Source of the DNA: Streptomyces sp. 11x1
GTDB taxonomy: Bacteria; Actinomycetota; Actinomycetes; Streptomycetales; Streptomycetaceae
Assembly (NCBI RefSeq): GCF_032598905.1
Contig: NZ_CP122458.1
Span: 1,674,001 to 1,738,000 of the forward strand
Direction: 5' to 3'
DNA length: 64,000 nucleotides
Below are positions 1 through 64,000 of this stretch, piece by piece. Below the pieces are notes generated by a model, which searched no databases, was not told the DNA's origin, and was given only the letters and a program-made list of their open reading frames with translations. Positions within the stretch are counted from its first letter, which is position 1. Each line of letters starts with the position of its first letter. The position numbers and the translations under genes are program-made.

Positions 1-1217
1 ACGAGGCCGTGCTTCAGCCGCGGGTCCGGTGGGGGTCCTCGCGCAGTTCCCCGCGCCCCTGAAGGGGCGCGATGCGCGCCGTGAACTCGACACCGGCCTC
101 GGCCAGTTCGGCGAGCCACGCCTGTGACCGCTCCCCCCGTCTCCGCCGCCCTGCTCAACCCCGCCGGCAGCGAGCCGTCCAGGATGTGTCCCACCCCCAG
201 GGCCAGGGGGCGGGACACCAGGCGGGCCATCGCGCTCTCCTCCTCGGTGCCTGTCGCGTCGAGAAGGTGGCGGCCGGACCACCGCTCGCCCGAGTCGGCG
301 CGTACGTCGAGGGAGACCGCGAGGACGACCCGGTCGCGGTCGGAGTCGGTCATCGGGTGGCGCGCCGCCAGTTCCTTCGCCAGTTCGGCGGTGCGCAGGT
401 CGTCGCCGCGTTCGAGTTCCGCGAAGACCGGGGCCCAGGCGGCGAGCCAGCCGTCGAGACGGAGGGTGCCGCGGACGAAGGTGCTCGGTCTCCAGGCCGG
501 AGGCAGGCCGTACTGGGCGACGAAGGGGACACTGTCGCGGTTGGGATAGGCCTCGAAGGTCTCGCCGTCGACGACGTGCGGCCGGGTGGCCGTCCAGGGG
601 CGGTCGGCCGTCGTCTCGACACCGTCCTCGATGTAACGGGCCGGTGAGCGCAAGGCGTTCAGGACCCCCGCCGGGGCCCAGCTGAAGCGGTACCGGAAGT
701 CGTTGGGGACGGCCGGGACACCGCCGCAGTAGGAGGTGAGGCTGTACGTGGCGGCGGTCCCCGGGCCGATCGCCCGGGTGGCCCGGTCGATCAGGCTGTG
801 CGCGAAGAGGTGGTCCACGCCCGGGTCCAGGCCGGCCTCGGTGAGGACGGTGACGCCGGCCGCCCCGGCCGCCGGTACCTGTTCCAGGACCGCGTCCGAG
901 ACATAGCTGGAGCAGGCGAAGTGGGCCCGCGCCCCCACGCAGGCGGCGAGCAGCGGGGCATGGTCCGACGCCGGGAGCATGGAGACCACCACGTCTCCCG
1001 GGGCCAGGTCCGCCGCGAGGGCGGGCAGTGTGTACGCACGGGGCTCGGCCCGGCCCGTCAGTCCCCGTGCGGCCAGTGCCCGCGCGGCGCGTTCCTCGGT
1101 GCGGTGCCACAGCCGTACGCGCGCGGCGGTGCCACACAGCGCCGCCAGGCCGCTGCCCGTGGACAGGCCGGCACCGACCCAGTGGACGGTGCCGCTCGCG
1201 GGGACCACCTCGGTCAT
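1..1217 (-). CDS. Saccharopine dehydrogenase-like protein (partial, possible frameshift)
   Basis: The ATG at 1217 opens a reading frame with an N-terminal Rossmann fold (VHWVGAGLSTGSGLAAL) and the later GLDPGVDHLFA motif typical of the saccharopine dehydrogenase / homospermidine-type reductase fold. It starts 7 nt after the stop of the upstream LYS1-like gene, so it is the last gene of a three-gene operon. The frame is open to the left window edge. However, near 115-150 the family-like sequence (WLAELAEAGVEF) continues in another frame that stops at 14-16, so either the gene carries a one-base frameshift beside a G-run or the C-terminus is a non-conserved extension. The substrate is unknown; lysine/saccharopine chemistry is only an inference from the fold and neighbours. 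Confidence 0.75.
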   Translation of the reverse strand, partial: MTEVVPASGTVHWVGAGLSTGSGLAALCGTAARVRLWHRTEERAARALAARGLTGRAEPRAYTLPALAADLAPGDVVVSMLPASDHAPLLAACVGARAHFACSSYVSDAVLEQVPAAGAAGVTVLTEAGLDPGVDHLFAHSLIDRATRAIGPGTAATYSLTSYCGGVPAVPNDFRYRFSWAPAGVLNALRSPARYIEDGVETTADRPWTATRPHVVDGETFEAYPNRDSVPFVAQYGLPPAWRPSTFVRGTLRLDGWLAAWAPVFAELERGDDLRTAELAKELAARHPMTDSDRDRVVLAVSLDVRADSGERWSGRHLLDATGTEEESAMARLVSRPLALGVGHILDGSLPAGLSRAAETGGAVTGVARRTGRGRCRVHGAHRAPSGARGTARGPPPDPRLKHGL

Positions 1218-1224
1218 CGGGCAA

Positions 1225-2265
1225 CTACCTTTCTGTGAGGCCCAGTTCGTCATTCGCCCGGCGGAATCGGTCCAGGCAGCGCCCCCAGGCACCACTCGTC
1301 TCGAAGTCCAGCAGCTGCGGCAGCAGCGCGGCCGAGAAGTCGGTGCTCGCCTCGCGGGGCAGCAGGGAGGGCAGGTTGTCGATGGCGATGAGATCGAGCG
1401 GAGGGTGTTCGCGCAGCCGCCGTACCGGGCGGTCCCATTCGGTGGTCGTGTCGTAGACCGGCAGGACGTTCATGGGTGAGCCGACGTCGACCGTGACGTC
1501 CGAGAGGGTGCGGAGCCGACGGTCCGGCCCGTCGAGGTCCTTGTCCGTCAGGAACGGCGGGACCGGGCTGGTTGTCAGGACGGTGTTGACCATCAAGTCG
1601 TGGGCCAGCAGGGCCGGCCGGTCCAGGTCGCGGGTCTCCGCCAGGTCCCAGCAGGTCGGCTCGACGCCCGCCTCTTCGAGGGCGACCCGCGCGCCTCGGC
1701 CGCTGCGGCCGAGGGCGCCGATCACCAGCGCGGTCAAGTCGCCTCGCGAGCCGCGGAGTTCGGCCTCCATCGCCTCCTTGGTGGTGGGGACGAGGGGAGC
1801 CCGGAGCGCGCCCCGGTGGTGGAGCACGGCGAGGGCCGCGCCCAGATAGCCCGCCCAGAAGCCGAAGGCGGCGAGCCGACGGCCTTGGTCGTCCACCAGG
1901 TACTCCAGGTCGAGCAGCGCCCCGCCCCCGGCCGCGAATCTGCGCAGCAGCGCCTCGGCGCCGGGCTGCCCCTTGTAGGCGTGCCCGAAGAAGACATGAC
2001 GATGGGTCAGTTCAGCGGGTTCGTCCGGCAGTTCCTTGAGGCCTACGATCACCGCGCGCGCCGACGCCGACACCCACGAGCCCGGATCGGCGATCTGGCA
2101 GCCGGCCTCCTCGTACTCCTCCCTGGGGAAGATCCGCTGAGGGGAGTCCTCGACGGTGATCCGTACGCCGCTCTCGACGAGCCGCCGGGCGTCGGACGGC
2201 ACGATCGGGGTGCGACGTTCGGTGGTGCGGGTCTCGTGGCGGAGCCACAAGTGGAGATCGGTCAT
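1225..2265 (-). CDS. Saccharopine dehydrogenase (lysine-forming, LYS1/alanine dehydrogenase fold)
   Basis: A 346-residue protein beginning MTDLHLWLRHETRTTERRTP, which is the AlaDh/PNT N-terminal domain signature of fungal-type LYS1 enzymes (reductive/oxidative interconversion of saccharopine and lysine with NAD). It continues with FFGHAYKGQPGAEALL and a Rossmann core (ALVIGALGRSGRGA). The ATG at 2265 overlaps the stop of the upstream FAD oxidoreductase by 4 bp, indicating translational coupling; I prefer it to an ORF start 540 nt further up that lies inside that gene. Linked to a flavin amine oxidase and a second saccharopine dehydrogenase-like gene, so a small amino-acid or imine metabolic operon is likely. 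The exact substrate cannot be read from the sequence. Confidence 0.85.
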   Translation of the reverse strand: MTDLHLWLRHETRTTERRTPIVPSDARRLVESGVRITVEDSPQRIFPREEYEEAGCQIADPGSWVSASARAVIVGLKELPDEPAELTHRHVFFGHAYKGQPGAEALLRRFAAGGGALLDLEYLVDDQGRRLAAFGFWAGYLGAALAVLHHRGALRAPLVPTTKEAMEAELRGSRGDLTALVIGALGRSGRGARVALEEAGVEPTCWDLAETRDLDRPALLAHDLMVNTVLTTSPVPPFLTDKDLDGPDRRLRTLSDVTVDVGSPMNVLPVYDTTTEWDRPVRRLREHPPLDLIAIDNLPSLLPREASTDFSAALLPQLLDFETSGAWGRCLDRFRRANDELGLTER

Positions 2266-3407
2266 ACGAGGTTGGCCTCCGGGCGCAGCGCGTCGGCCGT
2301 GAACCGGTCGACGGTCAAGGGGCTGATGTCGACGAAGGGTACGCGGCCCAGGTACAGGTCGCGGACCACCTCGCCGACCGCCGGGCCCTGGAGGAACCCG
2401 TGGCCGGAGAACCCGGTCGCGTACAGGAAGCGGGAGCAGGAACCGGCCTCGCCGATCAGGGCGTTGTGGTCCGGCGTGATCTCGTACAGGCCCGCCCAGC
2501 CGCCCGTGCGGCGCAGGTCCAGCAGGGAGGGGGCGCGGCGCCGCATGGCCTCGTACAGGTGGGGGATCCAGCGGTCGTGGGTGTCGGTGGCGAAGCCGGG
2601 GCGCTCGTCGGGGTCGGACATGCCGACCAGGAGGCCGGGTCCCTCGGTGTGGAAGTAGAGGCTGCTGGTGAAGTCGATCGTCATGGGGAGGTTCGGCGGG
2701 AGGTCCGGGACCGGTTCGGTGACGGCGATCTGGCGGCGCAGGGGTTCCACCGGAAGGTCGACGCCGACCATGGCGCCGACGGAACGGGACCAGGCGCCGG
2801 CCGCGCACACGACCGTGTCGGTGACGATGCGGCCCTTGCTGGTGACCACCGCGGTGATGGTGTCCCGCCAGGTCTCGATGCCGAGGGCCTCGCAGTTGCG
2901 CAGCACGGTCGCCCCGTGGCGGCGGGCCCCGGCGGCGTAGCCGTGGACCACGGACTCTGGGGTGCAGTGCCCGTCGTCGGGCGAGAACGCCGCGGCCAGC
3001 AGGCCGTCGGTGGAGATCAGCGGGGAGAGCCGCCGGGCCTCCTCGGGATCCACCATGCGGCTGGGCACGCCCAGGTCGTTCTGGAGCTGGACGCCCGCCT
3101 CGAACTGGGCGACCTCGTCGGGGGTCGTCAGGAGGAAGAGGTAGCCGACGCGGTGCAGGCCGATGTCGTGGCCGAGTTCGCGCCGGAAGCGGCCGAATGC
3201 CTCCAGGCTCCGGGCGCCGAGCTGGATGTTGAGTTCGTCGGAGAACTGCGCGCGAACCCCGCCGGCGGCCCTCGCCGTGGACCCGGAGGCCAGTTCGTCG
3301 CGTTCGACGAGGACGACGTCGTCCACTCCGGCGGCCGCCAGGTGGTAGGCGATGCTCGTCCCGATGACCCCTCCCCCGATGACGACGACCCGTGCGCTGC
3401 GGATCAC
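2262..3407 (-). CDS. FAD-dependent amine/amino-acid oxidoreductase (DAO family)
   Basis: A 381-residue DAO-family flavoenzyme. The N-terminus has the dinucleotide-binding GGGVIGTSIAYHLA followed by the acidic strand end VLVERD and the GSTARAAGG segment typical of sarcosine/glycine oxidase-like proteins. The C-terminal part carries GWAGLYEITPDHNALIGE and ATGFSGHGFLQGPAVGE, the conserved flavin-contacting end of sarcosine oxidase beta-type enzymes. The GTG start at 3405-3407 has a GGGAG ribosome site 6 nt upstream. It is the first gene of the operon with two saccharopine dehydrogenase-like genes; it would oxidise a secondary or primary amine to an imine. Family assignment is firm, substrate unknown. 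Confidence 0.88.
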   Translation of the reverse strand: MIRSARVVVIGGGVIGTSIAYHLAAAGVDDVVLVERDELASGSTARAAGGVRAQFSDELNIQLGARSLEAFGRFRRELGHDIGLHRVGYLFLLTTPDEVAQFEAGVQLQNDLGVPSRMVDPEEARRLSPLISTDGLLAAAFSPDDGHCTPESVVHGYAAGARRHGATVLRNCEALGIETWRDTITAVVTSKGRIVTDTVVCAAGAWSRSVGAMVGVDLPVEPLRRQIAVTEPVPDLPPNLPMTIDFTSSLYFHTEGPGLLVGMSDPDERPGFATDTHDRWIPHLYEAMRRRAPSLLDLRRTGGWAGLYEITPDHNALIGEAGSCSRFLYATGFSGHGFLQGPAVGEVVRDLYLGRVPFVDISPLTVDRFTADALRPEANLV

Positions 3408-3554
3408 GAACGCTCCCTTCGTCCGACCGTGGTCGCGATGCCCGACGGAGTCAGGTCTTCCACCCGGGGCGAACGTTCATGCGGGACGCCGGTGCACTTG
3501 CCCGAAGGGTCAGTACGCGCGGGGCTGCGGTCGGGCGCGGCGGCCGGTGTCGGA

Positions 3555-3571
3555 GTCGCCTCCGAGGCGAC
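3555..3571. terminator. Short GC hairpin between convergent-context genes
   Basis: GTCGCCT-CCG-AGGCGAC is a perfect 7-bp stem with a 3-nt loop lying between the ribA-like stop (3592) and the FAD oxidoreductase start (3407), in the right place to end the ribA-like transcript. No T-run follows, as is common in Streptomyces. Confidence 0.5.
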
Positions 3572-3591
3572 CGCCGCGCGGACCCCGGCGC

Positions 3592-4251
3592 TCAGGACGA
3601 GTGGACCACCGCGTCCAGGTGCGGCAGGTAGTGGTCGAGCCGCTCGCGCTTGGTGCGCAGGTAGGTGATGTTGTCCTCGCACGGGGTGATGAGCAGCGGC
3701 ACCTGCTCGGAGACCTTGATGCCGTGGCGCAGCAGCGCCTCCCGCTTGCGGGGGTTGTTCGACATCAGCCGGACCGATCGTACGCCGAGGTCGTGCAGCA
3801 TCTCGGCCGCCACCCGGTAGTCGCGGGCGTCCACCGGCAGGCCGAGGGCGAGGTTGGCCTCGACGGTGTCCAGGCCCTCCGCCTGGAGCTTCATCGCCTG
3901 CAGCTTGGCGAGCAGGCCGATGCCGCGGCCCTCGTGGCCGCGCAGATAGACGAGGATGCCGCGCCCCTCGGCGACTATCGCCCGCAGCGCGCTGTCGAGT
4001 TGTTCGCCGCATTCGCAGTGCTGGGAACCGAACGCGTCACCGGTCAGGCACTCCGAGTGCAGCCGGATGAGAATTCCCTCACCGCCGCTGATGTCGCCGT
4101 ACACCAGTGCCACTTGTTCTTCGCCGCGGTCCTGGTCGAGATAACCTACGGCCTCGAAGTCGCCGTAGGTGGTGGGCAGGGGGGCGTTCACCACGCGTAC
4201 GGCGCCGGAGGACTGGGCATTCGCGCCGAGTACACCAACATTTTCTGTCAT
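3592..4251 (-). CDS. GTP cyclohydrolase II homologue, formamidopyrimidine-forming type
   Basis: A 219-residue protein with the full GCH II core: VALVYGDISG, the RLHSECLTGDAFGSQHCECG zinc site (Cys68, Cys79, Cys81), LRGHEGRGIGLL and the MSNNPRK end. It therefore opens the GTP imidazole ring. Residue 120 is Met in KLQAMKLQ, where E. coli RibA has Tyr105 (KIRAYALQ). In S. coelicolor SCO6655 the same Met120 is reported to make the enzyme stop at the N-formyl pyrimidine (FAPy) without losing formate. This copy is therefore probably not the riboflavin enzyme but the entry step of the adjacent cluster. It is divergent from the creatininase gene, with an 87-nt shared promoter region. Confidence 0.92.
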   Translation of the reverse strand: MTENVGVLGANAQSSGAVRVVNAPLPTTYGDFEAVGYLDQDRGEEQVALVYGDISGGEGILIRLHSECLTGDAFGSQHCECGEQLDSALRAIVAEGRGILVYLRGHEGRGIGLLAKLQAMKLQAEGLDTVEANLALGLPVDARDYRVAAEMLHDLGVRSVRLMSNNPRKREALLRHGIKVSEQVPLLITPCEDNITYLRTKRERLDHYLPHLDAVVHSS

Positions 4252-4338
4252 GATCTGGTTCCTAACTGGTGAGTCCTGACGTCATGCGAGCCATGCGAAA
4301 ATGACGGGGCATCAGCAGAGACGAAAGGCCGTGAAAAG
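4252..4338. promoter_or_regulatory. Divergent promoter region of the pterin/pyrimidine cluster
   Basis: The only 87 nt between the GCH II and creatininase starts, so it must hold both promoters. It contains a TGACGTCA palindrome (about 4277-4284) and a repeated CATGCGA. An ATG at 4301 opens a 13-codon ORF (MTGHQQRRKAVKR) whose TGA overlaps the creatininase ATG; it could be a coupled leader peptide, but this is speculative. Confidence 0.4.
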
Positions 4339-5118
4339 ATGAGCAGTTCGAGTCTTGTACCGACGGACACCACCGCGGACGTCCGGGCGCGGGGGGCGGC
4401 GGCGGGCCGGCAGGTCGCGGTGCTCCCGGTCGGCAGCTACGAGCAGCACGGTCCGTATCTGCCTCTGGCCACCGACACGCTGGTCGCCTGCGCGATAGCC
4501 CGGGAGATAGCCGGCGCGTACCCCGTGCATCTGCTGCCGCCCGTGACCATCGCCTGCTCGCACGAGCACGCGGCCTGGCCCGGCACCGTCAGCATCTCCG
4601 CGACGACGCTGCACGCGATGGTGACCGACATCGCCGCGTCCCTGCGCCGGTCGGGCGTCGAGGCGCTGGTGGTGGTGAACGGACACGGTGGGAACTATGT
4701 GCTGGGCAATGTCGTCCAGGAATCCACCGCGGCGGGACATCGAATGGCGCTTTTCCCGGCGATGGAGGACTGGGACGCCGCACGCGAACGGGCGGGCGTA
4801 CAGACCTCGTTGCTCAGTGATATGCATGCGGGAGAAATTGAGACCTCCATACTTCTGCATTGCCATCCCGAATTGGTCCGACCCGGTCACGAGACCACCG
4901 ATTTCCTTGCCGACGACCGCCGTCATCTCCTCTCCCTCGGCATGTCGGCCTACACCGATTCCGGTGTGATCGGCCGTCCGTCCCTGGCGTCCGCCACGAA
5001 GGGGAAAGAGTTGCTGGCGGGTTTCGTGGAATCCTTCGGGGCGTACCTCTCGTTGGTCACCTCGGACGCCTGGGGCGAGGGTCCGGTTCCCTCTCCGGTC
5101 TCCCCCTCGGGCGACTGA
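4339..5118 (+). CDS. Creatininase-family amidohydrolase (candidate FAPy deformylase)
   Basis: A 259-residue creatininase/ArfB-MftE fold protein. The metal-site motifs are visible: GSYEQHGPYLPLATDT near the N-terminus, the EHAAWPGT segment, VNGHGGN, and DMHAGEIETS carrying the conserved Glu. Archaeal members (ArfB) remove the formyl group from the formamidopyrimidine made by a GTP cyclohydrolase. Placed next to a FAPy-type GCH II, this protein is the natural candidate for that second step. The start has a weak GAAAAG ribosome site and overlaps a 13-codon upstream ORF. Its last 169 nt overlap the 3' end of the convergent membrane-protein gene. Family certain; deformylase role inferred. Confidence 0.88.
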   Translation: MSSSSLVPTDTTADVRARGAAAGRQVAVLPVGSYEQHGPYLPLATDTLVACAIAREIAGAYPVHLLPPVTIACSHEHAAWPGTVSISATTLHAMVTDIAASLRRSGVEALVVVNGHGGNYVLGNVVQESTAAGHRMALFPAMEDWDAARERAGVQTSLLSDMHAGEIETSILLHCHPELVRPGHETTDFLADDRRHLLSLGMSAYTDSGVIGRPSLASATKGKELLAGFVESFGAYLSLVTSDAWGEGPVPSPVSPSGD

Positions 5119-6719
5119 CGGCGGGCCCGCAGGGAGCCGTACCAGCGTCCGACGAGTACGAGCGCTCCCGGCAGGGCGGCCGCGAAGCTGAGCACACCGT
5201 AGACGACGGCCACGGTCAGCCCCTGCGAGGCGCCGAGGCCCGCGGCGCCGAAGGACCAGGCGGTGACGCCCTCCCTGGGGCCCCAGCCGCCGACGTTGAG
5301 CGGCAGGCTCATGGCGATCAGGGCCAGCAGCGCGAGGGGCAGCAGGCGCAGCGGGCCGGCGGTGGAGCCGGCGACGTCCGCGGCGAGCAGGAACGTCGCC
5401 ACGTACCCGGCCAGGACCGCCACGGACGAGATCAACACGGCGGGACCGCTGTCGCGCTGGAGCAGCACGCCGCGCGCCTCCACGAGGGCGGCTCGTACCC
5501 GGCGGCCTCGACCTCCGCCGGACACGCTCGGCCTGCGGCCCATGCGGACCGCCGCCCAGATCGCCAGCGCCCCCAGCGCGGCGAGAGCCGCCACACCGGC
5601 CGCGTGACGGGTCTCCTCCAGCACGGGCGACGGCAGCACCAGCAGGACCGTTACACCCACGGCCGCCAGCACCAACTGGCCCGCGGTCCGCTCGATCACC
5701 ACCGCGCGCACGCCCCGGCCCATGTCGCCGGAGCTCTGGCCGTGCCGCACCGCGCGGTGCACGTCGCCGAGGACGCCGCCGGGCAGTGCCGCGTTGAGGA
5801 ACAGCGCCCGGTAGTAGTCCGCGACGGCGGGCCCGAGCGGCAGCTTGAGCCCGAGCGCCCTCGTCACGGCGCACCAGCGCCACGCGCTGAACACGGTGGT
5901 GAGCACGCCGATCCCGACCGCCGCCGCGAGCGTCCCGCCGTCGATCCGCCGCAGCCCGTCCACGAACACCCCGGTGCCCATCCGCCAGAACACGACCACG
6001 AGGATCACCGTCCCGGCGAGCGTCCCGAAGTGGGTGCGCAGGACGCGGAGGAACTTGGCGGCGGGGGTGGGCTCGACGGGGGCGCCCGGGGAGTCGGCGT
6101 CACCCGGGGCCACCGAGGACACGCGGGCTGCCGGAGAGTGCGCGGGGGTTGCCTGGACGGACGACGGCGCCGCCTCGGCGCGAGCCGCCGCTGCCCCGCC
6201 ACGACTCCGGCCACCGGCCAACTCGTCGGACACGTCCACCGCTGCCGCGTTCGCCTCGGCGGCCTGATGCCCCTCGGCGGACGCCGGTTCGCCGGTCGGC
6301 CGCACCAGGGCCTCCGCCGTCGAGGCGACGGTCGGCTCCGAGGAGCTGACACGGTCGGCCGCGTTCGGTGCGGCGACCGGGTCCGCGTCGGCGGCTGTCG
6401 GAAGGGCTGCGCGGCCGTCCGCCGTGGCCGCCGCACTGTCCGCCCGGCCTGCTGGGTGCGCCTGGTCCGTGTCGGAACCGGTCGTGGAGGCCGCGGCCTC
6501 CGTCTCGCGAGAGCCCGGCTCCGGCATGCGCGCCCCCGGTACCGAAGCGGCGGGCGGCAGTTCGCGCGAAGCCTCGTCCGGTGTCAGTGTGCGCACCCCT
6601 GCCCGGGCGCCCGGTGTGCCCGCCTTCACGCGGGCCCGGACTCCCCGTGGGCGCAGGCGTATGCGGTCCCCGGTCGCCGGTGGGTGGGTCTCGACCGTCT
6701 CCTCCACCGGTGCCGTCAT
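4950..6719 (-). CDS. UPF0104 / lysylphosphatidylglycerol-synthase-type membrane protein
   Basis: A 589-residue integral membrane protein. Residues 1 to about 215 are an Ala/Pro/Ser/Thr-rich, apparently disordered cytoplasmic extension. The rest holds about eight hydrophobic segments and the UPF0104 motifs FLNAALPGGVLGDVHRA, VVIERTAG and LPLNVGGWGPREG. Family members are lipid flippase/LPG-synthase-type transmembrane domains or exporters. The ATG at 6719 overlaps the methyltransferase stop by 4 bp. The C-terminal 56 residues are encoded opposite the 3' end of the creatininase gene, an unusually long convergent overlap. Within the cluster it could move a glycosylated or lipid-linked product across the membrane (inference). 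Confidence 0.85.
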   Translation of the reverse strand: MTAPVEETVETHPPATGDRIRLRPRGVRARVKAGTPGARAGVRTLTPDEASRELPPAASVPGARMPEPGSRETEAAASTTGSDTDQAHPAGRADSAAATADGRAALPTAADADPVAAPNAADRVSSSEPTVASTAEALVRPTGEPASAEGHQAAEANAAAVDVSDELAGGRSRGGAAAARAEAAPSSVQATPAHSPAARVSSVAPGDADSPGAPVEPTPAAKFLRVLRTHFGTLAGTVILVVVFWRMGTGVFVDGLRRIDGGTLAAAVGIGVLTTVFSAWRWCAVTRALGLKLPLGPAVADYYRALFLNAALPGGVLGDVHRAVRHGQSSGDMGRGVRAVVIERTAGQLVLAAVGVTVLLVLPSPVLEETRHAAGVAALAALGALAIWAAVRMGRRPSVSGGGRGRRVRAALVEARGVLLQRDSGPAVLISSVAVLAGYVATFLLAADVAGSTAGPLRLLPLALLALIAMSLPLNVGGWGPREGVTAWSFGAAGLGASQGLTVAVVYGVLSFAAALPGALVLVGRWYGSLRARRQSPEGETGEGTGPSPQASEVTNERYAPKDSTKPASNSFPFVADARDGRPITPESV

Positions 6720-7747
6720 GAGGCTCCGCCCCTCGGCCGGGGAAGCGCCAGGAGGTCGCTGTGGTGGACGACGGCGCGGAGTTCGCCGGCCGCGTTGGCC
6801 GCGAGGCGGTCGCGGAGGTACGCCTCGGCCCGCTCGGTGATTTCGGGGCGCTGCTCGCAGGCGGCGCCGACCCAGCCGCGCAGCCACTCCTCGACGAGGG
6901 CGGTGTGCCGGGTGTCGAGCTGCCAGGGGCTCGGGTGGACCCGGACCGTGGCGCCGCGCTGGGCGAACGCCTCGCAGGCCACGGTGATCGCGTCCGGTCC
7001 GAGCAGATCGCTCGCGCGCTGGTGGGCGTTGAACGCCTCGGCGATCTCGGTGTCCATGGGGTGCGCGGGGAGGAGGTCCACCCGGCCCACGACCGAGAGC
7101 GTCAGCAGCGCGGGGACACCGGCGCCCGCGCAGGCCGCCGCGAGCGCCTCGATCTCCTCCACCGTGAGCACGTCGAGCAGCGCGGACGCCGTGACCAGCG
7201 AGGCACCGTCGAGGTCGGCCGCCGTGAGCCGTCCGATGTCACCGCGCCGCGTGGTGACCGTGACGGGGCTGCCGTCGGCGGCGGCGCGCGGCGCCCGCGC
7301 GACGGCCAGCCGCAGCAGGTTCGGGTCCTGGTCGTGCAGCACCCACCGCTGGGCGCCGTCCAGCCGGGGCGCGAGCCAGCGCCCCATCGAGCCGGTGCCG
7401 CAGCCGAGGTCGTGCACGGTCAGCCCGGTGGCCCGGCCTGGCAGGTTCGCGAGGCGGATCCGCAGCGGGTCCAGCAGTTCCGCCGCGCGGGCGTCGGCGT
7501 CGGCGCTCTCGCGCAACTCCAGCCACTGCGGCGCGTACTGGTGGCCCTCGGGCGCCGGCGTGTCCCCGCCGCGTCCCGCCATGCTCAGCACCCCACCGGC
7601 GGGCCCGGCGGCCGTGGTCCCACCGGCCGCGGCAGTCGCCCCCGCGGCGGCCGACGTACCCGCCGCCGAGGTCGCCCCCTTGGGCAGCGGCCCGCCCGTC
7701 GACAGGGGCCCACCTGCGGACATGGTCATATCGGCTGAAGTGGTCAT
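6716..7747 (-). CDS. SAM-dependent class I methyltransferase
   Basis: A 343-residue protein with the SAM-binding motif HDLGCGTGSMGRWLAP, an acidic second strand (LHDQDPNLL) and a post-I motif SLVTASALLDVLT. The first 60 residues are a low-complexity Ala/Gly/Thr tail that is probably not part of the fold. The ATG at 7747 overlaps the glycosyltransferase stop by 4 bp, and its own stop overlaps the next gene start, so it is translationally coupled in the middle of the operon. Acceptor unknown; S. coelicolor has a methyltransferase at the equivalent place beside SCO6650 (recalled, not checked here). Confidence 0.86.
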   Translation of the reverse strand: MTTSADMTMSAGGPLSTGGPLPKGATSAAGTSAAAGATAAAGGTTAAGPAGGVLSMAGRGGDTPAPEGHQYAPQWLELRESADADARAAELLDPLRIRLANLPGRATGLTVHDLGCGTGSMGRWLAPRLDGAQRWVLHDQDPNLLRLAVARAPRAAADGSPVTVTTRRGDIGRLTAADLDGASLVTASALLDVLTVEEIEALAAACAGAGVPALLTLSVVGRVDLLPAHPMDTEIAEAFNAHQRASDLLGPDAITVACEAFAQRGATVRVHPSPWQLDTRHTALVEEWLRGWVGAACEQRPEITERAEAYLRDRLAANAAGELRAVVHHSDLLALPRPRGGAS

Positions 7748-8994
7748 GCGGCCCTCCGAGGTTCGTGCCGCAGCCTGCCCAGCACATGGGCGAGGCTGCG
7801 GGCCGTGGTCGCCCACCCGTCCAGCGCGGCCCGGCGCCCGCGCGCCGCGGCCTTCAGCCGACGCCGTACGTCGGCCTCCCCGAACCAGCCGCGCAGTTCC
7901 GCCGCGATGGCCGCGGGGTTCTCCGGCGGGACCAGGATGCCGGGCACCCCCCCGTCGGGGGCGCGGCCCACGGCCTCGGGGAGACCGCCGACATCCGTGG
8001 CCAGTACGGGGATACCTCGCGCGAGCGCCTCGGTGACCGCCATGCCGTACGTCTCGGCGTAGGAGGTGAGGACCATCAGGTCGGCGGCGGCGTAGCTGGC
8101 GTCGAGTTCCGCGCCCGCCTGTGGTCCGGCGAGGTGGAAACGGTCCTCCAGGCCGAACTTCGCGATGAGCGAGCGGATGTGGTCCACGTACTCGGGGTCC
8201 TGGTCGAGACCGCCCACCAGGACGCAGCTCCAGCGCAGTTCGGTGACGGTCGCGAGGGCCTCGACCAGCCGGTGCTGCCCCTTGCGCGGGGTGACCGCGG
8301 CCACGCACAGCAGCCGGGAGACGCCGTCGGTGCCGGAGGCGAGGGGCGCGATGTCGGCGCCGGGGGCGGCGACATGGACCCGCTCGGGGGCGAGCCCGTG
8401 ATGCGACACGAGTCTGCGCACCGCCCATTCGCTGGTCGCGATCACGGCGGACACACCCCGCAGGGTGGTGCGTTCCTTGGCGTCGAGTTCGGCGGCGAGT
8501 TCGGGCTCCAGGCCGGTCTCGTCGCCGAGCGGCAGGTGCACCAGCACGGCCAGGCAGAGGCGTTCGGCCTCGGGAAGGACGATCTCGGGGACTCCGCAGG
8601 CGACCAGTCCGTCGAGGAGGACGACCGTGCCGTCGGGGAGTTCGCTCAGCGTCCGGGCGAGTTCGGCGCGTGCCGTGTCACCCGGGCTCGGCCAGCTGCC
8701 GTGGATCGCGTGCTTGTGCACCTGCCAGCCGAAGCCGGGCAGATCGAGGCAGATTCGGCGGTCGTAGGCGTTGCCGCCGCTGGGCCGGGTGGGGTCGTCG
8801 ACGCCGCCCGGCATCACGAAGTGCACGGTACGCAGCGACATGGGGATGATCGCGGCGTTCTTCAGTGCCGCGTTCTGCACGGGCACATAGCCGAGCCGCA
8901 CTTGCTCTCCCCCATCCGCGAGCCGCACTTGCTCTCCCCCGTCCGCCGGGCCGGCGGTGCCGACGGCCGCCCGGTCGATGGTCACATCGGTCAC
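7744..8994 (-). CDS. Glycosyltransferase family 4 protein
   Basis: A GT-B retaining glycosyltransferase of the GT4 type: N-terminal [18 protein letters not shown], a mid-protein HVAAPGAD, and the donor-site region [30 protein letters not shown] containing the E-x7-E motif. It probably transfers a nucleotide-activated sugar onto the cluster product. The annotated GTG at 8994 overlaps the PTPS stop (GTGA). A later in-frame ATG at 8841 ([13 protein letters not shown]) matches the usual start of the family better, and the intervening 51 codons include a 27-bp tandem duplication. Both starts are possible; translational coupling favours 8994. Confidence 0.87.
8893..8946. repeat. 27-bp tandem duplication in the glycosyltransferase N-terminus
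   Basis: Two adjacent 27-bp copies (8893-8919 and 8920-8946) differ at a single base and encode ADGGEQVRL twice. Because 27 is a multiple of three, the frame is kept. The duplicated segment precedes the conserved GT-B fold. Confidence 0.85.
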
Positions 8995-9389
8995 AGGGCA
9001 CGCTCGTAACTCGCCCAGGCGATGTGCGACTCGTGCAGGGTGACCGAGAGGCCAGCGATGCCCTTGGCGTTCTCCCCGAGGGCGCCCTTGTGGATCCGCT
9101 CGGCGAGGCGGTCGGCGATCACCTTGGCCAGGAACTCCGTGGAGGTGTTGGTGTTGGCGAAGTCGGGCTCGTTGTCGAGGTTGCGGTAGTTCAACTCGCT
9201 CACCACGGCACCGAGCTCCTGGGTGGCCAGCCCGATGTCAACGACGATGTTGTCGTCGTCCAGTTCGGCGCGCCGGAAGGTGGCGTCCACGAGGAACGTG
9301 GCGCCGTGCAGGCGCTGCGCGGGTCCGAAGACCTCCCCGCGGAAGCTGTGGGCGATCATGATGTGATCGCGAACGGTGATGCTGAACAA
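8991..9389 (-). CDS. 6-pyruvoyltetrahydropterin synthase homologue lacking the zinc site
   Basis: A 132-residue T-fold protein of the PTPS/QueD family ([17 protein letters not shown]...). I start it at a TTG (9387-9389) because a GGAGGG ribosome site sits 7 nt upstream and residue 2 onward matches the family N-terminus. In active enzymes the sequence C-x-R-L-H-G-H supplies the catalytic Cys and two zinc His. Here it reads [11 protein letters not shown], so both the Cys (Ala24) and the second His (Ala30) are missing. The S. coelicolor homologue SCO6650 was described structurally as lacking zinc and the catalytic triad while keeping a pterin-binding pocket. This protein probably binds a pterin-like intermediate without doing the PTPS reaction. 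Confidence 0.88.
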
Positions 9390-9558
9390 CGGACGACCCT
9401 CCAGTGCGGTACGTCTGCCCCCGGGCCGGGGCATGCCGTGTAGTACGGCTGCTCCCTACCCGTTGTTCAGCCGAGTTTTCCGGTTTCTTCGGAGGTCAGC
9501 GTTCCGTTCGGGCAGTTCAGGGGCGGGTGGGGCGAACCGTAACACCAAGCTCAACGGC
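9390..9558. promoter_or_regulatory. Upstream region of the PTPS-glycosyltransferase-methyltransferase-membrane operon
   Basis: 169 nt between the MDR dehydrogenase stop and the PTPS TTG. It contains the GGAGGG ribosome site (9397-9402, minus strand) and a GCCCCGGCCCGGGGGC-like GC palindrome near 9430. I could not pick out a convincing -35/-10 pair. Confidence 0.3.
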
Positions 9559-10539
9559 TCACTGGGCGTCGTAGCGCACCCGATGGCACATCCCCGGGAG
9601 TTCTCCGCTTGCCAGCTTCGGCATGACCTCGGGGAGTTCCTCGAAGGCGCACTCCCCGGTGACGAGGGCGTCGAAGCGGGCGTCGGCGAGGAGTTCGAGG
9701 GCGAGCGCCAGCCGGTCCGCGTACGTCCGTCCGACGCGGGCCGCCGGGGAGACGGTTCCCACCTGGCTGCTGCGGATGGTGAGCCGGCGCGAGTGAAAGG
9801 CCTCGCCGAGCGGCAGCGCGATCCGGCGGTCGCCGTACCAACTCAGCTCGATGACCGTGCCCTCGGCGGCGAGGAGTTCTAGGGAGCGTACGAGGCCCTG
9901 CTCGGAGGCGCTGGCGTGCACGACGAGGTCGCACTCGCCCAGCGCCTCGTCGGGCAGGGCGAAGTCGACGCCGAGGGCGCGGGCGATGTCGGCGCGCGCC
10001 GGGTCCGCGTCGACGAGCTGGACGCGCACGCCCGGGTAGCGCGCGAGGAGCACGGCGACCGAGCAGCCGACCATGCCACCGCCGACGACGGCGATCCGGT
10101 CGCCGATCCGGGGCGCGGCGTCCCACAGGGCGTTGACGGCGGTCTCCACGGTCCCGGCCAGGACGGCGCGCGCCGCCGGGACGGTCTCCGGCACGACGGT
10201 GACGGCGCTCACGGGAACGACGTAGTGGCTCTGGTGCGGATAGAGGCAGAAGACGGTCCGGCCGACCAGTGCGTCGGGCCCGTCTTCCACCCGACCGACG
10301 CTGAGGTAGCCGTACTTCACGGGCGCGGGAAAGTCGCCCTCCTGGAAGGGCGCGCGCATGGTCGCGCGCTGGTTCTCGGGCACTCGTCCGTGGAACACGA
10401 GCGTCTCGGTGCCCCGGCTGACTCCTGAGTACAGCGCGCGGACCAGGACCTCGCCGTCGACGGGTGCGGCGAGGGTCTCCTCACGGATCTCGCCGTGGCC
10501 GGGTGAGCGTAGCCAGAAGGCATTGGCTGTCGGTTTCAT
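9559..10539 (-). CDS. Medium-chain (zinc-type) alcohol dehydrogenase/reductase
   Basis: A 326-residue MDR protein: N-terminal GroES-like part (VLVRALYSGVSRGTETLVF), then a Rossmann domain with VVGGGMVGCSVAVLLARYPG. The classical structural-zinc Cys cluster is absent and YSGVSRGTE replaces the usual Cys-containing GICGTD, so a zinc-independent reductase is likely. The start at 10539 has GGAG 8-9 nt upstream and is preferred to a longer frame reaching 10620. It lies upstream of the PTPS operon on the same strand and is divergent from the CDP-alcohol transferase. Substrate not predictable. Confidence 0.85.
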   Translation of the reverse strand: MKPTANAFWLRSPGHGEIREETLAAPVDGEVLVRALYSGVSRGTETLVFHGRVPENQRATMRAPFQEGDFPAPVKYGYLSVGRVEDGPDALVGRTVFCLYPHQSHYVVPVSAVTVVPETVPAARAVLAGTVETAVNALWDAAPRIGDRIAVVGGGMVGCSVAVLLARYPGVRVQLVDADPARADIARALGVDFALPDEALGECDLVVHASASEQGLVRSLELLAAEGTVIELSWYGDRRIALPLGEAFHSRRLTIRSSQVGTVSPAARVGRTYADRLALALELLADARFDALVTGECAFEELPEVMPKLASGELPGMCHRVRYDAQ

Positions 10540-10645
10540 GTGCGTCTCCGTGAACGGTCGAGCGGTTCGCCACGTACGCAGCGGTGGGAGTCGCGGACAC
10601 GGTACGCGGCGATGATCCACTTGTCACACGTTCGGAAGGTATGCG

Positions 10646-11458
10646 GTGGCCCTGATCAACACATACGACGGCCGGCTGTTGCTCTCGGAGACGACGGTGG
10701 GCGCGGGCGCCCAGGTGCTGCTCCTCGCCTTCCTGGGCACGGCGATCGGACTGGGCCCGGCGGGCTGGCTGACCGGGCTGGCCTTCGGGCTCGCCACCTG
10801 GGCGGTCCTCAACCGCGCCCTGCTGCGCACCCGGACCCGTACCTTCGGCCCCGCCAACCGCGTCACGCTCGGGCGGGCGATACTCGTCGGCGCCGTCACC
10901 GCGCTGGTCGCCGACTCCTTCCAGAGCTCGCCGCCCGTCTCGCTCTTCGTCGGTCTGACGGCCGTCGCGCTGATCCTCGACGGCGTCGACGGCAAGGTGG
11001 CCCGCCGGACGGGGACGTCGACCGCGCTGGGCGCCCGCTTCGACATGGAGGTCGACGCGTTCCTGATCCTGGTGCTGAGTGTGTACGTCTCCATGTCGAT
11101 GGGCCCGTGGGTGCTGCTGATCGGTCTCATGCGGTACGTGTTCGTGGCCGCCGCCAAGGTCGCCCCCTGGCTGAACAACTCCCTGCCGCACAGCATGGCC
11201 CGCAAGACCGTCGCCGCCGTCCAGGGTGTGTTCCTGCTGGTCGCAGCCTCCGGTCTGCTGCCGTACGCGGCGGGCTTCGGCCTGGTCGCGCTGGCACTGG
11301 GCTCGCTGCTCTGGTCGTTCGGGCGGGACGTCGTCTGGCTGTTCCGCAACCGGGAGGGCCTCGGCGAGCCGTTGGCCACGGTGACCGTGAACCAGACGGT
11401 GACCATGGCCATGGAGACTTCCGTCGAGCGCCGGGCGGCCGAACTCGTCACGAGCTGA
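10646..11458 (+). CDS. CDP-alcohol phosphatidyltransferase family membrane protein
   Basis: A 270-residue membrane protein with the family signature D-x2-D-G-x2-A-R-x8-G-x3-D-x3-D (LDGVDGKVARRTG followed by LGARFDMEVD). It would join a CDP-activated alcohol to a second alcohol, releasing CMP, as in phospholipid headgroup synthesis. At least five hydrophobic segments are visible. The GTG start (10646) is preceded by GGAAGGT; the nearby ATG at 10641 is in a frame that stops after four codons. Its place beside a glycosyltransferase and a UPF0104 protein suggests a lipid-linked end product for the cluster (inference). Confidence 0.88.
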   Translation: MALINTYDGRLLLSETTVGAGAQVLLLAFLGTAIGLGPAGWLTGLAFGLATWAVLNRALLRTRTRTFGPANRVTLGRAILVGAVTALVADSFQSSPPVSLFVGLTAVALILDGVDGKVARRTGTSTALGARFDMEVDAFLILVLSVYVSMSMGPWVLLIGLMRYVFVAAAKVAPWLNNSLPHSMARKTVAAVQGVFLLVAASGLLPYAAGFGLVALALGSLLWSFGRDVVWLFRNREGLGEPLATVTVNQTVTMAMETSVERRAAELVTS

Positions 11459-11481
11459 CCCGTTCCCGGCGCTTCGAAGAT

Positions 11482-11971
11482 TCAGCGGACCGTGAGGACG
11501 ATCTTCCCGGTCGTCCGGTCGGTCTCCCCCAGCGCGTGTGCCTTGGCCGCCTCGGCGAGGGGGAAGGTCGCGTCGACATGGGCCCCCAGCCTCCCCGCCC
11601 CTCCTCTCCGAGACGAGTCCGGCGATGGCCCGCATACCCCCTGGTCGGCTTCGACCAGCAGTTTCTCCAGTCGTATGCCCGGAGCGGCGGCCCTTCTGGG
11701 CGTCCCCCTCCCCCGACCGGCAGGATCGAGACGAGGGTGCCGCCCGTACGCAGCACATCCAGGGAACGGGTGCGGACGTCCCCCGCGAGGGTGTCCAGCA
11801 CGACGTCCACGTCCCGTACCGCCTCGGCGAAGTCCGTGCCCCGGTAGTCGATCAGCTCGTCGGCCCCCAGGTCCCGCAGGAACTCGTGCTTGCCCGCGTC
11901 GGCCGTACGTCGGCGGTGTCGACGAGCGCCTGGTACGCGGTGAGCGCGGCCGGCGGCAGCGCACCCGTCTG
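11482..11971 (-). pseudogene. NADPH:quinone oxidoreductase-like gene, multiply frameshifted
   Basis: Recognisable pieces of one zinc-binding/quinone oxidoreductase are spread over all three minus frames: LPPAALTAYQALVDTADV (about 11971-11910), HEFLRDLGADELIDYRGTDF and TGGTLVSILPVGGG (about 11900-11705), IRLEKLLVEADQ, then GMRAIAGLVSE, then AHVDATFPLAEAAKAHALGE to a stop at 11482. The glycine-rich NADP loop that should separate the first two pieces is deleted and the N-terminal domain is missing. The gene is dead. It abuts the regulator remnant and insertion elements downstream. Confidence 0.85.
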
Positions 11972-11976
11972 AACGT

Positions 11977-12141
11977 GGTCGCCGGTCGACCGGCGAGATC
12001 GCGGGCCACGTCGGCTTCGCCACCGGCTCGTCGCTGCGGCAGCATGCACGCGCGATCGGGGTGTCACCGCTGACGTACCGGCGCACGTTCCGGGCACGGA
12101 CGGAGGCCCCCACCGGGGTTGAGGCGCCCGCCGTGTCCTAG
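11977..12141 (+). pseudogene. C-terminal fragment of a GlxA-type AraC-family regulator
   Basis: The frame reading TGEIAGHVGFATGSSLRQH and IGVSPLTYRRTFR up to a TAG at 12139-12141 is the second helix-turn-helix of GlxA/FtrA-like AraC regulators. No start, amidotransferase-like domain or first HTH precedes it; the sequence just upstream belongs to the antisense oxidoreductase remnant. It is a recombination scar beside the insertion elements. Confidence 0.75.
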
Positions 12142-12148
12142 AAGCGTC

Positions 12149-12247
12149 CTGAAGATCTTGAAAATGCGCCCGGCTTGCCCTACTTGATGGCGATTGACAT
12201 TTACCGGCAATCCAGGGTGAGTCGGGCGGCCAGAGCAAGATCTTCAG
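12149..12247. repeat. Small inverted-repeat element (IS end or MITE remnant)
   Basis: CTGAAGATCTTG (12149-12160) and its exact complement CAAGATCTTCAG (12236-12247) face each other across 75 nt of lower-GC sequence unlike its surroundings. Looser similarity extends outward to a CTAG on both sides. No coding potential. Probably the collapsed ends of an insertion sequence. Confidence 0.55.
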
Positions 12248-12255
12248 CGGTCCCC

Positions 12256-13390
12256 TAGTGTCCTGAGTCTTTATTTCGCTAAAGAAGTAGGCTGGGCTCA
12301 TGGCGCGTATGGGTCGGCCGACGGTCGAAGTGGTCCTGACGGATGAGGAGCGAGAGACGCTGCTGCGCTGGTCGCGGCGAGCAACGTCCTCGCAGGCTCT
12401 GGCGTTGCGGTGCCGGATCGTGCTTGCGTGTGCTGAGGGCGGTTCGAACACCGCGGTGGGAGCGGAGCTTGGGGTCCACCCGGTCACGGTGGCCAAGTGG
12501 CGCAGGCGGTTCGCGGCCGACCGGCTCCAGGGCCTGTCCGACGAGCCGCGGCCCGGCCCGCCCCGCACGGTGAGCGACGAAAAGGTCGAGGAGGTGGTCG
12601 TGCGGACCCTGGAGACCACCCCGAAGAACGCCACGCACTGGTCGACGCGGGGAATGGCCGCGGCCAGCGGCCTGAGCCAGTCCACCATCTCGCGGATCTG
12701 GCGGACCTTCGGCCTCAAACCGCATCTGGTGGACACCTTCAAGCTGTCCAAGGACCCGCAGTTCATCGAGAAGGTCCGCGACGTCGTCGGCCTGTACCTG
12801 GACCCGCCCGAGCGGGCCATCGTCCTCTGTGTGGACGAGAAGTCGCAGATCCAGGCACTGGACCGGTCGGCACCGGTGCTGCCGATGATGCCGGGCATGC
12901 CCGAGCGCCGCACCCACGACTACCTGCGCGGCGGCGTGACGACCCTGTTCGCCGCCCTGAACGCGGCCACCGGCGAGGTCATCAGCTCGCTCCACCGCCG
13001 GCACCGCGCGGTGGAGTTCAAGAAGTTCCTGGCCAAGCTGGACAAGGAGGTCCCCGACCATCTCGACGTCCACCTGATCTGCGACAACTACGCCACCCAC
13101 AAGACGCCCGCGATCCAGAAGTGGCTGCTGGCCCATCCGCGGTTCCACATGCACTTCACCCCGACCAGCGCCTCCTGGCTCAACCAAGTGGAGCGCTGGT
13201 TCGCCCTGCTGACGGACAAGCAGATACGGCGTGGCGTCCACAGGAACGTCCAAGCCCTGGAGAAGGACATCCGGACCTGGATCGCCGACTGGAACGACAA
13301 CCCCAAGCCCTTCGTCTGGACGAAGACCGCTGACGAGATCTTCGAACGCCTCACCGGATATCTGAACCGAATCAAAGACTCAGGACACTA
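12256..13390. mobile_element. IS630-family insertion sequence, apparently intact
   Basis: Perfect 17-bp outer sequences TAGTGTCCTGAGTCTTT (12256-12272) and its complement (13374-13390) include the duplicated TA target expected for IS630/Tc1-type transposition. The single transposase ORF fills the element. Its right end abuts the TA that also borders the neighbouring MITE, so one of the two inserted next to the other. Confidence 0.93.
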
Positions 13391-13391
13391 G
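12300..13391 (+). CDS. IS630 family transposase
   Basis: A 363-residue transposase. Residues 10 to about 130 contain two helix-turn-helix segments (NTAVGAELGVHPVTVAKWRRR and the STRGMAAASGLSQSTISRIW stretch). The DDE catalytic core follows: CVDEKSQIQALDR (first Asp), HLICDNYATHKT (second Asp) and the TPTSASWLNQVERWF motif carrying the final Glu. All three acidic residues are present, so it should be active. The ORF reads through the right inverted repeat and its TAG stop is made from the duplicated TA plus the flanking G, so the stop depends on the insertion site. The ATG at 12300 follows GGCTCATGG without a strong ribosome site. Confidence 0.95.
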   Translation: MARMGRPTVEVVLTDEERETLLRWSRRATSSQALALRCRIVLACAEGGSNTAVGAELGVHPVTVAKWRRRFAADRLQGLSDEPRPGPPRTVSDEKVEEVVVRTLETTPKNATHWSTRGMAAASGLSQSTISRIWRTFGLKPHLVDTFKLSKDPQFIEKVRDVVGLYLDPPERAIVLCVDEKSQIQALDRSAPVLPMMPGMPERRTHDYLRGGVTTLFAALNAATGEVISSLHRRHRAVEFKKFLAKLDKEVPDHLDVHLICDNYATHKTPAIQKWLLAHPRFHMHFTPTSASWLNQVERWFALLTDKQIRRGVHRNVQALEKDIRTWIADWNDNPKPFVWTKTADEIFERLTGYLNRIKDSGH

Positions 13392-13600
13392 GCCCTGTCG
13401 TCACATTCCCGCCTGCCCCGCGGCGCCATGCACGTGCTCTCGGCGTGCCGGGCACTGACCCGAGTACGTCCGGTACGCCGGTCAGTGCCCGGCACGCCGA
13501 GAGCACGCTCCCCCGGTCTCGGCTGCGCTCGACCGGGAGGTACCCCCACGACGCCGCGGGGCCGCCCTTCGGGCGACGACAGGAATGTGACGACATGGCC
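13391..13600. mobile_element. Palindromic MITE with TA target duplication
   Basis: A 210-bp non-coding element. The terminal repeats GGCCCTGTCGTCACATTCC (13391-13409) and GGAATGTGACGACATGGCC (13582-13600) are complementary at 18 of 19 positions and flanked by TA (13389-13390, 13601-13602). Inside are an 11-bp pair (13415-13425 with 13552-13562) and a 28-bp perfect inverted repeat (13433-13460 with 13480-13507), so the element can fold almost end to end. There is no transposase inside; a full-length IS elsewhere would have to mobilise it. The right TA forms the TetR stop codon. Confidence 0.88.
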
Positions 13601-14208
13601 TAGCGGGTCCGGGCGAGGCCCCGCAGGAGCAGGTCGGCGAGGTGGGCGTAGGCGCCGGCGTCGTCCAGGCCCGTCGCCGCGACCACCTGGCGCTGCTGGA
13701 TGCGGACCATCACCGAGGTGATGACCTCGGCGGCGAAGGGCACATGGACCTCGCGGAACACACCGGCCGCCACGCCCTCGTCGATCAACTGCTGAACCCG
13801 GGCGGCCGCGGCGCGGGTATTGCGCTCGTACACCTCGGCCGCGGGTTCGAACGCGGCCACGTCGTCGAAGAAGGTCGGCGAGACGGGCGCGAGTTCGGCG
13901 GCGACCGCGCCCAGGTAGGCGGCCAACCGTCCGGCGGGATCGGGCTCGGCCTCCAGCGCGGCCTCCACCCGCGCGGTGGCGCCCCGGAAGAAGTGCACCA
14001 CGACGGTGCGGACCAGCTGCTCCTTGCTGCCGGCCAGCCCGTACAGCGTGCGCTTGGAGCAGCGCAGCCGGGCAGCGAGGTCGTCCAGCGTGAACTGAGC
14101 GAAGCCCTCGGCGATCAGCAGGGCCACCAGATCCTCGAACAGCGCCGACCGGCGGGCCGCGCCGCGCCCGGTGAGCTTCGGGGTGCCCGCGGCGGAGGTC
14201 TCAGTCAT
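13600..14208 (-). CDS. TetR family transcriptional regulator
   Basis: A 202-residue protein with an N-terminal TetR helix-turn-helix (FTLDDLAARLRCSKRTLYGLAGSKEQLV, about residues 38-66) and an all-helical ligand domain. It is divergent from the acyl-CoA dehydrogenase gene with a 16-bp palindrome between them, so it likely represses that gene and itself in response to an acyl-CoA or related ligand. The stop codon (13600-13602) is formed by the outer base and TA target of the MITE, so the natural C-terminus may have been clipped slightly by the insertion. Confidence 0.92.
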   Translation of the reverse strand: MTETSAAGTPKLTGRGAARRSALFEDLVALLIAEGFAQFTLDDLAARLRCSKRTLYGLAGSKEQLVRTVVVHFFRGATARVEAALEAEPDPAGRLAAYLGAVAAELAPVSPTFFDDVAAFEPAAEVYERNTRAAAARVQQLIDEGVAAGVFREVHVPFAAEVITSVMVRIQQRQVVAATGLDDAGAYAHLADLLLRGLARTR

Positions 14209-14255
14209 TCGATCAGTATCCCAGGGCGACCATGCGCTCCATGCGCTACGCTAAA

Positions 14256-14271
14256 CGGTACTGAAGTACCG
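14256..14271. promoter_or_regulatory. Probable TetR operator
   Basis: CGGTACTGAAGTACCG is a perfect palindrome with a 2-nt centre in the 100-nt gap between the TetR and acyl-CoA dehydrogenase genes. A half-site GAAGTACCG is repeated immediately downstream (14274-14282). Position and symmetry suit a TetR dimer. Confidence 0.6.
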
Positions 14272-14308
14272 GCTGAAGTACCGCTTCGCGAATCGGATGG
14301 AGTTCGAC

Positions 14309-15484
14309 ATGGCCGTCGACCGCATGCTGCCCACCGAGGAAGCGGAAGATCTGATCGCGCTCGTCCGCGACCTCGCCGACCGCGAGCTCGCCACCCGGGT
14401 CGAGCGACACGAAAGCACCGAGGAGTACCCCGAGGGCCTGTTCGCCATCCTGAGCAAAGCCGGACTGCTCGGCCTGCCGTATCCGGAGGAGTACGGCGGC
14501 GGCTCCCAGCCGTACGAGGTCTACCTCCAGGTCCTGGAGGAACTGGCGGCCCGGTGGGCGGCCGTCGCCGTGGCCACCAGCGTGCACACCCTGGCCTGCC
14601 ACCCGCTGAGCGCCTTCGGCACCGAGGCCCAGAAGCAGCGCTGGCTGCCGGACATGCTGGGCGGCGAACTGGTCGGCGGTTACAGCCTCTCCGAACCGCA
14701 GGCCGGCTCCGACGCCGCGGCCCTCGCCTGCAAGGCGGAACGCACCGACGCCGGCTACCGCGTCACCGGCACCAAGGCCTGGATCACCCACGGTGGAAAG
14801 GCCGACTTCTACGCGCTCTTCGCCCGCGTCACGCCCGGAGACGGTGGCACGCCAGGAGCCGGCGTCGCGCCCGAAGCCGGCGGCATCTCCTGCTTCCTCG
14901 CTCCCGGTTCCACCGAGGGCCTGTCCTTCGGCGCGCCGGAGCGGAAGATGGGCCTGCAGGGCATCCCGACCACCTCCGCCTACTGGGACGGAGCGCTACT
15001 GGAGGCCGACCGGCTGATCGGCGCCGAGGGGCAGGGCCTGCAGATCGCGTTCAGCGCCCTCGACTCCGGCCGCCTGGGGATCGCCGCCTGCGCCACCGGT
15101 CTCGCGCAGGCCGCCCTGGACGCCGCCGTCGACTACGCGGGCGAGCGCACCACGTTCGGCCGGAAGATCATCGACCACCAGGGCCTGGCGTTCCTGCTCG
15201 CCGACATGGCCGCCGCCGTCGACTCCGCGCGCGCCACCTACCTCGACGCGGCCCGCCGCCGCGACGCCGACCTCCCCTTCGGACGACAGGCGAGTGTCGC
15301 CAAGCTCATCGCCACCGACGCCGCCATGAAGGTCACCACCGACGCGGTCCAGGTGCTCGGCGGCTACGGCTACACCCGCGACTTCCCGGTGGAGCGCTAC
15401 ATGCGGGAGGCGAAGATCATGCAGATATTCGAGGGCACCAACCAGATCCAACGCCTGGTCATCAGCCGCAGCCTGAGCCGCTGA
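14309..15484 (+). CDS. Acyl-CoA dehydrogenase
   Basis: A 391-residue flavoenzyme oxidising an acyl-CoA to the trans-2-enoyl-CoA. Visible motifs are GLPYPEEYGGG, the FAD/substrate loop YSLSEPQAGSDAAAL, GTKAWITHGG, KMGLQGIPTTSAYWD, VQVLGGYGYTRDFPVER, and IFEGTNQIQ with the catalytic Glu near the C-terminus. Length is normal for the family. I choose the ATG at 14309, which has GGAG 6 nt upstream, over an in-frame ATG at 14297 without a site. Divergent from a TetR gene that probably controls it. Chain-length specificity cannot be read. Confidence 0.93.
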   Translation: MAVDRMLPTEEAEDLIALVRDLADRELATRVERHESTEEYPEGLFAILSKAGLLGLPYPEEYGGGSQPYEVYLQVLEELAARWAAVAVATSVHTLACHPLSAFGTEAQKQRWLPDMLGGELVGGYSLSEPQAGSDAAALACKAERTDAGYRVTGTKAWITHGGKADFYALFARVTPGDGGTPGAGVAPEAGGISCFLAPGSTEGLSFGAPERKMGLQGIPTTSAYWDGALLEADRLIGAEGQGLQIAFSALDSGRLGIAACATGLAQAALDAAVDYAGERTTFGRKIIDHQGLAFLLADMAAAVDSARATYLDAARRRDADLPFGRQASVAKLIATDAAMKVTTDAVQVLGGYGYTRDFPVERYMREAKIMQIFEGTNQIQRLVISRSLSR

Positions 15485-15535
15485 GGCCGCAGGAGCCGCC
15501 GGGGCGCCCGGCTCTCGTCGGCGCGGCCGGCCCCG

Positions 15536-16576
15536 CTACCCCGTGACCGCGCCGGCCCCCGGCGGCATGTTGTACGGCGTCACCACCTGGATCGCCGACG
15601 GTAGGAACGGCCCCTCGTCGGGCAGGGCCTGGTGGGCGCGCATGATCACTTGGCAGGCGCGGCGGACGTCCTGGCGGAGGTCGTGGTGGAGCACGGCGGA
15701 GAGCCGGTGCTCGCGCAGCAGCCGGGTGTTGTCGTGGTCGAGGTCGTGGGCGACGAAGACGTGCGGCTCACGGCCGAGCGCGGCGAACGCGTCGAGCGTC
15801 GCGGTGTTGCCGCCGCCGATGGAGTAGACGGCGGCGATCCCCGGCTCCCGCTCCAGCGCGTCGAGGACGAGGTCCCGCTGGGTCGCGTCGAGGCCGTCGC
15901 TGTCGGTGACCTCCACCACGGTCCGTCGCGGCGCGACCGCCCGCATCACCCCGCGGAACCCCATCTCGCGCTCCTCCTCGTTGCGGTAGAAGCTGCGGCT
16001 GAGCGTGACCAGCACGGCGCCCGGCCGGTCGCCGAGCCACTGCCGCAGCAGATACGCGGCGGTCGCCCCGGCGGCCCGGTTGTCTATGCCGACGTACGCG
16101 CCGCGCGGGCTGCTCGGCAGGTCGGTCACGAAGGTGACCACCGGGATCCCGGCCGCGACCAGCCGTTCGACGGCGGCGGTGACCTCCGGGACGTCCGGCG
16201 CCTTCAGGATCACGCCCTGCGAGCCGCGCCGCCCGATCCGGTCGAGCACCCGCACCATCTCCGAGGCCGACCCCGTCTCCCGGAAGTGAAAACGGGAGCG
16301 CACGACCGCCGGGTGCAGGGACGGCAGCTCGGCCTCCAGCGCCTCACGGACCGCCGTGGAGAACCGGTCCGGGGTCTGCATCACGATGTCGACCATGAAC
16401 GTACGGCCGCCGATGCGCACCTGCGTCCGCTGCCGGTCCAGGTCCCGCACGGCCTGGTGGACCTCACGGGCGGTGCTCTCGCGCACCCCTCCCCGGCCGT
16501 TGAGGACCCGGTCGACCGTGGCCTGGCTGAGCCCGGCCTGCCGGGCGATCTCACGGATCGTGTAGGGGTGCGCCAT
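15536..16576 (-). CDS. LacI family transcriptional regulator
   Basis: A 346-residue regulator: N-terminal LacI HTH (YTIREIARQAGLSQATVDRVLNGRGGV), then a periplasmic-binding-protein-type sensor domain (AYVGIDNRAAGATAAYLLRQW) ending in VVTPYNMP. The sensor with its STAVREALEAELPSL and FHFRE region resembles regulators that bind sugar or polyol ligands. It is divergent from the SDR and Gfo/Idh genes and most likely controls them. The ATG at 16576 is preferred to an upstream frame extending 234 nt, because the HTH begins here. Confidence 0.92.
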   Translation of the reverse strand: MAHPYTIREIARQAGLSQATVDRVLNGRGGVRESTAREVHQAVRDLDRQRTQVRIGGRTFMVDIVMQTPDRFSTAVREALEAELPSLHPAVVRSRFHFRETGSASEMVRVLDRIGRRGSQGVILKAPDVPEVTAAVERLVAAGIPVVTFVTDLPSSPRGAYVGIDNRAAGATAAYLLRQWLGDRPGAVLVTLSRSFYRNEEEREMGFRGVMRAVAPRRTVVEVTDSDGLDATQRDLVLDALEREPGIAAVYSIGGGNTATLDAFAALGREPHVFVAHDLDHDNTRLLREHRLSAVLHHDLRQDVRRACQVIMRAHQALPDEGPFLPSAIQVVTPYNMPPGAGAVTG

Positions 16577-16803
16577 GGGGGGTGTGTCCTGGATCTCGAT
16601 GGGGAGCCGGCGGTGAATCGGATGGGGCCGGCGGTTCGGATGATGGGTTTTTGATGGTCTGCTGCGGGTTGTACGAGGGGCCCCGCGCCCCAAGACTGAC
16701 AGAGGCGAGGGCGCTGTGAAAGGCCGTACGAAACCGAGGCGACCGGAACCGCCCCAGGTCCTGGCACGGACCGCCCGAGCCGATCGAAAGGAAGCACCCC
16801 CAG
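16577..16803. promoter_or_regulatory. Divergent LacI / SDR promoter region
   Basis: 227 nt holding both promoters. AAAGGAAG lies about 9 nt before the SDR ATG. I did not find a clear LacI-type palindrome (central CG with inverted arms). Confidence 0.35.
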
Positions 16804-17565
16804 ATGGCACTACTGGAGGACAAGGTCGTCCTCGTCAACGGCGGCAGCCAGGGCGTCGGCGCGGGCGTCGTCCGCGCGGCCCTGCGCGAGGGAGCGACCG
16901 TCGCGTTCACGGGCCGCCGCGCCGAGGTCGGCGAGCGACTCGCGGCGGACACCGGCGCCACCTTCGTCCGGGCCGACCTGACGGACCCCGCGCAGGTGCG
17001 CGGCGCCGTGGACCAGGTCGTCGCCGCGCACGGGCGGGTCGACAGCCTCGTGAACGCGGCCGGCCTGACCTCACGCGGCTCGCTCCTCGACACCTCGCCC
17101 GAGCTGTTCGACGCACACATCGCGATCAACCTGCGCGCCCCGTTCTTCGCCATGCAGGCCGTGGTCCAGCACCTGGTGGCCCGCTCGGCGCCCGGCACGA
17201 TCGTCAACATCGGCTCGAACTGCGCGCACGGCGGCCCGCCGTACCTGGCCCCGTACTCCGCCGCGAAGGCCGGCCTAGCCGGCATGACCCGCAACGCCGC
17301 CCACGCCCACCGCTGGGACCGGATCCGGATCAACGATCTCAACATCGGCTGGACGGAGACCGAGGGCGAAGACGCGATCCAGCGTGAATTCCACGAGGCG
17401 GGCGACGACTGGCGCGAACGGGCCGCCGAGCGCCTGCCGATGGGCAAGCTCGGCCAGGTCGACGAGATCGCCGACTTCGTGGTCTTCCTCCTGTCCGACC
17501 GCAGCGGCGTGGTCACCGGCTCGGTGATCGACTGGGACCAGAACGTCCCGGGCGCCTCGGACTGA
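16804..17565 (+). CDS. Short-chain dehydrogenase/reductase
   Basis: A 253-residue classical SDR. The cofactor motif is VNGGSQGVGAGV (TGxxxGxG type, with Asn replacing the first Thr), followed by NAAG at about residue 83, a catalytic Ser region (VNIGSNCAHGG) and the Y-x3-K pair in APYSAAKAGL. It would oxidise or reduce a sugar/polyol hydroxyl with NAD(P). It precedes the Gfo/Idh gene by 90 nt on the same strand and both sit opposite the LacI gene, so a polyol or sugar catabolic unit is likely. Confidence 0.9.
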   Translation: MALLEDKVVLVNGGSQGVGAGVVRAALREGATVAFTGRRAEVGERLAADTGATFVRADLTDPAQVRGAVDQVVAAHGRVDSLVNAAGLTSRGSLLDTSPELFDAHIAINLRAPFFAMQAVVQHLVARSAPGTIVNIGSNCAHGGPPYLAPYSAAKAGLAGMTRNAAHAHRWDRIRINDLNIGWTETEGEDAIQREFHEAGDDWRERAAERLPMGKLGQVDEIADFVVFLLSDRSGVVTGSVIDWDQNVPGASD

Positions 17566-17655
17566 CCTGCTTCGCACCCGCTCCCCACCTGCTTCGCACC
17601 TGCTTCCCACCTGCTCCCCCCTGTTTCATCTGCACTTTCGAAAGGGACACTCGTC

Positions 17656-18666
17656 ATGCGCATTGGCATCCTGGGGCTGGGCCGCATCGGCGCCTTCCAC
17701 GCCGGGACTCTCGCCGGACTGGACGTCGTGGAGGAGCTGGTGGTCTCCGACCCGGTGGCCGCCGCGGCGCTGGCGGCCGGCGAGAAGTTCGGCGCCACCG
17801 TGGTCGATTCGCCCGAGGCGGTGTTCGCCTCGGGGATCGACGGTGTCGTGATCACCGCCGCCACCGACGCGCACCCGGGGCTGATCCTGGCCGCCGTCGA
17901 GGCGGGTGTCCCGGTGTTCTGCGAGAAGCCGGTGGCGAAGACGGTCGAGGAGAGCCTGACCGTGCTGCGCGCCGTGCGCGAGAGCGGCATCGAGGCGCAG
18001 ATCGGCTTCAACCGCCGCTTCGACGCGGGCTGTGTGGCCGCCCGCGAGGCCGTCCTCAGCGGCGAGCTGGGCGCGCTGCACACCGTACGGTCGACCACCC
18101 TCGACCCCGCCCCGCCGCCGGCGGACTATGTCGCGGTGTCGGGCGGCATCTTCCGCGACTGCGCGGTGCACGACTTCGACGTGGTGCGCTGGGTGACGGG
18201 CCGCGAGGTCGTCGAGGTGTACGCGACGGGCGGCAACAAGGGTGCGGAGTACATCAAGGAGGCGGGTGACGTCGACACCGCGTCCGCGCTCCTCACCTTC
18301 GACGACGGCACCATCGGCGTCATCTCCAACACCCGTCACAACGCCCGGGGTTACGACGTCCGTCTGGAGGTCCACGGCATGCAGGACAGCATCGCCGCCG
18401 GCCTCGACACCCAGCTCCCGCTGCGCTCCGCCGAGCCCGGGGTGACCTTCCCCTCCGGCGTCCCGCACACCTTCTTCATGGACCGCTTCGCCGGTGCCTA
18501 CCGCGCCGAACTCACCGCGTTCACCGAGGTCGTCGCCGGCACCCGTACCTCGCCCTGCACGGTCGCGGACGCCCTGGAGGCCGGCTGGATCGCCGAGGCG
18601 GCGACCCTGTCGGTGGCGGAGCACCGGCCGGTGCGGCTGGACGAGGTGCGGGGGGCGGCCGCCTAG
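17656..18666 (+). CDS. Gfo/Idh/MocA family oxidoreductase (inositol 2-dehydrogenase-like)
   Basis: A 336-residue NAD-dependent sugar/inositol dehydrogenase. N-terminal Rossmann motif GILGLGRIGAFHA, the PVFCEKPVAK lysine motif, GFNRRFD, and DCAVHDFDVVRWVTG with the catalytic Asp/His pair of the family. The ribosome site GAAAGGGAC precedes the ATG. It is the downstream partner of the SDR and a likely LacI target. A decayed 3' copy of this same gene lies at 54411-54696, and the two copies bracket the defence island, sharing 132 identical bases (18480-18611 here). Confidence 0.92.
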   Translation: MRIGILGLGRIGAFHAGTLAGLDVVEELVVSDPVAAAALAAGEKFGATVVDSPEAVFASGIDGVVITAATDAHPGLILAAVEAGVPVFCEKPVAKTVEESLTVLRAVRESGIEAQIGFNRRFDAGCVAAREAVLSGELGALHTVRSTTLDPAPPPADYVAVSGGIFRDCAVHDFDVVRWVTGREVVEVYATGGNKGAEYIKEAGDVDTASALLTFDDGTIGVISNTRHNARGYDVRLEVHGMQDSIAAGLDTQLPLRSAEPGVTFPSGVPHTFFMDRFAGAYRAELTAFTEVVAGTRTSPCTVADALEAGWIAEAATLSVAEHRPVRLDEVRGAAA

Positions 18667-18695
18667 GCACGGGCCGAGCACGCCTCGACGCACCC

Positions 18696-18735
18696 TGTCG
18701 CGAGCCCTCTCCCTGCAGGGAGAGGGCTCGCGACA
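18696..18735. terminator. Perfect 40-bp palindrome, likely bidirectional terminator
   Basis: TGTCGCGAGCCCTCTCCCTG followed by its exact complement, centred on CTGCAG at about 18715. It sits 30 nt after the Gfo/Idh stop and before the convergent end of the defence operon, so it can terminate both. It also marks the left border of the island. Confidence 0.8.
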
Positions 18736-18906
18736 GCGGTGGGCGGGTACTACGAGAATTGCTCCAAGCGGGCAGCGCCTCCGAAGCCCGTGACAGGTTG
18801 TGCAGGGTCGCCGCTCAACCTGGTGCGGCACGGGCCCAGGCTTCATAACTCCGCACAGCAGTTCTCCACGTTCCACCGCCGGGCGTGGACTTCCCGATGG
18901 GGTCCG

Positions 18907-19992
18907 TCACCCACGCAACAACACACCCGACCCCACTTGCGCCATCAAGGGCGGTTCCACATCCCCTTCGTACGCGAGATGGAGTTCGCTGCGCGCACGT
19001 GTGGCAAGCACGTAGTAGGTCATGCGCAGCGCGGCCGACGTGGGATCGGCTGCCGAGTCGGCGTGCGTGTCGGGGATGACCACCGTGTCGAACCCCAGCC
19101 CTTTGGCGCTCCTGCGGTGGACGAGCACGATGCCGGGACGGCCGAGGTCCAGCGTGCGGTAACGGCCGTCCCTCGCATCGGAGGTGTACAGCTGCGGTTT
19201 GAGCCGCGGTGCTCTGTGCTTCAGGGTGCCGAGCAACGAGAACTGGGTGTGCTTCGAGTGGACGATGACGCCGATGCTCCGTCCCGGATGCCTTTCCGCC
19301 AGCAGGACCAGCAGGTCGGCGGCGCCTCGTTCGGGCAGGTGATGAAGTCTCGGCGGGGGTCCCTGCCGGTCGGGAAGCGGAGGCGAACCGGCTCCCGTGT
19401 GGAAGTGGGCCGCGAAAGACGCGATCTGGTACGTATTGCGATGGTTGCCATCGATCTGGTACCGGTCGCACCGGCCGAGGCGCCCGGCGATCTCGGCGAG
19501 TGTGGAGTTCGTGTCGGCCAACCGCTGGCACTCGTCCGCGTACACCGTCATCCGTGCTCCCAGGAGTCGGCACAGGCGGTAGAACTCGGGCGGCAGGTCC
19601 TGGCCCTCGTCCACGACCAGGGTGAGTCCCGGGACCGGCCCGCTCTCCACGGCTCGTTCGAAGAGTGCGGGCCAGTCGAACCATCCGTCGTCGCTCTTCG
19701 GGGGCGTGCCGCCGTACCACTCGGCGAGCCATGTGTGCGCGGTCCTCACGCGCACGCTTCGGTCCGCCGGGCCCAGCGTGTGCACGGCCCCGGCCAGTGA
19801 CTGGCGGAGGAGATTCGAGTAGGTCAGCAGCACCGTCGGGGTGCCGGTGAGGGCGAGCATGACGGCCCGTTGGACCGCCAGGAGACTCTTGCCGCTGCCG
19901 GGCGGGCCACTGATCAGGTGATGACCGTCGAAGGGCAGTCCGTCGAGGCTGGAGCGCTGCTCCGTGGTGAGGTCGAGGTAGGTGAGTGTCAT
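18907..19992 (-). CDS. UvrD-like SF1 NTPase/helicase, last gene of the DISARM-like operon
   Basis: A 361-residue P-loop protein: Walker A GPPGSGKS (29-36), Walker B VVDEGQD (126-132), a GNHRNT motif resembling helicase motif IV/V, and a C-terminal ATRARSELHLAYEGD like UvrD motif VI (normally TRAxxxL). It is about half the length of UvrD and lacks the 1B/2B insertions, similar to DUF2075/UvrD_C_2 NTPases. The ATG overlaps the drmB stop by 4 bp (TCAT), so it is co-translated with drmA and drmB. Standard DISARM carries a phospholipase D protein (drmC) at this point; none is seen, so this NTPase may be a substitute component. Confidence 0.8.
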   Translation of the reverse strand: MTLTYLDLTTEQRSSLDGLPFDGHHLISGPPGSGKSLLAVQRAVMLALTGTPTVLLTYSNLLRQSLAGAVHTLGPADRSVRVRTAHTWLAEWYGGTPPKSDDGWFDWPALFERAVESGPVPGLTLVVDEGQDLPPEFYRLCRLLGARMTVYADECQRLADTNSTLAEIAGRLGRCDRYQIDGNHRNTYQIASFAAHFHTGAGSPPLPDRQGPPPRLHHLPERGAADLLVLLAERHPGRSIGVIVHSKHTQFSLLGTLKHRAPRLKPQLYTSDARDGRYRTLDLGRPGIVLVHRRSAKGLGFDTVVIPDTHADSAADPTSAALRMTYYVLATRARSELHLAYEGDVEPPLMAQVGSGVLLRG

Positions 19993-21836
19993 GTCTTCTC
20001 CAGGGCGTCGGCGGCTGCGGAACGGGCAGCGGCGACGATGGACTCCAGGTAGCCCGGCACGTGTTCGCCGCCGACGACGAGGGCACGGTCGAGGAGGGTG
20101 TTGCCGGTCTCACAGCTGGTCTCGGGCAGCAGGGCACAGGCGTGGCAGGCCGCCCGGTTGAGGTTGCCGAATCCCTGGCCAGTGTGTTCGGCGCACAGTG
20201 GGTCGGCCGAGCACCACGCGGCGGCCTCCGTCATCCGCAGCAGCGTCTCGACCAGGCGCGGGGGCTCGCCCTGCCGTACGAGTCCGCCCAGGGTTCCCTC
20301 GGCGTCGCCGGCGGCCGTGTACACGAGAATGCCGTACTGGTCCTGTTCGGGACGGGCGTAGATCCTCTCCCGGAGACTCGCCGTCGTGTATCCGGATTCG
20401 AAGGAAAGCTGACGGATCAGCAGGTGCGCGAGGGTGTGCAGCAGCACGAACCGCGGTGAGAGGTCCGGCCCCGTCACGGCTTCGAGACGGTCCTTCTGGA
20501 AGGAGCGGTCGAGGTCGGCCTGCATGCCGGCCACCTGTCGGCGCACCCTCGTGTCGACCTCCCAGGAGGCGAGTTCCCCCCGGTCGAGGGTGAGGAAGAC
20601 GCCCTCGCCGAAGACCTCCACGGCCGGCAGCCATTTCAGGCGCCGCGCGCTGTCGGCGGGCACGACGGAGGCGTCCGGGGAGACCCGGGTGAAGCCGGAT
20701 AGCGCGCGTACCTCGCGCAGCCGGTCGGCGAGAACGATCCGGCCGAAGCGTTGACGCAGGCCGGACCAGGGCTCCGCACTCTCACCGGCGAGGCCGAGCG
20801 TCGTCTCACGCAGCGCGAAGTCGCGGGTGGCGGGCGGGGCGGGGGCCGTGAAGGCGGCCCATTCCTCGCGGCTCAGGTCAGGCCGGGCCGGACCGTCCGA
20901 CGAGGCTGGAGCAGCCCCGGAAACGCCACCCGTCTCCTCGGCGACGAGGGCGTCCAGGAGGTCGTCACCGGCCCCGGTGTCCTCCTGGATCATCATGCGC
21001 AGCGCCTCGGCACGCGGTGTCCCGGCCATGCGACACAGGGAGACCCACAGATCGTGCTCACGTACCCGCGCGGCAAGGGCGTCGTCGGTGTGTGCCGGTA
21101 CGTCCGTCTCGGGGATGTCGAGCGCCGAGTGCACGAGCGGGTAGTACAGGTTGCCCGCCGTGCGCTGCACGATCTGCACCGGTTTCACGCACTCGGCGGC
21201 CTCGCTCGCCCGCTGCCAGGGGTTCCGCCCCGAACAGCGCATGCCGTGGGTACCGAGAATGTCGAGCAGATCGCGCGCCGCACCGCACCCCTTCGCGGCG
21301 CACGCCACGGAGAGTGCCTCGAGACCCGAGGCACGTTCGGAGACGAGGAAGCGGAGCCTGTCCCGCTCTGCGCACTGCCGCCGTTCGGCGGCCTCGCGCC
21401 GTGAGTGGGCCCAGAACCACCAGTCGATGTCGCTGAGGTGTCCGGCCGCGCAGATCTGCACGAACCGCATGGGCGCGAGCGTCCGGGCCGGTGAGCAGGA
21501 CGGGCAGCGCGGCGCCTGCCCGTGCTTCTCGTCGGCGATGCGCCAGCGCTTCATACGCCGGCAGGCTCCGCAGAACAGCCAGGACGGGAAGCGGATGTAC
21601 GGCGCGCCGGGCGCGTCCGGGGTGTCGAACCGGTCGTTGGCCGTCGCGGGGGCGGCGTAGAACCCGGTGACCCCCAGCCTGGAGGCGAGCCTGGGCGAGT
21701 CGACCTTCTGCCTGCCCCGTGTCGGCCAGTCACCGATCCCTGTGGCGACGAACGACTCGCCCTGGATGTCGAAGACGGCTCCGACGCCGAAGGGCACCAC
21801 CGTCTGCGACTGACGTACCCGAAGTGTGCGGCTCAC
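19989..21836 (-). CDS. drmB: DrmB-like DUF1998 protein (DISARM core)
   Basis: A 615-residue protein of the DUF1998 DISARM family, starting at a GTG (21836) that overlaps the drmA TGA and has GGGAG 7 nt upstream. The N-terminus SRTLRVRQSQTVVPFGVGAVFDI is the typical DrmB opening. Cys clusters follow: LFCGACRRM with CPSCS, then CAAGHLSDIDWWFWAH and AAKGC. The C-terminus holds LHTLAHLLIRQLSFESGY, YTAAGDAEGTLGGL and a final CHACALLPETSCE metal-binding cluster. In DISARM, DrmA and DrmB together recognise and block incoming phage DNA. Motifs fit well; the identification is by recall of the family, not a search. Confidence 0.85.
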   Translation of the reverse strand: MSRTLRVRQSQTVVPFGVGAVFDIQGESFVATGIGDWPTRGRQKVDSPRLASRLGVTGFYAAPATANDRFDTPDAPGAPYIRFPSWLFCGACRRMKRWRIADEKHGQAPRCPSCSPARTLAPMRFVQICAAGHLSDIDWWFWAHSRREAAERRQCAERDRLRFLVSERASGLEALSVACAAKGCGAARDLLDILGTHGMRCSGRNPWQRASEAAECVKPVQIVQRTAGNLYYPLVHSALDIPETDVPAHTDDALAARVREHDLWVSLCRMAGTPRAEALRMMIQEDTGAGDDLLDALVAEETGGVSGAAPASSDGPARPDLSREEWAAFTAPAPPATRDFALRETTLGLAGESAEPWSGLRQRFGRIVLADRLREVRALSGFTRVSPDASVVPADSARRLKWLPAVEVFGEGVFLTLDRGELASWEVDTRVRRQVAGMQADLDRSFQKDRLEAVTGPDLSPRFVLLHTLAHLLIRQLSFESGYTTASLRERIYARPEQDQYGILVYTAAGDAEGTLGGLVRQGEPPRLVETLLRMTEAAAWCSADPLCAEHTGQGFGNLNRAACHACALLPETSCETGNTLLDRALVVGGEHVPGYLESIVAAARSAAADALEKT

Positions 21837-24800
21837 AGGTCGGCTCCCTTCACCGTCACCTGGCATTCCCGGTCCACGTTGCGCATGGAGTTCGGTGTCT
21901 CCCACAGGCCGTAGTTCTGCTCGAAGCTCTTGATCAGGTTGGACTGCCCCTTGCCCTGGCTGCGGTAGTACAGTTCCCGGCCGTCCTTGCGGGCCTGGCG
22001 GGCCGCGTCCTCCCAGTCGGCGAGGAGTGAGGACAGCTCCTTCTGCACCTCGCCGCCCACCCCCGGCTCGCGCGCATCGGCTCGCGCCGCCAGTTCCGCG
22101 ACCAGCCTCCCCATTTCAGGCAGTCGGTCGATCACCTGCCCCGCCTGGTTCTCTGCGGCCATTCCCAGCCGGTGCCGTACGAGGATGACGAGCGCGGCGT
22201 GCAGGGCGCGACGACGCGACGGCACCGACCAGGGGGTGACGCTGGTCGGCTCGACGTGCCGGTACAGGGAGCGGTGGTACACGTCGAAGGTCTCGTAGTG
22301 CGAACGGTCCCGTGGGCGGGTGGCGTTGAAGAAGGTCACGACGAGGCCGGGCACCGTGTGCCGGCCGACACGGCTGGTGGCCTGGATGTACTCGGCGGTC
22401 GTCTTGGGCTGGCCCTGCATCAGCATCAGCGCGAGCCTCTTCACGTCGACGCCGACGGACAGCATGTTGGTACAGGGCAGGAAGGACACCGACTGCGGGT
22501 CGTCCCAGGGCTTCTCCAGCCGGTCGAGCAGGACGGGCTGCTCCGCGCGCGGCAGGTTGCTGGTGAGTTCCTGCACCTGGTGGTCCAGCAAGCGACGTGT
22601 CCCAGCCCCGGAGTCGAGTCCCGCGATCTGAGCGGGGATGTCATCGGCGGCGGCGGTGACGGTACGACCGAGTTCGCGCAGGCTGTGGTGGTAGGCGACG
22701 AGCGTCCAGTACGCGTCCCGGTGCTCCTCGGGCAGTTCCCAGGCGCCCTGCAGCATGGCGGCCGCCGTGGCCACGGCGGCGCGACCGGCCGTGTGGCCCT
22801 GGGCCATGACACCGAGGTAGCGTCGCCCCGGGCGGGAGGTGTCGGGCTCGGCGAAGTACGAGTGCCGGGCGTCGAGCCCGGCCGGCGGGAAGAGCTGGGC
22901 GGCACCGCCGTACAGGGCCTGGATCTGCTCACCGGAGCGACGGATGGTGGCCGTCGACGCCACGACCTTCGGCCCTGTCCCGTCGGGTGAGGTGCACAGC
23001 CCCAGCACAGCCGACTCGTACAGCCCGACGGTGGTACCGAGAGGACCGGTGAGCAGGTGCAGCTCGTCCTGGATGACGAGCGACGGCGGAAGGTTGGAGG
23101 TGCCCGCGCCGAACAGCCGTCCCGCACGCGGCTCCCACGCCAGACGGGCGAACTTGTCGACGGTGCCGAGCACGAAGGTCGGCGGCTGGTCGTAGAGGTG
23201 CTCGTCGACGACGGCGACGGGCAGCTCGTCGTGGAAGGCGCACGCGTCACGCGGACAGAAGAAGGCGAACGAGTCCGCTGAGGCTCGCACGCCGTAGTCC
23301 CCGATGTCGGGCGACTTGTGGGCGGGAAGGATGCGGGTTCCGCACCAGGGGCAGCGGTCGAGGATGAAGACGTCGTCGGGCCGGGTGGCGGCGCGGACGT
23401 CGTCGAAGGCCGCCCGTGCCTTTTCGTACGTGTTCGGTGACGTGGCCTCGCCCACCCACAGGCCGATCGAGAAGGGCTCCTCGCCATAGGTGTCCGGGTC
23501 GGCGCGACGGAAGGTCTCCAGGGCACAGACGGTGGTGGCCGCGCGCTGGAACTGCTGGGTGGTGAGGAGGCTCAGGGTGTAGCGGCTGAGGACCGCGGTA
23601 CCCCGGCCGTCGGGATCACCCCGCCGGAGCACCATGGCGAAGGCGGCGAGCAACAGATACGCCTCCGTCTTGCCACCACCGGTCGGGAACCAGATCAGAT
23701 CCGTGGTGGCCCGGTCCGGGTGTCGCGGGTCAGCCACACCGTCCAGAGCGAGCAGGAAGAACGCCAGCTGGAAGGGCCGCCACGTGGCCTGCGGATCCGG
23801 TTCGGGGTCGAGGAGCATGGGGGTCTGGCGGGAGCGGCGTTCTCCCGCCTGGTCGCGTGCCGAGTGGCGCATCTGCAGGGCCATGGCACGGTTCGCGGCC
23901 CGGAAGGCGCGCAGTAGTTCGGGGCGGCTCGGGTCGCACAGTGTGCGTACGCCCGATTCGATCCTGGTGACGGCGGCACCGATGCGGCCGAGGACCCGAT
24001 CGGCGGCCTCGCGGCCCCAGGCGGGGATGTCCGCGGTCAGCTGTCCCACGTACCAGGCCCGGTAGTCGGCCGCGAACTCACCGAGCTCTTCCCGTAGTTG
24101 TTCGAGAGACACCTCGGGGTCGGCGAGGTGCCGGAGGTCGAGCACCGGGGACCCGCTCAGACCCGCCGCACGGACACCACTGACCTCGGCCTCCGGCATG
24201 ACCGCGGCCTTGAGCCCGGTCACCCGGTCCCCTGCGCCGTCGTACTGCTCCTCGACGGCGCAGCCGTGGCCGACTGCGTGGGTCCTGACATGCCGGTACT
24301 GAAGGCGCAGTTCCTGCTCCTCCGGGTCACGGCTGGCCAGGCGGACACTCGGGTACTGGAGGACCTCGCCGTCCAGCGGCCGTGCCTCCAGGCCTACTTG
24401 GAAGAGCATGCGGTCCCATTGGGCGGTCTTGCCGAGGGTCGGTTCATGACGGGCCGCGTTGACGAGAGCCACGGTGACCAGGTGGCCGACGCCGAAGTGA
24501 CGGCGTCGAACGCGTAGTTCGGCCCTGCCGTCGAGGACTTCGATGTGGTCGCGGTCGGGGCCGAGAGCATGGTGCTCGGCCGGCAGCGCCACGCGTTCCC
24601 AGCGCCTGCCGCGTTCACCCGTGGCGGAGTGGGTCACGTAGCGGGCGCCCGCGCAGCGGACCTCGACGGTGGCGGCGTCGGTGTAGAAGCTGAAGCCGAG
24701 GGAGGAGGGAAGCCATGCGTTGGACTCGGGGATCGGGTCGCTCGCCGGGGCGGTGTCCTCGGCCGCGCGTTCCGTACCGGCCCCTTCCGGGTCCTCCGCG

Positions 24801-24958
24801 GCGAGATGCAGTTGGCGCTGTAGGTCGGCCTCTTGGGGATAGAGGGTGCCCATCAGATACTGCCGGTCGGGCGGAGCGTCGAGCATCTCGTGCTCTCCCC
24901 CGGCCGGGCCGACGAGCTGGCGGTGGAGATAGGCGACGAGTTCGTGTCTGGGATCCAT
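21833..24958 (-). CDS. drmA: DrmA-like helicase (DISARM core)
   Basis: A 1041-residue SF2-type helicase. Walker A WFPTGGGKTEAYL (423-435), a Zn-binding insertion CPWCG (536) with CPRDAC, DELH box (631-634), STAT motif III (about 668), VGVDVKRL, and motif VI QATSRVGRH (859-867). The N-terminal 400 residues match the long non-helicase part of DISARM DrmA. The ATG at 24958 has GAGGA 6 nt upstream, 47 nt after the sigma-factor stop. Its stop overlaps drmB. It is the motor of the predicted defence complex; no methyltransferase or PLD gene accompanies it directly, unlike class 1 or class 2 DISARM. Confidence 0.87.
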   Translation of the reverse strand: MDPRHELVAYLHRQLVGPAGGEHEMLDAPPDRQYLMGTLYPQEADLQRQLHLAAEDPEGAGTERAAEDTAPASDPIPESNAWLPSSLGFSFYTDAATVEVRCAGARYVTHSATGERGRRWERVALPAEHHALGPDRDHIEVLDGRAELRVRRRHFGVGHLVTVALVNAARHEPTLGKTAQWDRMLFQVGLEARPLDGEVLQYPSVRLASRDPEEQELRLQYRHVRTHAVGHGCAVEEQYDGAGDRVTGLKAAVMPEAEVSGVRAAGLSGSPVLDLRHLADPEVSLEQLREELGEFAADYRAWYVGQLTADIPAWGREAADRVLGRIGAAVTRIESGVRTLCDPSRPELLRAFRAANRAMALQMRHSARDQAGERRSRQTPMLLDPEPDPQATWRPFQLAFFLLALDGVADPRHPDRATTDLIWFPTGGGKTEAYLLLAAFAMVLRRGDPDGRGTAVLSRYTLSLLTTQQFQRAATTVCALETFRRADPDTYGEEPFSIGLWVGEATSPNTYEKARAAFDDVRAATRPDDVFILDRCPWCGTRILPAHKSPDIGDYGVRASADSFAFFCPRDACAFHDELPVAVVDEHLYDQPPTFVLGTVDKFARLAWEPRAGRLFGAGTSNLPPSLVIQDELHLLTGPLGTTVGLYESAVLGLCTSPDGTGPKVVASTATIRRSGEQIQALYGGAAQLFPPAGLDARHSYFAEPDTSRPGRRYLGVMAQGHTAGRAAVATAAAMLQGAWELPEEHRDAYWTLVAYHHSLRELGRTVTAAADDIPAQIAGLDSGAGTRRLLDHQVQELTSNLPRAEQPVLLDRLEKPWDDPQSVSFLPCTNMLSVGVDVKRLALMLMQGQPKTTAEYIQATSRVGRHTVPGLVVTFFNATRPRDRSHYETFDVYHRSLYRHVEPTSVTPWSVPSRRRALHAALVILVRHRLGMAAENQAGQVIDRLPEMGRLVAELAARADAREPGVGGEVQKELSSLLADWEDAARQARKDGRELYYRSQGKGQSNLIKSFEQNYGLWETPNSMRNVDRECQVTVKGADL

Positions 24959-25005
24959 GGTGTTCCTCGGGAAGTTGCGTCGGGCGCGGGGGCTACGGGC
25001 GCGGG

Positions 25006-28000
25006 TCAGGACCGGCGCCAGCGGCCCCTGAACGATGTGCGGCCGTCGCCGTCTCCGCGCGCGGCGGCGAGCTGTTCCTGGAGCTCGGTGATGCGGGCCC
25101 AGGCATCGTGTTCGGTCTGGGCGGTGTGCTGCGCTGCCCGCTGCTCGGCTTCCTCCACCTGAGCCTGCGCCTGCTGCCGGGCAGCGATGAGGGCGTGGTC
25201 CCGCTCGATCAACTGGGCCTCGACTCGCCCCAGCCGCTCTTCGAGGTCCTCGATACGCGCTTCGGCTTCCTCGCGCTGCCGTCGCAGCCGCTGGTCGCCC
25301 TCGAACACCTGTTGCTCCGCGCGTGAGGCACGCCGGACGGCTTCCACGGCCCGCCGCTCGGCCTCGACCGCCCGTTGTTCCGCCTGCGTGGCACGCAGAC
25401 GAGCCATGGTCAGTTGCTGCTCGTCGCGGGGAGAGCTTTGGGCGTCGGACCGTGCCGCTTCCGCGGCGTGCCCCGCCCGCTCGGCCATGGTGCGCTGTGC
25501 CTCGCGGTGCTCCTCCCTCAGGCGGGCGAGTCTGTCCTCCGCCTGCCTCTTCAAGCAGCGCTCCTGACGGAGCAGTGCTTTGTCCACGCGATGCAGTAGC
25601 ACTTCTTCCAACGCTTCGAGTTGCCGCTCGGTGTCCGCCTCGGCAGCGGCGACCCGGGCGTCTGCGGCCTGCTGTTCCTCGGTGAGACGCAGCTCGTGTT
25701 CGCGGTGTACGCGGGCCAGCCGAGACTCGTGTTCGCGGCGCTCCTCATCAAGGCACTGTTCGGATTCGGCACGCAACCGCGCGAGCTGCTCCTCCGCAGT
25801 GACTCTGTGCTCGGCCAGCCTTTCGTCAGCCTCCGCCCGGAGCACGGCGAGCTGCCGCCCGACGTCTGCACCCGCCGCGACGGGCTGCTGCCTCGTCTTC
25901 TCGCGCCCGGGGCCGAGCCGCTGTTCCCGCCCATGGGACGCCTCCTGATCGCGCTCGACGTCCGCCGGGGCCGAGACGTGGTGCTGCTCAGGCTCACCGT
26001 GGGCCGGGACGGGCTGCACCTCGGACTCCTCTCCGGTGGGCATCGCCGGCTGTCCGGCATCCGCGACGGGGAAGGCCCAATACTGCTCACCGGCTTTGGC
26101 GGGGGGCGTGGCCGGCCGCTCGGCGTCGTCGCGGGCGGGGCTGTGGTGCTGCTCGGACGTTCCGTAGACCGATACCGCAGGTTGCCCGTCCTCGCCGGGG
26201 GACGACGCCGACTCCTCGCCGGCCGCGTCTCGTCTCCCCGGCCCCCGGTCCGCGCGGTCCTCCGCGTCGTCGGGAGCACCGTCCGAGATATCCGAGGACG
26301 TCCCGTGAGCGGCGGCTTGAGCCACGGGCGACCCCGCGCCCCCTTCCCGGCTCGGCGCCTCGGCGACGAACTCCCGTAGCGCGTCACGCGTGGCAAGGCG
26401 CGACTCCGGCTTCACCAGGGGTCTCTTCGCCAGATACTCCCGTGGGGTCAGCCCGACCAGCGCCTCGGCCGGTCGTTCGAAGAAGTCCTCCGGGCGGAGC
26501 CCGGCCGGTTTCAACGTGTCGAAGACGCGCTGCAGGACTTCCAGGGCCGTGAGCACCTGGCGGTCCGGCATCGTGCGCTCCCGCGCGGCACGCACCACGT
26601 CCGCGGCGGCCGCGGACCCGAGCACGACCACCAGTTGGGCATGTCCGAGCGCCAGCAGGGCGTACTCGGCCAGCCAGTCGATTCCTCCGTGGAACTCCGC
26701 CGACATGCGCTGGGCCTTCTCCCAGTCCGCCGTGTACTGCACCTGCTGCGCACCGGCGACCGGAGCGGTAAGTGGGGCGTCGGGGCCACCATCGAGCGCG
26801 TTCTCCCCGGTGTGCTGCTCGGTCTCCTCCACCGCTGCCGCCTCCCCATCGGTCCGCGTCGACAACTCCTCGGCCGGTACCGGCTCCGGCACCACCTCGG
26901 GCAACGGCTCCGTCCGCGCGACCCGGCTGTCGCGCGCACCACCGACCGGCGCGACAGCCGCTTGCGCCCTGGCGCGGACTCGCCTCAGCGGGATCTGTTT
27001 CCTGGCGCCCTCGTCCTCGCCCTCCTCGGGCCCGTGGCCACTGAGCAACCCGGCCGCCCGCAGTCTGAGCCGGAACTCCGGGCGGGCTTTGTTCTCCAGC
27101 TGCCGGATGCGTTCGCGGGTCACCCCGAACTCCCGCCCGAGTTCGTCGAGCGTCGAGGGCTCGTCACCGTCGAGGCCCAAGCGGCGGACCAGGATGCGGG
27201 CGCTTCGTTCGGAGAAGGTGTCGACCACCGCCATGACGTCTTCCATCAGGAGCGCGTGCACCACGTCGTTCTCCACCGACGGCAGCGCCTGGCTCTCTCC
27301 GACGAAGTCGCCGAGGGTGGCCCCGTCACCGATGACACGGTCGAGCGAGTCGGTGCGGCGGGTCAACTTCCGGATTTCCTCCACCTTGTCCACGGCCATG
27401 TCGCACCGGACCGCGACATCGACGACCCCCGCGGGCCTCCCCTGCGCGGCCAGCGCGCGTTCCGCGGCCGCCACCTTGCGCATCTGCTCGTGCATGTGGA
27501 CGGGGACCCGGATGAGGGCTCCCTCGTCGGCGATCGCACGGGACACCGACTGACGGACCCACCAGGTCGCATAGGTCGAGAACTTGTAGCCCTTCGCCGG
27601 GTCGAACTTGCGGGCGGCCCGCATCAACCCCAGCACGCCGTGCTGGACCAGATCCTCGTACTCCAGCCCTTGCTCCAGATAGGAACGGATCAGCGAGTGA
27701 ACCAGGCGCTGGTTGTGCAGGACGAGGCAGTCCCGTGCCCTGACTCTGATGTCGTCGGACGGCAGCCCGCTCAGCTCCTCGTCCTGGGGCTCCTGGTCGA
27801 CGTGTTCCGCACCGCCCCGCAGCAGAACGGCGAGGCCGACCTCCGCCTCGGCCTTCAGAAGCCGGTCTCCCGGGCGTCGGCAGAAGCGGTCTTCCTGCAG
27901 GACGGCCATCGCCGCGGCCACGGCCGCATCACTGTTGCCGCCGACAGCCGCAGGTTCCGGCTCCCCGGCAGACGACGGATCGTCCTCATCGCCCGCCCCC

Positions 28001-28497
28001 GGTTTACCCAGAGCCCCCGGATCCCCCGGATCCCCCGGTTCCTCCGTCTCATCGGACACGGCTTCGGCGTCCCGGACCTTCGCCCCGGCCCGCAGCGCCG
28101 CCCTGCCCCTCTCACCGAGTCCGGCCAGTCGCGCCACTCCGTCCACAGCCCGGGAGGTCACGAATCCGTCGGGGTCCGCGTAGCGCAGGAGGAGCGCTCG
28201 CACCACATCAGCCCCGGGGAACACATTTTCCCCACGGAATGGTGCAACCTTTTCCATATCCGGGCTGTCCGCGTCATTGTGTACATGCGCTTCCCGGACG
28301 GGCAGCCCCAACCGGGCCAGTTCGCCCCGCAGCCGTTCCCGCTCGGCACCACCGAGCCCCAAGGCCTGCACATGCTCCACGAAGGCGGACTCCGGCACCG
28401 CACCGTTCACAGCGGCGCTCCGAAGCTGCGCGAGCAGAACCCCCAGCGCGGCCCTCAACCCAGGCGCTTCCGCGCCGGCGACGGATTGGTGTCTCAT
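25006..28497 (-). CDS. Sigma-70 factor fused to a long C-terminal coiled coil
   Basis: A 1163-residue protein with an unusual architecture. Residues 250-325 are sigma region 2 (EYEDLVQHGVLGLMRAARKF, GYKFSTYATWWVRQSVSRAI, the -10-binding part). About 330-405 are region 3. About 415-475 are region 4 with the -35-binding HTH (LDELGREFGVTRERIRQLE). A charged linker and a roughly 100-residue helical domain (590-695, TADWEKAQRM to YLAKRPL) follow. After a Pro-rich stretch, residues about 875-1145 form a near-continuous coiled coil (heptads rich in Arg/Glu/Ala). Typical group 1/2 sigma factors end shortly after region 4. It is the first gene of the drmA-drmB operon. It may direct island transcription or sense takeover of RNA polymerase by phage (inference). 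Start chosen at ATG 28497. Confidence 0.9.
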   Translation of the reverse strand: MRHQSVAGAEAPGLRAALGVLLAQLRSAAVNGAVPESAFVEHVQALGLGGAERERLRGELARLGLPVREAHVHNDADSPDMEKVAPFRGENVFPGADVVRALLLRYADPDGFVTSRAVDGVARLAGLGERGRAALRAGAKVRDAEAVSDETEEPGDPGDPGALGKPGAGDEDDPSSAGEPEPAAVGGNSDAAVAAAMAVLQEDRFCRRPGDRLLKAEAEVGLAVLLRGGAEHVDQEPQDEELSGLPSDDIRVRARDCLVLHNQRLVHSLIRSYLEQGLEYEDLVQHGVLGLMRAARKFDPAKGYKFSTYATWWVRQSVSRAIADEGALIRVPVHMHEQMRKVAAAERALAAQGRPAGVVDVAVRCDMAVDKVEEIRKLTRRTDSLDRVIGDGATLGDFVGESQALPSVENDVVHALLMEDVMAVVDTFSERSARILVRRLGLDGDEPSTLDELGREFGVTRERIRQLENKARPEFRLRLRAAGLLSGHGPEEGEDEGARKQIPLRRVRARAQAAVAPVGGARDSRVARTEPLPEVVPEPVPAEELSTRTDGEAAAVEETEQHTGENALDGGPDAPLTAPVAGAQQVQYTADWEKAQRMSAEFHGGIDWLAEYALLALGHAQLVVVLGSAAAADVVRAARERTMPDRQVLTALEVLQRVFDTLKPAGLRPEDFFERPAEALVGLTPREYLAKRPLVKPESRLATRDALREFVAEAPSREGGAGSPVAQAAAHGTSSDISDGAPDDAEDRADRGPGRRDAAGEESASSPGEDGQPAVSVYGTSEQHHSPARDDAERPATPPAKAGEQYWAFPVADAGQPAMPTGEESEVQPVPAHGEPEQHHVSAPADVERDQEASHGREQRLGPGREKTRQQPVAAGADVGRQLAVLRAEADERLAEHRVTAEEQLARLRAESEQCLDEERREHESRLARVHREHELRLTEEQQAADARVAAAEADTERQLEALEEVLLHRVDKALLRQERCLKRQAEDRLARLREEHREAQRTMAERAGHAAEAARSDAQSSPRDEQQLTMARLRATQAEQRAVEAERRAVEAVRRASRAEQQVFEGDQRLRRQREEAEARIEDLEERLGRVEAQLIERDHALIAARQQAQAQVEEAEQRAAQHTAQTEHDAWARITELQEQLAAARGDGDGRTSFRGRWRRS

Positions 28498-28715
28498 CAC
28501 GGCTACCCCCAACCGATCTCACCGACGACATTAGACGCGGCGCGTTGACGACGTCAACAGATTGAACACCTATCGGAAATTCTCACGATCGTGTACGGTA
28601 GCGGCGGTCGCGGTGCCCCCTCTGTCACGATGGGCGGTGGCGCAGGCAGGTCAGGGGGACGCATTCCGTTACGGAACAGCGAGAACCCGTGGAAACAGGG
28701 GCAGAGGAGCGGGGC
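28498..28715. promoter_or_regulatory. Divergent promoter of the sigma/DISARM operon and the kinase-helicase gene
   Basis: 218 nt shared by both units. On the minus strand, TTGACG is followed after 18 nt by TAATGT, a credible sigma-HrdB-type promoter for the sigma/drm operon; its -35 lies inside the 15-bp palindrome at 28544-28558. Toward the kinase gene a TACGGT (-10-like) occurs near 28596 and GAGGAG precedes the GTG at 28716. Confidence 0.6.
28544..28558. promoter_or_regulatory. Palindromic operator GTTGACGACGTCAAC (copy 1)
   Basis: Seven-bp perfect arms around one central base, overlapping the predicted -35 of the sigma/drm operon. The same sequence apart from the central base recurs at 54265-54279 upstream of the HTH-methylase gene. 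Such a site would bind a dimeric regulator. Confidence 0.7.
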
Positions 28716-33324
<4,609 letters not shown>

Positions 33325-33353
<29 letters not shown>

Positions 33354-33489
33354 CGACGGGCGCCGGGTCCGCGTGGCGGAGCAAACCGCGTACGCCCCCG
33401 GCACGGACACGCTCCCGCCGGTGTCCCTCGCATGGTCCCCGTGCCGCTGCCGTCGCTGCCGGACCAGCCCCGGACCACGCGCCTGGTAG
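33325..33489 (+). CDS. Small hypothetical protein
   Basis: A 54-codon frame, MTISTYRLDDDGRRVRVAEQ and onward, ending SPCRCRRCRTSPGPRAW. An in-frame GTG at 33286 is an alternative start. It overlaps the end of the preceding frame by 29 nt and completes a run of three small same-strand genes before a strong hairpin, so a remnant operon from an integrative element is plausible. Function unknown. Confidence 0.4.
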
Positions 33490-33570
33490 CGGCTCCTAGG
33501 CGGCCCGTGGACGGCGTCCACCCACGAGGCACGCCGCCGTCCCGTCCGGATGCCGGGCACGGGCCACGGC

Positions 33571-33603
33571 CGCGGCCCCCGGAGAGTGATTCCGGGGGCC
33601 GCG
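33571..33603. terminator. Strong GC hairpin
   Basis: CGCGGCCCCCGGA and TCCGGGGGCCGCG form a perfect 13-bp stem with the 7-nt loop GAGTGAT. It ends the small-gene run and faces the remnant at 33624 on the other strand. The 442-nt stretch 33490-33931 otherwise holds only that remnant and a second hairpin. Confidence 0.8.
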
Positions 33604-33623
33604 TGCTGCCGCCAGAACCGGGG

Positions 33624-33770
33624 TCAGCTCAGGGCGTCGATGGCCTTCACGATCAGGGCCCGCGCATCAGCGCCGTACACGGCCAGTTCTGTGAGCCGGG
33701 CGAACGCCTTCACGTACATGTCCAGTTCGCCCGGCGCCGTGACGGGCCGAACGGTGATGGGGATCCCTGA
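33624..33770 (-). pseudogene. C-terminal remnant of an unrecognised protein
   Basis: About 45 residues (PITVRPVTAPGELDMYVKAF, then ARLTELAVYGADARALIVKA) have native-looking composition and end at a TGA at 33624. Sequence further upstream in the frame is a shadow of the neighbouring gene. No start or ribosome site is visible. It may be the tail of a truncated Streptomyces hypothetical protein. Confidence 0.35.
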
Positions 33771-33826
33771 TCTTCCCCAGGCCCGCCCGCGTTCCCCACT
33801 TGGTTTCGTACTCAACTGAGGGGGCC

Positions 33827-33861
33827 GGGGATGCCCGCTCACCGAGCGTGCGGGCATCCCC
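33827..33861. terminator. Hairpin after the membrane-protein gene
   Basis: GGGGATGCCCGC and GCGGGCATCCCC form a perfect 12-bp stem with an 11-nt loop, 71 nt beyond the stop of the minus-strand gene ending at 33932. Confidence 0.75.
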
Positions 33862-33931
33862 GAACATGATGGGACTCTTTGTGCTGGTTCTATCCGCAGC
33901 CCGCGAATACCAAGTCGCACTGTGGCTGTCG

Positions 33932-35518
33932 TTACTGGCGGTTGATCGCCCGTGAGATGCCGGCGGCGGCGGTTGTGGCCAGGATCCACCCGGCAGCGAT
34001 CAGCGTGTAGGCCAGCCATTGCGCGGTGCCTCGTGGTGCGAAGGCGGAGTCCTGTCCGAAGGCGCTGATCGGAAGTAGCAGGTCCAATGTGTAGACGACG
34101 GCGTTGAATGGCGGCGCCTTTTCCGCTTCGAGGGCCGCCGGGGGGTGGGCGTGGAAGAAGAGTGCGCCGCAGGCGAGCAGAGCCGTGAGCCAAAGGCCGG
34201 CGCGAAGTGGCCGGTAGCCGTAGCCGACGGTTGCGTCCTGGACGTGGCCCCAGACCCGGGTATGCAGGGGAAGGATGGTGCGGCGATGGCGTTGCTTGGC
34301 GAGAAGAACCGTGCGCGCTTCGTCCTCGTGTCCGAGTCGTCGGTAGGCGGCTGCGAGCTGTTCGTACGGCTGAGGAAGGTAGGCGTGGGTGCCGCGCCGG
34401 AGCCAGCCGAGCCGTTTGGCGGCTGTCAGGGGGGAGACGAGGGAGTCGTAGGCGGTCTCGGCCAGTCGGAGGTCGGCAGGCCAGGTGTCGGGGTCGTCAT
34501 ACAGGGTGCCCAGCTGGGCGTTGCTCGCGTCGACGATGCCGTCGATCGGCCGCCGAGTGCGCAGATCGGTTTCCCGGGCCTGGACCAGCCGCAGGGACAG
34601 GGCGGTGCCGCCGGGGTTTGTCAGCGTGGCGTCGCACAAGCTGAGCTGTGTACCGATGTTGCTGCCGTCGAGTTTGATGCCGCCGTCGACGCGGAGGTCT
34701 TGGCCGAGGTCGAAGTTGCGGGCGACTGTGACGTCGATGGCCTCCAGTGCAACGTCGCCGGCGTTGTTGAGACGGGCCCCACAGAATCCGATCGCCGCCG
34801 TGACCGTGGCACCGGAGATGATGATTCGACCATCGGCATTGAAGCCCGGGTGGAAGGTGAAGTCCTCGGTGATCTGGACGTGGTAGGCGTCCAGGGCATG
34901 GCCGTCGGGGTTGCGCAGGGATGCACCCTCCAGGTCGAACTCGCCGGCGATGGCGGCACCGGAGCAGCGGAATGCCCCCTGGACCGCCAGGTTGGTGCAC
35001 AGCACATCGCCGCCCGCGATGAGCCGGACAGCAGATATCGCCTCGGTCCCGGGCGCGGTGATCACGGTGTCGCGGAGGTCCAGGTCGCCGTGGATCTGGG
35101 AGCGGGTGAGTACGAGGGGCCCGGTCAGGTGGCAGTGGGACAGGACCAGTCGGCCGTCGATCTGCACTGTTTCGGCGGCGAGACCTGGGAGGAAGCATCC
35201 GGTGAGGGCCAGCTCGCGGATCCTGGCGCCCCGGAGCAAGGGCACTTCGTCGAAGTGGCACTCGTCCAGGACGATCGGCACGGGAATCTCGGCGAATTGC
35301 AGATCCAGCCTGCCCATGATGCGGGCACCGGTCAGGCGCAGTGCCGGGCGGCCGCCCGGGGCGGGATCGGTGCCGGCACCCAGCAGGAGTGCCGCAATGA
35401 CCTCGGCCCGCACTACGGGCTCCGCCTCTGGCGGGGCGTCACGGACATCGACACTGCTGCCCTGGGCGAATGAGTTCCACAACTGACGTTCACCCGCATT
35501 GAGTTCGTCGAGGCGCAT
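33932..35518 (-). CDS. Membrane protein with a long pentapeptide-like beta-helix domain
   Basis: A 528-residue protein. Residues about 60-330 are a series of roughly 20-residue imperfect repeats (such as GARIRELALTGCFLPG, LVLSHCHLTGPLVL and GDLDLRDTVI) that predict a right-handed beta-helix. The C-terminal third has a helical segment (SPLTAAKRLGWLRRG) and three hydrophobic stretches (AGLWLTALLACGALFFHA, YTLDLLLPIS and WLAYTLIAAGWILATTAAAG). Such proteins are often labelled membrane-associated oxidoreductases in Streptomyces without experimental basis. Start at ATG 35518, preferred to an upstream frame to 35584. Inside the island, so a defence or surface role is possible but unproven. Confidence 0.8.
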   Translation of the reverse strand: MRLDELNAGERQLWNSFAQGSSVDVRDAPPEAEPVVRAEVIAALLLGAGTDPAPGGRPALRLTGARIMGRLDLQFAEIPVPIVLDECHFDEVPLLRGARIRELALTGCFLPGLAAETVQIDGRLVLSHCHLTGPLVLTRSQIHGDLDLRDTVITAPGTEAISAVRLIAGGDVLCTNLAVQGAFRCSGAAIAGEFDLEGASLRNPDGHALDAYHVQITEDFTFHPGFNADGRIIISGATVTAAIGFCGARLNNAGDVALEAIDVTVARNFDLGQDLRVDGGIKLDGSNIGTQLSLCDATLTNPGGTALSLRLVQARETDLRTRRPIDGIVDASNAQLGTLYDDPDTWPADLRLAETAYDSLVSPLTAAKRLGWLRRGTHAYLPQPYEQLAAAYRRLGHEDEARTVLLAKQRHRRTILPLHTRVWGHVQDATVGYGYRPLRAGLWLTALLACGALFFHAHPPAALEAEKAPPFNAVVYTLDLLLPISAFGQDSAFAPRGTAQWLAYTLIAAGWILATTAAAGISRAINRQ

Positions 35519-35666
35519 GATCGATGATCTTCCCGGTACGGGCCCTCCCGGACAACACCCGATGAGGACCGTTCTGAGCAACAAGCGGCGTCACTCCGGA
35601 TTTCGGGCGGGCCCCTCCACCGTGGCGACTCGTCATAGGCCGGCGCGGCACGGGTGGGGAATCAAG

Positions 35667-36041
35667 ATGAGCAGGTCTGTCCCATACCTGAGCAGGGGGT
35701 GGGGAATTTCAAAGAGTCCCATCAACATCCTCGGCAACGCCGTCATGTACGTCATGGGCTCCATCGAGAGCCCCGACGTCCACCTGGGCGTCGGCAAGCT
35801 CGTCGACATCGGCGTCCACCAGCTCATCCTCGACACACCCGTCTGGTGGGGCATCTGCCGCCTGTACAACGGCGGCCGGTTCAAGTACCACGCGCCGTTC
35901 GTCGAACGCCGCCGCGACGGCCTGTGCCTGCGCACCGGCGACTTCCTCCGCTCCCAGGGCTGGGCGATCGAGGAGGAGCTGTGGGTCGTCGACGGCACGG
36001 ACTGCTCGCCGTGCGACGACAAGGTCCCCGACAGCCACTGA
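35667..36041 (+). CDS. Hypothetical protein, 124 aa
   Basis: Frame beginning MSRSVPYLSRGWGISKS. It is rich in aromatic residues (VWWGICRLYNGGRFKYHAPF) and ends CSPCDDKVPDSH. No signal peptide or membrane segment. It lies 81 nt upstream of the methyltransferase on the same strand and may be co-transcribed. Not recognised as a known family. Confidence 0.6.
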   Translation: MSRSVPYLSRGWGISKSPINILGNAVMYVMGSIESPDVHLGVGKLVDIGVHQLILDTPVWWGICRLYNGGRFKYHAPFVERRRDGLCLRTGDFLRSQGWAIEEELWVVDGTDCSPCDDKVPDSH

Positions 36042-36122
36042 TCCCGGCCGCTACAGTCGCCCCCGCCCTCACGGCTCCCCGAGGGCGGGGGCTCCCGCAT
36101 CCCGACGACCAGAGGAACAGCC

Positions 36123-36776
36123 GTGCCCGTACCGCACGACATCGCCGCCGAGACCGAACTGTGGGACGCCTACGCCGAGTCCGCGTTCAAGGACGACGCC
36201 GGGCCGTCCTTCTGCTGGACCCAGTACGCCGGCCACGGCCACGGCCCCGAACTCCTCGGCAGCCCGCAGACCGTGCTGGAGATCGGATGCGGCACCGGAC
36301 ACGCCCTCGCCCACCTCGCACGACAAGGCGTCAAGGCCACCGGGGTCGACCTGTCGCCGCGCATGGTGGCGCTCGCGGGCGAGAAGTGGGCGCCGCTCGG
36401 GGTGCGGATCGAGCCGGGAGAGATCCTCGATTGGCTCGCCGCCGACGAGGGGCGGTACGACGCCGTGTACTCCATCTTCGGCGCGGCCTGGTTCACCGAC
36501 CCGTCCCGCCTCTTCCCCCTCGTCTACAAGCACCTCGTCCCGTGCGGCGTCTTCGTGTTCTCCCAGCCGCCGGCCATTCCGGGCGCCTACGGGCCGCAGG
36601 GCATGTACAAGGGCGGGTTCGCGGGGAAGGCCATGTTCACGTACCGGTACAGCTACAAGCCCGCAGTGTGGGAGCGGCACCTGCTCCGGGCTGGTTTCAC
36701 CGCCGCTGAGGCGACGGTGGTGGATGCCCCGAAAGCCGGACACATCGGCACGCTCGTCGTCCAGGCCCGCGCCTGA
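36123..36776 (+). CDS. Class I SAM-dependent methyltransferase
   Basis: A 217-residue methyltransferase from GTG 36123 with motif I LEIGCGTGHALAHLA, acidic strand 2 GVDLSPRM and motif post-I YDAVYSIFGAAWF. The start follows GAGGAACAGCC. Proteins of this size and sequence type are common small-molecule methyltransferases in Streptomyces and frequent passengers of integrative elements. No target can be inferred. It is not a DNA methylase: no [DN]PP[YF] motif. Confidence 0.85.
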   Translation: MPVPHDIAAETELWDAYAESAFKDDAGPSFCWTQYAGHGHGPELLGSPQTVLEIGCGTGHALAHLARQGVKATGVDLSPRMVALAGEKWAPLGVRIEPGEILDWLAADEGRYDAVYSIFGAAWFTDPSRLFPLVYKHLVPCGVFVFSQPPAIPGAYGPQGMYKGGFAGKAMFTYRYSYKPAVWERHLLRAGFTAAEATVVDAPKAGHIGTLVVQARA

Positions 36777-36898
36777 CAGTCGCGTCACGGCCCCGGCCGG
36801 GATCCTCCGTAGCCGACCGGGGCCACTTCATGGCCCACGGAATGCCCCTGGCCGGTGGCTGCGGGTGACGTTGGGGCGTCAGGTCTCCCGATGCCCGC

Positions 36899-38260
36899 TC
36901 AGAACAGTGCCAGGCCCTCGCCGCTGGTGTCCGCGATGACTGGCCGGGGCTGGGCGGGGAGGCCGTCCACGCGGTCAGGACCGGCCTCGGCGGCCACGGC
37001 AGGGGCCGTCTCGGCCAACCAGACGCGAAACCGCTCGACGGCTTCTCGGTAGGGGACTCGCGCCAGGACACGGTGCTCGCCGGAGGGGCAGCAGTCGACG
37101 GTGACAGTGAGCAGGCAGGAACGGGGCGCGTTCTGACTGCCCGTCCAGGACACGCGCAGGACACCGCAGGGCGTGCGCCCGCGGGGGGCTCGGTGGGTCG
37201 GGCGCAGCGATCGGCAGGCTATGTGGGCGGTCCATGCGGCGAGGTGCGGCAGGGGCAGGGTGGTGCGGGCGCGGCAGCCGGGGCAGCGGTGCCAGTGGCG
37301 GAGCCAGTCGTCGGCGTCGGTGTGGAAGAGGCGTGTGTAGCGGTTCGCCACGCGGATGTCGTTGCTGTACAGGTGGTCGGGACGTTCGAGTGTGTTGCAG
37401 GACTGGCAGACGGGGGCGCGGACGTAGCCGTGTTCGTGGCAGTGGTCGAGGACTGCGGCGGGCGCGGTGCCGCAGACGGCGCACGCCCACCCGGCCACCT
37501 TGCGGGAGGTACCCGGCTTCTTGCTGAGCACCGAGTACAGCTGGCCTTCCAGCTCCGCGTTGTACGGGCGCGGTGCGGCGGTGGGACCCTCGGGGCTCGT
37601 CGTCCGCCGTCCGTCGACGTCATGCCGACCGTCGGCGTCTCGGGCCCGCCGGGGGTGGGAGGGCGGCTCGGTGGCGGCTGTGCCTGCCCGGCGGGTCCGC
37701 GCGGCTTGCACCCACCGCGCTTCGGCGTGCTCGGCCGCGTCGAGCAGCCTGACCACGGCGCGCGGCAGCCACCACGTCCGCTGCATCCCGTCGCGGGTCT
37801 GCTCCACGAGCATCTGTCGCCAGTCGATCCCCGCCAGATGGTACGGACGACCGACTTCACGTCGTGCCGCCCGCTCGGGGCCGCCCGGCTCCCGCAGTTC
37901 ACCCGTGATGCGCCGGCGCCAACGCAGCGGCGTCTCCTCGTCGCGCTCCTGCCTCGGCGCCCCACGAAACGGACCGACGCGGACCAGGTCCTGCCGGTCC
38001 ATCCCCACCGCGTTCAGTTCCGCGGCCGCCCGGCGCACCTCCCCCTCCGGGACACTCCACTGACCGTCGCTCGCCCTCACCGTCGCCACCACATGGCCGC
38101 CGAGCAGGACGTACCCCACCCGGGCATGGGCAGGAGAGCGGGTGAATGCCCCAGAAGCCGTCGGCACCGCACTGTCGGCCGTCAGATGGACCCACAGAGC
38201 GTCCGCGGCACCCAGGGTGATCAGGCCGTCCGTGCGACCGGGCATGACACGCTCCGACAT
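36899..38260 (-). CDS. Endonuclease VII-like HNH nuclease
   Basis: A 453-residue protein whose residues 258-300 carry a T4 endonuclease VII/HNH metal site: C260-x2-C263, the catalytic LDHCHEHG (271-278), and C285-x2-C288 in CQSCNTLE. The N-terminal 240 residues are unlike any domain I recognise and may bind DNA or sense substrate. The C-terminal part adds further Cys pairs (HWHRCPGCRA). Start at ATG 38260, with an in-frame GTG at 38266. It lies among restriction genes, so cleavage of branched or modified foreign DNA is likely (inference). Confidence 0.78.
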   Translation of the reverse strand: MSERVMPGRTDGLITLGAADALWVHLTADSAVPTASGAFTRSPAHARVGYVLLGGHVVATVRASDGQWSVPEGEVRRAAAELNAVGMDRQDLVRVGPFRGAPRQERDEETPLRWRRRITGELREPGGPERAARREVGRPYHLAGIDWRQMLVEQTRDGMQRTWWLPRAVVRLLDAAEHAEARWVQAARTRRAGTAATEPPSHPRRARDADGRHDVDGRRTTSPEGPTAAPRPYNAELEGQLYSVLSKKPGTSRKVAGWACAVCGTAPAAVLDHCHEHGYVRAPVCQSCNTLERPDHLYSNDIRVANRYTRLFHTDADDWLRHWHRCPGCRARTTLPLPHLAAWTAHIACRSLRPTHRAPRGRTPCGVLRVSWTGSQNAPRSCLLTVTVDCCPSGEHRVLARVPYREAVERFRVWLAETAPAVAAEAGPDRVDGLPAQPRPVIADTSGEGLALF

Positions 38261-38524
38261 GCCCACAGGCTAACGGCGCAGACGCGGCAACGGGCTTCCA
38301 AGCGCCGACCGCTGGGGCACGGAGCCTCGCCCGCCCTCCGGCAAGACCGTCTGGGCGGAGTTCGGCCGGCGCGGCGAGGAGCCAAAGGCAGTTTCCGGTC
38401 AATCCGGCAGCCAATGCCGCTGAGGACGGCCAAACGCTTTGAGTGACGGCATCCGGTCGACCTACGCTCCGTCAACGGATCACGGCGTCCCCGGCCGCGC
38501 CACTACTCAACAGGAGTGTGTCCC

Positions 38525-39811
38525 TTGCCTTTCCCGACCGGTGACATGGTCGCCGCCTTCGGCAGACACCTGCACTTCAAGAGCCTGGAACAGGCCCTGT
38601 GCGACCGTCATCCCGGGCTGGCCGACCGGGTGCACTTCGACGACGCGAACCGCCTGATGCATCTGAAGGTCACGTTGTCCGGCAAAGGCTCGGTTGTGCT
38701 GGCGCAAGTGCGTATGGGCTACACGATCGTCTGGGCGGTGATGGATCCGGTACTGAACAGTGAGCCGTCCGTCTGGCCGCTGGACACGCCCGACGAGGTA
38801 CTCGTCGACGCCTTGCACGCCGTGGCGTCGGCACACCTCACGGACGTACCGGTTCCCTCGCCGTGGCGCTGGAACGAGAGCGAGCCGTCCGACATGACCG
38901 AGCTGGCCGACCTCCTGGACGCCCGGGGCGTGCGAGTGCGGCGCGTGGCCGCGGGGAACGGCTATTTCCCGTACGGCCCCCGCCACTCGCCGAAAGTCGA
39001 CATCGTGGGCGGACGCGACGGCAGTTTCGTCGAGGCCGAGTTCCCCGACGCGTTCGTCCGCGTCTCACTCAAGCCCGCCCTCGGCTGGCTGGTGGATGTG
39101 TACCTCGCGGAATGCGGGGCTTGGGGCCGTGTCGATCTGGCATGGAACCTGTGGCGCAGCACGCGGCCCACGCCAGGGGTACCCCGCGCGGACGCGTCGG
39201 TGGCGGACATCGCCGACGTCCTCGGCAGAGGCCTGAATGCCTGGGACGTGGAGGTGGCGTGCGAGCCGGCCGGTGGCGGGGAACCGGATCCAGCCGGGTA
39301 CCGGTCCGAGTGGCAGGAGTCCCTCTTTGCAGATGAAGCCGCTCCACCCGAGTGGCTGGGGGACGCAGGCGTCGATATCGGTCAGCTCGATGAGGAAGCC
39401 GAGCCGAGGACCTCGCGGCGCTCGCCCAGCCCCCGGCACATCACCGACACGGTTCTCGAGCAGCTGACGGCATTCGGCTTCGGGGACCTCGAAGAGGGGG
39501 ACGCCGAACAGCCCATCCGTTCCGACGCGTTCCACATCGAGTGGCACAACCGGGCCAAGAACCTGTCCACTTCCGAAATTCAGCGGATGAACGGCCTGGC
39601 CGCGGCGGCCGGTGAGGACATACCCAAGCGGCTCATCGTCATCACGACAGCCGGTATCAGTCGCCCGGCGGCGGCCTTCGCCGACACCGCAAAGGCGTTC
39701 GTCTTCTTCGTCGAACGCACATCGGACAAGCTCATGGCCCTGAACTCACGCGCTCAGGAAGCACTCTTGCCCCACACGAACCCGGCCGAGCGTGGGCTGG
39801 AGCCCTGGTAG
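38525..39811 (+). CDS. Mrr-like restriction endonuclease-fold protein
   Basis: A 428-residue protein. I use TTG 38525 because AGGAG lies 8 nt upstream; an in-frame GTG at 38516 overlaps that site. Two similar N-terminal halves (residues about 10-90 and 120-220) may be a duplicated immunity/binding fold. Residues about 330-425 resemble an Mrr/PD-(D/E)xK nuclease: LEQLTAFGFGDLEE, SDAFHIEWHNRAKNLS and KRLIVITTAGISRPAAAFA. The usual (D/E)xK is EWHN here, so the catalytic Lys is replaced or shifted. The protein could be an inactive or divergent member. It lies beside EVE-McrBC genes. Confidence 0.6.
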   Translation: MPFPTGDMVAAFGRHLHFKSLEQALCDRHPGLADRVHFDDANRLMHLKVTLSGKGSVVLAQVRMGYTIVWAVMDPVLNSEPSVWPLDTPDEVLVDALHAVASAHLTDVPVPSPWRWNESEPSDMTELADLLDARGVRVRRVAAGNGYFPYGPRHSPKVDIVGGRDGSFVEAEFPDAFVRVSLKPALGWLVDVYLAECGAWGRVDLAWNLWRSTRPTPGVPRADASVADIADVLGRGLNAWDVEVACEPAGGGEPDPAGYRSEWQESLFADEAAPPEWLGDAGVDIGQLDEEAEPRTSRRSPSPRHITDTVLEQLTAFGFGDLEEGDAEQPIRSDAFHIEWHNRAKNLSTSEIQRMNGLAAAAGEDIPKRLIVITTAGISRPAAAFADTAKAFVFFVERTSDKLMALNSRAQEALLPHTNPAERGLEPW

Positions 39812-39835
39812 CCGTCCTGCCCGCGACCGGTCGCG

Positions 39836-40237
39836 TCACAGACCGGCCCGCTCCAGCAGGATCTTCAACGCGCCCGACTTGACCTTCTGCACGGACCGCA
39901 CCTGGCGGAGTTCCAGCTCATCCCGGCCCACCGGGTTGCCGTACAAGGCGTCAGTGGGCCCGGGCAGCAGGATCACATCCACCCGGTAGGAGAACTGCGG
40001 ATCCTCCGGGGCCGCTTCGTACGGCTCACCAACGACGTCAGCCACCGCGGCGACCTCCGACTCCGGCGAGGTGAAGAAGAACCACAGGCGGTCGCCCGGG
40101 TTCATGCGGTTACGTCGGCTGAGCCAGAAGTCGCGCTCGGGATCCCCGTGAGCGAGGCGGCGCACGGTCTCCTTGTCGGAGGGCTCTCCTTCAAGGGTGT
40201 CCTTGTTCGGATTGAGGATGTAGATCCAGTCCTGCAC
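39836..40237 (-). CDS. EVE/PUA-like modified-base-binding protein
   Basis: A 133-residue protein from GTG 40237 (GGGGAGAGGCC just upstream). The sequence DWIYILNPNKDTLEG, FWLSRRNRMNPGDRLWFFF and AAVADVVGEPYEA matches the EVE domain fold, a PUA-like reader of modified cytosines or tRNA bases. It is divergent from a McrB gene with 148 nt between. EVE domains commonly partner McrBC, guiding cleavage to DNA with 5-methyl or hydroxymethyl bases. Confidence 0.75.
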   Translation of the reverse strand: MQDWIYILNPNKDTLEGEPSDKETVRRLAHGDPERDFWLSRRNRMNPGDRLWFFFTSPESEVAAVADVVGEPYEAAPEDPQFSYRVDVILLPGPTDALYGNPVGRDELELRQVRSVQKVKSGALKILLERAGL

Positions 40238-40385
40238 GGCCTCTCCCCTCGCCCTGACGCCCACTGCCCGGGTGCCCACCTCAGCCCTGCTGAGCATCGT
40301 GCCAGCCACCTGAGTCGTATGCAGGGAGTTGCCCAACCTTGCCGGGCGATGGGAACGCTACCTCGTGCTCCGGCATCATGGCCCC

Positions 40386-42503
40386 ATGACAAACGGGGTT
40401 GATGTGCGCACGGCGGCAGCCGAGTTCGACCGGACCTCCGTGGCGGACGCCGAGTCGGCTGCCGAGGACGAACGCAAGCAGGTGCTGGCCCAGTTTCCGT
40501 TGGAGGAGTGGGCGGAGCTGCCGCTGGAGCGCTACGCGCTCGGGCAGGCCGCGCCGCCCGGGTCGGGGCCGACGTACTGCCGGCTCATGGAGTTCGGCAC
40601 TCCTCACCTGGGCAGCATCAAGGGCGGCAGTGCCGCCAAGCACATCATGTACCACCACAACTCCGGCGAATGGCGGACGGCCGCTCCCCTGCGCGGCATG
40701 GACCCGCAGGAGGCCTGGGCGGAACTGCGCGGACAGTTCGTCCGGGCCTTCGACGCCGTCGGGGCGGGAGACTTCGACGCCCTGGACGACCTCGAAGTGC
40801 TGCGCTACGGACCGGCACTGGTGACGAAGACCCTGGCGACCTACTTCCCCGAGGACTTTCTGCCGATCTACGCGGGGGAACACCTACGCCGGTTCGTCGC
40901 CCTGCTGTTGGGCGACACGGACCAGGGCGACGCCTCGGCCTGGCGCATCAATCGCCGCCTGCTCAAACTCGTCCAGGTGCAGCCTGAGTTCAAAGGCTGG
41001 ACCAGGCATGAAGTGATGCGTTTCCTGTACGAGCACTTCGACCCTCGGCCCCGCCAACGCACCATCTGGAAGATCGCCCCCGGCGAGCGCGGCCGTCTGT
41101 GGGAGGAATGCCGGAACGGCAAGTTCATCTGCGTCGGGTGGGACGAGCTCGGCGATCTCGGCCAGTACCAGAGCGACACGGAGCTGAAGCAGGCCCTGGA
41201 CGCGCACTGGCCACGCAGCAGTGGCGGCAGCCTGACCCTCGCCCGCCGGCTGCTGGCCTTCCGGGACCTGGAGGCGGGAGACCGGGTCGTCGCCAACCGC
41301 GGGACCGACGAGGTCCTGGCCACCGGCCGGGTCGACGGGAGCTACCGCTACGACCCGGAACGGCCGGAGTTCCACCACGTCGTCCCGGTGATCTGGGACC
41401 TCTCCCACGCGCAGAACCTGCCGAAGCCCCAGCACGGGTGGCGGTCCACCTTCGCCAAGGTCGACCCGTCCCTCTTCGCCAGGTTCACCGCACACAACGC
41501 CGACTCCGGCTCCGACTCCGTCCCGGATACGGGCCAGGCGCAGACGGGCATGCCGGTCGCGCTGCCCGAAGACGTGCAGGTCGTACTGGACGCGCTGGAG
41601 CGCAAGGGGCAAGTGATCCTGCACGGGCCGCCCGGTACGGGCAAGACCCGGCTCGCGCTCGGTGCCGCCCTCGCCCTGGACGGCCGCGCGGATGTGCTCG
41701 GGGCCGACGCCCGTCAACGTGCCGAGGCGCAGGCCGAGATGCTGCACGGCGACCGTGTCAGCATGGTCACCTTCCATCCCTCCTACGGCTACGAGGACTT
41801 CGTCGAGGGCTTCAAGCCGGACCTGAGCGCCACCGGCCCGGGGCTCACACTCGCGCTCACAGACGGCCTTTTCCACACCGTGTGCAGCCGGGCCGCCGCC
41901 CACCCCGACCAGACGTTCCTGCTGGTCGTCGACGAGATCAACCGCGGTGACCTGCCTCGGATCTTCGGCGAGTTGATCACGCTCCTCGAACTCGACAAAC
42001 GGAACCTGCCGGTGGCCCTGCCCGTCAGCAAGCGCCGCTTCTCCGTACCGCCGAACGTCGGGGTCATCGGCACGATGAACACCGCCGACCGAAGCATCAG
42101 CCATCTGGACGCCGCGGTCCGACGCCGCTTCGCGTTCCTGCCCGTGGGCCCGGACCCGGACGCCATCTCCGGGACCGTCGGCCCCCTGGACCTGGCCGCG
42201 TTCTTCGAGTCCCTCAACACCCGCATCGCCCGCTACCTCGACGCCGACCACCAGATCGGACACGCCTACCTGCTGAGGGACGGTGAGCCGATCGCCACCG
42301 AGGAGGATCTCGCCGCGGCCTTCCACCACGAGGTGATCCCGCTCCTGGAGGACTACTGCGTCGGCCGGGCGGACCTGTTGCACCGTATCCTCGGCGGCCT
42401 GGTCGATGCCGAGACCGGGCGTCCGCTCCTCATGCCCCCGCAGGACCTGGCGGACGCGCTGGCGACCGAGTTCACCAGCGGCGTTTCCGGCCCGGATGCC
42501 TGA
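40386..42503 (+). CDS. McrB-type AAA+ GTPase with N-terminal reader region
   Basis: A 705-residue protein. Residues about 40-220 form a helical domain. About 225-340 (WKIAPGERGRLWEEC to RVDGSYRYDPERPEFHHVVP) look like an EVE/PUA-like reader. The AAA+ core holds Walker A GPPGTGKT (414-421), the McrB/dynein-like FHPSYGYEDFVEGF, Walker B LVVDEIN (513-519), the MNTADRS signature (564-570) and arginine finger RRRFAF. GTP-driven translocation motor for McrC. Its last 8 nt overlap the mcrC start. Together with the EVE gene it forms a modification-dependent restriction module. Confidence 0.9.
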   Translation: MTNGVDVRTAAAEFDRTSVADAESAAEDERKQVLAQFPLEEWAELPLERYALGQAAPPGSGPTYCRLMEFGTPHLGSIKGGSAAKHIMYHHNSGEWRTAAPLRGMDPQEAWAELRGQFVRAFDAVGAGDFDALDDLEVLRYGPALVTKTLATYFPEDFLPIYAGEHLRRFVALLLGDTDQGDASAWRINRRLLKLVQVQPEFKGWTRHEVMRFLYEHFDPRPRQRTIWKIAPGERGRLWEECRNGKFICVGWDELGDLGQYQSDTELKQALDAHWPRSSGGSLTLARRLLAFRDLEAGDRVVANRGTDEVLATGRVDGSYRYDPERPEFHHVVPVIWDLSHAQNLPKPQHGWRSTFAKVDPSLFARFTAHNADSGSDSVPDTGQAQTGMPVALPEDVQVVLDALERKGQVILHGPPGTGKTRLALGAALALDGRADVLGADARQRAEAQAEMLHGDRVSMVTFHPSYGYEDFVEGFKPDLSATGPGLTLALTDGLFHTVCSRAAAHPDQTFLLVVDEINRGDLPRIFGELITLLELDKRNLPVALPVSKRRFSVPPNVGVIGTMNTADRSISHLDAAVRRRFAFLPVGPDPDAISGTVGPLDLAAFFESLNTRIARYLDADHQIGHAYLLRDGEPIATEEDLAAAFHHEVIPLLEDYCVGRADLLHRILGGLVDAETGRPLLMPPQDLADALATEFTSGVSGPDA

Positions 42504-43743
42504 CCGCATACCGGTCCAGCTCGGCGAGTACGAGGCCGCCCCGCTGGAGCCCGATCAGCTCACTCCCCGGGACGTCGACCGCCTGCACGCCCTCCAGACA
42601 CGGGGCTGCCTCACCCTGACCAGGGAGCGCACCGGGTGGCGGCTCAAGGCCGACGCGACCGTAGGAGTCCTGGTCCTGGACCGTGTCCGCGTGGTCGTCA
42701 CACCCAAGTTCGCCATTCCGGAAGAGCAGCTCATGAGCTGGCTCGCCTACGCCCTCGGCACACCCGTCCCGGCGACGGTCAGGAAGTGGGCCACCGGCCC
42801 CGACGGTTACGCCGACCTGGTCGCCGCCGCCCTGCTCGAACAGTGCGAGCGGCTGCTGCGAGAGGGGCTCCGCCGGGACTACGTACGCCACCGGAGCGTC
42901 GAACCAGTGCTCCGGGGACGCCTGGACATCGCCGCCCAGGCCACCCGCCGCTACGGACAACTGGACCAGCTGCACGTCCGCACCTTCGACCGGGAGGCGG
43001 ACATCTGGGACAACCGTGTTCTGGGGAGCGCACTGAAGGCAGCGCTCGGCCTGACCGCCAGTCCCGACCTTGCGCGCGCCCTGCACGGCGCCGCCGGCGC
43101 CTTTCCGCAGGCCCCGACCCCGGCCGCGGCGCTCCGCGCCCTGGACCGCACCCAGTACACACGCCTGAACGCCCGCTACCGTCCCGCCCACACCTGGGCC
43201 CGCCTGCTGCTGCGCGGTGGCGGCGTGACCGACCTGCTCACCGACCACGGCACCACGGCGGACGGTCTCCTGCTCGCCATGCCCGCGCTCTGGGAAGCCG
43301 TCGTCCGCCGTCTCGGCACCGAGGCCGTCGGCCCGCACGGCGGCCGTGCCGTACCCGGCGGAAGCGGCGTCGGCATCACGGTCCACGGAGACCGGGGGAA
43401 CGCCTCGACCTTCCGCCCCGATCTCCTACTCGGCCTTCCAGCACTTCCAGGTCAGGACACGGCGCATCGCACACTGCTGCCCGTGGACGCCAAGTACAAG
43501 CGCTACGACCGCCACGGCGTGAGCGCGGCCGACGTCCACCAGCTCCTCACCTACGGCAGCGGCTACGCGTCCGCCGATGCCCCTACGGCCGTCATCGTCC
43601 ATCCCCAGACGGGCCGTCACGCCCAGCGAACCCTCCATGTGCGTGGCCCCAACGGCTTGTTGGGCACGATCGCCATCCTCGGTGTCGACACCCGCACCAC
43701 GCCCGAGCAGGCGACGGCCTGGATCGGCTCAGTACTGCGCTGA
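42496..43743 (+). CDS. McrC-family nuclease subunit
   Basis: A 415-residue McrC. ATG 42496 lies inside the McrB stop region (ATGCCTGA overlap). The N-terminal McrC domain has TPKFAIPEEQLMSWLAYALG; the C-terminal PD-(D/E)xK nuclease shows FRPDLLLGL followed by LLPVDAKYKRY, the D...DAK catalytic pattern. It cuts DNA when delivered by the McrB ring. The core is complete, so the enzyme should be active. Confidence 0.9.
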   Translation: MPDRIPVQLGEYEAAPLEPDQLTPRDVDRLHALQTRGCLTLTRERTGWRLKADATVGVLVLDRVRVVVTPKFAIPEEQLMSWLAYALGTPVPATVRKWATGPDGYADLVAAALLEQCERLLREGLRRDYVRHRSVEPVLRGRLDIAAQATRRYGQLDQLHVRTFDREADIWDNRVLGSALKAALGLTASPDLARALHGAAGAFPQAPTPAAALRALDRTQYTRLNARYRPAHTWARLLLRGGGVTDLLTDHGTTADGLLLAMPALWEAVVRRLGTEAVGPHGGRAVPGGSGVGITVHGDRGNASTFRPDLLLGLPALPGQDTAHRTLLPVDAKYKRYDRHGVSAADVHQLLTYGSGYASADAPTAVIVHPQTGRHAQRTLHVRGPNGLLGTIAILGVDTRTTPEQATAWIGSVLR

Positions 43744-43829
43744 CCACCACACGCCGGCCCTGCTGCATGTGCAGGGAGGCAGCGTTCAGCCCCTGCCAGT
43801 CGGAGCCCGAGGTAAGCATCCAGCCGAGT

Positions 43830-43913
43830 GAGCCGCATCCCCGTGGACTGGCGCCGCCTGGCCTCCGAGACCAGCTGCGCCCACTCGTCGCCGAACGCCA
43901 TCGTCTCCCCCAT
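43830..43913 (-). pseudogene. N-terminal remnant of a small WXG-like Streptomyces protein
   Basis: MAFGDEWAQLVSEARRRQST (from ATG 43901 or 43913) resembles the start of a family of small helical proteins common in Streptomyces. The frame then degenerates and runs into the antisense side of mcrC. The 469-nt gap 43744-44212 otherwise contains only the promoter noted at 44111-44140. Confidence 0.35.
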
Positions 43914-44110
43914 TCCGACTAACGACTCCTGGGCAACGTCAGCAACAGCGCCGAACGCGCACGGAGTTGCCGGTGCGGCTCCCCTCACCGAGGTGAAACG
44001 CCGCGAGTCCCGACGTGATGGACCTCCCTTCCCGCGCAGCACGCAGACCCAAGTGCTCACACGTTCGAGATACGTACACAGATTCGAACCTTTGGAGCCG
44101 CGTGAATATG

Positions 44111-44140
44111 TTGACACTGCTAACGCAATCTTGCCATGCT
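44111..44140 (+). promoter_or_regulatory. Promoter of the SbcC-like ATPase operon
   Basis: Consensus -35 TTGACA (44111-44116), 18-nt spacer, CATGCT (44135-44140) as a TAnnnT-like -10. Transcription would start near 44147, 66 nt before the ATPase ATG. Confidence 0.55.
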
Positions 44141-44212
44141 CATTCACGGCAACATGACACCCATCAGTCCGCGCCGCACTCCCACGTCGCGCCCGGCACC
44201 AAGGAACCGAAC

Positions 44213-46651
44213 ATGAGTCACCAGCCTCCCGAGCCTGCTCCCGCGACCTCCGGCTCCCTTCGCGAGCTCCTCCTCAGCCGCCTCGCCGATCCCGGCCTGA
44301 CCCCGGCAGCGCGGGAGCTGCTGATCGAACTGCTCCCGGAGGAGGAGGTCGGGAACAGCGGCGGGCGGGCCGGTCCCGTCCAGCTCCGGTCCATCACCGC
44401 GGCCGGCTGGCGCGGTATCGGTCCGCGGGCCACGCTCGAACTGCCGCCCGGGCCGGGCCTGGTGGTCGTCGCAGGGGCGAACGGGTCCGGCAAGTCGAGC
44501 TTCGCCGAGGCTGCCGAGACCGCGATCACGGGACGCAACTCCCGCTGGGAGGGGCGGCGGGCCGGTGACTGGCAGAAGGGCTGGCGCAACCTCCACAGTC
44601 CCGACGTCGTCCCCGAGGTCTGCGTCGAACTGTCCGTGGGTGAGGGGGCCGAGGCCGTCACCGTGAAGCGGACCTGGCACGGGGGCAAGGTCGACGAGGC
44701 GCGGACGCGGGTCGAGAGGCAGGACGGCTCGGAGCGGAAGCTGGAGGAGGTCGTCGACGCCGGGGCGCTGGAGTTGGCCAGGCCGTTCCTGCCATACAGC
44801 GAACTCGGGTCCATGATCAACGGCACGCTCGGCAACCTGCACGACGCCTTCTTTAGGCTTCTCGGGCTCGAACTGCTCGCCGAGTTCGACACCCGGGTCA
44901 AGGACGCCGTGAGCGAGTACGACAAGGCGGACAAGGCGGGGAAGACCCTCACCGCGAAGCTCCTCGGCGACCTCTCCCACATCGACGGCCCCAAGGCCCG
45001 TGAGGCCGTCTCGGCACTGTCCGGGACCACGCCCGACCTCGTGCGGGTGCGGGCGCTGCTGGAGAGCCGTTCCCCGGCGGCCGAGGCTGAACTCTCCAGG
45101 CTGCGGCGGTACGCGAGCCTCACCGGGCCGGACCTGCGGGAGGTCGGTGGAGCCGTTGCGCGGCTGCGGGAGGCCGCCGACGACGCCGAGGAAGCCCGGT
45201 ACGGCAGCGCCGAGGACGCCCGCCGTCTGGCCCGGCTGCTGGAGGCGGCACTGGACCACCGCCACCGCTCCGGAAGCACCGACTGTCCGGTCTGCGGCAG
45301 TGAGAACCGGCTCGACCGGACATGGGCGGAACAGGCACGGGCCGATGTGGAGCGGCTCCAGACGGAGGCGGTCGCCGCCGAAGCCGCCCGGAAGGCCGCG
45401 GCGACCACCCTGCGGGCGGTCCACGACCTCGTACAGCCGGTTCCGGTGTGGCTGCGCGACGAGGACGATCCGCTCGTGTCGGTCTGGCGGGACTGGACGC
45501 TGTGCCGCGACATCACCCATCCGCGGGAGCTGGCGGACCGCGCCGAGCGCGCGGCGGCGGCCCTGGACGACGCGTGCCGACAGGTCCGGAACGACCACAC
45601 CAGGCGGCTCTCCGACCACGACGAGGCGTGGCAGCCCGTGGCCGTGCGGCTCGCCGAGTGGGTGGGCGTGGAGGAGGCTGCCCAGGCGGCCCGCGTCCGC
45701 CTCCCGCACGCGCGGAAGGCCCGTGCCTGGCTGCGGCCGATCATCGACGAGCTGCGCAACGAACGGCTGCGGCCCTTCGCCCTGCGGTCCCAGGAGGTGT
45801 GGCAGCGGCTGTGCGAGCACAGCAGCGTGAGCCTCGGATCCGTCACCCTCGCGGGAACTCCCGGGCGCGGCAGGGTTGTTCTCGACGTCTCCGTGGACGA
45901 CATGACGGCCCCTGCGTACAGCGTGATGAGTCAGGGGGAGCTGCACTCCCTCGCGCTCTCTCTGTTCCTGCCGCGCGCGACGCACGCGGACAGCCCGTTC
46001 GGGTTCCTCGTCATCGACGACCCGGTGCAGTCGATGGATCCCGAGAAGGTCGAGGGGCTGGCCCGGGTCCTCGACGCCTGTGCCCGGGACCGGCAGGTGA
46101 TCGTGTTCACCCACGACACCCGTCTCGCGCAGGCCGTCGACCACCTCGGCATCCGGGCGACCGTCCTGCACGTCACGCGCGGGACCGACTCCGTGGTCGG
46201 CGTCGAGACCGCGAGCGACCCCGTGGAGCAGGCGCTGACGGAGGCCCGTGCCGTTTCCCTGGACCCGGGTGTACCGCAGGACGTGGCCGATCACGTGCTG
46301 CCCGCGATGTGCCGCAGGGCCGTGGAGGCGGCCTGCCTGGAGACCGCACGTCGCAGGCTGCGCGACGAGCACGGGCTCGGCATCCGCGAGGTGGAGGAGC
46401 GGATCGGCTCGCTGGACCGCACTAAGACGTACGTGGCCCTCGCCCTGCTGGGCGACGAGCGGCAGCAGGCCCGTGAGGCCGTCGAGCGGATCTGCCCCGG
46501 CGGCTGGGCGCTGATCACGGTGTTCAACTCCGGCTCGCACACGCCCCTGCCGACCGTCGACAGCCGGAAAGATCTCGTGCGCCGCACGAAGGCGCTCGTG
46601 GCGGCCGTTCGGCGGGGCGCCGGAGCCCGGGGCGCCGGAGGTGCCCGGTGA
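44213..46651 (+). CDS. SbcC/Rad50-like AAA ATPase with zinc hook
   Basis: An 812-residue SMC-like ATPase. Walker A GANGSGKS (88-95), a short coiled arm carrying a CPVC zinc hook at residues 358-361, ABC signature MSQGELHSLALSL (about 572-584), Walker B LVIDDPVQSMDPEKV (about 600-614) and a D-loop/H-loop TFHTHD-like FTHDTRL. After the ATPase head there is an extra helical C-terminal domain (about 680-800). The ATG at 44213 is preceded by AAGGAA. Its stop overlaps the next gene start (GTGA), so the two work together. Zinc-hook ATPases with small partners are typical of Lamassu-type and overcoming-lysogenization-type defence; a precise class cannot be assigned. Confidence 0.82.
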   Translation: MSHQPPEPAPATSGSLRELLLSRLADPGLTPAARELLIELLPEEEVGNSGGRAGPVQLRSITAAGWRGIGPRATLELPPGPGLVVVAGANGSGKSSFAEAAETAITGRNSRWEGRRAGDWQKGWRNLHSPDVVPEVCVELSVGEGAEAVTVKRTWHGGKVDEARTRVERQDGSERKLEEVVDAGALELARPFLPYSELGSMINGTLGNLHDAFFRLLGLELLAEFDTRVKDAVSEYDKADKAGKTLTAKLLGDLSHIDGPKAREAVSALSGTTPDLVRVRALLESRSPAAEAELSRLRRYASLTGPDLREVGGAVARLREAADDAEEARYGSAEDARRLARLLEAALDHRHRSGSTDCPVCGSENRLDRTWAEQARADVERLQTEAVAAEAARKAAATTLRAVHDLVQPVPVWLRDEDDPLVSVWRDWTLCRDITHPRELADRAERAAAALDDACRQVRNDHTRRLSDHDEAWQPVAVRLAEWVGVEEAAQAARVRLPHARKARAWLRPIIDELRNERLRPFALRSQEVWQRLCEHSSVSLGSVTLAGTPGRGRVVLDVSVDDMTAPAYSVMSQGELHSLALSLFLPRATHADSPFGFLVIDDPVQSMDPEKVEGLARVLDACARDRQVIVFTHDTRLAQAVDHLGIRATVLHVTRGTDSVVGVETASDPVEQALTEARAVSLDPGVPQDVADHVLPAMCRRAVEAACLETARRRLRDEHGLGIREVEERIGSLDRTKTYVALALLGDERQQAREAVERICPGGWALITVFNSGSHTPLPTVDSRKDLVRRTKALVAAVRRGAGARGAGGAR

Positions 46652-47070
46652 CCGTGTCCCCGGAGACCCTCGTGACCGCCGCGGGCCGTCTGCTGTCCCC
46701 CGGCCCCGGGACGGCCGACGCGTCGGCGCCCAGCGCGCTGACGCCCGGTCTGCGCGCCCGCGCCGCCGCCGTCCTGCTCCGCATGGCCCTCGACCAGGCC
46801 CTGGACGCCTACTGGCTGGGCGTCACCCCGTCGATGACGCGGGTCGGCAAGCACCGCATGCTCTGCCTGGAGTGGTACGCGGGCCACGACACCGCCCGCA
46901 GGTGCCGTACGACCTGGTCGGCGCTGAGCGCGGCCTGCCACTACCGCACCGGTGAGCTGCCGCCCTCCCCCGCCGAGATCCACACCCGTCTGCTGGAGGT
47001 CACCAGCCTTCTGTCGGCCCTGCGGCCCGGAACCGGCACGACCCCGCTCAGCTCGACGGCAGGCTCCTGA
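46648..47070 (+). CDS. Small helical partner of the SbcC-like ATPase (HEPN-like?)
   Basis: A 140-residue protein from GTG 46648, overlapping the ATPase stop by 4 bp. The core ARAAAVLLRMALDQALDAYW, then WYAGHDTARRCRTTWSALS and TRLLEVTSLLSALRP predicts four to five helices reminiscent of HEPN/MNT-partner or SAV-type helical bundles. It lacks a clear R-x4-6-H motif: RCRTTWSALSAACHYR has Arg and His spaced further apart. It may be the effector or regulator of the ATPase. Function not recognised. Confidence 0.6.
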   Translation: MTVSPETLVTAAGRLLSPGPGTADASAPSALTPGLRARAAAVLLRMALDQALDAYWLGVTPSMTRVGKHRMLCLEWYAGHDTARRCRTTWSALSAACHYRTGELPPSPAEIHTRLLEVTSLLSALRPGTGTTPLSSTAGS

Positions 47071-47280
47071 CCGGGCACATCGCCCACCGGTTGCACGACC
47101 AGGGCCTTCGCATCCCGGCTGGACCGGAGGAGGGGTCGGCTCAGCGCTCTGAACTCGCGCGCGACGGCGGCCCTGGCGCCGTGAGGCGATCCGCGCGCAC
47201 AGTACCCGCGTCCTCTTGGGGGACCGGTCTGTCGGTGGTCGCGCCTATCGTTCTCATCAGACGGTGTCGAGTGGGGAGTG

Positions 47281-49107
47281 ATGTCCGTGGCCGAGTCCGC
47301 GACGTATCCGGAGTTTCAGCTGCGTCTACCCAATGGCGACGGCATCGGCCGGGCACGCGGTGCGCTGCTGGACGAGACGGGAACGAACGGAAGCCGGAGG
47401 TTCCTGATCCGGGCCGGCTCTCCGGCCCGGGATCATGTGATGCCGTCACTCGCCACCCACTTCAAGGCCCCGTTCAAGCACCGGGAGGACCTGAGGGCCC
47501 GGGGTGTACTCGTGCCCTCGACCCGGTGGCCCGGCTGGTTGGAGCTGACCGAGGACGTGGTCGTCGGTTCGCCGTCGTTCGCCGCCGTCCTCCTGGTCGG
47601 CGCCCCGCGCAACGGGTGGAAGGAATGGCGGACGGAGGACGGCGCGCCGTTGTCCGACTTCATGGCGGCGGTGTGGCACGGCCCGAACCGTCCCTGGCTG
47701 GTACGCGGGTCGAACGTGACCGGACTGGACCTGGTCCAGAGGATGTGGCTCCCTGAAGGCCGCGTCACGCTGGCCGCCTCCCGCCTTCGGCAGGGAGTCG
47801 GGCAAGGCGTCAGCAAGGACGAGCTGCGGACCCTGGTCCAGGAGGACTACGAGTCCACCGCCACCTACAGCCAGAAGCAGCAGCTCGTCGAGGACCTGCA
47901 CGCCTTCCTCTCCCGCATGAAACCCGGAGACACCGTGTGCACCATCTCCGGCGGCCGGCTGTACGCGGGGGAGATCGCGGGCGAGGCGGAACAGATCGCG
48001 TCGGACGACGGACGAACCAACCTGCGGCGACCGGTCGAGTGGGAGACGACCGGGTACCCGTACGACAACCTGCCGGAAGAGCTTCAGCAGAAGCTGTCCG
48101 TCCAGCACGATGTCGTCGACCTCACCTCCGTACAGGCACATATCGAAGGACTGGGCCGGTCCGACCAGGAGCTGGTCGAGGAGGCGGAAGCCATAGAGCG
48201 GGACCCCAGCGTGGAGATTCCCGCGCTCACCGCCCGCCGCGAGCTGGAGCTGCCCGAGCCGACGGACGAACTGACCGACGAACTCCTCGTGCACGACACC
48301 GAGTGGCTGCGCGAGGTGCGAGACCTGCTGTGGGACGAGCGGCAGTTGGTGCTGTACGGGCCGCCGGGCACCGGCAAGACGTACCTGGCGCTGAAGCTCG
48401 CCGAGTTCCTCGGCAGCGGGCCCGAGCAGGTCAAGCTCGTGCAGTTCCACCCGTCGTACGCCTACGAGGACTTCTTCGAGGGCTTCCGGCCCCAGGAGGA
48501 CCCGCAGACCAGAGAGGTCGCCTTCCGGCTCACCGCGGGCCCGCTGCGCGAACTCGCCGACCTCGCCTCCCGTGAGGGCAACCGGCACATCCCGCACTTC
48601 CTGATCATCGACGAGATCAACCGGGCCAACCTGGCGAAGGTCTTCGGCGAGCTGTACTTCCTGCTGGAGTACCGCAACAAGTCGGTACGGCTGACGTACT
48701 CCGGCGACGACTTCGCACTGCCGCCGAACCTGTTCGTGATCGGGACGATGAACACCGCCGACCGCTCGATCGCCCTCGTGGACGCGGCGATGCGTCGCCG
48801 GTTCGCGTTTGTGGAGCTGTCGCCGCGTACAGAGCCCACGAGCGGTCTGCTGCGCCGCTGGCTGGCCAAGGAGGGCAAGGACACCGAGCCGGCCGACCTG
48901 CTCGACGCACTCAACTCCCGTATCGGCGAAGCCGACTTCCGCATAGGGCCGTCGTACCTGATGAAGAAGGGCGTCTACCGGGAGGGCGGCCTGGAGCGGA
49001 CCTGGCGGACGAAGATCCTTCCACTGCTGGAGGAGCACCACTACGGGGAGGGTATGGACATCGAGAAGCGGTACGGGCTGACCGCGCTGCGGGAGTCACT
49101 CGGGTGA
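47281..49107 (+). CDS. DUF4357-McrB fusion AAA+ GTPase
   Basis: A 608-residue protein. Residues about 38-118 match DUF4357 (FLIRAGSPARDHVMPSL, VGSPSFAAVLLVGAPRNGWK), a small domain often fused to nucleases and restriction proteins. About 200-260 form a PUA-like reader (MKPGDTVCTISGGRLYAGEI). The McrB core follows: Walker A GPPGTGKT (360-367), FHPSYAYEDFFEGF, LIIDEIN (441-447), MNTADRS (490-496) and RRRFAF. The ATG at 47281 is chosen; GTG at 47278 and 47287 are alternatives. Its stop overlaps the mcrC-like start, giving a second, independent McrBC pair in the island. Confidence 0.88.
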   Translation: MSVAESATYPEFQLRLPNGDGIGRARGALLDETGTNGSRRFLIRAGSPARDHVMPSLATHFKAPFKHREDLRARGVLVPSTRWPGWLELTEDVVVGSPSFAAVLLVGAPRNGWKEWRTEDGAPLSDFMAAVWHGPNRPWLVRGSNVTGLDLVQRMWLPEGRVTLAASRLRQGVGQGVSKDELRTLVQEDYESTATYSQKQQLVEDLHAFLSRMKPGDTVCTISGGRLYAGEIAGEAEQIASDDGRTNLRRPVEWETTGYPYDNLPEELQQKLSVQHDVVDLTSVQAHIEGLGRSDQELVEEAEAIERDPSVEIPALTARRELELPEPTDELTDELLVHDTEWLREVRDLLWDERQLVLYGPPGTGKTYLALKLAEFLGSGPEQVKLVQFHPSYAYEDFFEGFRPQEDPQTREVAFRLTAGPLRELADLASREGNRHIPHFLIIDEINRANLAKVFGELYFLLEYRNKSVRLTYSGDDFALPPNLFVIGTMNTADRSIALVDAAMRRRFAFVELSPRTEPTSGLLRRWLAKEGKDTEPADLLDALNSRIGEADFRIGPSYLMKKGVYREGGLERTWRTKILPLLEEHHYGEGMDIEKRYGLTALRESLG

Positions 49108-50360
49108 GGTCGGCCGCGGAAACCGTGAACCCTGTCGAGCCCGTGGCGCCGGTAGAGCTGGTGGAGCACGCGCCGGCCGTCCGCCGCGCCCTTCCCGAGC
49201 CCGTCGGCCGCGCGCTCGCGGCCGCCGACATCGTGGAGGCGACCCCCGACCCGTACGCACCGGGGCACTGGTCACTGCGGGCGGGCAGCAAGGTAGGGGC
49301 GGTGGCCGTGACGGTACCGGGCGGCGGCGAGCCGGTCACCGTGCGTGTCACACCCAAGGTGCCCATCGGCCGCCTCTTCTTCCTGCTCGGCTACAGCCTT
49401 GATCCCAAGGGGAGTTGGCGGGACGGGGAGGTCGAGGTCGCCGAGCACCGTGATCTGGTGCCCGCGCTCGCCCACGCGGTGGAGCGGCAGGTGGACCGGG
49501 CGCTGCGGCAAGGGCTGCTGCAGGGGTACAAGGCGACGGAGGAGAGCGCTCTCGTCGTACGCGGACGGCTCCGGGAAGCCGAGCAGATACGGCGTCGCTT
49601 CGGGGCGGCACTTCCGGTGGAGGTGGCGTACGACGAGTTCACCACCGACATCGCGGAGAACCGCATCCTGCGTACGGCCGTCGAGCGTCTCCTCCGGCTG
49701 TCCGGTGTACCGCGCGACGTGCGCCGCAGGCTGTCGCACCAGCGCGCCCGCCTGGCCAACGTGACCGCGATCGTGCGCGGGCAGCCGATCCCCGACTGGC
49801 TCCCCACCCGCCTCAACGCCCGGTACCACCACGCCCTGCGCCTCGCCCGCGCGGTCCTGGACGGCACCTCCGCCGAGCACACGCCCGGTGGGCTGCGCAT
49901 CGACGGCTTCCTGTTCGACATGAACAAGCTCTTCGAGGACTTCGTGACGGTGGCCCTGCGGGAGGCCTTCCGAACCACCGGCTCGGGTCACACCGCCCGG
50001 TTCCAGGACCCGCACCACCTCGACAAGGCCGCCGCGATCCGGATGAAGCCGGACTTCGTGCTGTACGGGCCGGACGGCGGAACCCCGTGCGCCGTCGTCG
50101 ACGCCAAGTACAAGGCGGAGAAGCGGAGTGGCTACCCGGACGCCGACCTGTACCAGATGCTGGCGTACTGCACGGCTCTCGGCCTGCGCGAAGGACACCT
50201 GCTGTACGCGAAGGGCAACGCCGCGCACGCCGCCCATGAAGTGCGCCACGCGGGCATCCTCATCCACCAGCACGCCCTCGACCTGGACCAGGAACCGGCA
50301 GGGCTCCTCACGGACATCGAAAGGATCGCCCTCCGGCTGGTGAACACACCGCGCGTATGA
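49104..50360 (+). CDS. McrC-like nuclease subunit (second copy)
   Basis: A 418-residue McrC-family protein starting at GTG 49104 in a GTGA overlap. The N-terminal half includes VRVTPKVPIGRLFFLLGY. The C-terminal nuclease shows IRMKPDFVLYGPDGGTPCAV followed by VVDAKYKAEKR and LYQMLAYC, the complete PD...DAK...Q pattern. It differs clearly from the McrC at 42496 and pairs with the DUF4357-McrB just upstream. Confidence 0.88.
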   Translation: MRSAAETVNPVEPVAPVELVEHAPAVRRALPEPVGRALAAADIVEATPDPYAPGHWSLRAGSKVGAVAVTVPGGGEPVTVRVTPKVPIGRLFFLLGYSLDPKGSWRDGEVEVAEHRDLVPALAHAVERQVDRALRQGLLQGYKATEESALVVRGRLREAEQIRRRFGAALPVEVAYDEFTTDIAENRILRTAVERLLRLSGVPRDVRRRLSHQRARLANVTAIVRGQPIPDWLPTRLNARYHHALRLARAVLDGTSAEHTPGGLRIDGFLFDMNKLFEDFVTVALREAFRTTGSGHTARFQDPHHLDKAAAIRMKPDFVLYGPDGGTPCAVVDAKYKAEKRSGYPDADLYQMLAYCTALGLREGHLLYAKGNAAHAAHEVRHAGILIHQHALDLDQEPAGLLTDIERIALRLVNTPRV

Positions 50361-50400
50361 TCGACTGCGGAGTGTCCGTCCAGGGTGGGGAGTTCACCTC

Positions 50401-52536
50401 GTGCCGCAGCTCGCGTTCGCCAACAGCTTCTGGGAGAGCTACGACGTCCTGGAGAAGCCCGTCAGGGCCGGCGTGCGCAAGGCGATGCAGAAGTTCCAGC
50501 AGCTCACCGTGCCCGAACTGCATGCGGACAAGGGGCTGCACCTGGAGTCCGTGGAGAACGCCCGCGACCCGCGCATGCGGACGATCCGCATCAACGACTT
50601 CTGGCGGGGCGTGGTCCTCGCACCGAACGACGGCAGCGATGTGTTCCTGCTCGTCAACGTCGTCCGCCACGACGACGCGTACACGTGGGCGGCCAAGCGG
50701 CTGTACACGACGAACTCCGCGACACGGGCGCTCGAAGTCCGCAACGTCGTGGCCATCGAGCAGCTGACCCCGGCCCTGGAGAAGGCGGCGGTCGCCGCAC
50801 CCTCGCTGCTGTTCGCGAAGTACTCCGACACCGTGCTGCGTGAACTCGGCATCGACGACCAGGTCCTGAGGGCCGTGCGGACCATCGTCGACAAGCCGCA
50901 ACTGGAGGCGTTCGGCACACTGCTGCCCGAGGACCAGTTCGAGGTGCTCCAGTACCTCGCGGAGGGGTTCAGCGCGGAGGACGTGTACCGGGACGTGGTC
51001 GCCGTGCGGCGGCCGGTCGACGCGGGCCCCGACCCGGACGAGAGCCTGGCCATCGTCATCGCCAACACGTCGAGCCGGATCAGGCTCGTCACCGGCCCGG
51101 AGGAACTCGCCGACATCCTGGAGAAGCCGTTCGCGGCCTGGCGGGTCTTCCTGCACCCCTCGCAGCGCCGGGTCGCCTATCGGGTGTCGTACGGCGGGCC
51201 GGTCCAGGTCACGGGCGGCCCGGGCACCGGCAAGACGGTCGCGGCCCTGCACCGGGTCAAGCACCTTCTCACCCGCTCTCCCGGCACTCGCCTCCTGCTG
51301 ACCACGTACACGAACGCGCTGGCCTCCTCCCTGCGCGAGAACCTGTCCCTGCTCCTCGACGGCGACGAGTCGCTGCTCGGCCGAGTGGACGTGACCACGG
51401 TCAACGCCTACGCGCACGGCGTCGTGACCCGCCTCGACGGCAGATCCCCCTCCCCCATCGGTGACCGAGAGGAACGGCAGTTGTGGGAGCGCGTCGTCAA
51501 GAAGCTCGGACTGCCATGGACGGAGCAGTTCCTGGCTCAGGAGTACCGGCACGTCGTACTCGCCCAGGATCTGCGCACCCTGGACGCGTACAGGGCCGCC
51601 GTACGACGCGGTCGTGGCAGCGCGCTGTCGGCGGCCCGACGCGAACAGCTGTGGCCCGCCGTCGAGTTGTTCGAGGAGCTGCTGCGTGTCCAGAAGGCCA
51701 CCACGTATCTGAAGGTGTGTGCCCGTGCGGCCGATCTGCTCGCCGACTCGGCTCCCACGCACGACCACGTCGTGGTCGACGAGGCTCAGGACCTGCACCC
51801 CACCCAGTGGCGTGTCCTGCGTGGTGCGGTGGCGTCCGGCAGTGACGACCTGTTCATCACGGGCGACCCGCACCAACGGATCTACGACTCGAAGGTCTCG
51901 CTCGGTTCGCTGGGCATCTCGGTGACAGGACGCACCCATCGCCTGCGCATCAACTACCGCAGCACGGAGGAGATCCTCGCCTGGTCGACCGGCATCCTCA
52001 GCCCGGTGAACGTCGACGATCTGGGCGGCGCGGGCAGCGACAGCCTCGCCGGCTACCGCTCGCTGCTGCACGGCCGAAGGCCGCACGTGGACGGCTACGG
52101 ATCCGAACAGGCAGAGGTCGCCGCGCTCGTCGGGAGGATCGAGGAATGGATCGCCCAGGGCATCCGGCCCTCGGAGATCGGGGTGTGCGCCCGCTTCAAT
52201 GTGCTGCTCGACAAGGTCCACGACAAGCTGGCCGCGGCCGAGGTGCCCGTGGTCCGGGTCAGGGACAACCCGGGTCCGGGTGTGGACGGGGTACGGCTCG
52301 CCACCATGCACGCCATGAAGGGCCTGGAGTTCCGCTGTGTCGCCGTACTCGGGGCATCGGCGAGCGCGGTTCCGTTCGCGCGCGAGGTGACGCCCGCCTC
52401 CGTGGACGCGTTGCAGCACGACTCCGATCTGCTGCGGGAGCGGTGCCTGCTGTTCGTGGCGTGCACGCGAGCCCGCGAGGCGCTGTCGGTGTCATGGAGC
52501 GGGATCGCCAGTCCGTTCGTACCTCAGCCGAACTGA
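50401..52536 (+). CDS. RelE-like domain fused to a UvrD-type SF1 helicase
   Basis: A 711-residue protein from GTG 50401 (GGGGAG upstream), 40 nt after the McrC-like stop. Residues 1 to about 120 resemble a RelE/YoeB-type fold (FANSFWESYDVLEKPVRAGV to VNVVRHDDAYTWA). The helicase follows: Walker A GGPGTGKT (272-279), TTYTNALASSL (motif Ia), VVDEAQDLHPTQW (457-469), TGDPHQRIYD, the LRINYRSTEEI stretch (motif IV), TMHAMKGLEFRCVAVLG (V) and VACTRAREAL (VI). All ATPase motifs are intact. It could be part of the upstream McrBC module as an accessory motor, or a stand-alone defence gene; the RelE-like part may bind rather than cut RNA. Confidence 0.82.
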   Translation: MPQLAFANSFWESYDVLEKPVRAGVRKAMQKFQQLTVPELHADKGLHLESVENARDPRMRTIRINDFWRGVVLAPNDGSDVFLLVNVVRHDDAYTWAAKRLYTTNSATRALEVRNVVAIEQLTPALEKAAVAAPSLLFAKYSDTVLRELGIDDQVLRAVRTIVDKPQLEAFGTLLPEDQFEVLQYLAEGFSAEDVYRDVVAVRRPVDAGPDPDESLAIVIANTSSRIRLVTGPEELADILEKPFAAWRVFLHPSQRRVAYRVSYGGPVQVTGGPGTGKTVAALHRVKHLLTRSPGTRLLLTTYTNALASSLRENLSLLLDGDESLLGRVDVTTVNAYAHGVVTRLDGRSPSPIGDREERQLWERVVKKLGLPWTEQFLAQEYRHVVLAQDLRTLDAYRAAVRRGRGSALSAARREQLWPAVELFEELLRVQKATTYLKVCARAADLLADSAPTHDHVVVDEAQDLHPTQWRVLRGAVASGSDDLFITGDPHQRIYDSKVSLGSLGISVTGRTHRLRINYRSTEEILAWSTGILSPVNVDDLGGAGSDSLAGYRSLLHGRRPHVDGYGSEQAEVAALVGRIEEWIAQGIRPSEIGVCARFNVLLDKVHDKLAAAEVPVVRVRDNPGPGVDGVRLATMHAMKGLEFRCVAVLGASASAVPFAREVTPASVDALQHDSDLLRERCLLFVACTRAREALSVSWSGIASPFVPQPN

Positions 52537-52563
52537 CGTGACGCGCATGGCAGTGGTGGATCG

Positions 52564-54216
52564 TCAGTCCTCCGGTTTCAGCGCCCCGTTACCCAGCCCG
52601 TCCCGAGCCAGCAGCGCCGCTTCCCGGCTCAGTTCAGCCACCCTTCGGGCGCGTTCCTCGAATTCCTGGAGCACTCGGAAGGCCGCCCCGAACCGGCGTT
52701 GCTCGGCGATGTCCATCTGGGGAATGCGCGCCCCCTTCCCGTCGAGGCGAAAGGTGCCGCTGGCGCTCGTGGAGCGCCGGGTGTTCGCGGCGCTGCGCAG
52801 GAAGCCCTGGAGGTAGTCCGTGTCGAGCTGGTCGCTGACCGAGACCGGCTCGGGGTCGCCGTACTCGATGAGCCCGGCTCGGGCGAGGTCGGCGACACTG
52901 ACGGAGGGCCCGTCGACCGCACCCGGTCCGTCGCCCGCGGTGAGTACCGGCAGCAGTTCGGCCAGCAGTCTCACTTGCTCCGTCAACTCCTGCCGCAGAG
53001 CGACGTATTCCGCCGCGTAGTCACGATGGGACTCCGCCACATGGCGGCCGGGTGTGAGGTCCACCGTGTCGTCGAGCAGGTCGATCAAGGGGACGTCCGC
53101 CACCTGGCCGGAGGCCGGCTCCAGGGACGCGTCGGGTTCTGTCGCGGTCAGGTCTACCATGCGGACACTGGTCACGGCGTCACCGAGCGTGCGTGGCCGG
53201 CGCAGGTGCCACAGGTGCACGGGGAGGGCGTGCGAGGACGCGGTGCCGGGCGGGAGGGCGGTGACCTGGGTGAGGATGCCGCGCCGCACGAGTTCGGCCC
53301 GGATACGGCGGCCGGCCTTGCGGTAGGCGACCGAGGCGGGCATGACCATGAGGACTCGGCCGCCAGGGGCGGTGTGGGCGTACGCATGCTGGAGCCAGGC
53401 GAGTTCGCCTTCGGCACGCGACGGAGTGCCGAACTCCCACCGCGAGTCGAGGAGCAGCTCCTCGCGCCCCCAGTCGGTGTCACCGACCGGCGGATCGCAG
53501 ACGACGAGGTCGGCCTTGACGTCCGCCCAGAGGTCGTCACGCAGGGAATCACCGATCCCGATGTCGACGCCCTCGCGACCGGTGAGATCCGCGCGGAGCT
53601 GCGCGAAGCGCGCGCTGCGGATGTCGGACTCCTGCCCGTACCGCAGGGGCCCTCGCTCCGGCCCCACGGCCAGCAGCAGCGTGCCGATGCCGCAGGCCGG
53701 GTCGAAAAGGGTCGCGTCACCCGCCACCTCACCGGCGAAGCGACGCACCGCACGGACCACGCGGGGGGAGGTGACCTGGTCCGAACCGGCCCGGCGCACG
53801 GAGTCGGTGAAGCGCTCCGCGAGAGCGTCCACCACCTCGGCCGTGGAACCACTGCCGATCAGGTCTCGAGCAAGCCGGACGGCGTCCTCCGGCAGATCCT
53901 TCGGGCGCGCTTCCCCGGCGATCAGCCGTGCGACATCGACGAGCCCGCCGATCATCTCCTCGCCGTAAGCCCCGCGCAGCAGCTGCCACAGCCGGACCTC
54001 GATCGAGACGTCCTGCACCTTGCGCTGCTTGTCCAGCCACGCCTGCACCTCGGTCAGGTCGAAGAGCGGGCTGTTCACCCCGCCACCGGCGGGCGCGGGA
54101 AAGTCGCTGTACCGCCGTCTCCAATTGGAGACGGCGGCGCGAGTGACGCCTGCGAGCCGGGCGATCTCGGCGCCGGTGACCAACGCATTCGTCGATGCCG
54201 GGGAGGTATCTGCCAT
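52564..54216 (-). CDS. HTH-N6-adenine DNA methylase-like protein with altered catalytic motif
   Basis: A 550-residue protein from ATG 54216. Residues 11-40 form a helix-turn-helix (VTGAEIARLAGVTRAAVSNW). Residues 80-330 match HsdM-type N6 methylases, with motif I FDPACGIGTLL (171-181). Motif IV is DPPVGD (241-246) instead of [ND]PP[YFW], losing the base-stacking aromatic. The C-terminal 180 residues resemble a type I specificity/coiled segment (RFGAAFRVLQEFEERARRVA). On the minus strand, TTGATG-18-TACGGT ends 7 nt before the ATG, so the mRNA may be leaderless. The palindrome shared with the DISARM-like promoter lies about 50 nt upstream. It may modify host DNA for the island or act as a regulator. 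Confidence 0.82.
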   Translation of the reverse strand: MADTSPASTNALVTGAEIARLAGVTRAAVSNWRRRYSDFPAPAGGGVNSPLFDLTEVQAWLDKQRKVQDVSIEVRLWQLLRGAYGEEMIGGLVDVARLIAGEARPKDLPEDAVRLARDLIGSGSTAEVVDALAERFTDSVRRAGSDQVTSPRVVRAVRRFAGEVAGDATLFDPACGIGTLLLAVGPERGPLRYGQESDIRSARFAQLRADLTGREGVDIGIGDSLRDDLWADVKADLVVCDPPVGDTDWGREELLLDSRWEFGTPSRAEGELAWLQHAYAHTAPGGRVLMVMPASVAYRKAGRRIRAELVRRGILTQVTALPPGTASSHALPVHLWHLRRPRTLGDAVTSVRMVDLTATEPDASLEPASGQVADVPLIDLLDDTVDLTPGRHVAESHRDYAAEYVALRQELTEQVRLLAELLPVLTAGDGPGAVDGPSVSVADLARAGLIEYGDPEPVSVSDQLDTDYLQGFLRSAANTRRSTSASGTFRLDGKGARIPQMDIAEQRRFGAAFRVLQEFEERARRVAELSREAALLARDGLGNGALKPED

Positions 54217-54264
54217 ACCCGCCACCGTACACAGCGATCTCGACGGCCATCAACGACCAAGTTC

Positions 54265-54279
54265 GTTGACGCCGTCAAC
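54265..54279. promoter_or_regulatory. Palindromic operator GTTGACGCCGTCAAC (copy 2)
   Basis: Same 7-bp arms as the site at 28544-28558, differing only at the central base. It partly overlaps a second inverted repeat CAACGA...TCGTTG (54251-54268). Located just upstream of the methylase promoter. Confidence 0.7.
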
Positions 54280-54410
54280 AAATCCCCCCAAGGGCAGGGC
54301 ATACTCGCTGTGAATACGTACTCACTCCTCGAACAGCCCCGGACGCCTCTCCCCGCCCTCTCCCTCTGCGCTGGTGGCACGCTCGCGCCGGGAACCGCTG
54401 CGCGGCAGTT

Positions 54411-54696
54411 CATCAAGGAGGCGGGTGACGTCGACACGGCATCCGCGCTCCTGACCTTCGACGACGGCACCCATAGGCGTCATCCCTCCGGCGTCCCGCA
54501 CACCTTCTTCACGGACCGCTTCGCCGGTGCCTACCGCGCCGAACTCACCGCGTTCACCGAGGTCGTCGCCGGCACCCGTACCTCGCCCTGCACGGTCGCG
54601 GACGCCCTGGAGGCCGGCTGGATCGCCGAGGCGGCGACCCTGTCCGTGGCCGAGCGCCGCCCGGTACGGCTGGAGGAGGTACGCAAGGAGGCCTGA
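54411..54696 (+). pseudogene. Decayed 3' copy of the Gfo/Idh/MocA gene
   Basis: Reads FIKEAGDVDTASALLTFDDG then, after an extra base and a deletion of about 126 nt relative to the intact gene at 17656, SGVPHTFFTDRFAGAYRAEL to a natural stop EEVRKEA. The N-terminal Rossmann domain and catalytic site are absent. Bases 54513-54644 are identical to 18480-18611. It marks the right border of the defence island in direct orientation to the intact copy. The following 54697-54920 is C-rich and shows no gene. Confidence 0.9.
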
Positions 54697-54920
54697 ACAG
54701 CACCGGGGCGCCCGGCACGCCCCCCACCCGGCCCCGGGCATCCCCGGCGTCCGCACCGCCACCGCCCCGGCACCCCACCGCCCCCGCCTCCCGGCGACCC
54801 CGACCGCACCGGTCGGAGCGCCGGAGTGCGGGGGCGGATCTACGCTGGAAGGCGGCCGCTGGAAAGCAGCCGCTGGAATCCAGCCCTGGCGGGACGGCTG
54901 TCCGGACGGAGGCGTGTTGC

Positions 54921-57380
54921 GTGGAAATGGCCGACCAGCAGGATGCCCCCACTGCCGCCGTGGTGGTCGACGCGGACGGCGTGGTGAGCGGCTGGAGCGA
55001 GGGAGCCACACTGCTGCTGGGCTGGACGGCGGCGGACACCGTCGGGCAACCGGTGGCCGAGCTGCTGGCCGATCCCGTACCGCCCGGCTTCCCGGAGGAC
55101 CATGGCGTCGGCCCCGACCCCACGGGGTTCGTCCCCCTCCGCCACCGGGACGGTTCCACGCTGGACGCCGTGGTGGCGGTCCACCCCCTGCACGGCACCG
55201 ACAGCCGGGCGCTGGGCCACGTCCTGACCGTGCAACGCTGGGGGCGCCGCCCGGTGATCGCCGACCGGGCCTTCGAGCAGTGTCCCTTCGCGCTGGGTGT
55301 GTACGACCCTGAGCTGCGGTTCCTGTGGATCAACGCCTCCTCCGGCCGGGTGATCGCGCACACCGAGGAGCAGGTGCTCGGCAAGAAGTACCGCGAGGTG
55401 CTTCCGGAGTTCGACCGCTCGCTGTTCCCCGAACGGGACGACAAGCCCTACACCGACGCGCTCGCCGAAGTGGCGAGGACGGGCGAGGCCACGCGTCTCA
55501 TCACCGTCTTCCGCCCGCGCGGCAGTGACTACGCCAATGCCTGGGCCACCAGCATCTGGCCCGTCCGGGACGCCGAGGGCAAGGTCCGCGCGGTCGCCAA
55601 CTGGGGATTCGACATGAGCGCCGAGTACTGGGCCCGGCAGCGCCTGCTTCTCCTCAACGAGGCCAGCGGCGGAATCGGCCGGACACTCGACGTGATCGGC
55701 ACGGCCGAGGAGCTGGCCAGGACCCCCGTACCGGGATTCGTCGACCTCGTCACCGTGGACCTCTTCGACGAGGTGCTGCGCGGGGACGAGCCGCCCTCGC
55801 CACCCGCGTTCAGCCCCCGCGATGCCCTCACGCTCAGCCGCGCCGCCCGGCACAGCGCGAGGGACGACGACTCCTCCCTCACCGAGCCCCCCAAGCCGGT
55901 CAGCCACGCCGCCGGTTCCGTGGCCGCCCGCTGTATGGCCACCGGCAGGTCCACGGTCGAGCTGACCGCGGAGTCCGGGCAGGGCGGCGAATGGGCGTTC
56001 GGGCCGGGGCTCGCCGCCGACCCGGCCCACTGGCCGCCGGGAAACCCGGTGGTCGACGAGTCGCTCGCCGAGGACGGACTGACCGGCCGGATCACCGTGC
56101 CGCTGCGGGCGCGCGGCGCGCTGCTCGGTGTCGTCGTGTTCTCCCGCCTGGACCGGCCCGAGGCCTTCACCGCCGACGATCTGATCCTCGCCGAGGAGCT
56201 GACCGCGAAGGCTGCCGTCGCCATCGACAACGCCCGCCGGTACTCACGCGAGCGCACGACCGCGCTGACCCTGCAGCGCAGTCTGCTGCCGCAGCGGCTG
56301 CCGAGCCAGGAGGCGGTCGAGGTGGCCTCCCGCTATCTGCCCGCCGGGACCGGCTCGGAGGTGGGCGGTGACTGGTTCGACGTCATTCCGCTGTCCGGCG
56401 CCCGTGTCGCCCTGGTCGTCGGTGATGTCGTGGGGCACGGCCTGCACGCATCGGCCAGCATGGGGCGGCTGCGCACGGCGGTGCGCACCCTCGCCGACGT
56501 GGACCTGCCGCCGGACGAGCTGCTCACCCATCTGGACGATCTGGTCCTGCACCTCGCCGGCGACCACCATCCCGGCGGGCACTTCCAGCCGACCGGCGAG
56601 TCCGGGGCCACCTGCCTGTACGCCGTCTACGACCCGGTCTCGCGCCGTTTCACGGTGGCGAGCGCCGGCCATCCGCTGCCGCTGGTCGTCTTCCCGGACG
56701 GCACCAGCATGCCCGTGCCCGCGCAGCCGGGGCCGCCGCTCGGCATCGGCGGGCTGCCCTTCGAGGCGACCGAGGTGGAGCTCCCCGAGGGCAGTCTGCT
56801 CGCCCTGTACACCGACGGCCTGGTGGAGAGCCGCGAACGCGACGTGGACCAGCGGATCGCCGAGCTGCTGAGGGTCCTGAAGCCTTCCGCGACGTCACTG
56901 GAGACCCTCTGCGACACGGTGATGGACGCCATGCTCCTGCCCGATCGCCGCACCGACGACGCGGCCCTGCTGCTCGCTCGCACGCACGCGCTGGACCCCC
57001 ACCATGTCGCCGACTGGGACGTCGAGGCCGACTTCGCGCAGGTGCAGCAGGCCCGGCAGGCGGCCGTCGACCAGGTGGAGGCGTGGGGTCTGGCCGAGGC
57101 GGCGTTCATCACCGAACTGGTCGTCAGCGAGCTGGTCACCAACGCCATCAGGTACGGCGAGCCACCGATCCGGCTGCGGCTGATCCGTGACACCTCCCTG
57201 ATCTGCGAGGTGTCCGACGGCAGCAACACCGCCCCCCATCTACGCCGGGCCCGCGCCTTCGACGAGGGCGGCCGGGGCCTGTTGCTCGTCGCCCAGCTCA
57301 CGCAGGGGTGGGGCACCCGGCACACCACCGACGGAAAGACGATCTGGTGCGCCCAGACCCTCACCCCTCCGAAGCCTTGA
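54921..57380 (+). CDS. PAS-GAF-SpoIIE phosphatase-HATPase signalling protein
   Basis: An 819-residue protein from GTG 54921. A PAS domain (about 8-100), a second PAS (about 118-225, FALGVYDPELRFLWINASSG), a GAF domain (about 235-440), a PP2C-type SpoIIE phosphatase (about 460-690: GGDWFDVIPLSG, GDVVGHG, AGHPLPL, LYTDGLVE, DDAALLLAR) and a C-terminal HATPase_c (about 705-815: VSELVTNAIRYG, DEGGRGLLL). This is the Streptomyces multi-sensor phosphatase/anti-sigma-kinase type that acts on anti-anti-sigma proteins. The PAS or GAF ligand is not evident. It lies just outside the island. Confidence 0.92.
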   Translation: MEMADQQDAPTAAVVVDADGVVSGWSEGATLLLGWTAADTVGQPVAELLADPVPPGFPEDHGVGPDPTGFVPLRHRDGSTLDAVVAVHPLHGTDSRALGHVLTVQRWGRRPVIADRAFEQCPFALGVYDPELRFLWINASSGRVIAHTEEQVLGKKYREVLPEFDRSLFPERDDKPYTDALAEVARTGEATRLITVFRPRGSDYANAWATSIWPVRDAEGKVRAVANWGFDMSAEYWARQRLLLLNEASGGIGRTLDVIGTAEELARTPVPGFVDLVTVDLFDEVLRGDEPPSPPAFSPRDALTLSRAARHSARDDDSSLTEPPKPVSHAAGSVAARCMATGRSTVELTAESGQGGEWAFGPGLAADPAHWPPGNPVVDESLAEDGLTGRITVPLRARGALLGVVVFSRLDRPEAFTADDLILAEELTAKAAVAIDNARRYSRERTTALTLQRSLLPQRLPSQEAVEVASRYLPAGTGSEVGGDWFDVIPLSGARVALVVGDVVGHGLHASASMGRLRTAVRTLADVDLPPDELLTHLDDLVLHLAGDHHPGGHFQPTGESGATCLYAVYDPVSRRFTVASAGHPLPLVVFPDGTSMPVPAQPGPPLGIGGLPFEATEVELPEGSLLALYTDGLVESRERDVDQRIAELLRVLKPSATSLETLCDTVMDAMLLPDRRTDDAALLLARTHALDPHHVADWDVEADFAQVQQARQAAVDQVEAWGLAEAAFITELVVSELVTNAIRYGEPPIRLRLIRDTSLICEVSDGSNTAPHLRRARAFDEGGRGLLLVAQLTQGWGTRHTTDGKTIWCAQTLTPPKP

Positions 57381-57468
57381 CGAGTCCGAGCCGCGATGAC
57401 CACGATCGCCATGAGCACGAGCCGCGACGAGCACGAGTGCGACCGGTCCTCCGCCGGGCACCGCCTTC

Positions 57469-58488
57469 TCAGGCGCTGGAGCGGAGAACCAGGCGCGTGG
57501 GCAGGATCAGCGGGGTGGGGTCCTGCCCGTTGACGAGCGCGACGAGCATGCGCGCCATCTCCCGTCCGAGAGCCGTTATCGGCTGGTGGACGGTGGTGAG
57601 CGGCGGATCGGCGATCCGGGCCACGGCCAGGTCGTCGAACCCGACCACGGCGACATCCTCGGGAACCGGCCGCCCCGCCCCCCGCAAGGTGCGCAGCGCC
57701 CCCGCCCCCATGTTGTCGTTGGCGGCGAACACCGCGTCCACATCCGGGTGTTCCGCCAGCAGCGCGGCCATGACGGCGGCCCCGCCGGGCTCCGTGAAGT
57801 CACCCTCGTACGGCGGGAACGGTTCGCGCCCGGCGGCCAGCATCGCGTCCCGGTAGCCGCGGTACCGCGCGCGGCTCACCTCGGCGTCCAGCGGCCCGCA
57901 GATCGCGGCCACCCGGTTGCGCCCCAGGGAGAGCAGGTACTCGGTGGCCTCGCGCGCTCCGCCCGTGTTGTCGACGTCCACGTACCAGCGCGGGGCCGAA
58001 CCGACGGGGCGGCCGCCGAACACCACCGGCATCTCCGCCTCCTCGGCTATCCGAGCCAGCGGATCGTTCTCGCGCAGCGCCATCAGCATGACGCCGTCGG
58101 CGCCCTTGCCGCGCAGCAGTTCCTCCACCCGTCTGCGGCCCCGGTCGGTCGCGGCCAGGCACAGCATCAGATGCAGGTCGCCCTCCTCCAGTGCGGCCGA
58201 CGCCCCCACGATCACCTGGGCGAAGAAGGGATCCGCGAAGATCGACGGATCCTCTCCCGAGACGACCAGCGCGGCCGCTCCCGTCTGCCGCGTGGCCAGC
58301 GCGCGGGCCGTCGGATTGGGCACGTAGCCGAGCTGTCGGACGGCCCGCTCGACGGCCTCGCGCTTCCCCCGGCTGACGTGCGGCGCGTTGTTGAGGGCGC
58401 GGGAGGCCACGGAGCGGGAGACACCCGCGAGTTCTGCCACGGCGTCGAGCGTGGGCTGCCGACGCGGCGGATCGCCCGCCATCACCAT
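57469..58488 (-). CDS. LacI family regulator, CebR-like
   Basis: A 339-residue regulator: LacI HTH (PTLDAVAELAGVSRSVASRA) and a full sugar-sensing domain (AVFAANDNMGAGALRTLRGA, VVGFDDLAVARIADPPLTTV). Start at ATG 58488 with GGAGGGG upstream; in-frame starts at 58485 and 58482 also possible. Three copies of the CebR-type operator TGGGAGCGCTCCCA lie in the divergent region toward the GH6 cellulase. CebR proteins release these boxes when cellobiose or a related oligosaccharide is present, so this one most likely controls the cellulase and itself. Confidence 0.9.
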   Translation of the reverse strand: MVMAGDPPRRQPTLDAVAELAGVSRSVASRALNNAPHVSRGKREAVERAVRQLGYVPNPTARALATRQTGAAALVVSGEDPSIFADPFFAQVIVGASAALEEGDLHLMLCLAATDRGRRRVEELLRGKGADGVMLMALRENDPLARIAEEAEMPVVFGGRPVGSAPRWYVDVDNTGGAREATEYLLSLGRNRVAAICGPLDAEVSRARYRGYRDAMLAAGREPFPPYEGDFTEPGGAAVMAALLAEHPDVDAVFAANDNMGAGALRTLRGAGRPVPEDVAVVGFDDLAVARIADPPLTTVHQPITALGREMARMLVALVNGQDPTPLILPTRLVLRSSA

Positions 58489-58523
58489 ATGGACCCCTCC
58501 CCCTGGCCGAACACGCCGAAAAC

Positions 58524-58537
58524 TGGGAGCGCTTCCG
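58524..58537. promoter_or_regulatory. CebR-type operator, copy 1
   Basis: TGGGAGCGCTTCCG matches TGGGAGCGCTCCCA at 12 of 14 positions. It is close to the LacI gene start and suits autoregulation. Confidence 0.75.
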
Positions 58538-58659
58538 GCCATAGGGACCGTAGAGCCTCGAACTCGCCCTGTACAGAGGGAGTTTCACGCCTCGACTCTT
58601 GACAGTTCTACCAGCCAGCCACACGATACCGACCACACCCCAGAGATTCTCAGTGCAAC

Positions 58660-58688
58660 TGGGAGCGCTTCCAATGGGAGCGCTCCCA
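58660..58688. promoter_or_regulatory. CebR-type operators, copies 2 and 3
   Basis: TGGGAGCGCTTCCA (58660-58673) and the perfect TGGGAGCGCTCCCA (58675-58688) are adjacent with one base between, about 100 nt before the cellulase ATG. Paired boxes suggest cooperative repression of the cellulase promoter. Confidence 0.85.
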
Positions 58689-58786
58689 CCTTCCAGGCAC
58701 GTCGAACCACCGCACTTCCTCAGCGCGTCGCACGCTCTGGACGAGAGCGTGCGACGCCTCCCTGCCAGGAATTCCGAGGTGATGTC

Positions 58787-59752
58787 ATGCGCCGCAGGCT
58801 CCGCGCCCTGATGGCAGCGCTCTGCTCGCTACCGCTCGCGTTCGCCGCCGCTCCGTCCGCCCATGCCGCCGACCCGACCAGCATGACCAGCGGGTTCTAT
58901 GTGGACCCCGACAACAGCGCGAAGCGGTGGACCGCCGCCAACCCCGGTGACGGCCGGGCGTCCGCGATCAACGCCTCCATCGCGAACACCCCGATGGCCC
59001 GCTGGTTCGGCTCGTGGAGCGGCTCGATCGGCACGGCCACGAGTTCGTTCACGGGCGCCGCGGACAGCCGGGACAAGCTGCCCATCCTCGTCGCGTACAA
59101 CGTCTACAACCGCGACTACTGCGGCGGGCACTCCGCGGGCGGCGCCTCCTCGCCGTCCGCCTACGCGAGCTGGATCTCCCAGTTCGCCGGTGGCATCGGC
59201 AACCGTCCGGCCCTGGTGATCCTGGAGCCGGACTCGCTCGGGGACTACGGCTGCATGAACCAGGCGCAGATAGCCGAGCGCCAGAGCATGCTCAGCGGCG
59301 CCGTCTCCCAGTTCAACCGCCAGGCCCCCAACACCTGGGTCTACATGGACGCCGGCAACCCCGCCTGGACGGACGCCGCGACCATGGCCAAGCGGCTGCA
59401 CGAGGCGGGCCTGCGGCAGGCCCACGGCTTCTCGCTGAACATCTCCAACTACCTCACCACGGGCGAGAACACCGCCTACGGCAACGCGGTGAACAGCCAG
59501 CTGAGTGCCCGCTACGGCTACACCAAGCCGTTCGTCGTGGACACCAGCCGCAACGGCAACGGCTCCAACGGCCAGTGGTGCAACCCCTCGGGCCGCCGCA
59601 TCGGCCCCGCCACCCAGATGGGCGGCGGCGCCGAGATGCTGCTGTGGATCAAGGTGCCGGGCGAGTCGGACGGCAACTGCGGCGTCGGCTCCGGCTCCTC
59701 GGCCGGTCAGTTCCTGCCCGAGGTCGCCTACAAGATGATCTACGGCTACTGA
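58787..59752 (+). CDS. Secreted GH6 cellulase, catalytic domain only
   Basis: A 321-residue glycoside hydrolase family 6 enzyme cutting beta-1,4-glucan. Residues 1-28 are a signal peptide (MRRRLRALMAALCSLPLAFA then SAHA-A). Family motifs: FYVDPDN, VAYNVYNRDYCGGHSAGG with the catalytic-acid Asp, VILEPDSLGD, VYMDAGNPAW and the LLWIKVPGESDGNC end. No carbohydrate-binding module or linker follows. ATG 58787 has GAGGTGA 5 nt upstream. CebR-type boxes upstream link its expression to cello-oligosaccharides. Confidence 0.93.
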   Translation: MRRRLRALMAALCSLPLAFAAAPSAHAADPTSMTSGFYVDPDNSAKRWTAANPGDGRASAINASIANTPMARWFGSWSGSIGTATSSFTGAADSRDKLPILVAYNVYNRDYCGGHSAGGASSPSAYASWISQFAGGIGNRPALVILEPDSLGDYGCMNQAQIAERQSMLSGAVSQFNRQAPNTWVYMDAGNPAWTDAATMAKRLHEAGLRQAHGFSLNISNYLTTGENTAYGNAVNSQLSARYGYTKPFVVDTSRNGNGSNGQWCNPSGRRIGPATQMGGGAEMLLWIKVPGESDGNCGVGSGSSAGQFLPEVAYKMIYGY

Positions 59753-59782
59753 CCACGGCCGCCGACCCGCCGCTCCAGGACT

Positions 59783-59820
59783 CCGTGGCCCGGTCCACTC
59801 GCCCCGCGACCGGGCCACGG
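59783..59820. terminator. Terminator hairpin of the cellulase gene
   Basis: CCGTGGCCCGGT and ACCGGGCCACGG form a perfect 12-bp stem with a 14-nt loop, 31 nt after the cellulase stop. Confidence 0.85.
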
Positions 59821-59821
59821 G

Positions 59822-59880
59822 CTCGACGTCAGCCGGAAGGCCTCGCCGTCAGCCGGGTGAGGTCTCGACGTCAGCCGGAA
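59822..59880. repeat. Short direct repeats at the end of a minus-strand gene
   Basis: Three copies of a roughly 21-nt unit containing CGACGTCAGCCGG (one with GCCGTCAGCCGG). The last copy supplies the stop codon of the gene ending at 59871, suggesting local duplication. Confidence 0.6.
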
Positions 59881-60146
59881 GAGGTCTCCTCCAGCTTCTC
59901 GAAGAAGAACTCGTGCTTCAGGAAAGAGACGTCGTACTCGTGACCGGACCGGGGCGGCAGGAGCTGAGACGCCTGGAAGAGGCGCCACCCGTCGAGCAGC
60001 GCGTCGAGCCCCGTCGGGTAGGGCGGCTCGTCGCTGTCTCCCGCCGTCGGACGGGTCCGGCCGGTGCCGTCGTACCGGGACCAGCCCACGACCGGCGAGT
60101 CGAGCGCCGAGGTCGACAGATACAGGACCAGGACCTGTTGCCTCAT
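59871..60146 (-). CDS. Hypothetical protein, 91 aa
   Basis: MRQQVLVLYLSTSALDSPVV, then DEPPYPTGLDALLDGWRLFQ and YDVSFLKHEFFFEKLEE. No signal or membrane segment. The layout resembles small DUF-type proteins predicted as immunity or cofactor partners, but I do not recognise it. ATG 60146 overlaps the dioxygenase stop by 4 bp, so it is translated with that gene. Confidence 0.7.
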   Translation of the reverse strand: MRQQVLVLYLSTSALDSPVVGWSRYDGTGRTRPTAGDSDEPPYPTGLDALLDGWRLFQASQLLPPRSGHEYDVSFLKHEFFFEKLEETSSG

Positions 60147-60961
60147 GCGTGGCTCCTCAGGGCGGGCCGGTTGCTGACGCGCGTGACCCAGTACTCGACG
60201 TCGAACGACTCGTCACCGGTCAGGGCCCGCCACAGCAGGACCCGGTTGTAGATCTCCAGTCGGCCGGTGGCCTGCTCGTACCACGGGAAGTGGGTGTCCA
60301 ACTCCGCCGTGACGGCCGGGTCGTGCAGGTCGCCGGTGTCCCACAGGCGCACCTGCGGCACGGTCGGGTTGAGGCGCAGCTTGTACATGAAGCGGCGGCG
60401 CGCGGAGTCGTTGCGGCGGCCGCCGTGCCAGATGCCGTGGTGCACGAGGACGACCGTGCCGGCCGGGCAGGTCAGCCGGGTCTGCCCCCGCAGGTTCTGG
60501 ACGCGGCCGATGTCCGTCTCGTTGATCCGGCGCAGATGGCTGCCGGGCACGCTGAGGGTGCCGCCCATCTCGGCGGTCACCTCGTGCGGGTAGTACATGA
60601 GCTGGAGGTCGAACGCGTCCGGCCGTACGTCGATGATCGCGTCCGCGTGCAGGTCCTGCGCGTGGCCCTCGTGGGGCTCGCGGACGTGCACGGCCTGGTG
60701 GTCGACGGTCGGTCCGGGTCCGACCAGACTCTCCACGGCACCGGCGACGACCGGCAGTTCGAGCAGCGCGTGGACGAAGGTGTCGGGCGGGAACGCCGCG
60801 CTCAGCGGGGTGCCGTACGGCACTCCCGGCAGGCCCTCGGCCAGCGCGGCGACGGCCCGTTCGTTGATGTCCGGCGGCACCACCCCGTCCAGGCGCAGGA
60901 ATCCCTGCGCGACGAAGCGGGCCACCTGAACCGAGGTCAGGAGGTGCTTGCTGGTAGGCAT
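60143..60961 (-). CDS. Phytanoyl-CoA dioxygenase family protein
   Basis: A 272-residue Fe(II)/2-oxoglutarate dioxygenase. The iron ligands are visible: LHADAIIDV (H-x-D), and the distal His in VLVHHGIWHGGRRN; an Arg (NDSARRRFMYKLR) follows that would hold 2-oxoglutarate. N-terminal LLTSVQVARFVAQGFLRLDG is typical of PhyH proteins. It probably hydroxylates a small molecule; substrate unknown. First gene of a two-gene unit with the 91-aa hypothetical protein. Confidence 0.88.
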   Translation of the reverse strand: MPTSKHLLTSVQVARFVAQGFLRLDGVVPPDINERAVAALAEGLPGVPYGTPLSAAFPPDTFVHALLELPVVAGAVESLVGPGPTVDHQAVHVREPHEGHAQDLHADAIIDVRPDAFDLQLMYYPHEVTAEMGGTLSVPGSHLRRINETDIGRVQNLRGQTRLTCPAGTVVLVHHGIWHGGRRNDSARRRFMYKLRLNPTVPQVRLWDTGDLHDPAVTAELDTHFPWYEQATGRLEIYNRVLLWRALTGDESFDVEYWVTRVSNRPALRSHA

Positions 60962-61050
60962 ACGACGAACCTACGGACCACCCCCCGCCCTGTAGTGGGC
61001 TGAAATCTTCCTGTGGTGGTCCATTTTCGCGACCGGCAACCGGCGCGGCC

Positions 61051-61080
61051 GGTGGGCGCCCCGAACGGGAGGCGCCCACC
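61051..61080. terminator. Terminator of the XRE-DUF397 operon
   Basis: GGTGGGCGCC and GGCGCCCACC form a perfect 10-bp stem with a 10-nt loop just past the DUF397 stop at 61098. Confidence 0.8.
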
Positions 61081-61097
61081 GCCGTGGACCACGCGGA

Positions 61098-61337
61098 CTA
61101 GGCGGAGTACGCGGTGAGGTCCGCCTGTCGGTGTCCCTGGCGTCCCTCGTGCCCCTCGTGTCCCACGAACCCCACGAACCGCGACCATCCCGCCCGTCCG
61201 ACCGCGAAGTGCGGCTGGGTCACGTCCTTGGAGTCACGTACGCACACGGCCTGTCCGGTGACGGCGACTTCGACGCAACTGTCACCCTGGCTGCCGCTGT
61301 AGCTTGACTTGAACCACGCCAGTTCCGTCGTGCTCAT
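61098..61337 (-). CDS. DUF397 protein
   Basis: A 79-residue protein with the DUF397 core WFKSSYSGSQGDSCVEVAV and VRDSKD. These small proteins accompany XRE regulators in Streptomyces and are proposed to act as antagonist partners. The normal W-x-F-x6-G end is followed by a His/Gly-rich tail (GHEGHEGRQGHRQ) encoded by short repeats at about 61127-61160. ATG 61337 overlaps the XRE stop by 4 bp. Confidence 0.93.
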   Translation of the reverse strand: MSTTELAWFKSSYSGSQGDSCVEVAVTGQAVCVRDSKDVTQPHFAVGRAGWSRFVGFVGHEGHEGRQGHRQADLTAYSA

Positions 61338-62224
61338 AGGTCCAGTTCCCCTCGGAGTCGCTCCAGCAGCGCCCGGGAATCCTTGGCATTCAGGGCCTGC
61401 GAGCGCAGTGTGTCATAGCGCTGGTGGAGCAGGCTCACCTCTTTCGAGTCGGAGATCAGACGGCCGTTCTGCTGTCCCTCGGAGTACGCGAGCCGCTGCC
61501 CCTGCGGCGTCTCCAACAACTGCACGGGCCCGTCGAGGCACGCGTGCAACCCGGCCTCCAACGGCACGATCTGGAGCGTCACATTGCGGGGCGTGCTCAG
61601 CTCCAGCACATGGTCGAGCATCCCCCGCATCCGCACGTCGTCGCCGAACCGCCGCCGGAACACATGCTCCTCGACGATGAAGCTGAACGGTGTCGTCGGC
61701 CGCTCGAACAGCATCCGCTGACACTCCATCCGGCGGTCCATGAAGCTGTCCAGCCGGTCGTCCGGGGTCACCGGGACGGTCCCCTCGAAGACCGCCCGCG
61801 CGTAGTCCCGTGACTGCAACAGGCCCGGCACCAGCCTGCATTCGTACGTGCACAGGCTCACCGCGACCCGCTCCAGCCGGGCCCACTGGCGGAACCAGGC
61901 CGCCAGGCCCACGTCCCCCCGCCCCCGCGTCACATACTGTGACGACTTGCGCAAGGCCCCGGTGTTGCCCAGCAGTTCGTCGGCCCGCCGCACGTAGTTC
62001 GCGTCCGGCATCCGACGTCCCTGCTCCACCGATTCCACCGTGTGCCGGGAGAAGCGGACGAGATCCGCGAACTCCGCCCGGCTGTAGCCCGCGTGCTCGC
62101 GCAGCGCCTGTGTCACGGCGCCCCATGTCCGCAGACTGTCCGAGGGATCGGGTTCGCGGTCCACCGCCGTCCCCTCGTCGGCCACTGCCTCGTCGTAGTC
62201 GTTGCTCATGCCGCCGCCCGTCAT
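61334..62224 (-). CDS. XRE family regulator with DUF5753 sensor domain
   Basis: A 296-residue protein: helix-turn-helix at about 45-85 (AEFADLVRFSRHTVESVEQG) and a DUF5753 domain (SLCTYECRLVPGLLQSRDYA, FIVEEHVFRRRFG, NVTLQIVPLEAG). I start at ATG 62224 because GGAGGT lies 8 nt upstream; ATG 62209 is an in-frame alternative. Together with the DUF397 gene it forms the standard Streptomyces pair linked to development and secondary metabolism. Confidence 0.93.
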   Translation of the reverse strand: MTGGGMSNDYDEAVADEGTAVDREPDPSDSLRTWGAVTQALREHAGYSRAEFADLVRFSRHTVESVEQGRRMPDANYVRRADELLGNTGALRKSSQYVTRGRGDVGLAAWFRQWARLERVAVSLCTYECRLVPGLLQSRDYARAVFEGTVPVTPDDRLDSFMDRRMECQRMLFERPTTPFSFIVEEHVFRRRFGDDVRMRGMLDHVLELSTPRNVTLQIVPLEAGLHACLDGPVQLLETPQGQRLAYSEGQQNGRLISDSKEVSLLHQRYDTLRSQALNAKDSRALLERLRGELDL

Positions 62225-62316
62225 CCGCGGCCACCTCCGGTCTTCGTGCGCTGTGGCCCCCATGCCCCGACGCCACCCACAGTGACGGGAAGACGTGCGT
62301 ACTGTCCACAGAACGT

Positions 62317-62343
62317 GCCCGTACGCTGACGCAGCGTACGGGC
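62317..62343. terminator. Terminator of the NlpC/P60 gene
   Basis: GCCCGTACGCTG and CAGCGTACGGGC form a perfect 12-bp stem with the loop ACG, 55 nt after the stop at 62398. Confidence 0.85.
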
Positions 62344-62397
62344 GCAGGTGACGCTCGCGCAGGTGGCCGCCCCCCGACGGTCACCGGCGCGAGTCCG

Positions 62398-63279
62398 TCA
62401 GGAGATGGGTGGCACGTCCTTGCAGTCGGGCACGCCCGCCAGCCAGGCCGGGCCCTTGATGTAGATGTTGGTGACCCAGGCCCGGTAGTCCGGCAGGTAG
62501 GACCAGACGTCGTTCTCGTAGCCCTCCGCCCGGACCAGCTCCGCGTGCTTCTGGCAGTACACGCGGATGGTGGTCGAGTACGGGAAGGCATAGACGCGGT
62601 CGGCCCCGAGGCTGGGCAGGGCCTTGGTCCAGACGCCGGTGCCCCACGTCTGGTGGATGTGGCCGGTGGGTTCGCCGGTGTTGACGCGGACGGCGCCGAA
62701 GTAGGTGCTGCCCAGCCGGACGTCACTCACCATCAGCTTGGTGCCGGACTGCCTGGCCTCGACCATCTTGCCCGCGCCGAGGTAGATGGCGATGTGCTGC
62801 ATGTCCGTCGAGTCCTTGCCGTAGGCGAGGAGATCGCCGGGCAGCAGCGGGGCGAGGCCCTGGGCGGCGGTGAAGCGGGCGGCGGCGCGGTGTGTGTAGA
62901 ACTGCTGGCTGGCGACGCCGTTGAGGATGTCCCTGCCACCGGTGGCCTGGGCGTACGCGTACCGGACCAGGCCGGAGCAGTCGAACCCGCGCCGCTCGGG
63001 GTCGTGTTCGCTGGCGGGGTCGGAGGGGTCGACCTGCCCGTAGGTGGCCCCGGGTGTGGCCCCGTGGCCACCGCCCCAGGTGTACCAGGTGCCCGCGGCG
63101 ACCTCGGCGCAGGCGGCGGCGATCGCCCGCTCGGCGGCGGCGGAGGCGCCGGACGCGAGAGGTCGGCAGTCACCGGCGGCGGGGGCGGCGGGTGCCGCCG
63201 AGGCCGTGGACACCGGCGCCCAGAAGAGCAGCGCCATGAGGGCGATCAGTGTGCGGATGACATTGGTCCGGCTCACCAT
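62398..63279 (-). CDS. Secreted NlpC/P60 family peptidoglycan hydrolase
   Basis: A 293-residue exported protein. Residues 1-31 are a signal peptide (RTNVIRTLIALMALLFWAP, cleaved near ASA-A). The NlpC/P60 catalytic domain shows the Cys motif FDCSGLVRYAYAQATGG, LLPGDLLAYGK and the His motif MQHIAIYLGAGKM. It would cut the peptide stem of peptidoglycan outside the cell. An extra C-terminal 80 residues (Cys-containing, YCQKHAELVRAEGYENDVWS) are unassigned. ATG 63279 has GGGGGTT upstream; a longer frame to 63414 crosses a repeat tract. Confidence 0.9.
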   Translation of the reverse strand: MVSRTNVIRTLIALMALLFWAPVSTASAAPAAPAAGDCRPLASGASAAAERAIAAACAEVAAGTWYTWGGGHGATPGATYGQVDPSDPASEHDPERRGFDCSGLVRYAYAQATGGRDILNGVASQQFYTHRAAARFTAAQGLAPLLPGDLLAYGKDSTDMQHIAIYLGAGKMVEARQSGTKLMVSDVRLGSTYFGAVRVNTGEPTGHIHQTWGTGVWTKALPSLGADRVYAFPYSTTIRVYCQKHAELVRAEGYENDVWSYLPDYRAWVTNIYIKGPAWLAGVPDCKDVPPIS

Positions 63280-63301
63280 GCCGGAACCCCCGTTTCCTGT
63301 T

Positions 63302-63336
63302 GGTCTCTTCGGTCTCGTCGGTCTCGTCGGTCTCGA
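63302..63336. repeat. 10-nt tandem repeat upstream of the NlpC/P60 gene
   Basis: About three and a half copies of TCGGTCTCGT just upstream of the NlpC/P60 ribosome site. It could affect transcription or simply be replication slippage. Confidence 0.7.
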
Positions 63337-63492
63337 ACGAACTCGTGATGGTCGGGCAGCAGCCTGGCCGACCACCACCCCGCTCGTCGAGATCCGGGTG
63401 TAGCCCCGTCCCACCGGGCAACGGGAAACACTTGGGAAACCCCTTCCGAGCAGGGCGATTGCCGAACGGTCCGCACAGTCGCCGCGTGTCGC

Positions 63493-64000
63493 TCAGTCAC
63501 GCCCGCACGTCGGTGGGTCCGCCGGGACGGAAACCTGGGGCAGCAGTGCCGCGCGCTCCTCGGCGCCGATGTCGGCGCGCAACCGGCAGATGTCCGCCAG
63601 CCGGGAGCCGGGGTCGAGGTTCCACAGCCGTACGGTGCCGTCGGTGCTGCTGCTGGCCACGGTCCGCCCGTCGGGGGCGAAGTCCACGCCCCACACCGCG
63701 TTCGTATGACCGGTGAGCGTCGCCCACGGCCGCCGTCCGGCGACGTCCCACAGGCGTACCGTGCGGTCGTTGCCGCTGCTGACGAGGGTGCGGCCGTCCG
63801 GGCTGAAGTCCACCCCGCGCACCGATCCCGAGTGGCCGGTCAGCGCGGTCTCGAAGCTGCGGTGCCGGACGTCCCACAGGCGTACGGTCCCGTCGTTGCC
63901 GCTGCTGGCGAGGGTACGGCCGTCCGGGCTGAAGGCCACGCCCCGCACGGCGCCCGAGTGGCCGGTCAGCGCGGCGAGTTCGCGATGCGAGGCGACGTCC
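63493..64000 (-). CDS. WD40 repeat protein (C-terminal part, runs off the window)
   Basis: At least four WD40 blades, each with LTGH near the start and DGTVRLWD near the end (for example GHSGSVRGVDFSPDGRTLVS and DRTVRLWDVAG). The frame is open to the right edge and ends in a short non-repeat tail (LADICRLRADIGAEERAALL) typical of Streptomyces WD40/nSTAND-type NTPases or kinases with C-terminal beta-propellers. The N-terminal effector domain lies outside the window, so the full function cannot be given. Confidence 0.9.
   Translation of the reverse strand, partial: DVASHRELAALTGHSGAVRGVAFSPDGRTLASSGNDGTVRLWDVRHRSFETALTGHSGSVRGVDFSPDGRTLVSSGNDRTVRLWDVAGRRPWATLTGHTNAVWGVDFAPDGRTVASSSTDGTVRLWNLDPGSRLADICRLRADIGAEERAALLPQVSVPADPPTCGRD

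Follow-up and report, generated by a model that had tools for sequence, protein, structure and literature searches.

A sigma-70 family protein co-inherited with one branch of DISARM-like DrmA-DrmB systems in Actinomycetes

The window analysed here, a 64,000-nucleotide stretch of DNA from Streptomyces sp. 11x1, carries a gene for a sigma-70 family protein (SIG) at the head of an operon with drmA and drmB, which raises the question of whether a sigma factor belongs to this DISARM-like system and what it might do there. The first part of the question is answered by comparison of loci: as judged from the sequences, one branch of the DISARM-like DrmA-DrmB systems in Actinomycetes has a dedicated sigma-70 factor, which is co-inherited with DrmA, DrmB and Hel4, a small helicase. 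For the second part, we propose that the sigma may act as a working subunit of the system, and four other explanations are weighed against this proposal.

The sigma operon and the make-up of SIG

The SIG frame is open on the minus strand for 1163 residues from an ATG at 28497, and stops interrupt reading on the plus strand of the same interval (25006-28497). This start is favoured because the conserved promoter places its -10 element about 30 bp upstream, and because a copy on a S. fungicidicus plasmid is annotated from the corresponding position. drmA starts (24958) after a gap of 47 nt from the SIG stop, drmB overlaps the 3' end of drmA, and Hel4 overlaps the 3' end of drmB, all on the minus strand. 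The frames confirmed what the sequence-only reading had proposed, a sigma protein of 1163 residues lying 47 nt before drmA and drmB in one operon; its account of the composition was right, but it left out the strand, Hel4, the divergent kinase-helicase gene and the absence of the additional domains from other family members. DrmA of the window matched the PADLOC DrmA model at E 7e-205 and scored 888 bits with NCBIfam DrmAS, below the equivalog cut-off of 950, while DrmB scored 438 bits with NF038324, above the cut-off of 240. To the model libraries used, this subtype looks like an incomplete DISARM plus a sigma factor that stays under every specific cut-off.

Table 1. Features of the window, with positions, strand and basis
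Feature	Position	Strand	Basis or remark
SIG, sigma-70 family protein, 1163 aa; first gene of the sigma-drmA-drmB-Hel4 operon	25006..28497	-	Open frame, Pfam, relatives
N-terminal repeat 1 (residues 12-62), helix-strand-helix-helix	28312..28464	-	AF2 model
Putative N-terminal repeat 2 (residues 96-142), element order as repeat 1	28072..28212	-	AF2 model; inference
Sigma core, regions 1.2, 2, 3, 4 (residues 195-484)	27046..27915	-	Pfam, solved relatives, HrdB alignment
QHG (residues 285-287) replacing QEG of region 2.2	27637..27645	-	HrdB alignment, linked-sigma alignment
Helical (middle) domain (residues 586-716)	26350..26742	-	AF2 model, structure comparison
Two long helices, coiled coil (residues 880-1147)	25057..25860	-	AF2 model
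drmA, YprA-type helicase	21833..24958	-	PADLOC, NCBIfam
drmB, DUF1998/MZB protein	19989..21905, start GTG 21905 or 21800 (uncertain)	-	Pfam MZB, NCBIfam DrmB_fam
Hel4, small SF1 helicase, UvrD/GajB kind	18907..19992	-	Weak family matches; motifs I and II present
-10 element TAATGT, spacer 18 bp	28528..28533	-	Upstream comparison
-35 element TTGACG of the sigma operon	28552..28557	-	Upstream comparison
Dyad GTTGAC-N3-GTCAAC over the -35 element	28544..28558	.	Exact genome search
GTGTAC oriented towards the divergent kinase-helicase gene; 32 bp separate it from the dyad	28591..28596	+	Upstream comparison
Ser/Thr kinase fused to Druantia/ARMADA-like helicase	28689..33353	+	Pfam, PADLOC
McrB-McrC-UvrD genes	47437..52536	+	Homologues near sigma-drmAB in subclade B
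N6-adenine methylase gene, N-terminal HTH-like stretch (weak HTH_23 match)	52564..54213	-	Carries the second dyad
Second exact copy of the dyad, ahead of the methylase gene	54265..54279	.	GTGTAC at 54227-54232 (minus strand), also at 32 bp

By sequence, SIG belongs to the sigma-70 family, and its action as a sigma in transcription is predicted. Sigma70_r2 (residues 258-325), r3 (337-400) and r4 (427-472) each matched above the curated Pfam cut-off, so that the complete regions 2, 3 and 4 first read in the protein stand. Region 1.2 was included in the core because a profile of the family aligned with HrdB from a solved holoenzyme, covering residues 149-499 of that chain. The first N-terminal repeat reads like sigma region 1.1 in the AF2 model, a name that we infer; structure 4llg_L aligns with the model from residue 16, and Pfam gave no match to this repeat.

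The earlier description of a helical domain and a 270-residue coiled coil agrees with the AF2 model, which gives the domain at residues 586-716 and a coiled coil of 268 residues with a helix break near 1020. When modelled separately, the helical domain reached a mean pLDDT of 92. Its fold resembles chains of Xre/MbcA-type toxin-antitoxin complexes, at Foldseek E values of only 0.5 to 3.2. Proof of an antitoxin fold was sought by sequence and none was obtained, as searches with the domain gave no match; a viral fold library likewise gave no match at E 0.001. The domain is duplicated in several relatives.

Both the coiled coil and the helical domain are confined to one sigma subclade and absent from other family members; searches of 26 linked loci from other subclades did not detect the helical domain of the window's subclade. 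The coiled coil had been presented as a core feature, which does not hold for the family: one subclade B sigma, followed to its end, is 562 residues long and stops after region 4, and three relatives (P0130, P0145 and P0150) retain the coiled coil without a sigma core. The loss of the sigma core from these three, with other parts kept, suggests that the non-sigma parts of SIG may have a role of their own.

Linkage of the sigma with one kind of DrmA

The linkage test was anchored on DrmA (tblastn identity) and not on the sigma. We found the sigma gene within about 3.2 kb of drmA in all 37 Actinomycetes loci with a DrmA at least 44% identical and usable flanks, as compared to none of the 43 examined loci with a DrmA at most 43.6% identical, a contrast that indicates co-occurrence beyond chance. 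It had been set beforehand that homologues lying mostly away from drmA and drmB would speak against the link; the linkage held, and with a single sigma clade. The linked loci came from 199 Streptomyces genomes (26 loci) and 374 genomes of the class (11), while the low-identity loci comprise 25 of about 63 from Streptomyces, 8 of 20 from the class and 10 from plasmids (of 85 records). Two loci whose contigs end at drmA (L260 and G099) were excluded from the counts. L199, whose contig begins inside SIG (residues 591-1163 seen, the sigma core outside), and L200 (residues 398-707 seen) were counted; L005-L014, found via the sigma, and L021, picked as a near relative, stand outside the 37. The sigma core is visible, whole or partly, in 36 of the 37. 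A genome search with the whole SIG protein was uninformative beyond its own genome.

The linkage persists through rearrangement, since the sigma gene can precede drmA in the same direction, diverge from it either directly or across an intervening NERD-helicase gene, or lie downstream. The sigma may not be essential, as its frame breaks off within the core in L203 (subclade B) and is split in L011, with drmAB still present at both. Three plasmid sigma loci have no drmAB among their annotated neighbours.

The linked sigmas form one clade (36 rows, SH-aLRT 100; 35 of the 37 linked loci plus L005), separate from housekeeping sigmas and from sigmas of phage contigs. A phage origin was considered and rejected, as the 17 phage-contig sigmas (of 80 kept) fall outside the clade. 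Both the sigma tree and the DrmA tree are quick trees with SH-aLRT only; the latter, which carries warnings of long branches and of an outgroup not on one side of a branch, requires two changes of sigma label (33 rows, 5 rows), and its starred branches force one. The sigma of L254 scored 233 bits with HrdB and 215 with SIG, queries that differ in length. Compared with HrdB of Streptomyces, the linked sigmas have the same regions 1.2-4 and nearly identical -10 and -35 reading residues, but they form a separate clade, carry extra domains and have lost the E of QEG. This residue, a polymerase contact, is lost in 35 of 35 readable linked sigmas and replaced by H in 33, a change that may leave core binding unaffected. 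The linked sigma clade, with the E of QEG missing, can serve as a sequence marker for recognising this subtype in Actinomycetes.

Relation to known defence systems

DISARM comprises DrmA, DrmB and DrmC together with a methylase and further genes. As in DISARM, homologues of DrmA and DrmB adjoin in the same order, but the sigma locus has its own sigma factor and the SF1 helicase Hel4. None of the 37 linked loci, window included, matched two plasmid DrmC proteins at E 1e-5, no DrmC occurs among the matches listed for 15 window proteins, and none of the 37 matched either of two MmeI-type methylase proteins. There is no methylase between sigma and Hel4; the N6 methylase gene lies about 24 kb away and has the dyad in common with the sigma operon. 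A search of the 10.67 Mb genome gave only these two exact copies of the dyad, both in this island. Three plasmid DISARM loci consist of drmD, methylase, drmA and drmB, with drmC in two, and have no sigma match.

MzaA of mzaABCDE, described in passages of PMC9523054, sets a precedent for a sigma factor in defence, as there too a sigma-70 factor lies within a defence operon; unlike SIG, the MzaA model carries its sigma part at the C-terminal end (473-710 of 726). MzaA is the best NCBIfam match of SIG (233 bits, cut-off 800), but a special kinship was rejected, as the model fits ordinary sigmas of the phylum better (about 360 bits) and none of 396 genomes exceeds the cut-off. The complete PADLOC results for DrmA, DrmB and Hel4 include none of mzaB-E, and for two other window proteins the best 25 matches were listed. 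The statement that a sigma was unknown in DISARM and the composition undescribed is thus qualified by MzaA as a sigma precedent in defence; for the composition it stood, in a literature search that subscription papers lay mostly outside. The papers listed in that search, with passages of PMC12458937, PMC11090510, PMC10542128, PMC12839542, PMC9523054, PMC9142583 and PMC13118837, showed no system of this composition.

The divergent operon resembles ARMADA type I (YprA helicase, BrxHII-like helicase, PglX-like methylase) in its gene order in relatives: in 8 of 10 named relatives it consists of a kinase-YprA helicase, a SNF2 helicase and a putative methylase, the last assigned by position, from gene order only. 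It differs in its kinase, which the main text of PMC12458937 does not name, and in the window its first gene is truncated; this gene matches only residues 1-1404 of a 2098-residue relative, which indicates shortening. No match to the second and third genes of the relatives' operon was found in the window. In each of the 10 subclade B loci, McrB, McrC and UvrD homologues lie close to drmAB. In this the subclade B loci are like the DISARM-like cassette beside McrBC mentioned in passages of PMC11090510 and PMC12458937, which name no sigma-70 factor. A homologue of the methylase is also close to drmAB in 8 of the 10.

Possible roles of the sigma

The reading that we favour, at somewhat below an even chance, is that the sigma acts as a working subunit rather than as a switch alone, and would tie the helicases to RNA polymerase. 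The sigma core would hold RNA polymerase and promoter DNA. The helicases would be held by the remaining parts: by Hel4 where there is a fusion, and in the window's subclade by the antitoxin-like domain and the coiled coil. DrmA-DrmB-Hel4 would thereby be brought to RNA polymerase or to opened DNA at the promoters of incoming phage, and the lost polymerase contact might make the sigma a weak competitor of the housekeeping sigma until the latter is disturbed by infection. Counted in favour were the 37/37 linkage, the sigma clade, the rearrangements, the retained DNA-reading residues beside the lost E of QEG, the non-sigma parts kept by the three relatives without a sigma core, and the fusions of family f18, in which Hel4 and the sigma share one frame in 5 of 5 loci. 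The Hel4 part of these fusions has lost ATPase motifs I and II, which makes a binding role likelier for it than that of a motor. Such fusions could also serve regulation, yet the idea of bringing the DrmAB machine to promoters gains from them. Counted against it were the broken frames of L203 and L011, the SIG-like proteins without a sigma core and one -10 reading position (T of HrdB), which is variable (T in 21 of 36 linked rows).

Passages of PMC9142583 describe an autoinhibition of DISARM DrmA-DrmB that is relieved by DNA with a 5' overhang. A more specific form of immunity coupled to transcription initiation, in which the sigma-70 would serve as a targeting subunit that loads DrmA-DrmB-Hel4 where RNA polymerase opens phage promoters, is put forward tentatively, and we regard it as rather unlikely. 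If it is true, the attack site is selected by a sigma and not by a nucleic-acid guide or a methylation mark, which makes for a testable proposal on how DISARM-type machines find phage DNA, namely aimed through RNA polymerase.

An expression switch is an unlikely explanation that nevertheless has promoter evidence on its side. Here a phage that disturbs the housekeeping sigma or the polymerase would cause the sigma to transcribe the defence operon in which it lies, with the divergent helicase operon perhaps also under its control. Comparison of 12 upstream sequences, window included, gave an operon promoter (TTGAC-N18-TAnnnT with the dyad) that is present in 20/20 subclade A and 10/10 subclade B loci as compared to 1 of 33 sigma-less loci, in a form readable by such a sigma. 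The residues that read promoters are mostly retained in six groups; nearly all linked sigmas keep those for the -35 element, and most of those for the -10 element are kept as well. However, the promoter form is the one known for housekeeping promoters, and it was found in none of 16 sigma-linked loci of other subclades. Moreover, of the 19 genomes (among 199) with the composite dyad site, 11 yielded no DrmA of the sigma-linked kind and 13 give no match to the subclade A middle domain, a query that misses sigmas without the domain; two of these 13 (G177 and G151) carry a subclade B sigma. The switch also leaves the fusions of a dead Hel4 with the sigma unexplained. The earlier suggestion that the sigma drives island transcription is weakened by the composite-site genomes and by the missing promoter alike. 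Two related candidates were rejected: the composite site as target of the subclade A sigma, on the same 13 genomes, and the middle domain as reader of the dyad, as subclade B has dyad and promoter in 10/10 loci with no match to this domain.

It is quite improbable that the sigma is a decoy or sensor that mimics surfaces bound by phage anti-sigma or polymerase-takeover proteins, their capture triggering DrmA-DrmB. A core that copies an ordinary sigma but has a changed polymerase contact, joined to subclade-specific parts, would suit such a role, but the DNA-reading residues for both promoter elements, needless for a decoy, are largely kept over deep divergence, and no phage partner was found in the analysis. 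Just as improbable is a passenger, a regulator gene that travels with drmAB and has no part in immunity; the broken sigma frames beside drmAB agree with it, whereas retention at all 37 loci despite several rearrangements, the single clade and the repeated gain of new fused parts argue against it. That the middle domain of the window's subclade neutralises or senses a toxin, with the sigma as output, is very improbable, given the high Foldseek E values without a sequence match, no RES toxin in a Pfam scan of 15 window proteins, and the domain not being found in the 26 loci of other subclades.

As a separate observation, the parts fused to the sigma core differ between subclades. Among 28 loci with a low-identity DrmA, 20 have a stand-alone homologue of the subclade C extension at 7-9 kb from drmA.

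Association of the sigma gene with drmA

Close relatives of the operon were found in named genomes at 10 Streptomyces loci, all with the order sigma-drmA-drmB-Hel4, where Hel4 is a small SF1 helicase; at one of them, L011, the sigma frame is split. The same four genes lie on an S. fungicidicus plasmid. Because these loci and the plasmid were picked via the sigma or for their close relatedness, they are no test of the link between the sigma and drmAB.

The middle domain of the sigma protein (residues 586-716, with a predicted antitoxin-like fold) was detected in 11 of 199 Streptomyces genomes and DrmA in 79 of the same genomes; the 11 genomes with DrmA at least 78% identical are the same set as the 11 with the middle domain. 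At DrmA identities of 64-71% (10 loci, L203-L212) and 55-57% (five loci, L213-L217), a sigma gene adjoins or diverges from drmA, and at five loci below that range (L218-L222) no sigma gene was found near drmA. In the DrmA search of 374 genomes of the class, a sigma gene accompanied drmA at each of 11 additional loci (DrmA 44-71%), which fall into four families by family code; L260, where the contig ends at drmA, is outside this count.

Overall, a sigma gene was present at 37 of 37 DrmA-anchored loci with usable flanks (26/26 and 11/11), counting L199, where the contig begins within the sigma protein and only its C-terminal half is visible, L200, where the protein is cut by the contig, and L203, where the frame stops inside the core. 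In contrast, there was no sigma gene at any of 43 examined loci with DrmA at most 43.6% identical. The genome searches supplied 33 of these (25 out of about 63 Streptomyces loci and 8 out of 20 class places on their lists), and plasmids supplied the other 10, including three annotated as DISARM. The association with drmA and drmB proposed in the sequence-only reading is thus borne out when tabulated from DrmA.

Linked sigmas, meaning those near DrmA at least 44% identical, are represented in a quick tree of 78 sigma sequences by 35 of the 37 loci and by L005. These 36 fall in one group with a support of 100; the comparison rows were HrdB (the Streptomyces housekeeping sigma), another sigma from the window's genome, 20 from the phylum, three from plasmids, and 17 from phage contigs. 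A quick tree of DrmA, with 81 rows, requires the sigma label to change twice (sets of 33 and 5 rows), although the starred branches force only one change.

Domain architecture and promoter-reading residues

The architectures differ by subclade around the sigma core, which is therefore the part common to most of the family. Subclade A, to which the window's protein belongs, has the extra helical (middle) domain in one or two copies and a coiled coil (residues 880-1147 in the window's protein), and the helical domain was absent by search from 26 linked loci of other subclades. In subclade B, the complete protein of L211 (562 residues) is made up of the N-terminal units and the sigma core and ends after region 4. 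The coiled coil and helical domain, which headed the original description of the operon, are thus features of one subclade, while the sigma core is shared by most of the family. The subclade C sigma is extended by an HTH plus some 650 more residues; a homologue of this extension is a stand-alone HTH protein 7-9 kb from drmA at 20 of the 28 low-identity DrmA loci (L265, L266, L269-L286). At all 5 loci of family f18 (L255, L256, L257, L258, L259), the sigma sits downstream and shares one frame with Hel4, and the Hel4 part of these fusions has lost motifs I and II. The sigma core is missing from three relatives (P0130, P0145, P0150), which have the N-terminal units, the coiled coil, and two copies of the helical domain.

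The E of the QEG motif in region 2.2 is lost in all 35 readable linked sigmas (H in 33, Y in one, W in one); at the same position, 120 listed subclade A relatives have H (105), V (13), A (one), or N (one). All linked sigmas but L203 retain the -35-reading residues (R, E, R, R, Q), and the -10-reading residues are mostly retained as well (first W in 32/35, Q in 34/35), with a variable T position (T in 21/36). These are positions that presumably contact the polymerase core or promoter DNA.

Promoter, dyad and island

Features of the operon and island
Feature	Position	Strand	Remarks
Sigma-70 protein	28497-25006	minus	Sigma70 r2/r3/r4 (Pfam)
drmA	24958-21833	minus	DrmA (PADLOC, NCBIfam)
drmB	21905-19989	minus	DrmB (NCBIfam); MZB (Pfam)
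Hel4	19992-18907	minus	SF1 helicase, 361 residues; weak UvrD/GajB/HelD-like matches
Ser/Thr kinase fused to Druantia/ARMADA-like helicase	28689-33353	plus	divergent from sigma operon; truncated versus relatives
Exact dyad, first	28544-28558
Exact dyad, second	54265-54279		before N6 methylase gene, 26 kb away
Dyad near match	44110-44124	plus	two mismatches; about 100 bp before SMC-like ATPase gene
Protein with endonuclease VII-like stretch	36899-38266	minus	homologue in another locus, L140

The four minus-strand genes of the operon are closely packed. Between the sigma and kinase-helicase genes, a promoter of the form TTGAC(A/G), 17-18 bp, TAnnnT is conserved across 12 aligned loci and is overlapped by a dyad, GTTGAC-N3-GTCAAC. 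Allowing up to two mismatches and a -10 element 9-11 bp past the dyad, we found this site ahead of the sigma at all 20 subclade A loci, 11 of them picked via the sigma or close to it, and likewise at all 10 subclade B loci. It was seen at none of 16 other linked loci and at 1 of 33 unlinked loci.

The 10.67 Mb genome contains just two exact copies of the 15-bp dyad. Both lie in the island with GTGTAC 32 bp away, and the reversed control gave none. This composite was found at 23 places in 19 of 199 Streptomyces genomes (reversed control, none), which by manual reading lie before the kinase-helicase (14), before methylase genes like the window's (4), beside an SMC-like gene (2), and elsewhere (3). 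Because composite sites stand before several island operons, these operons seem, from sequence, to share a regulator. A candidate is the N6 methylase, which has an N-terminal HTH-like stretch. The subclade A sigma alone was rejected for this role, since searching with the middle domain did not find it in 13 of the 19 composite-bearing genomes.

Also encoded in the island are two McrBC pairs, an SMC-like ATPase, a UvrD helicase, and the N6 methylase. The window's kinase-helicase aligns to residues 1-1404 only of a 2098-residue relative, and no match was found within the window to the SNF2 helicase and methylase genes that come after it at other loci. The ARMADA-like half of this island looks decayed.

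Proposed role and relation to known systems

At the level of sequence, our comparisons show that the sigma is linked to DrmA, that the linked sigmas are a single clade with mostly conserved DNA-reading residues, and that there are fusions to a helicase which has lost its ATPase motifs. On this comparative basis, we infer that the sigma would bind RNA polymerase and would hold the helicases. An expression switch is the less preferred reading: it does not account for the Hel4-sigma fusion, the operon promoter is not present in all subclades, and in some relatives the other parts persist although the sigma core is gone. For these reasons, we would rank tethering of the helicases above it.

DISARM is reported to comprise DrmA, DrmB, DrmC, and methylase genes, with DrmAB autoinhibited until 5'-overhang DNA dislodges a loop (PMC9142583, accessible part). 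ARMADA is described in PMC12458937, whose main text has the word "sigma" twice, both in supplier names. The accessible parts of that paper and of PMC11090510 mention a DISARM-like cassette beside McrBC and no sigma-70 factor with it, and those of PMC13118837 held nothing relevant to sigma-drmAB. Sigma-like HTH domains are noted in BREX proteins (PMC12839542, in part), and a sigma factor within a defence operon is already known from mzaABCDE (PMC9523054, in part). The literature searched, which covered few subscription papers and was judged largely from listings, gave no account of a sigma factor together with drmAB, consistent with the initial reading, which knew of no described system so composed. 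The sigma is a real component of a DISARM-like subtype, undescribed in that literature.

Seven plasmid drmA-drmB pairs (L015-L020, L022), from Deinococcus to Rhizobium, gave no sigma match. UvrD, NERD, or AAA helicase genes flank drmA-drmB on at least one side in six of the seven, and these pairs widen the range of DrmAB that occurs with SF1 helicases.
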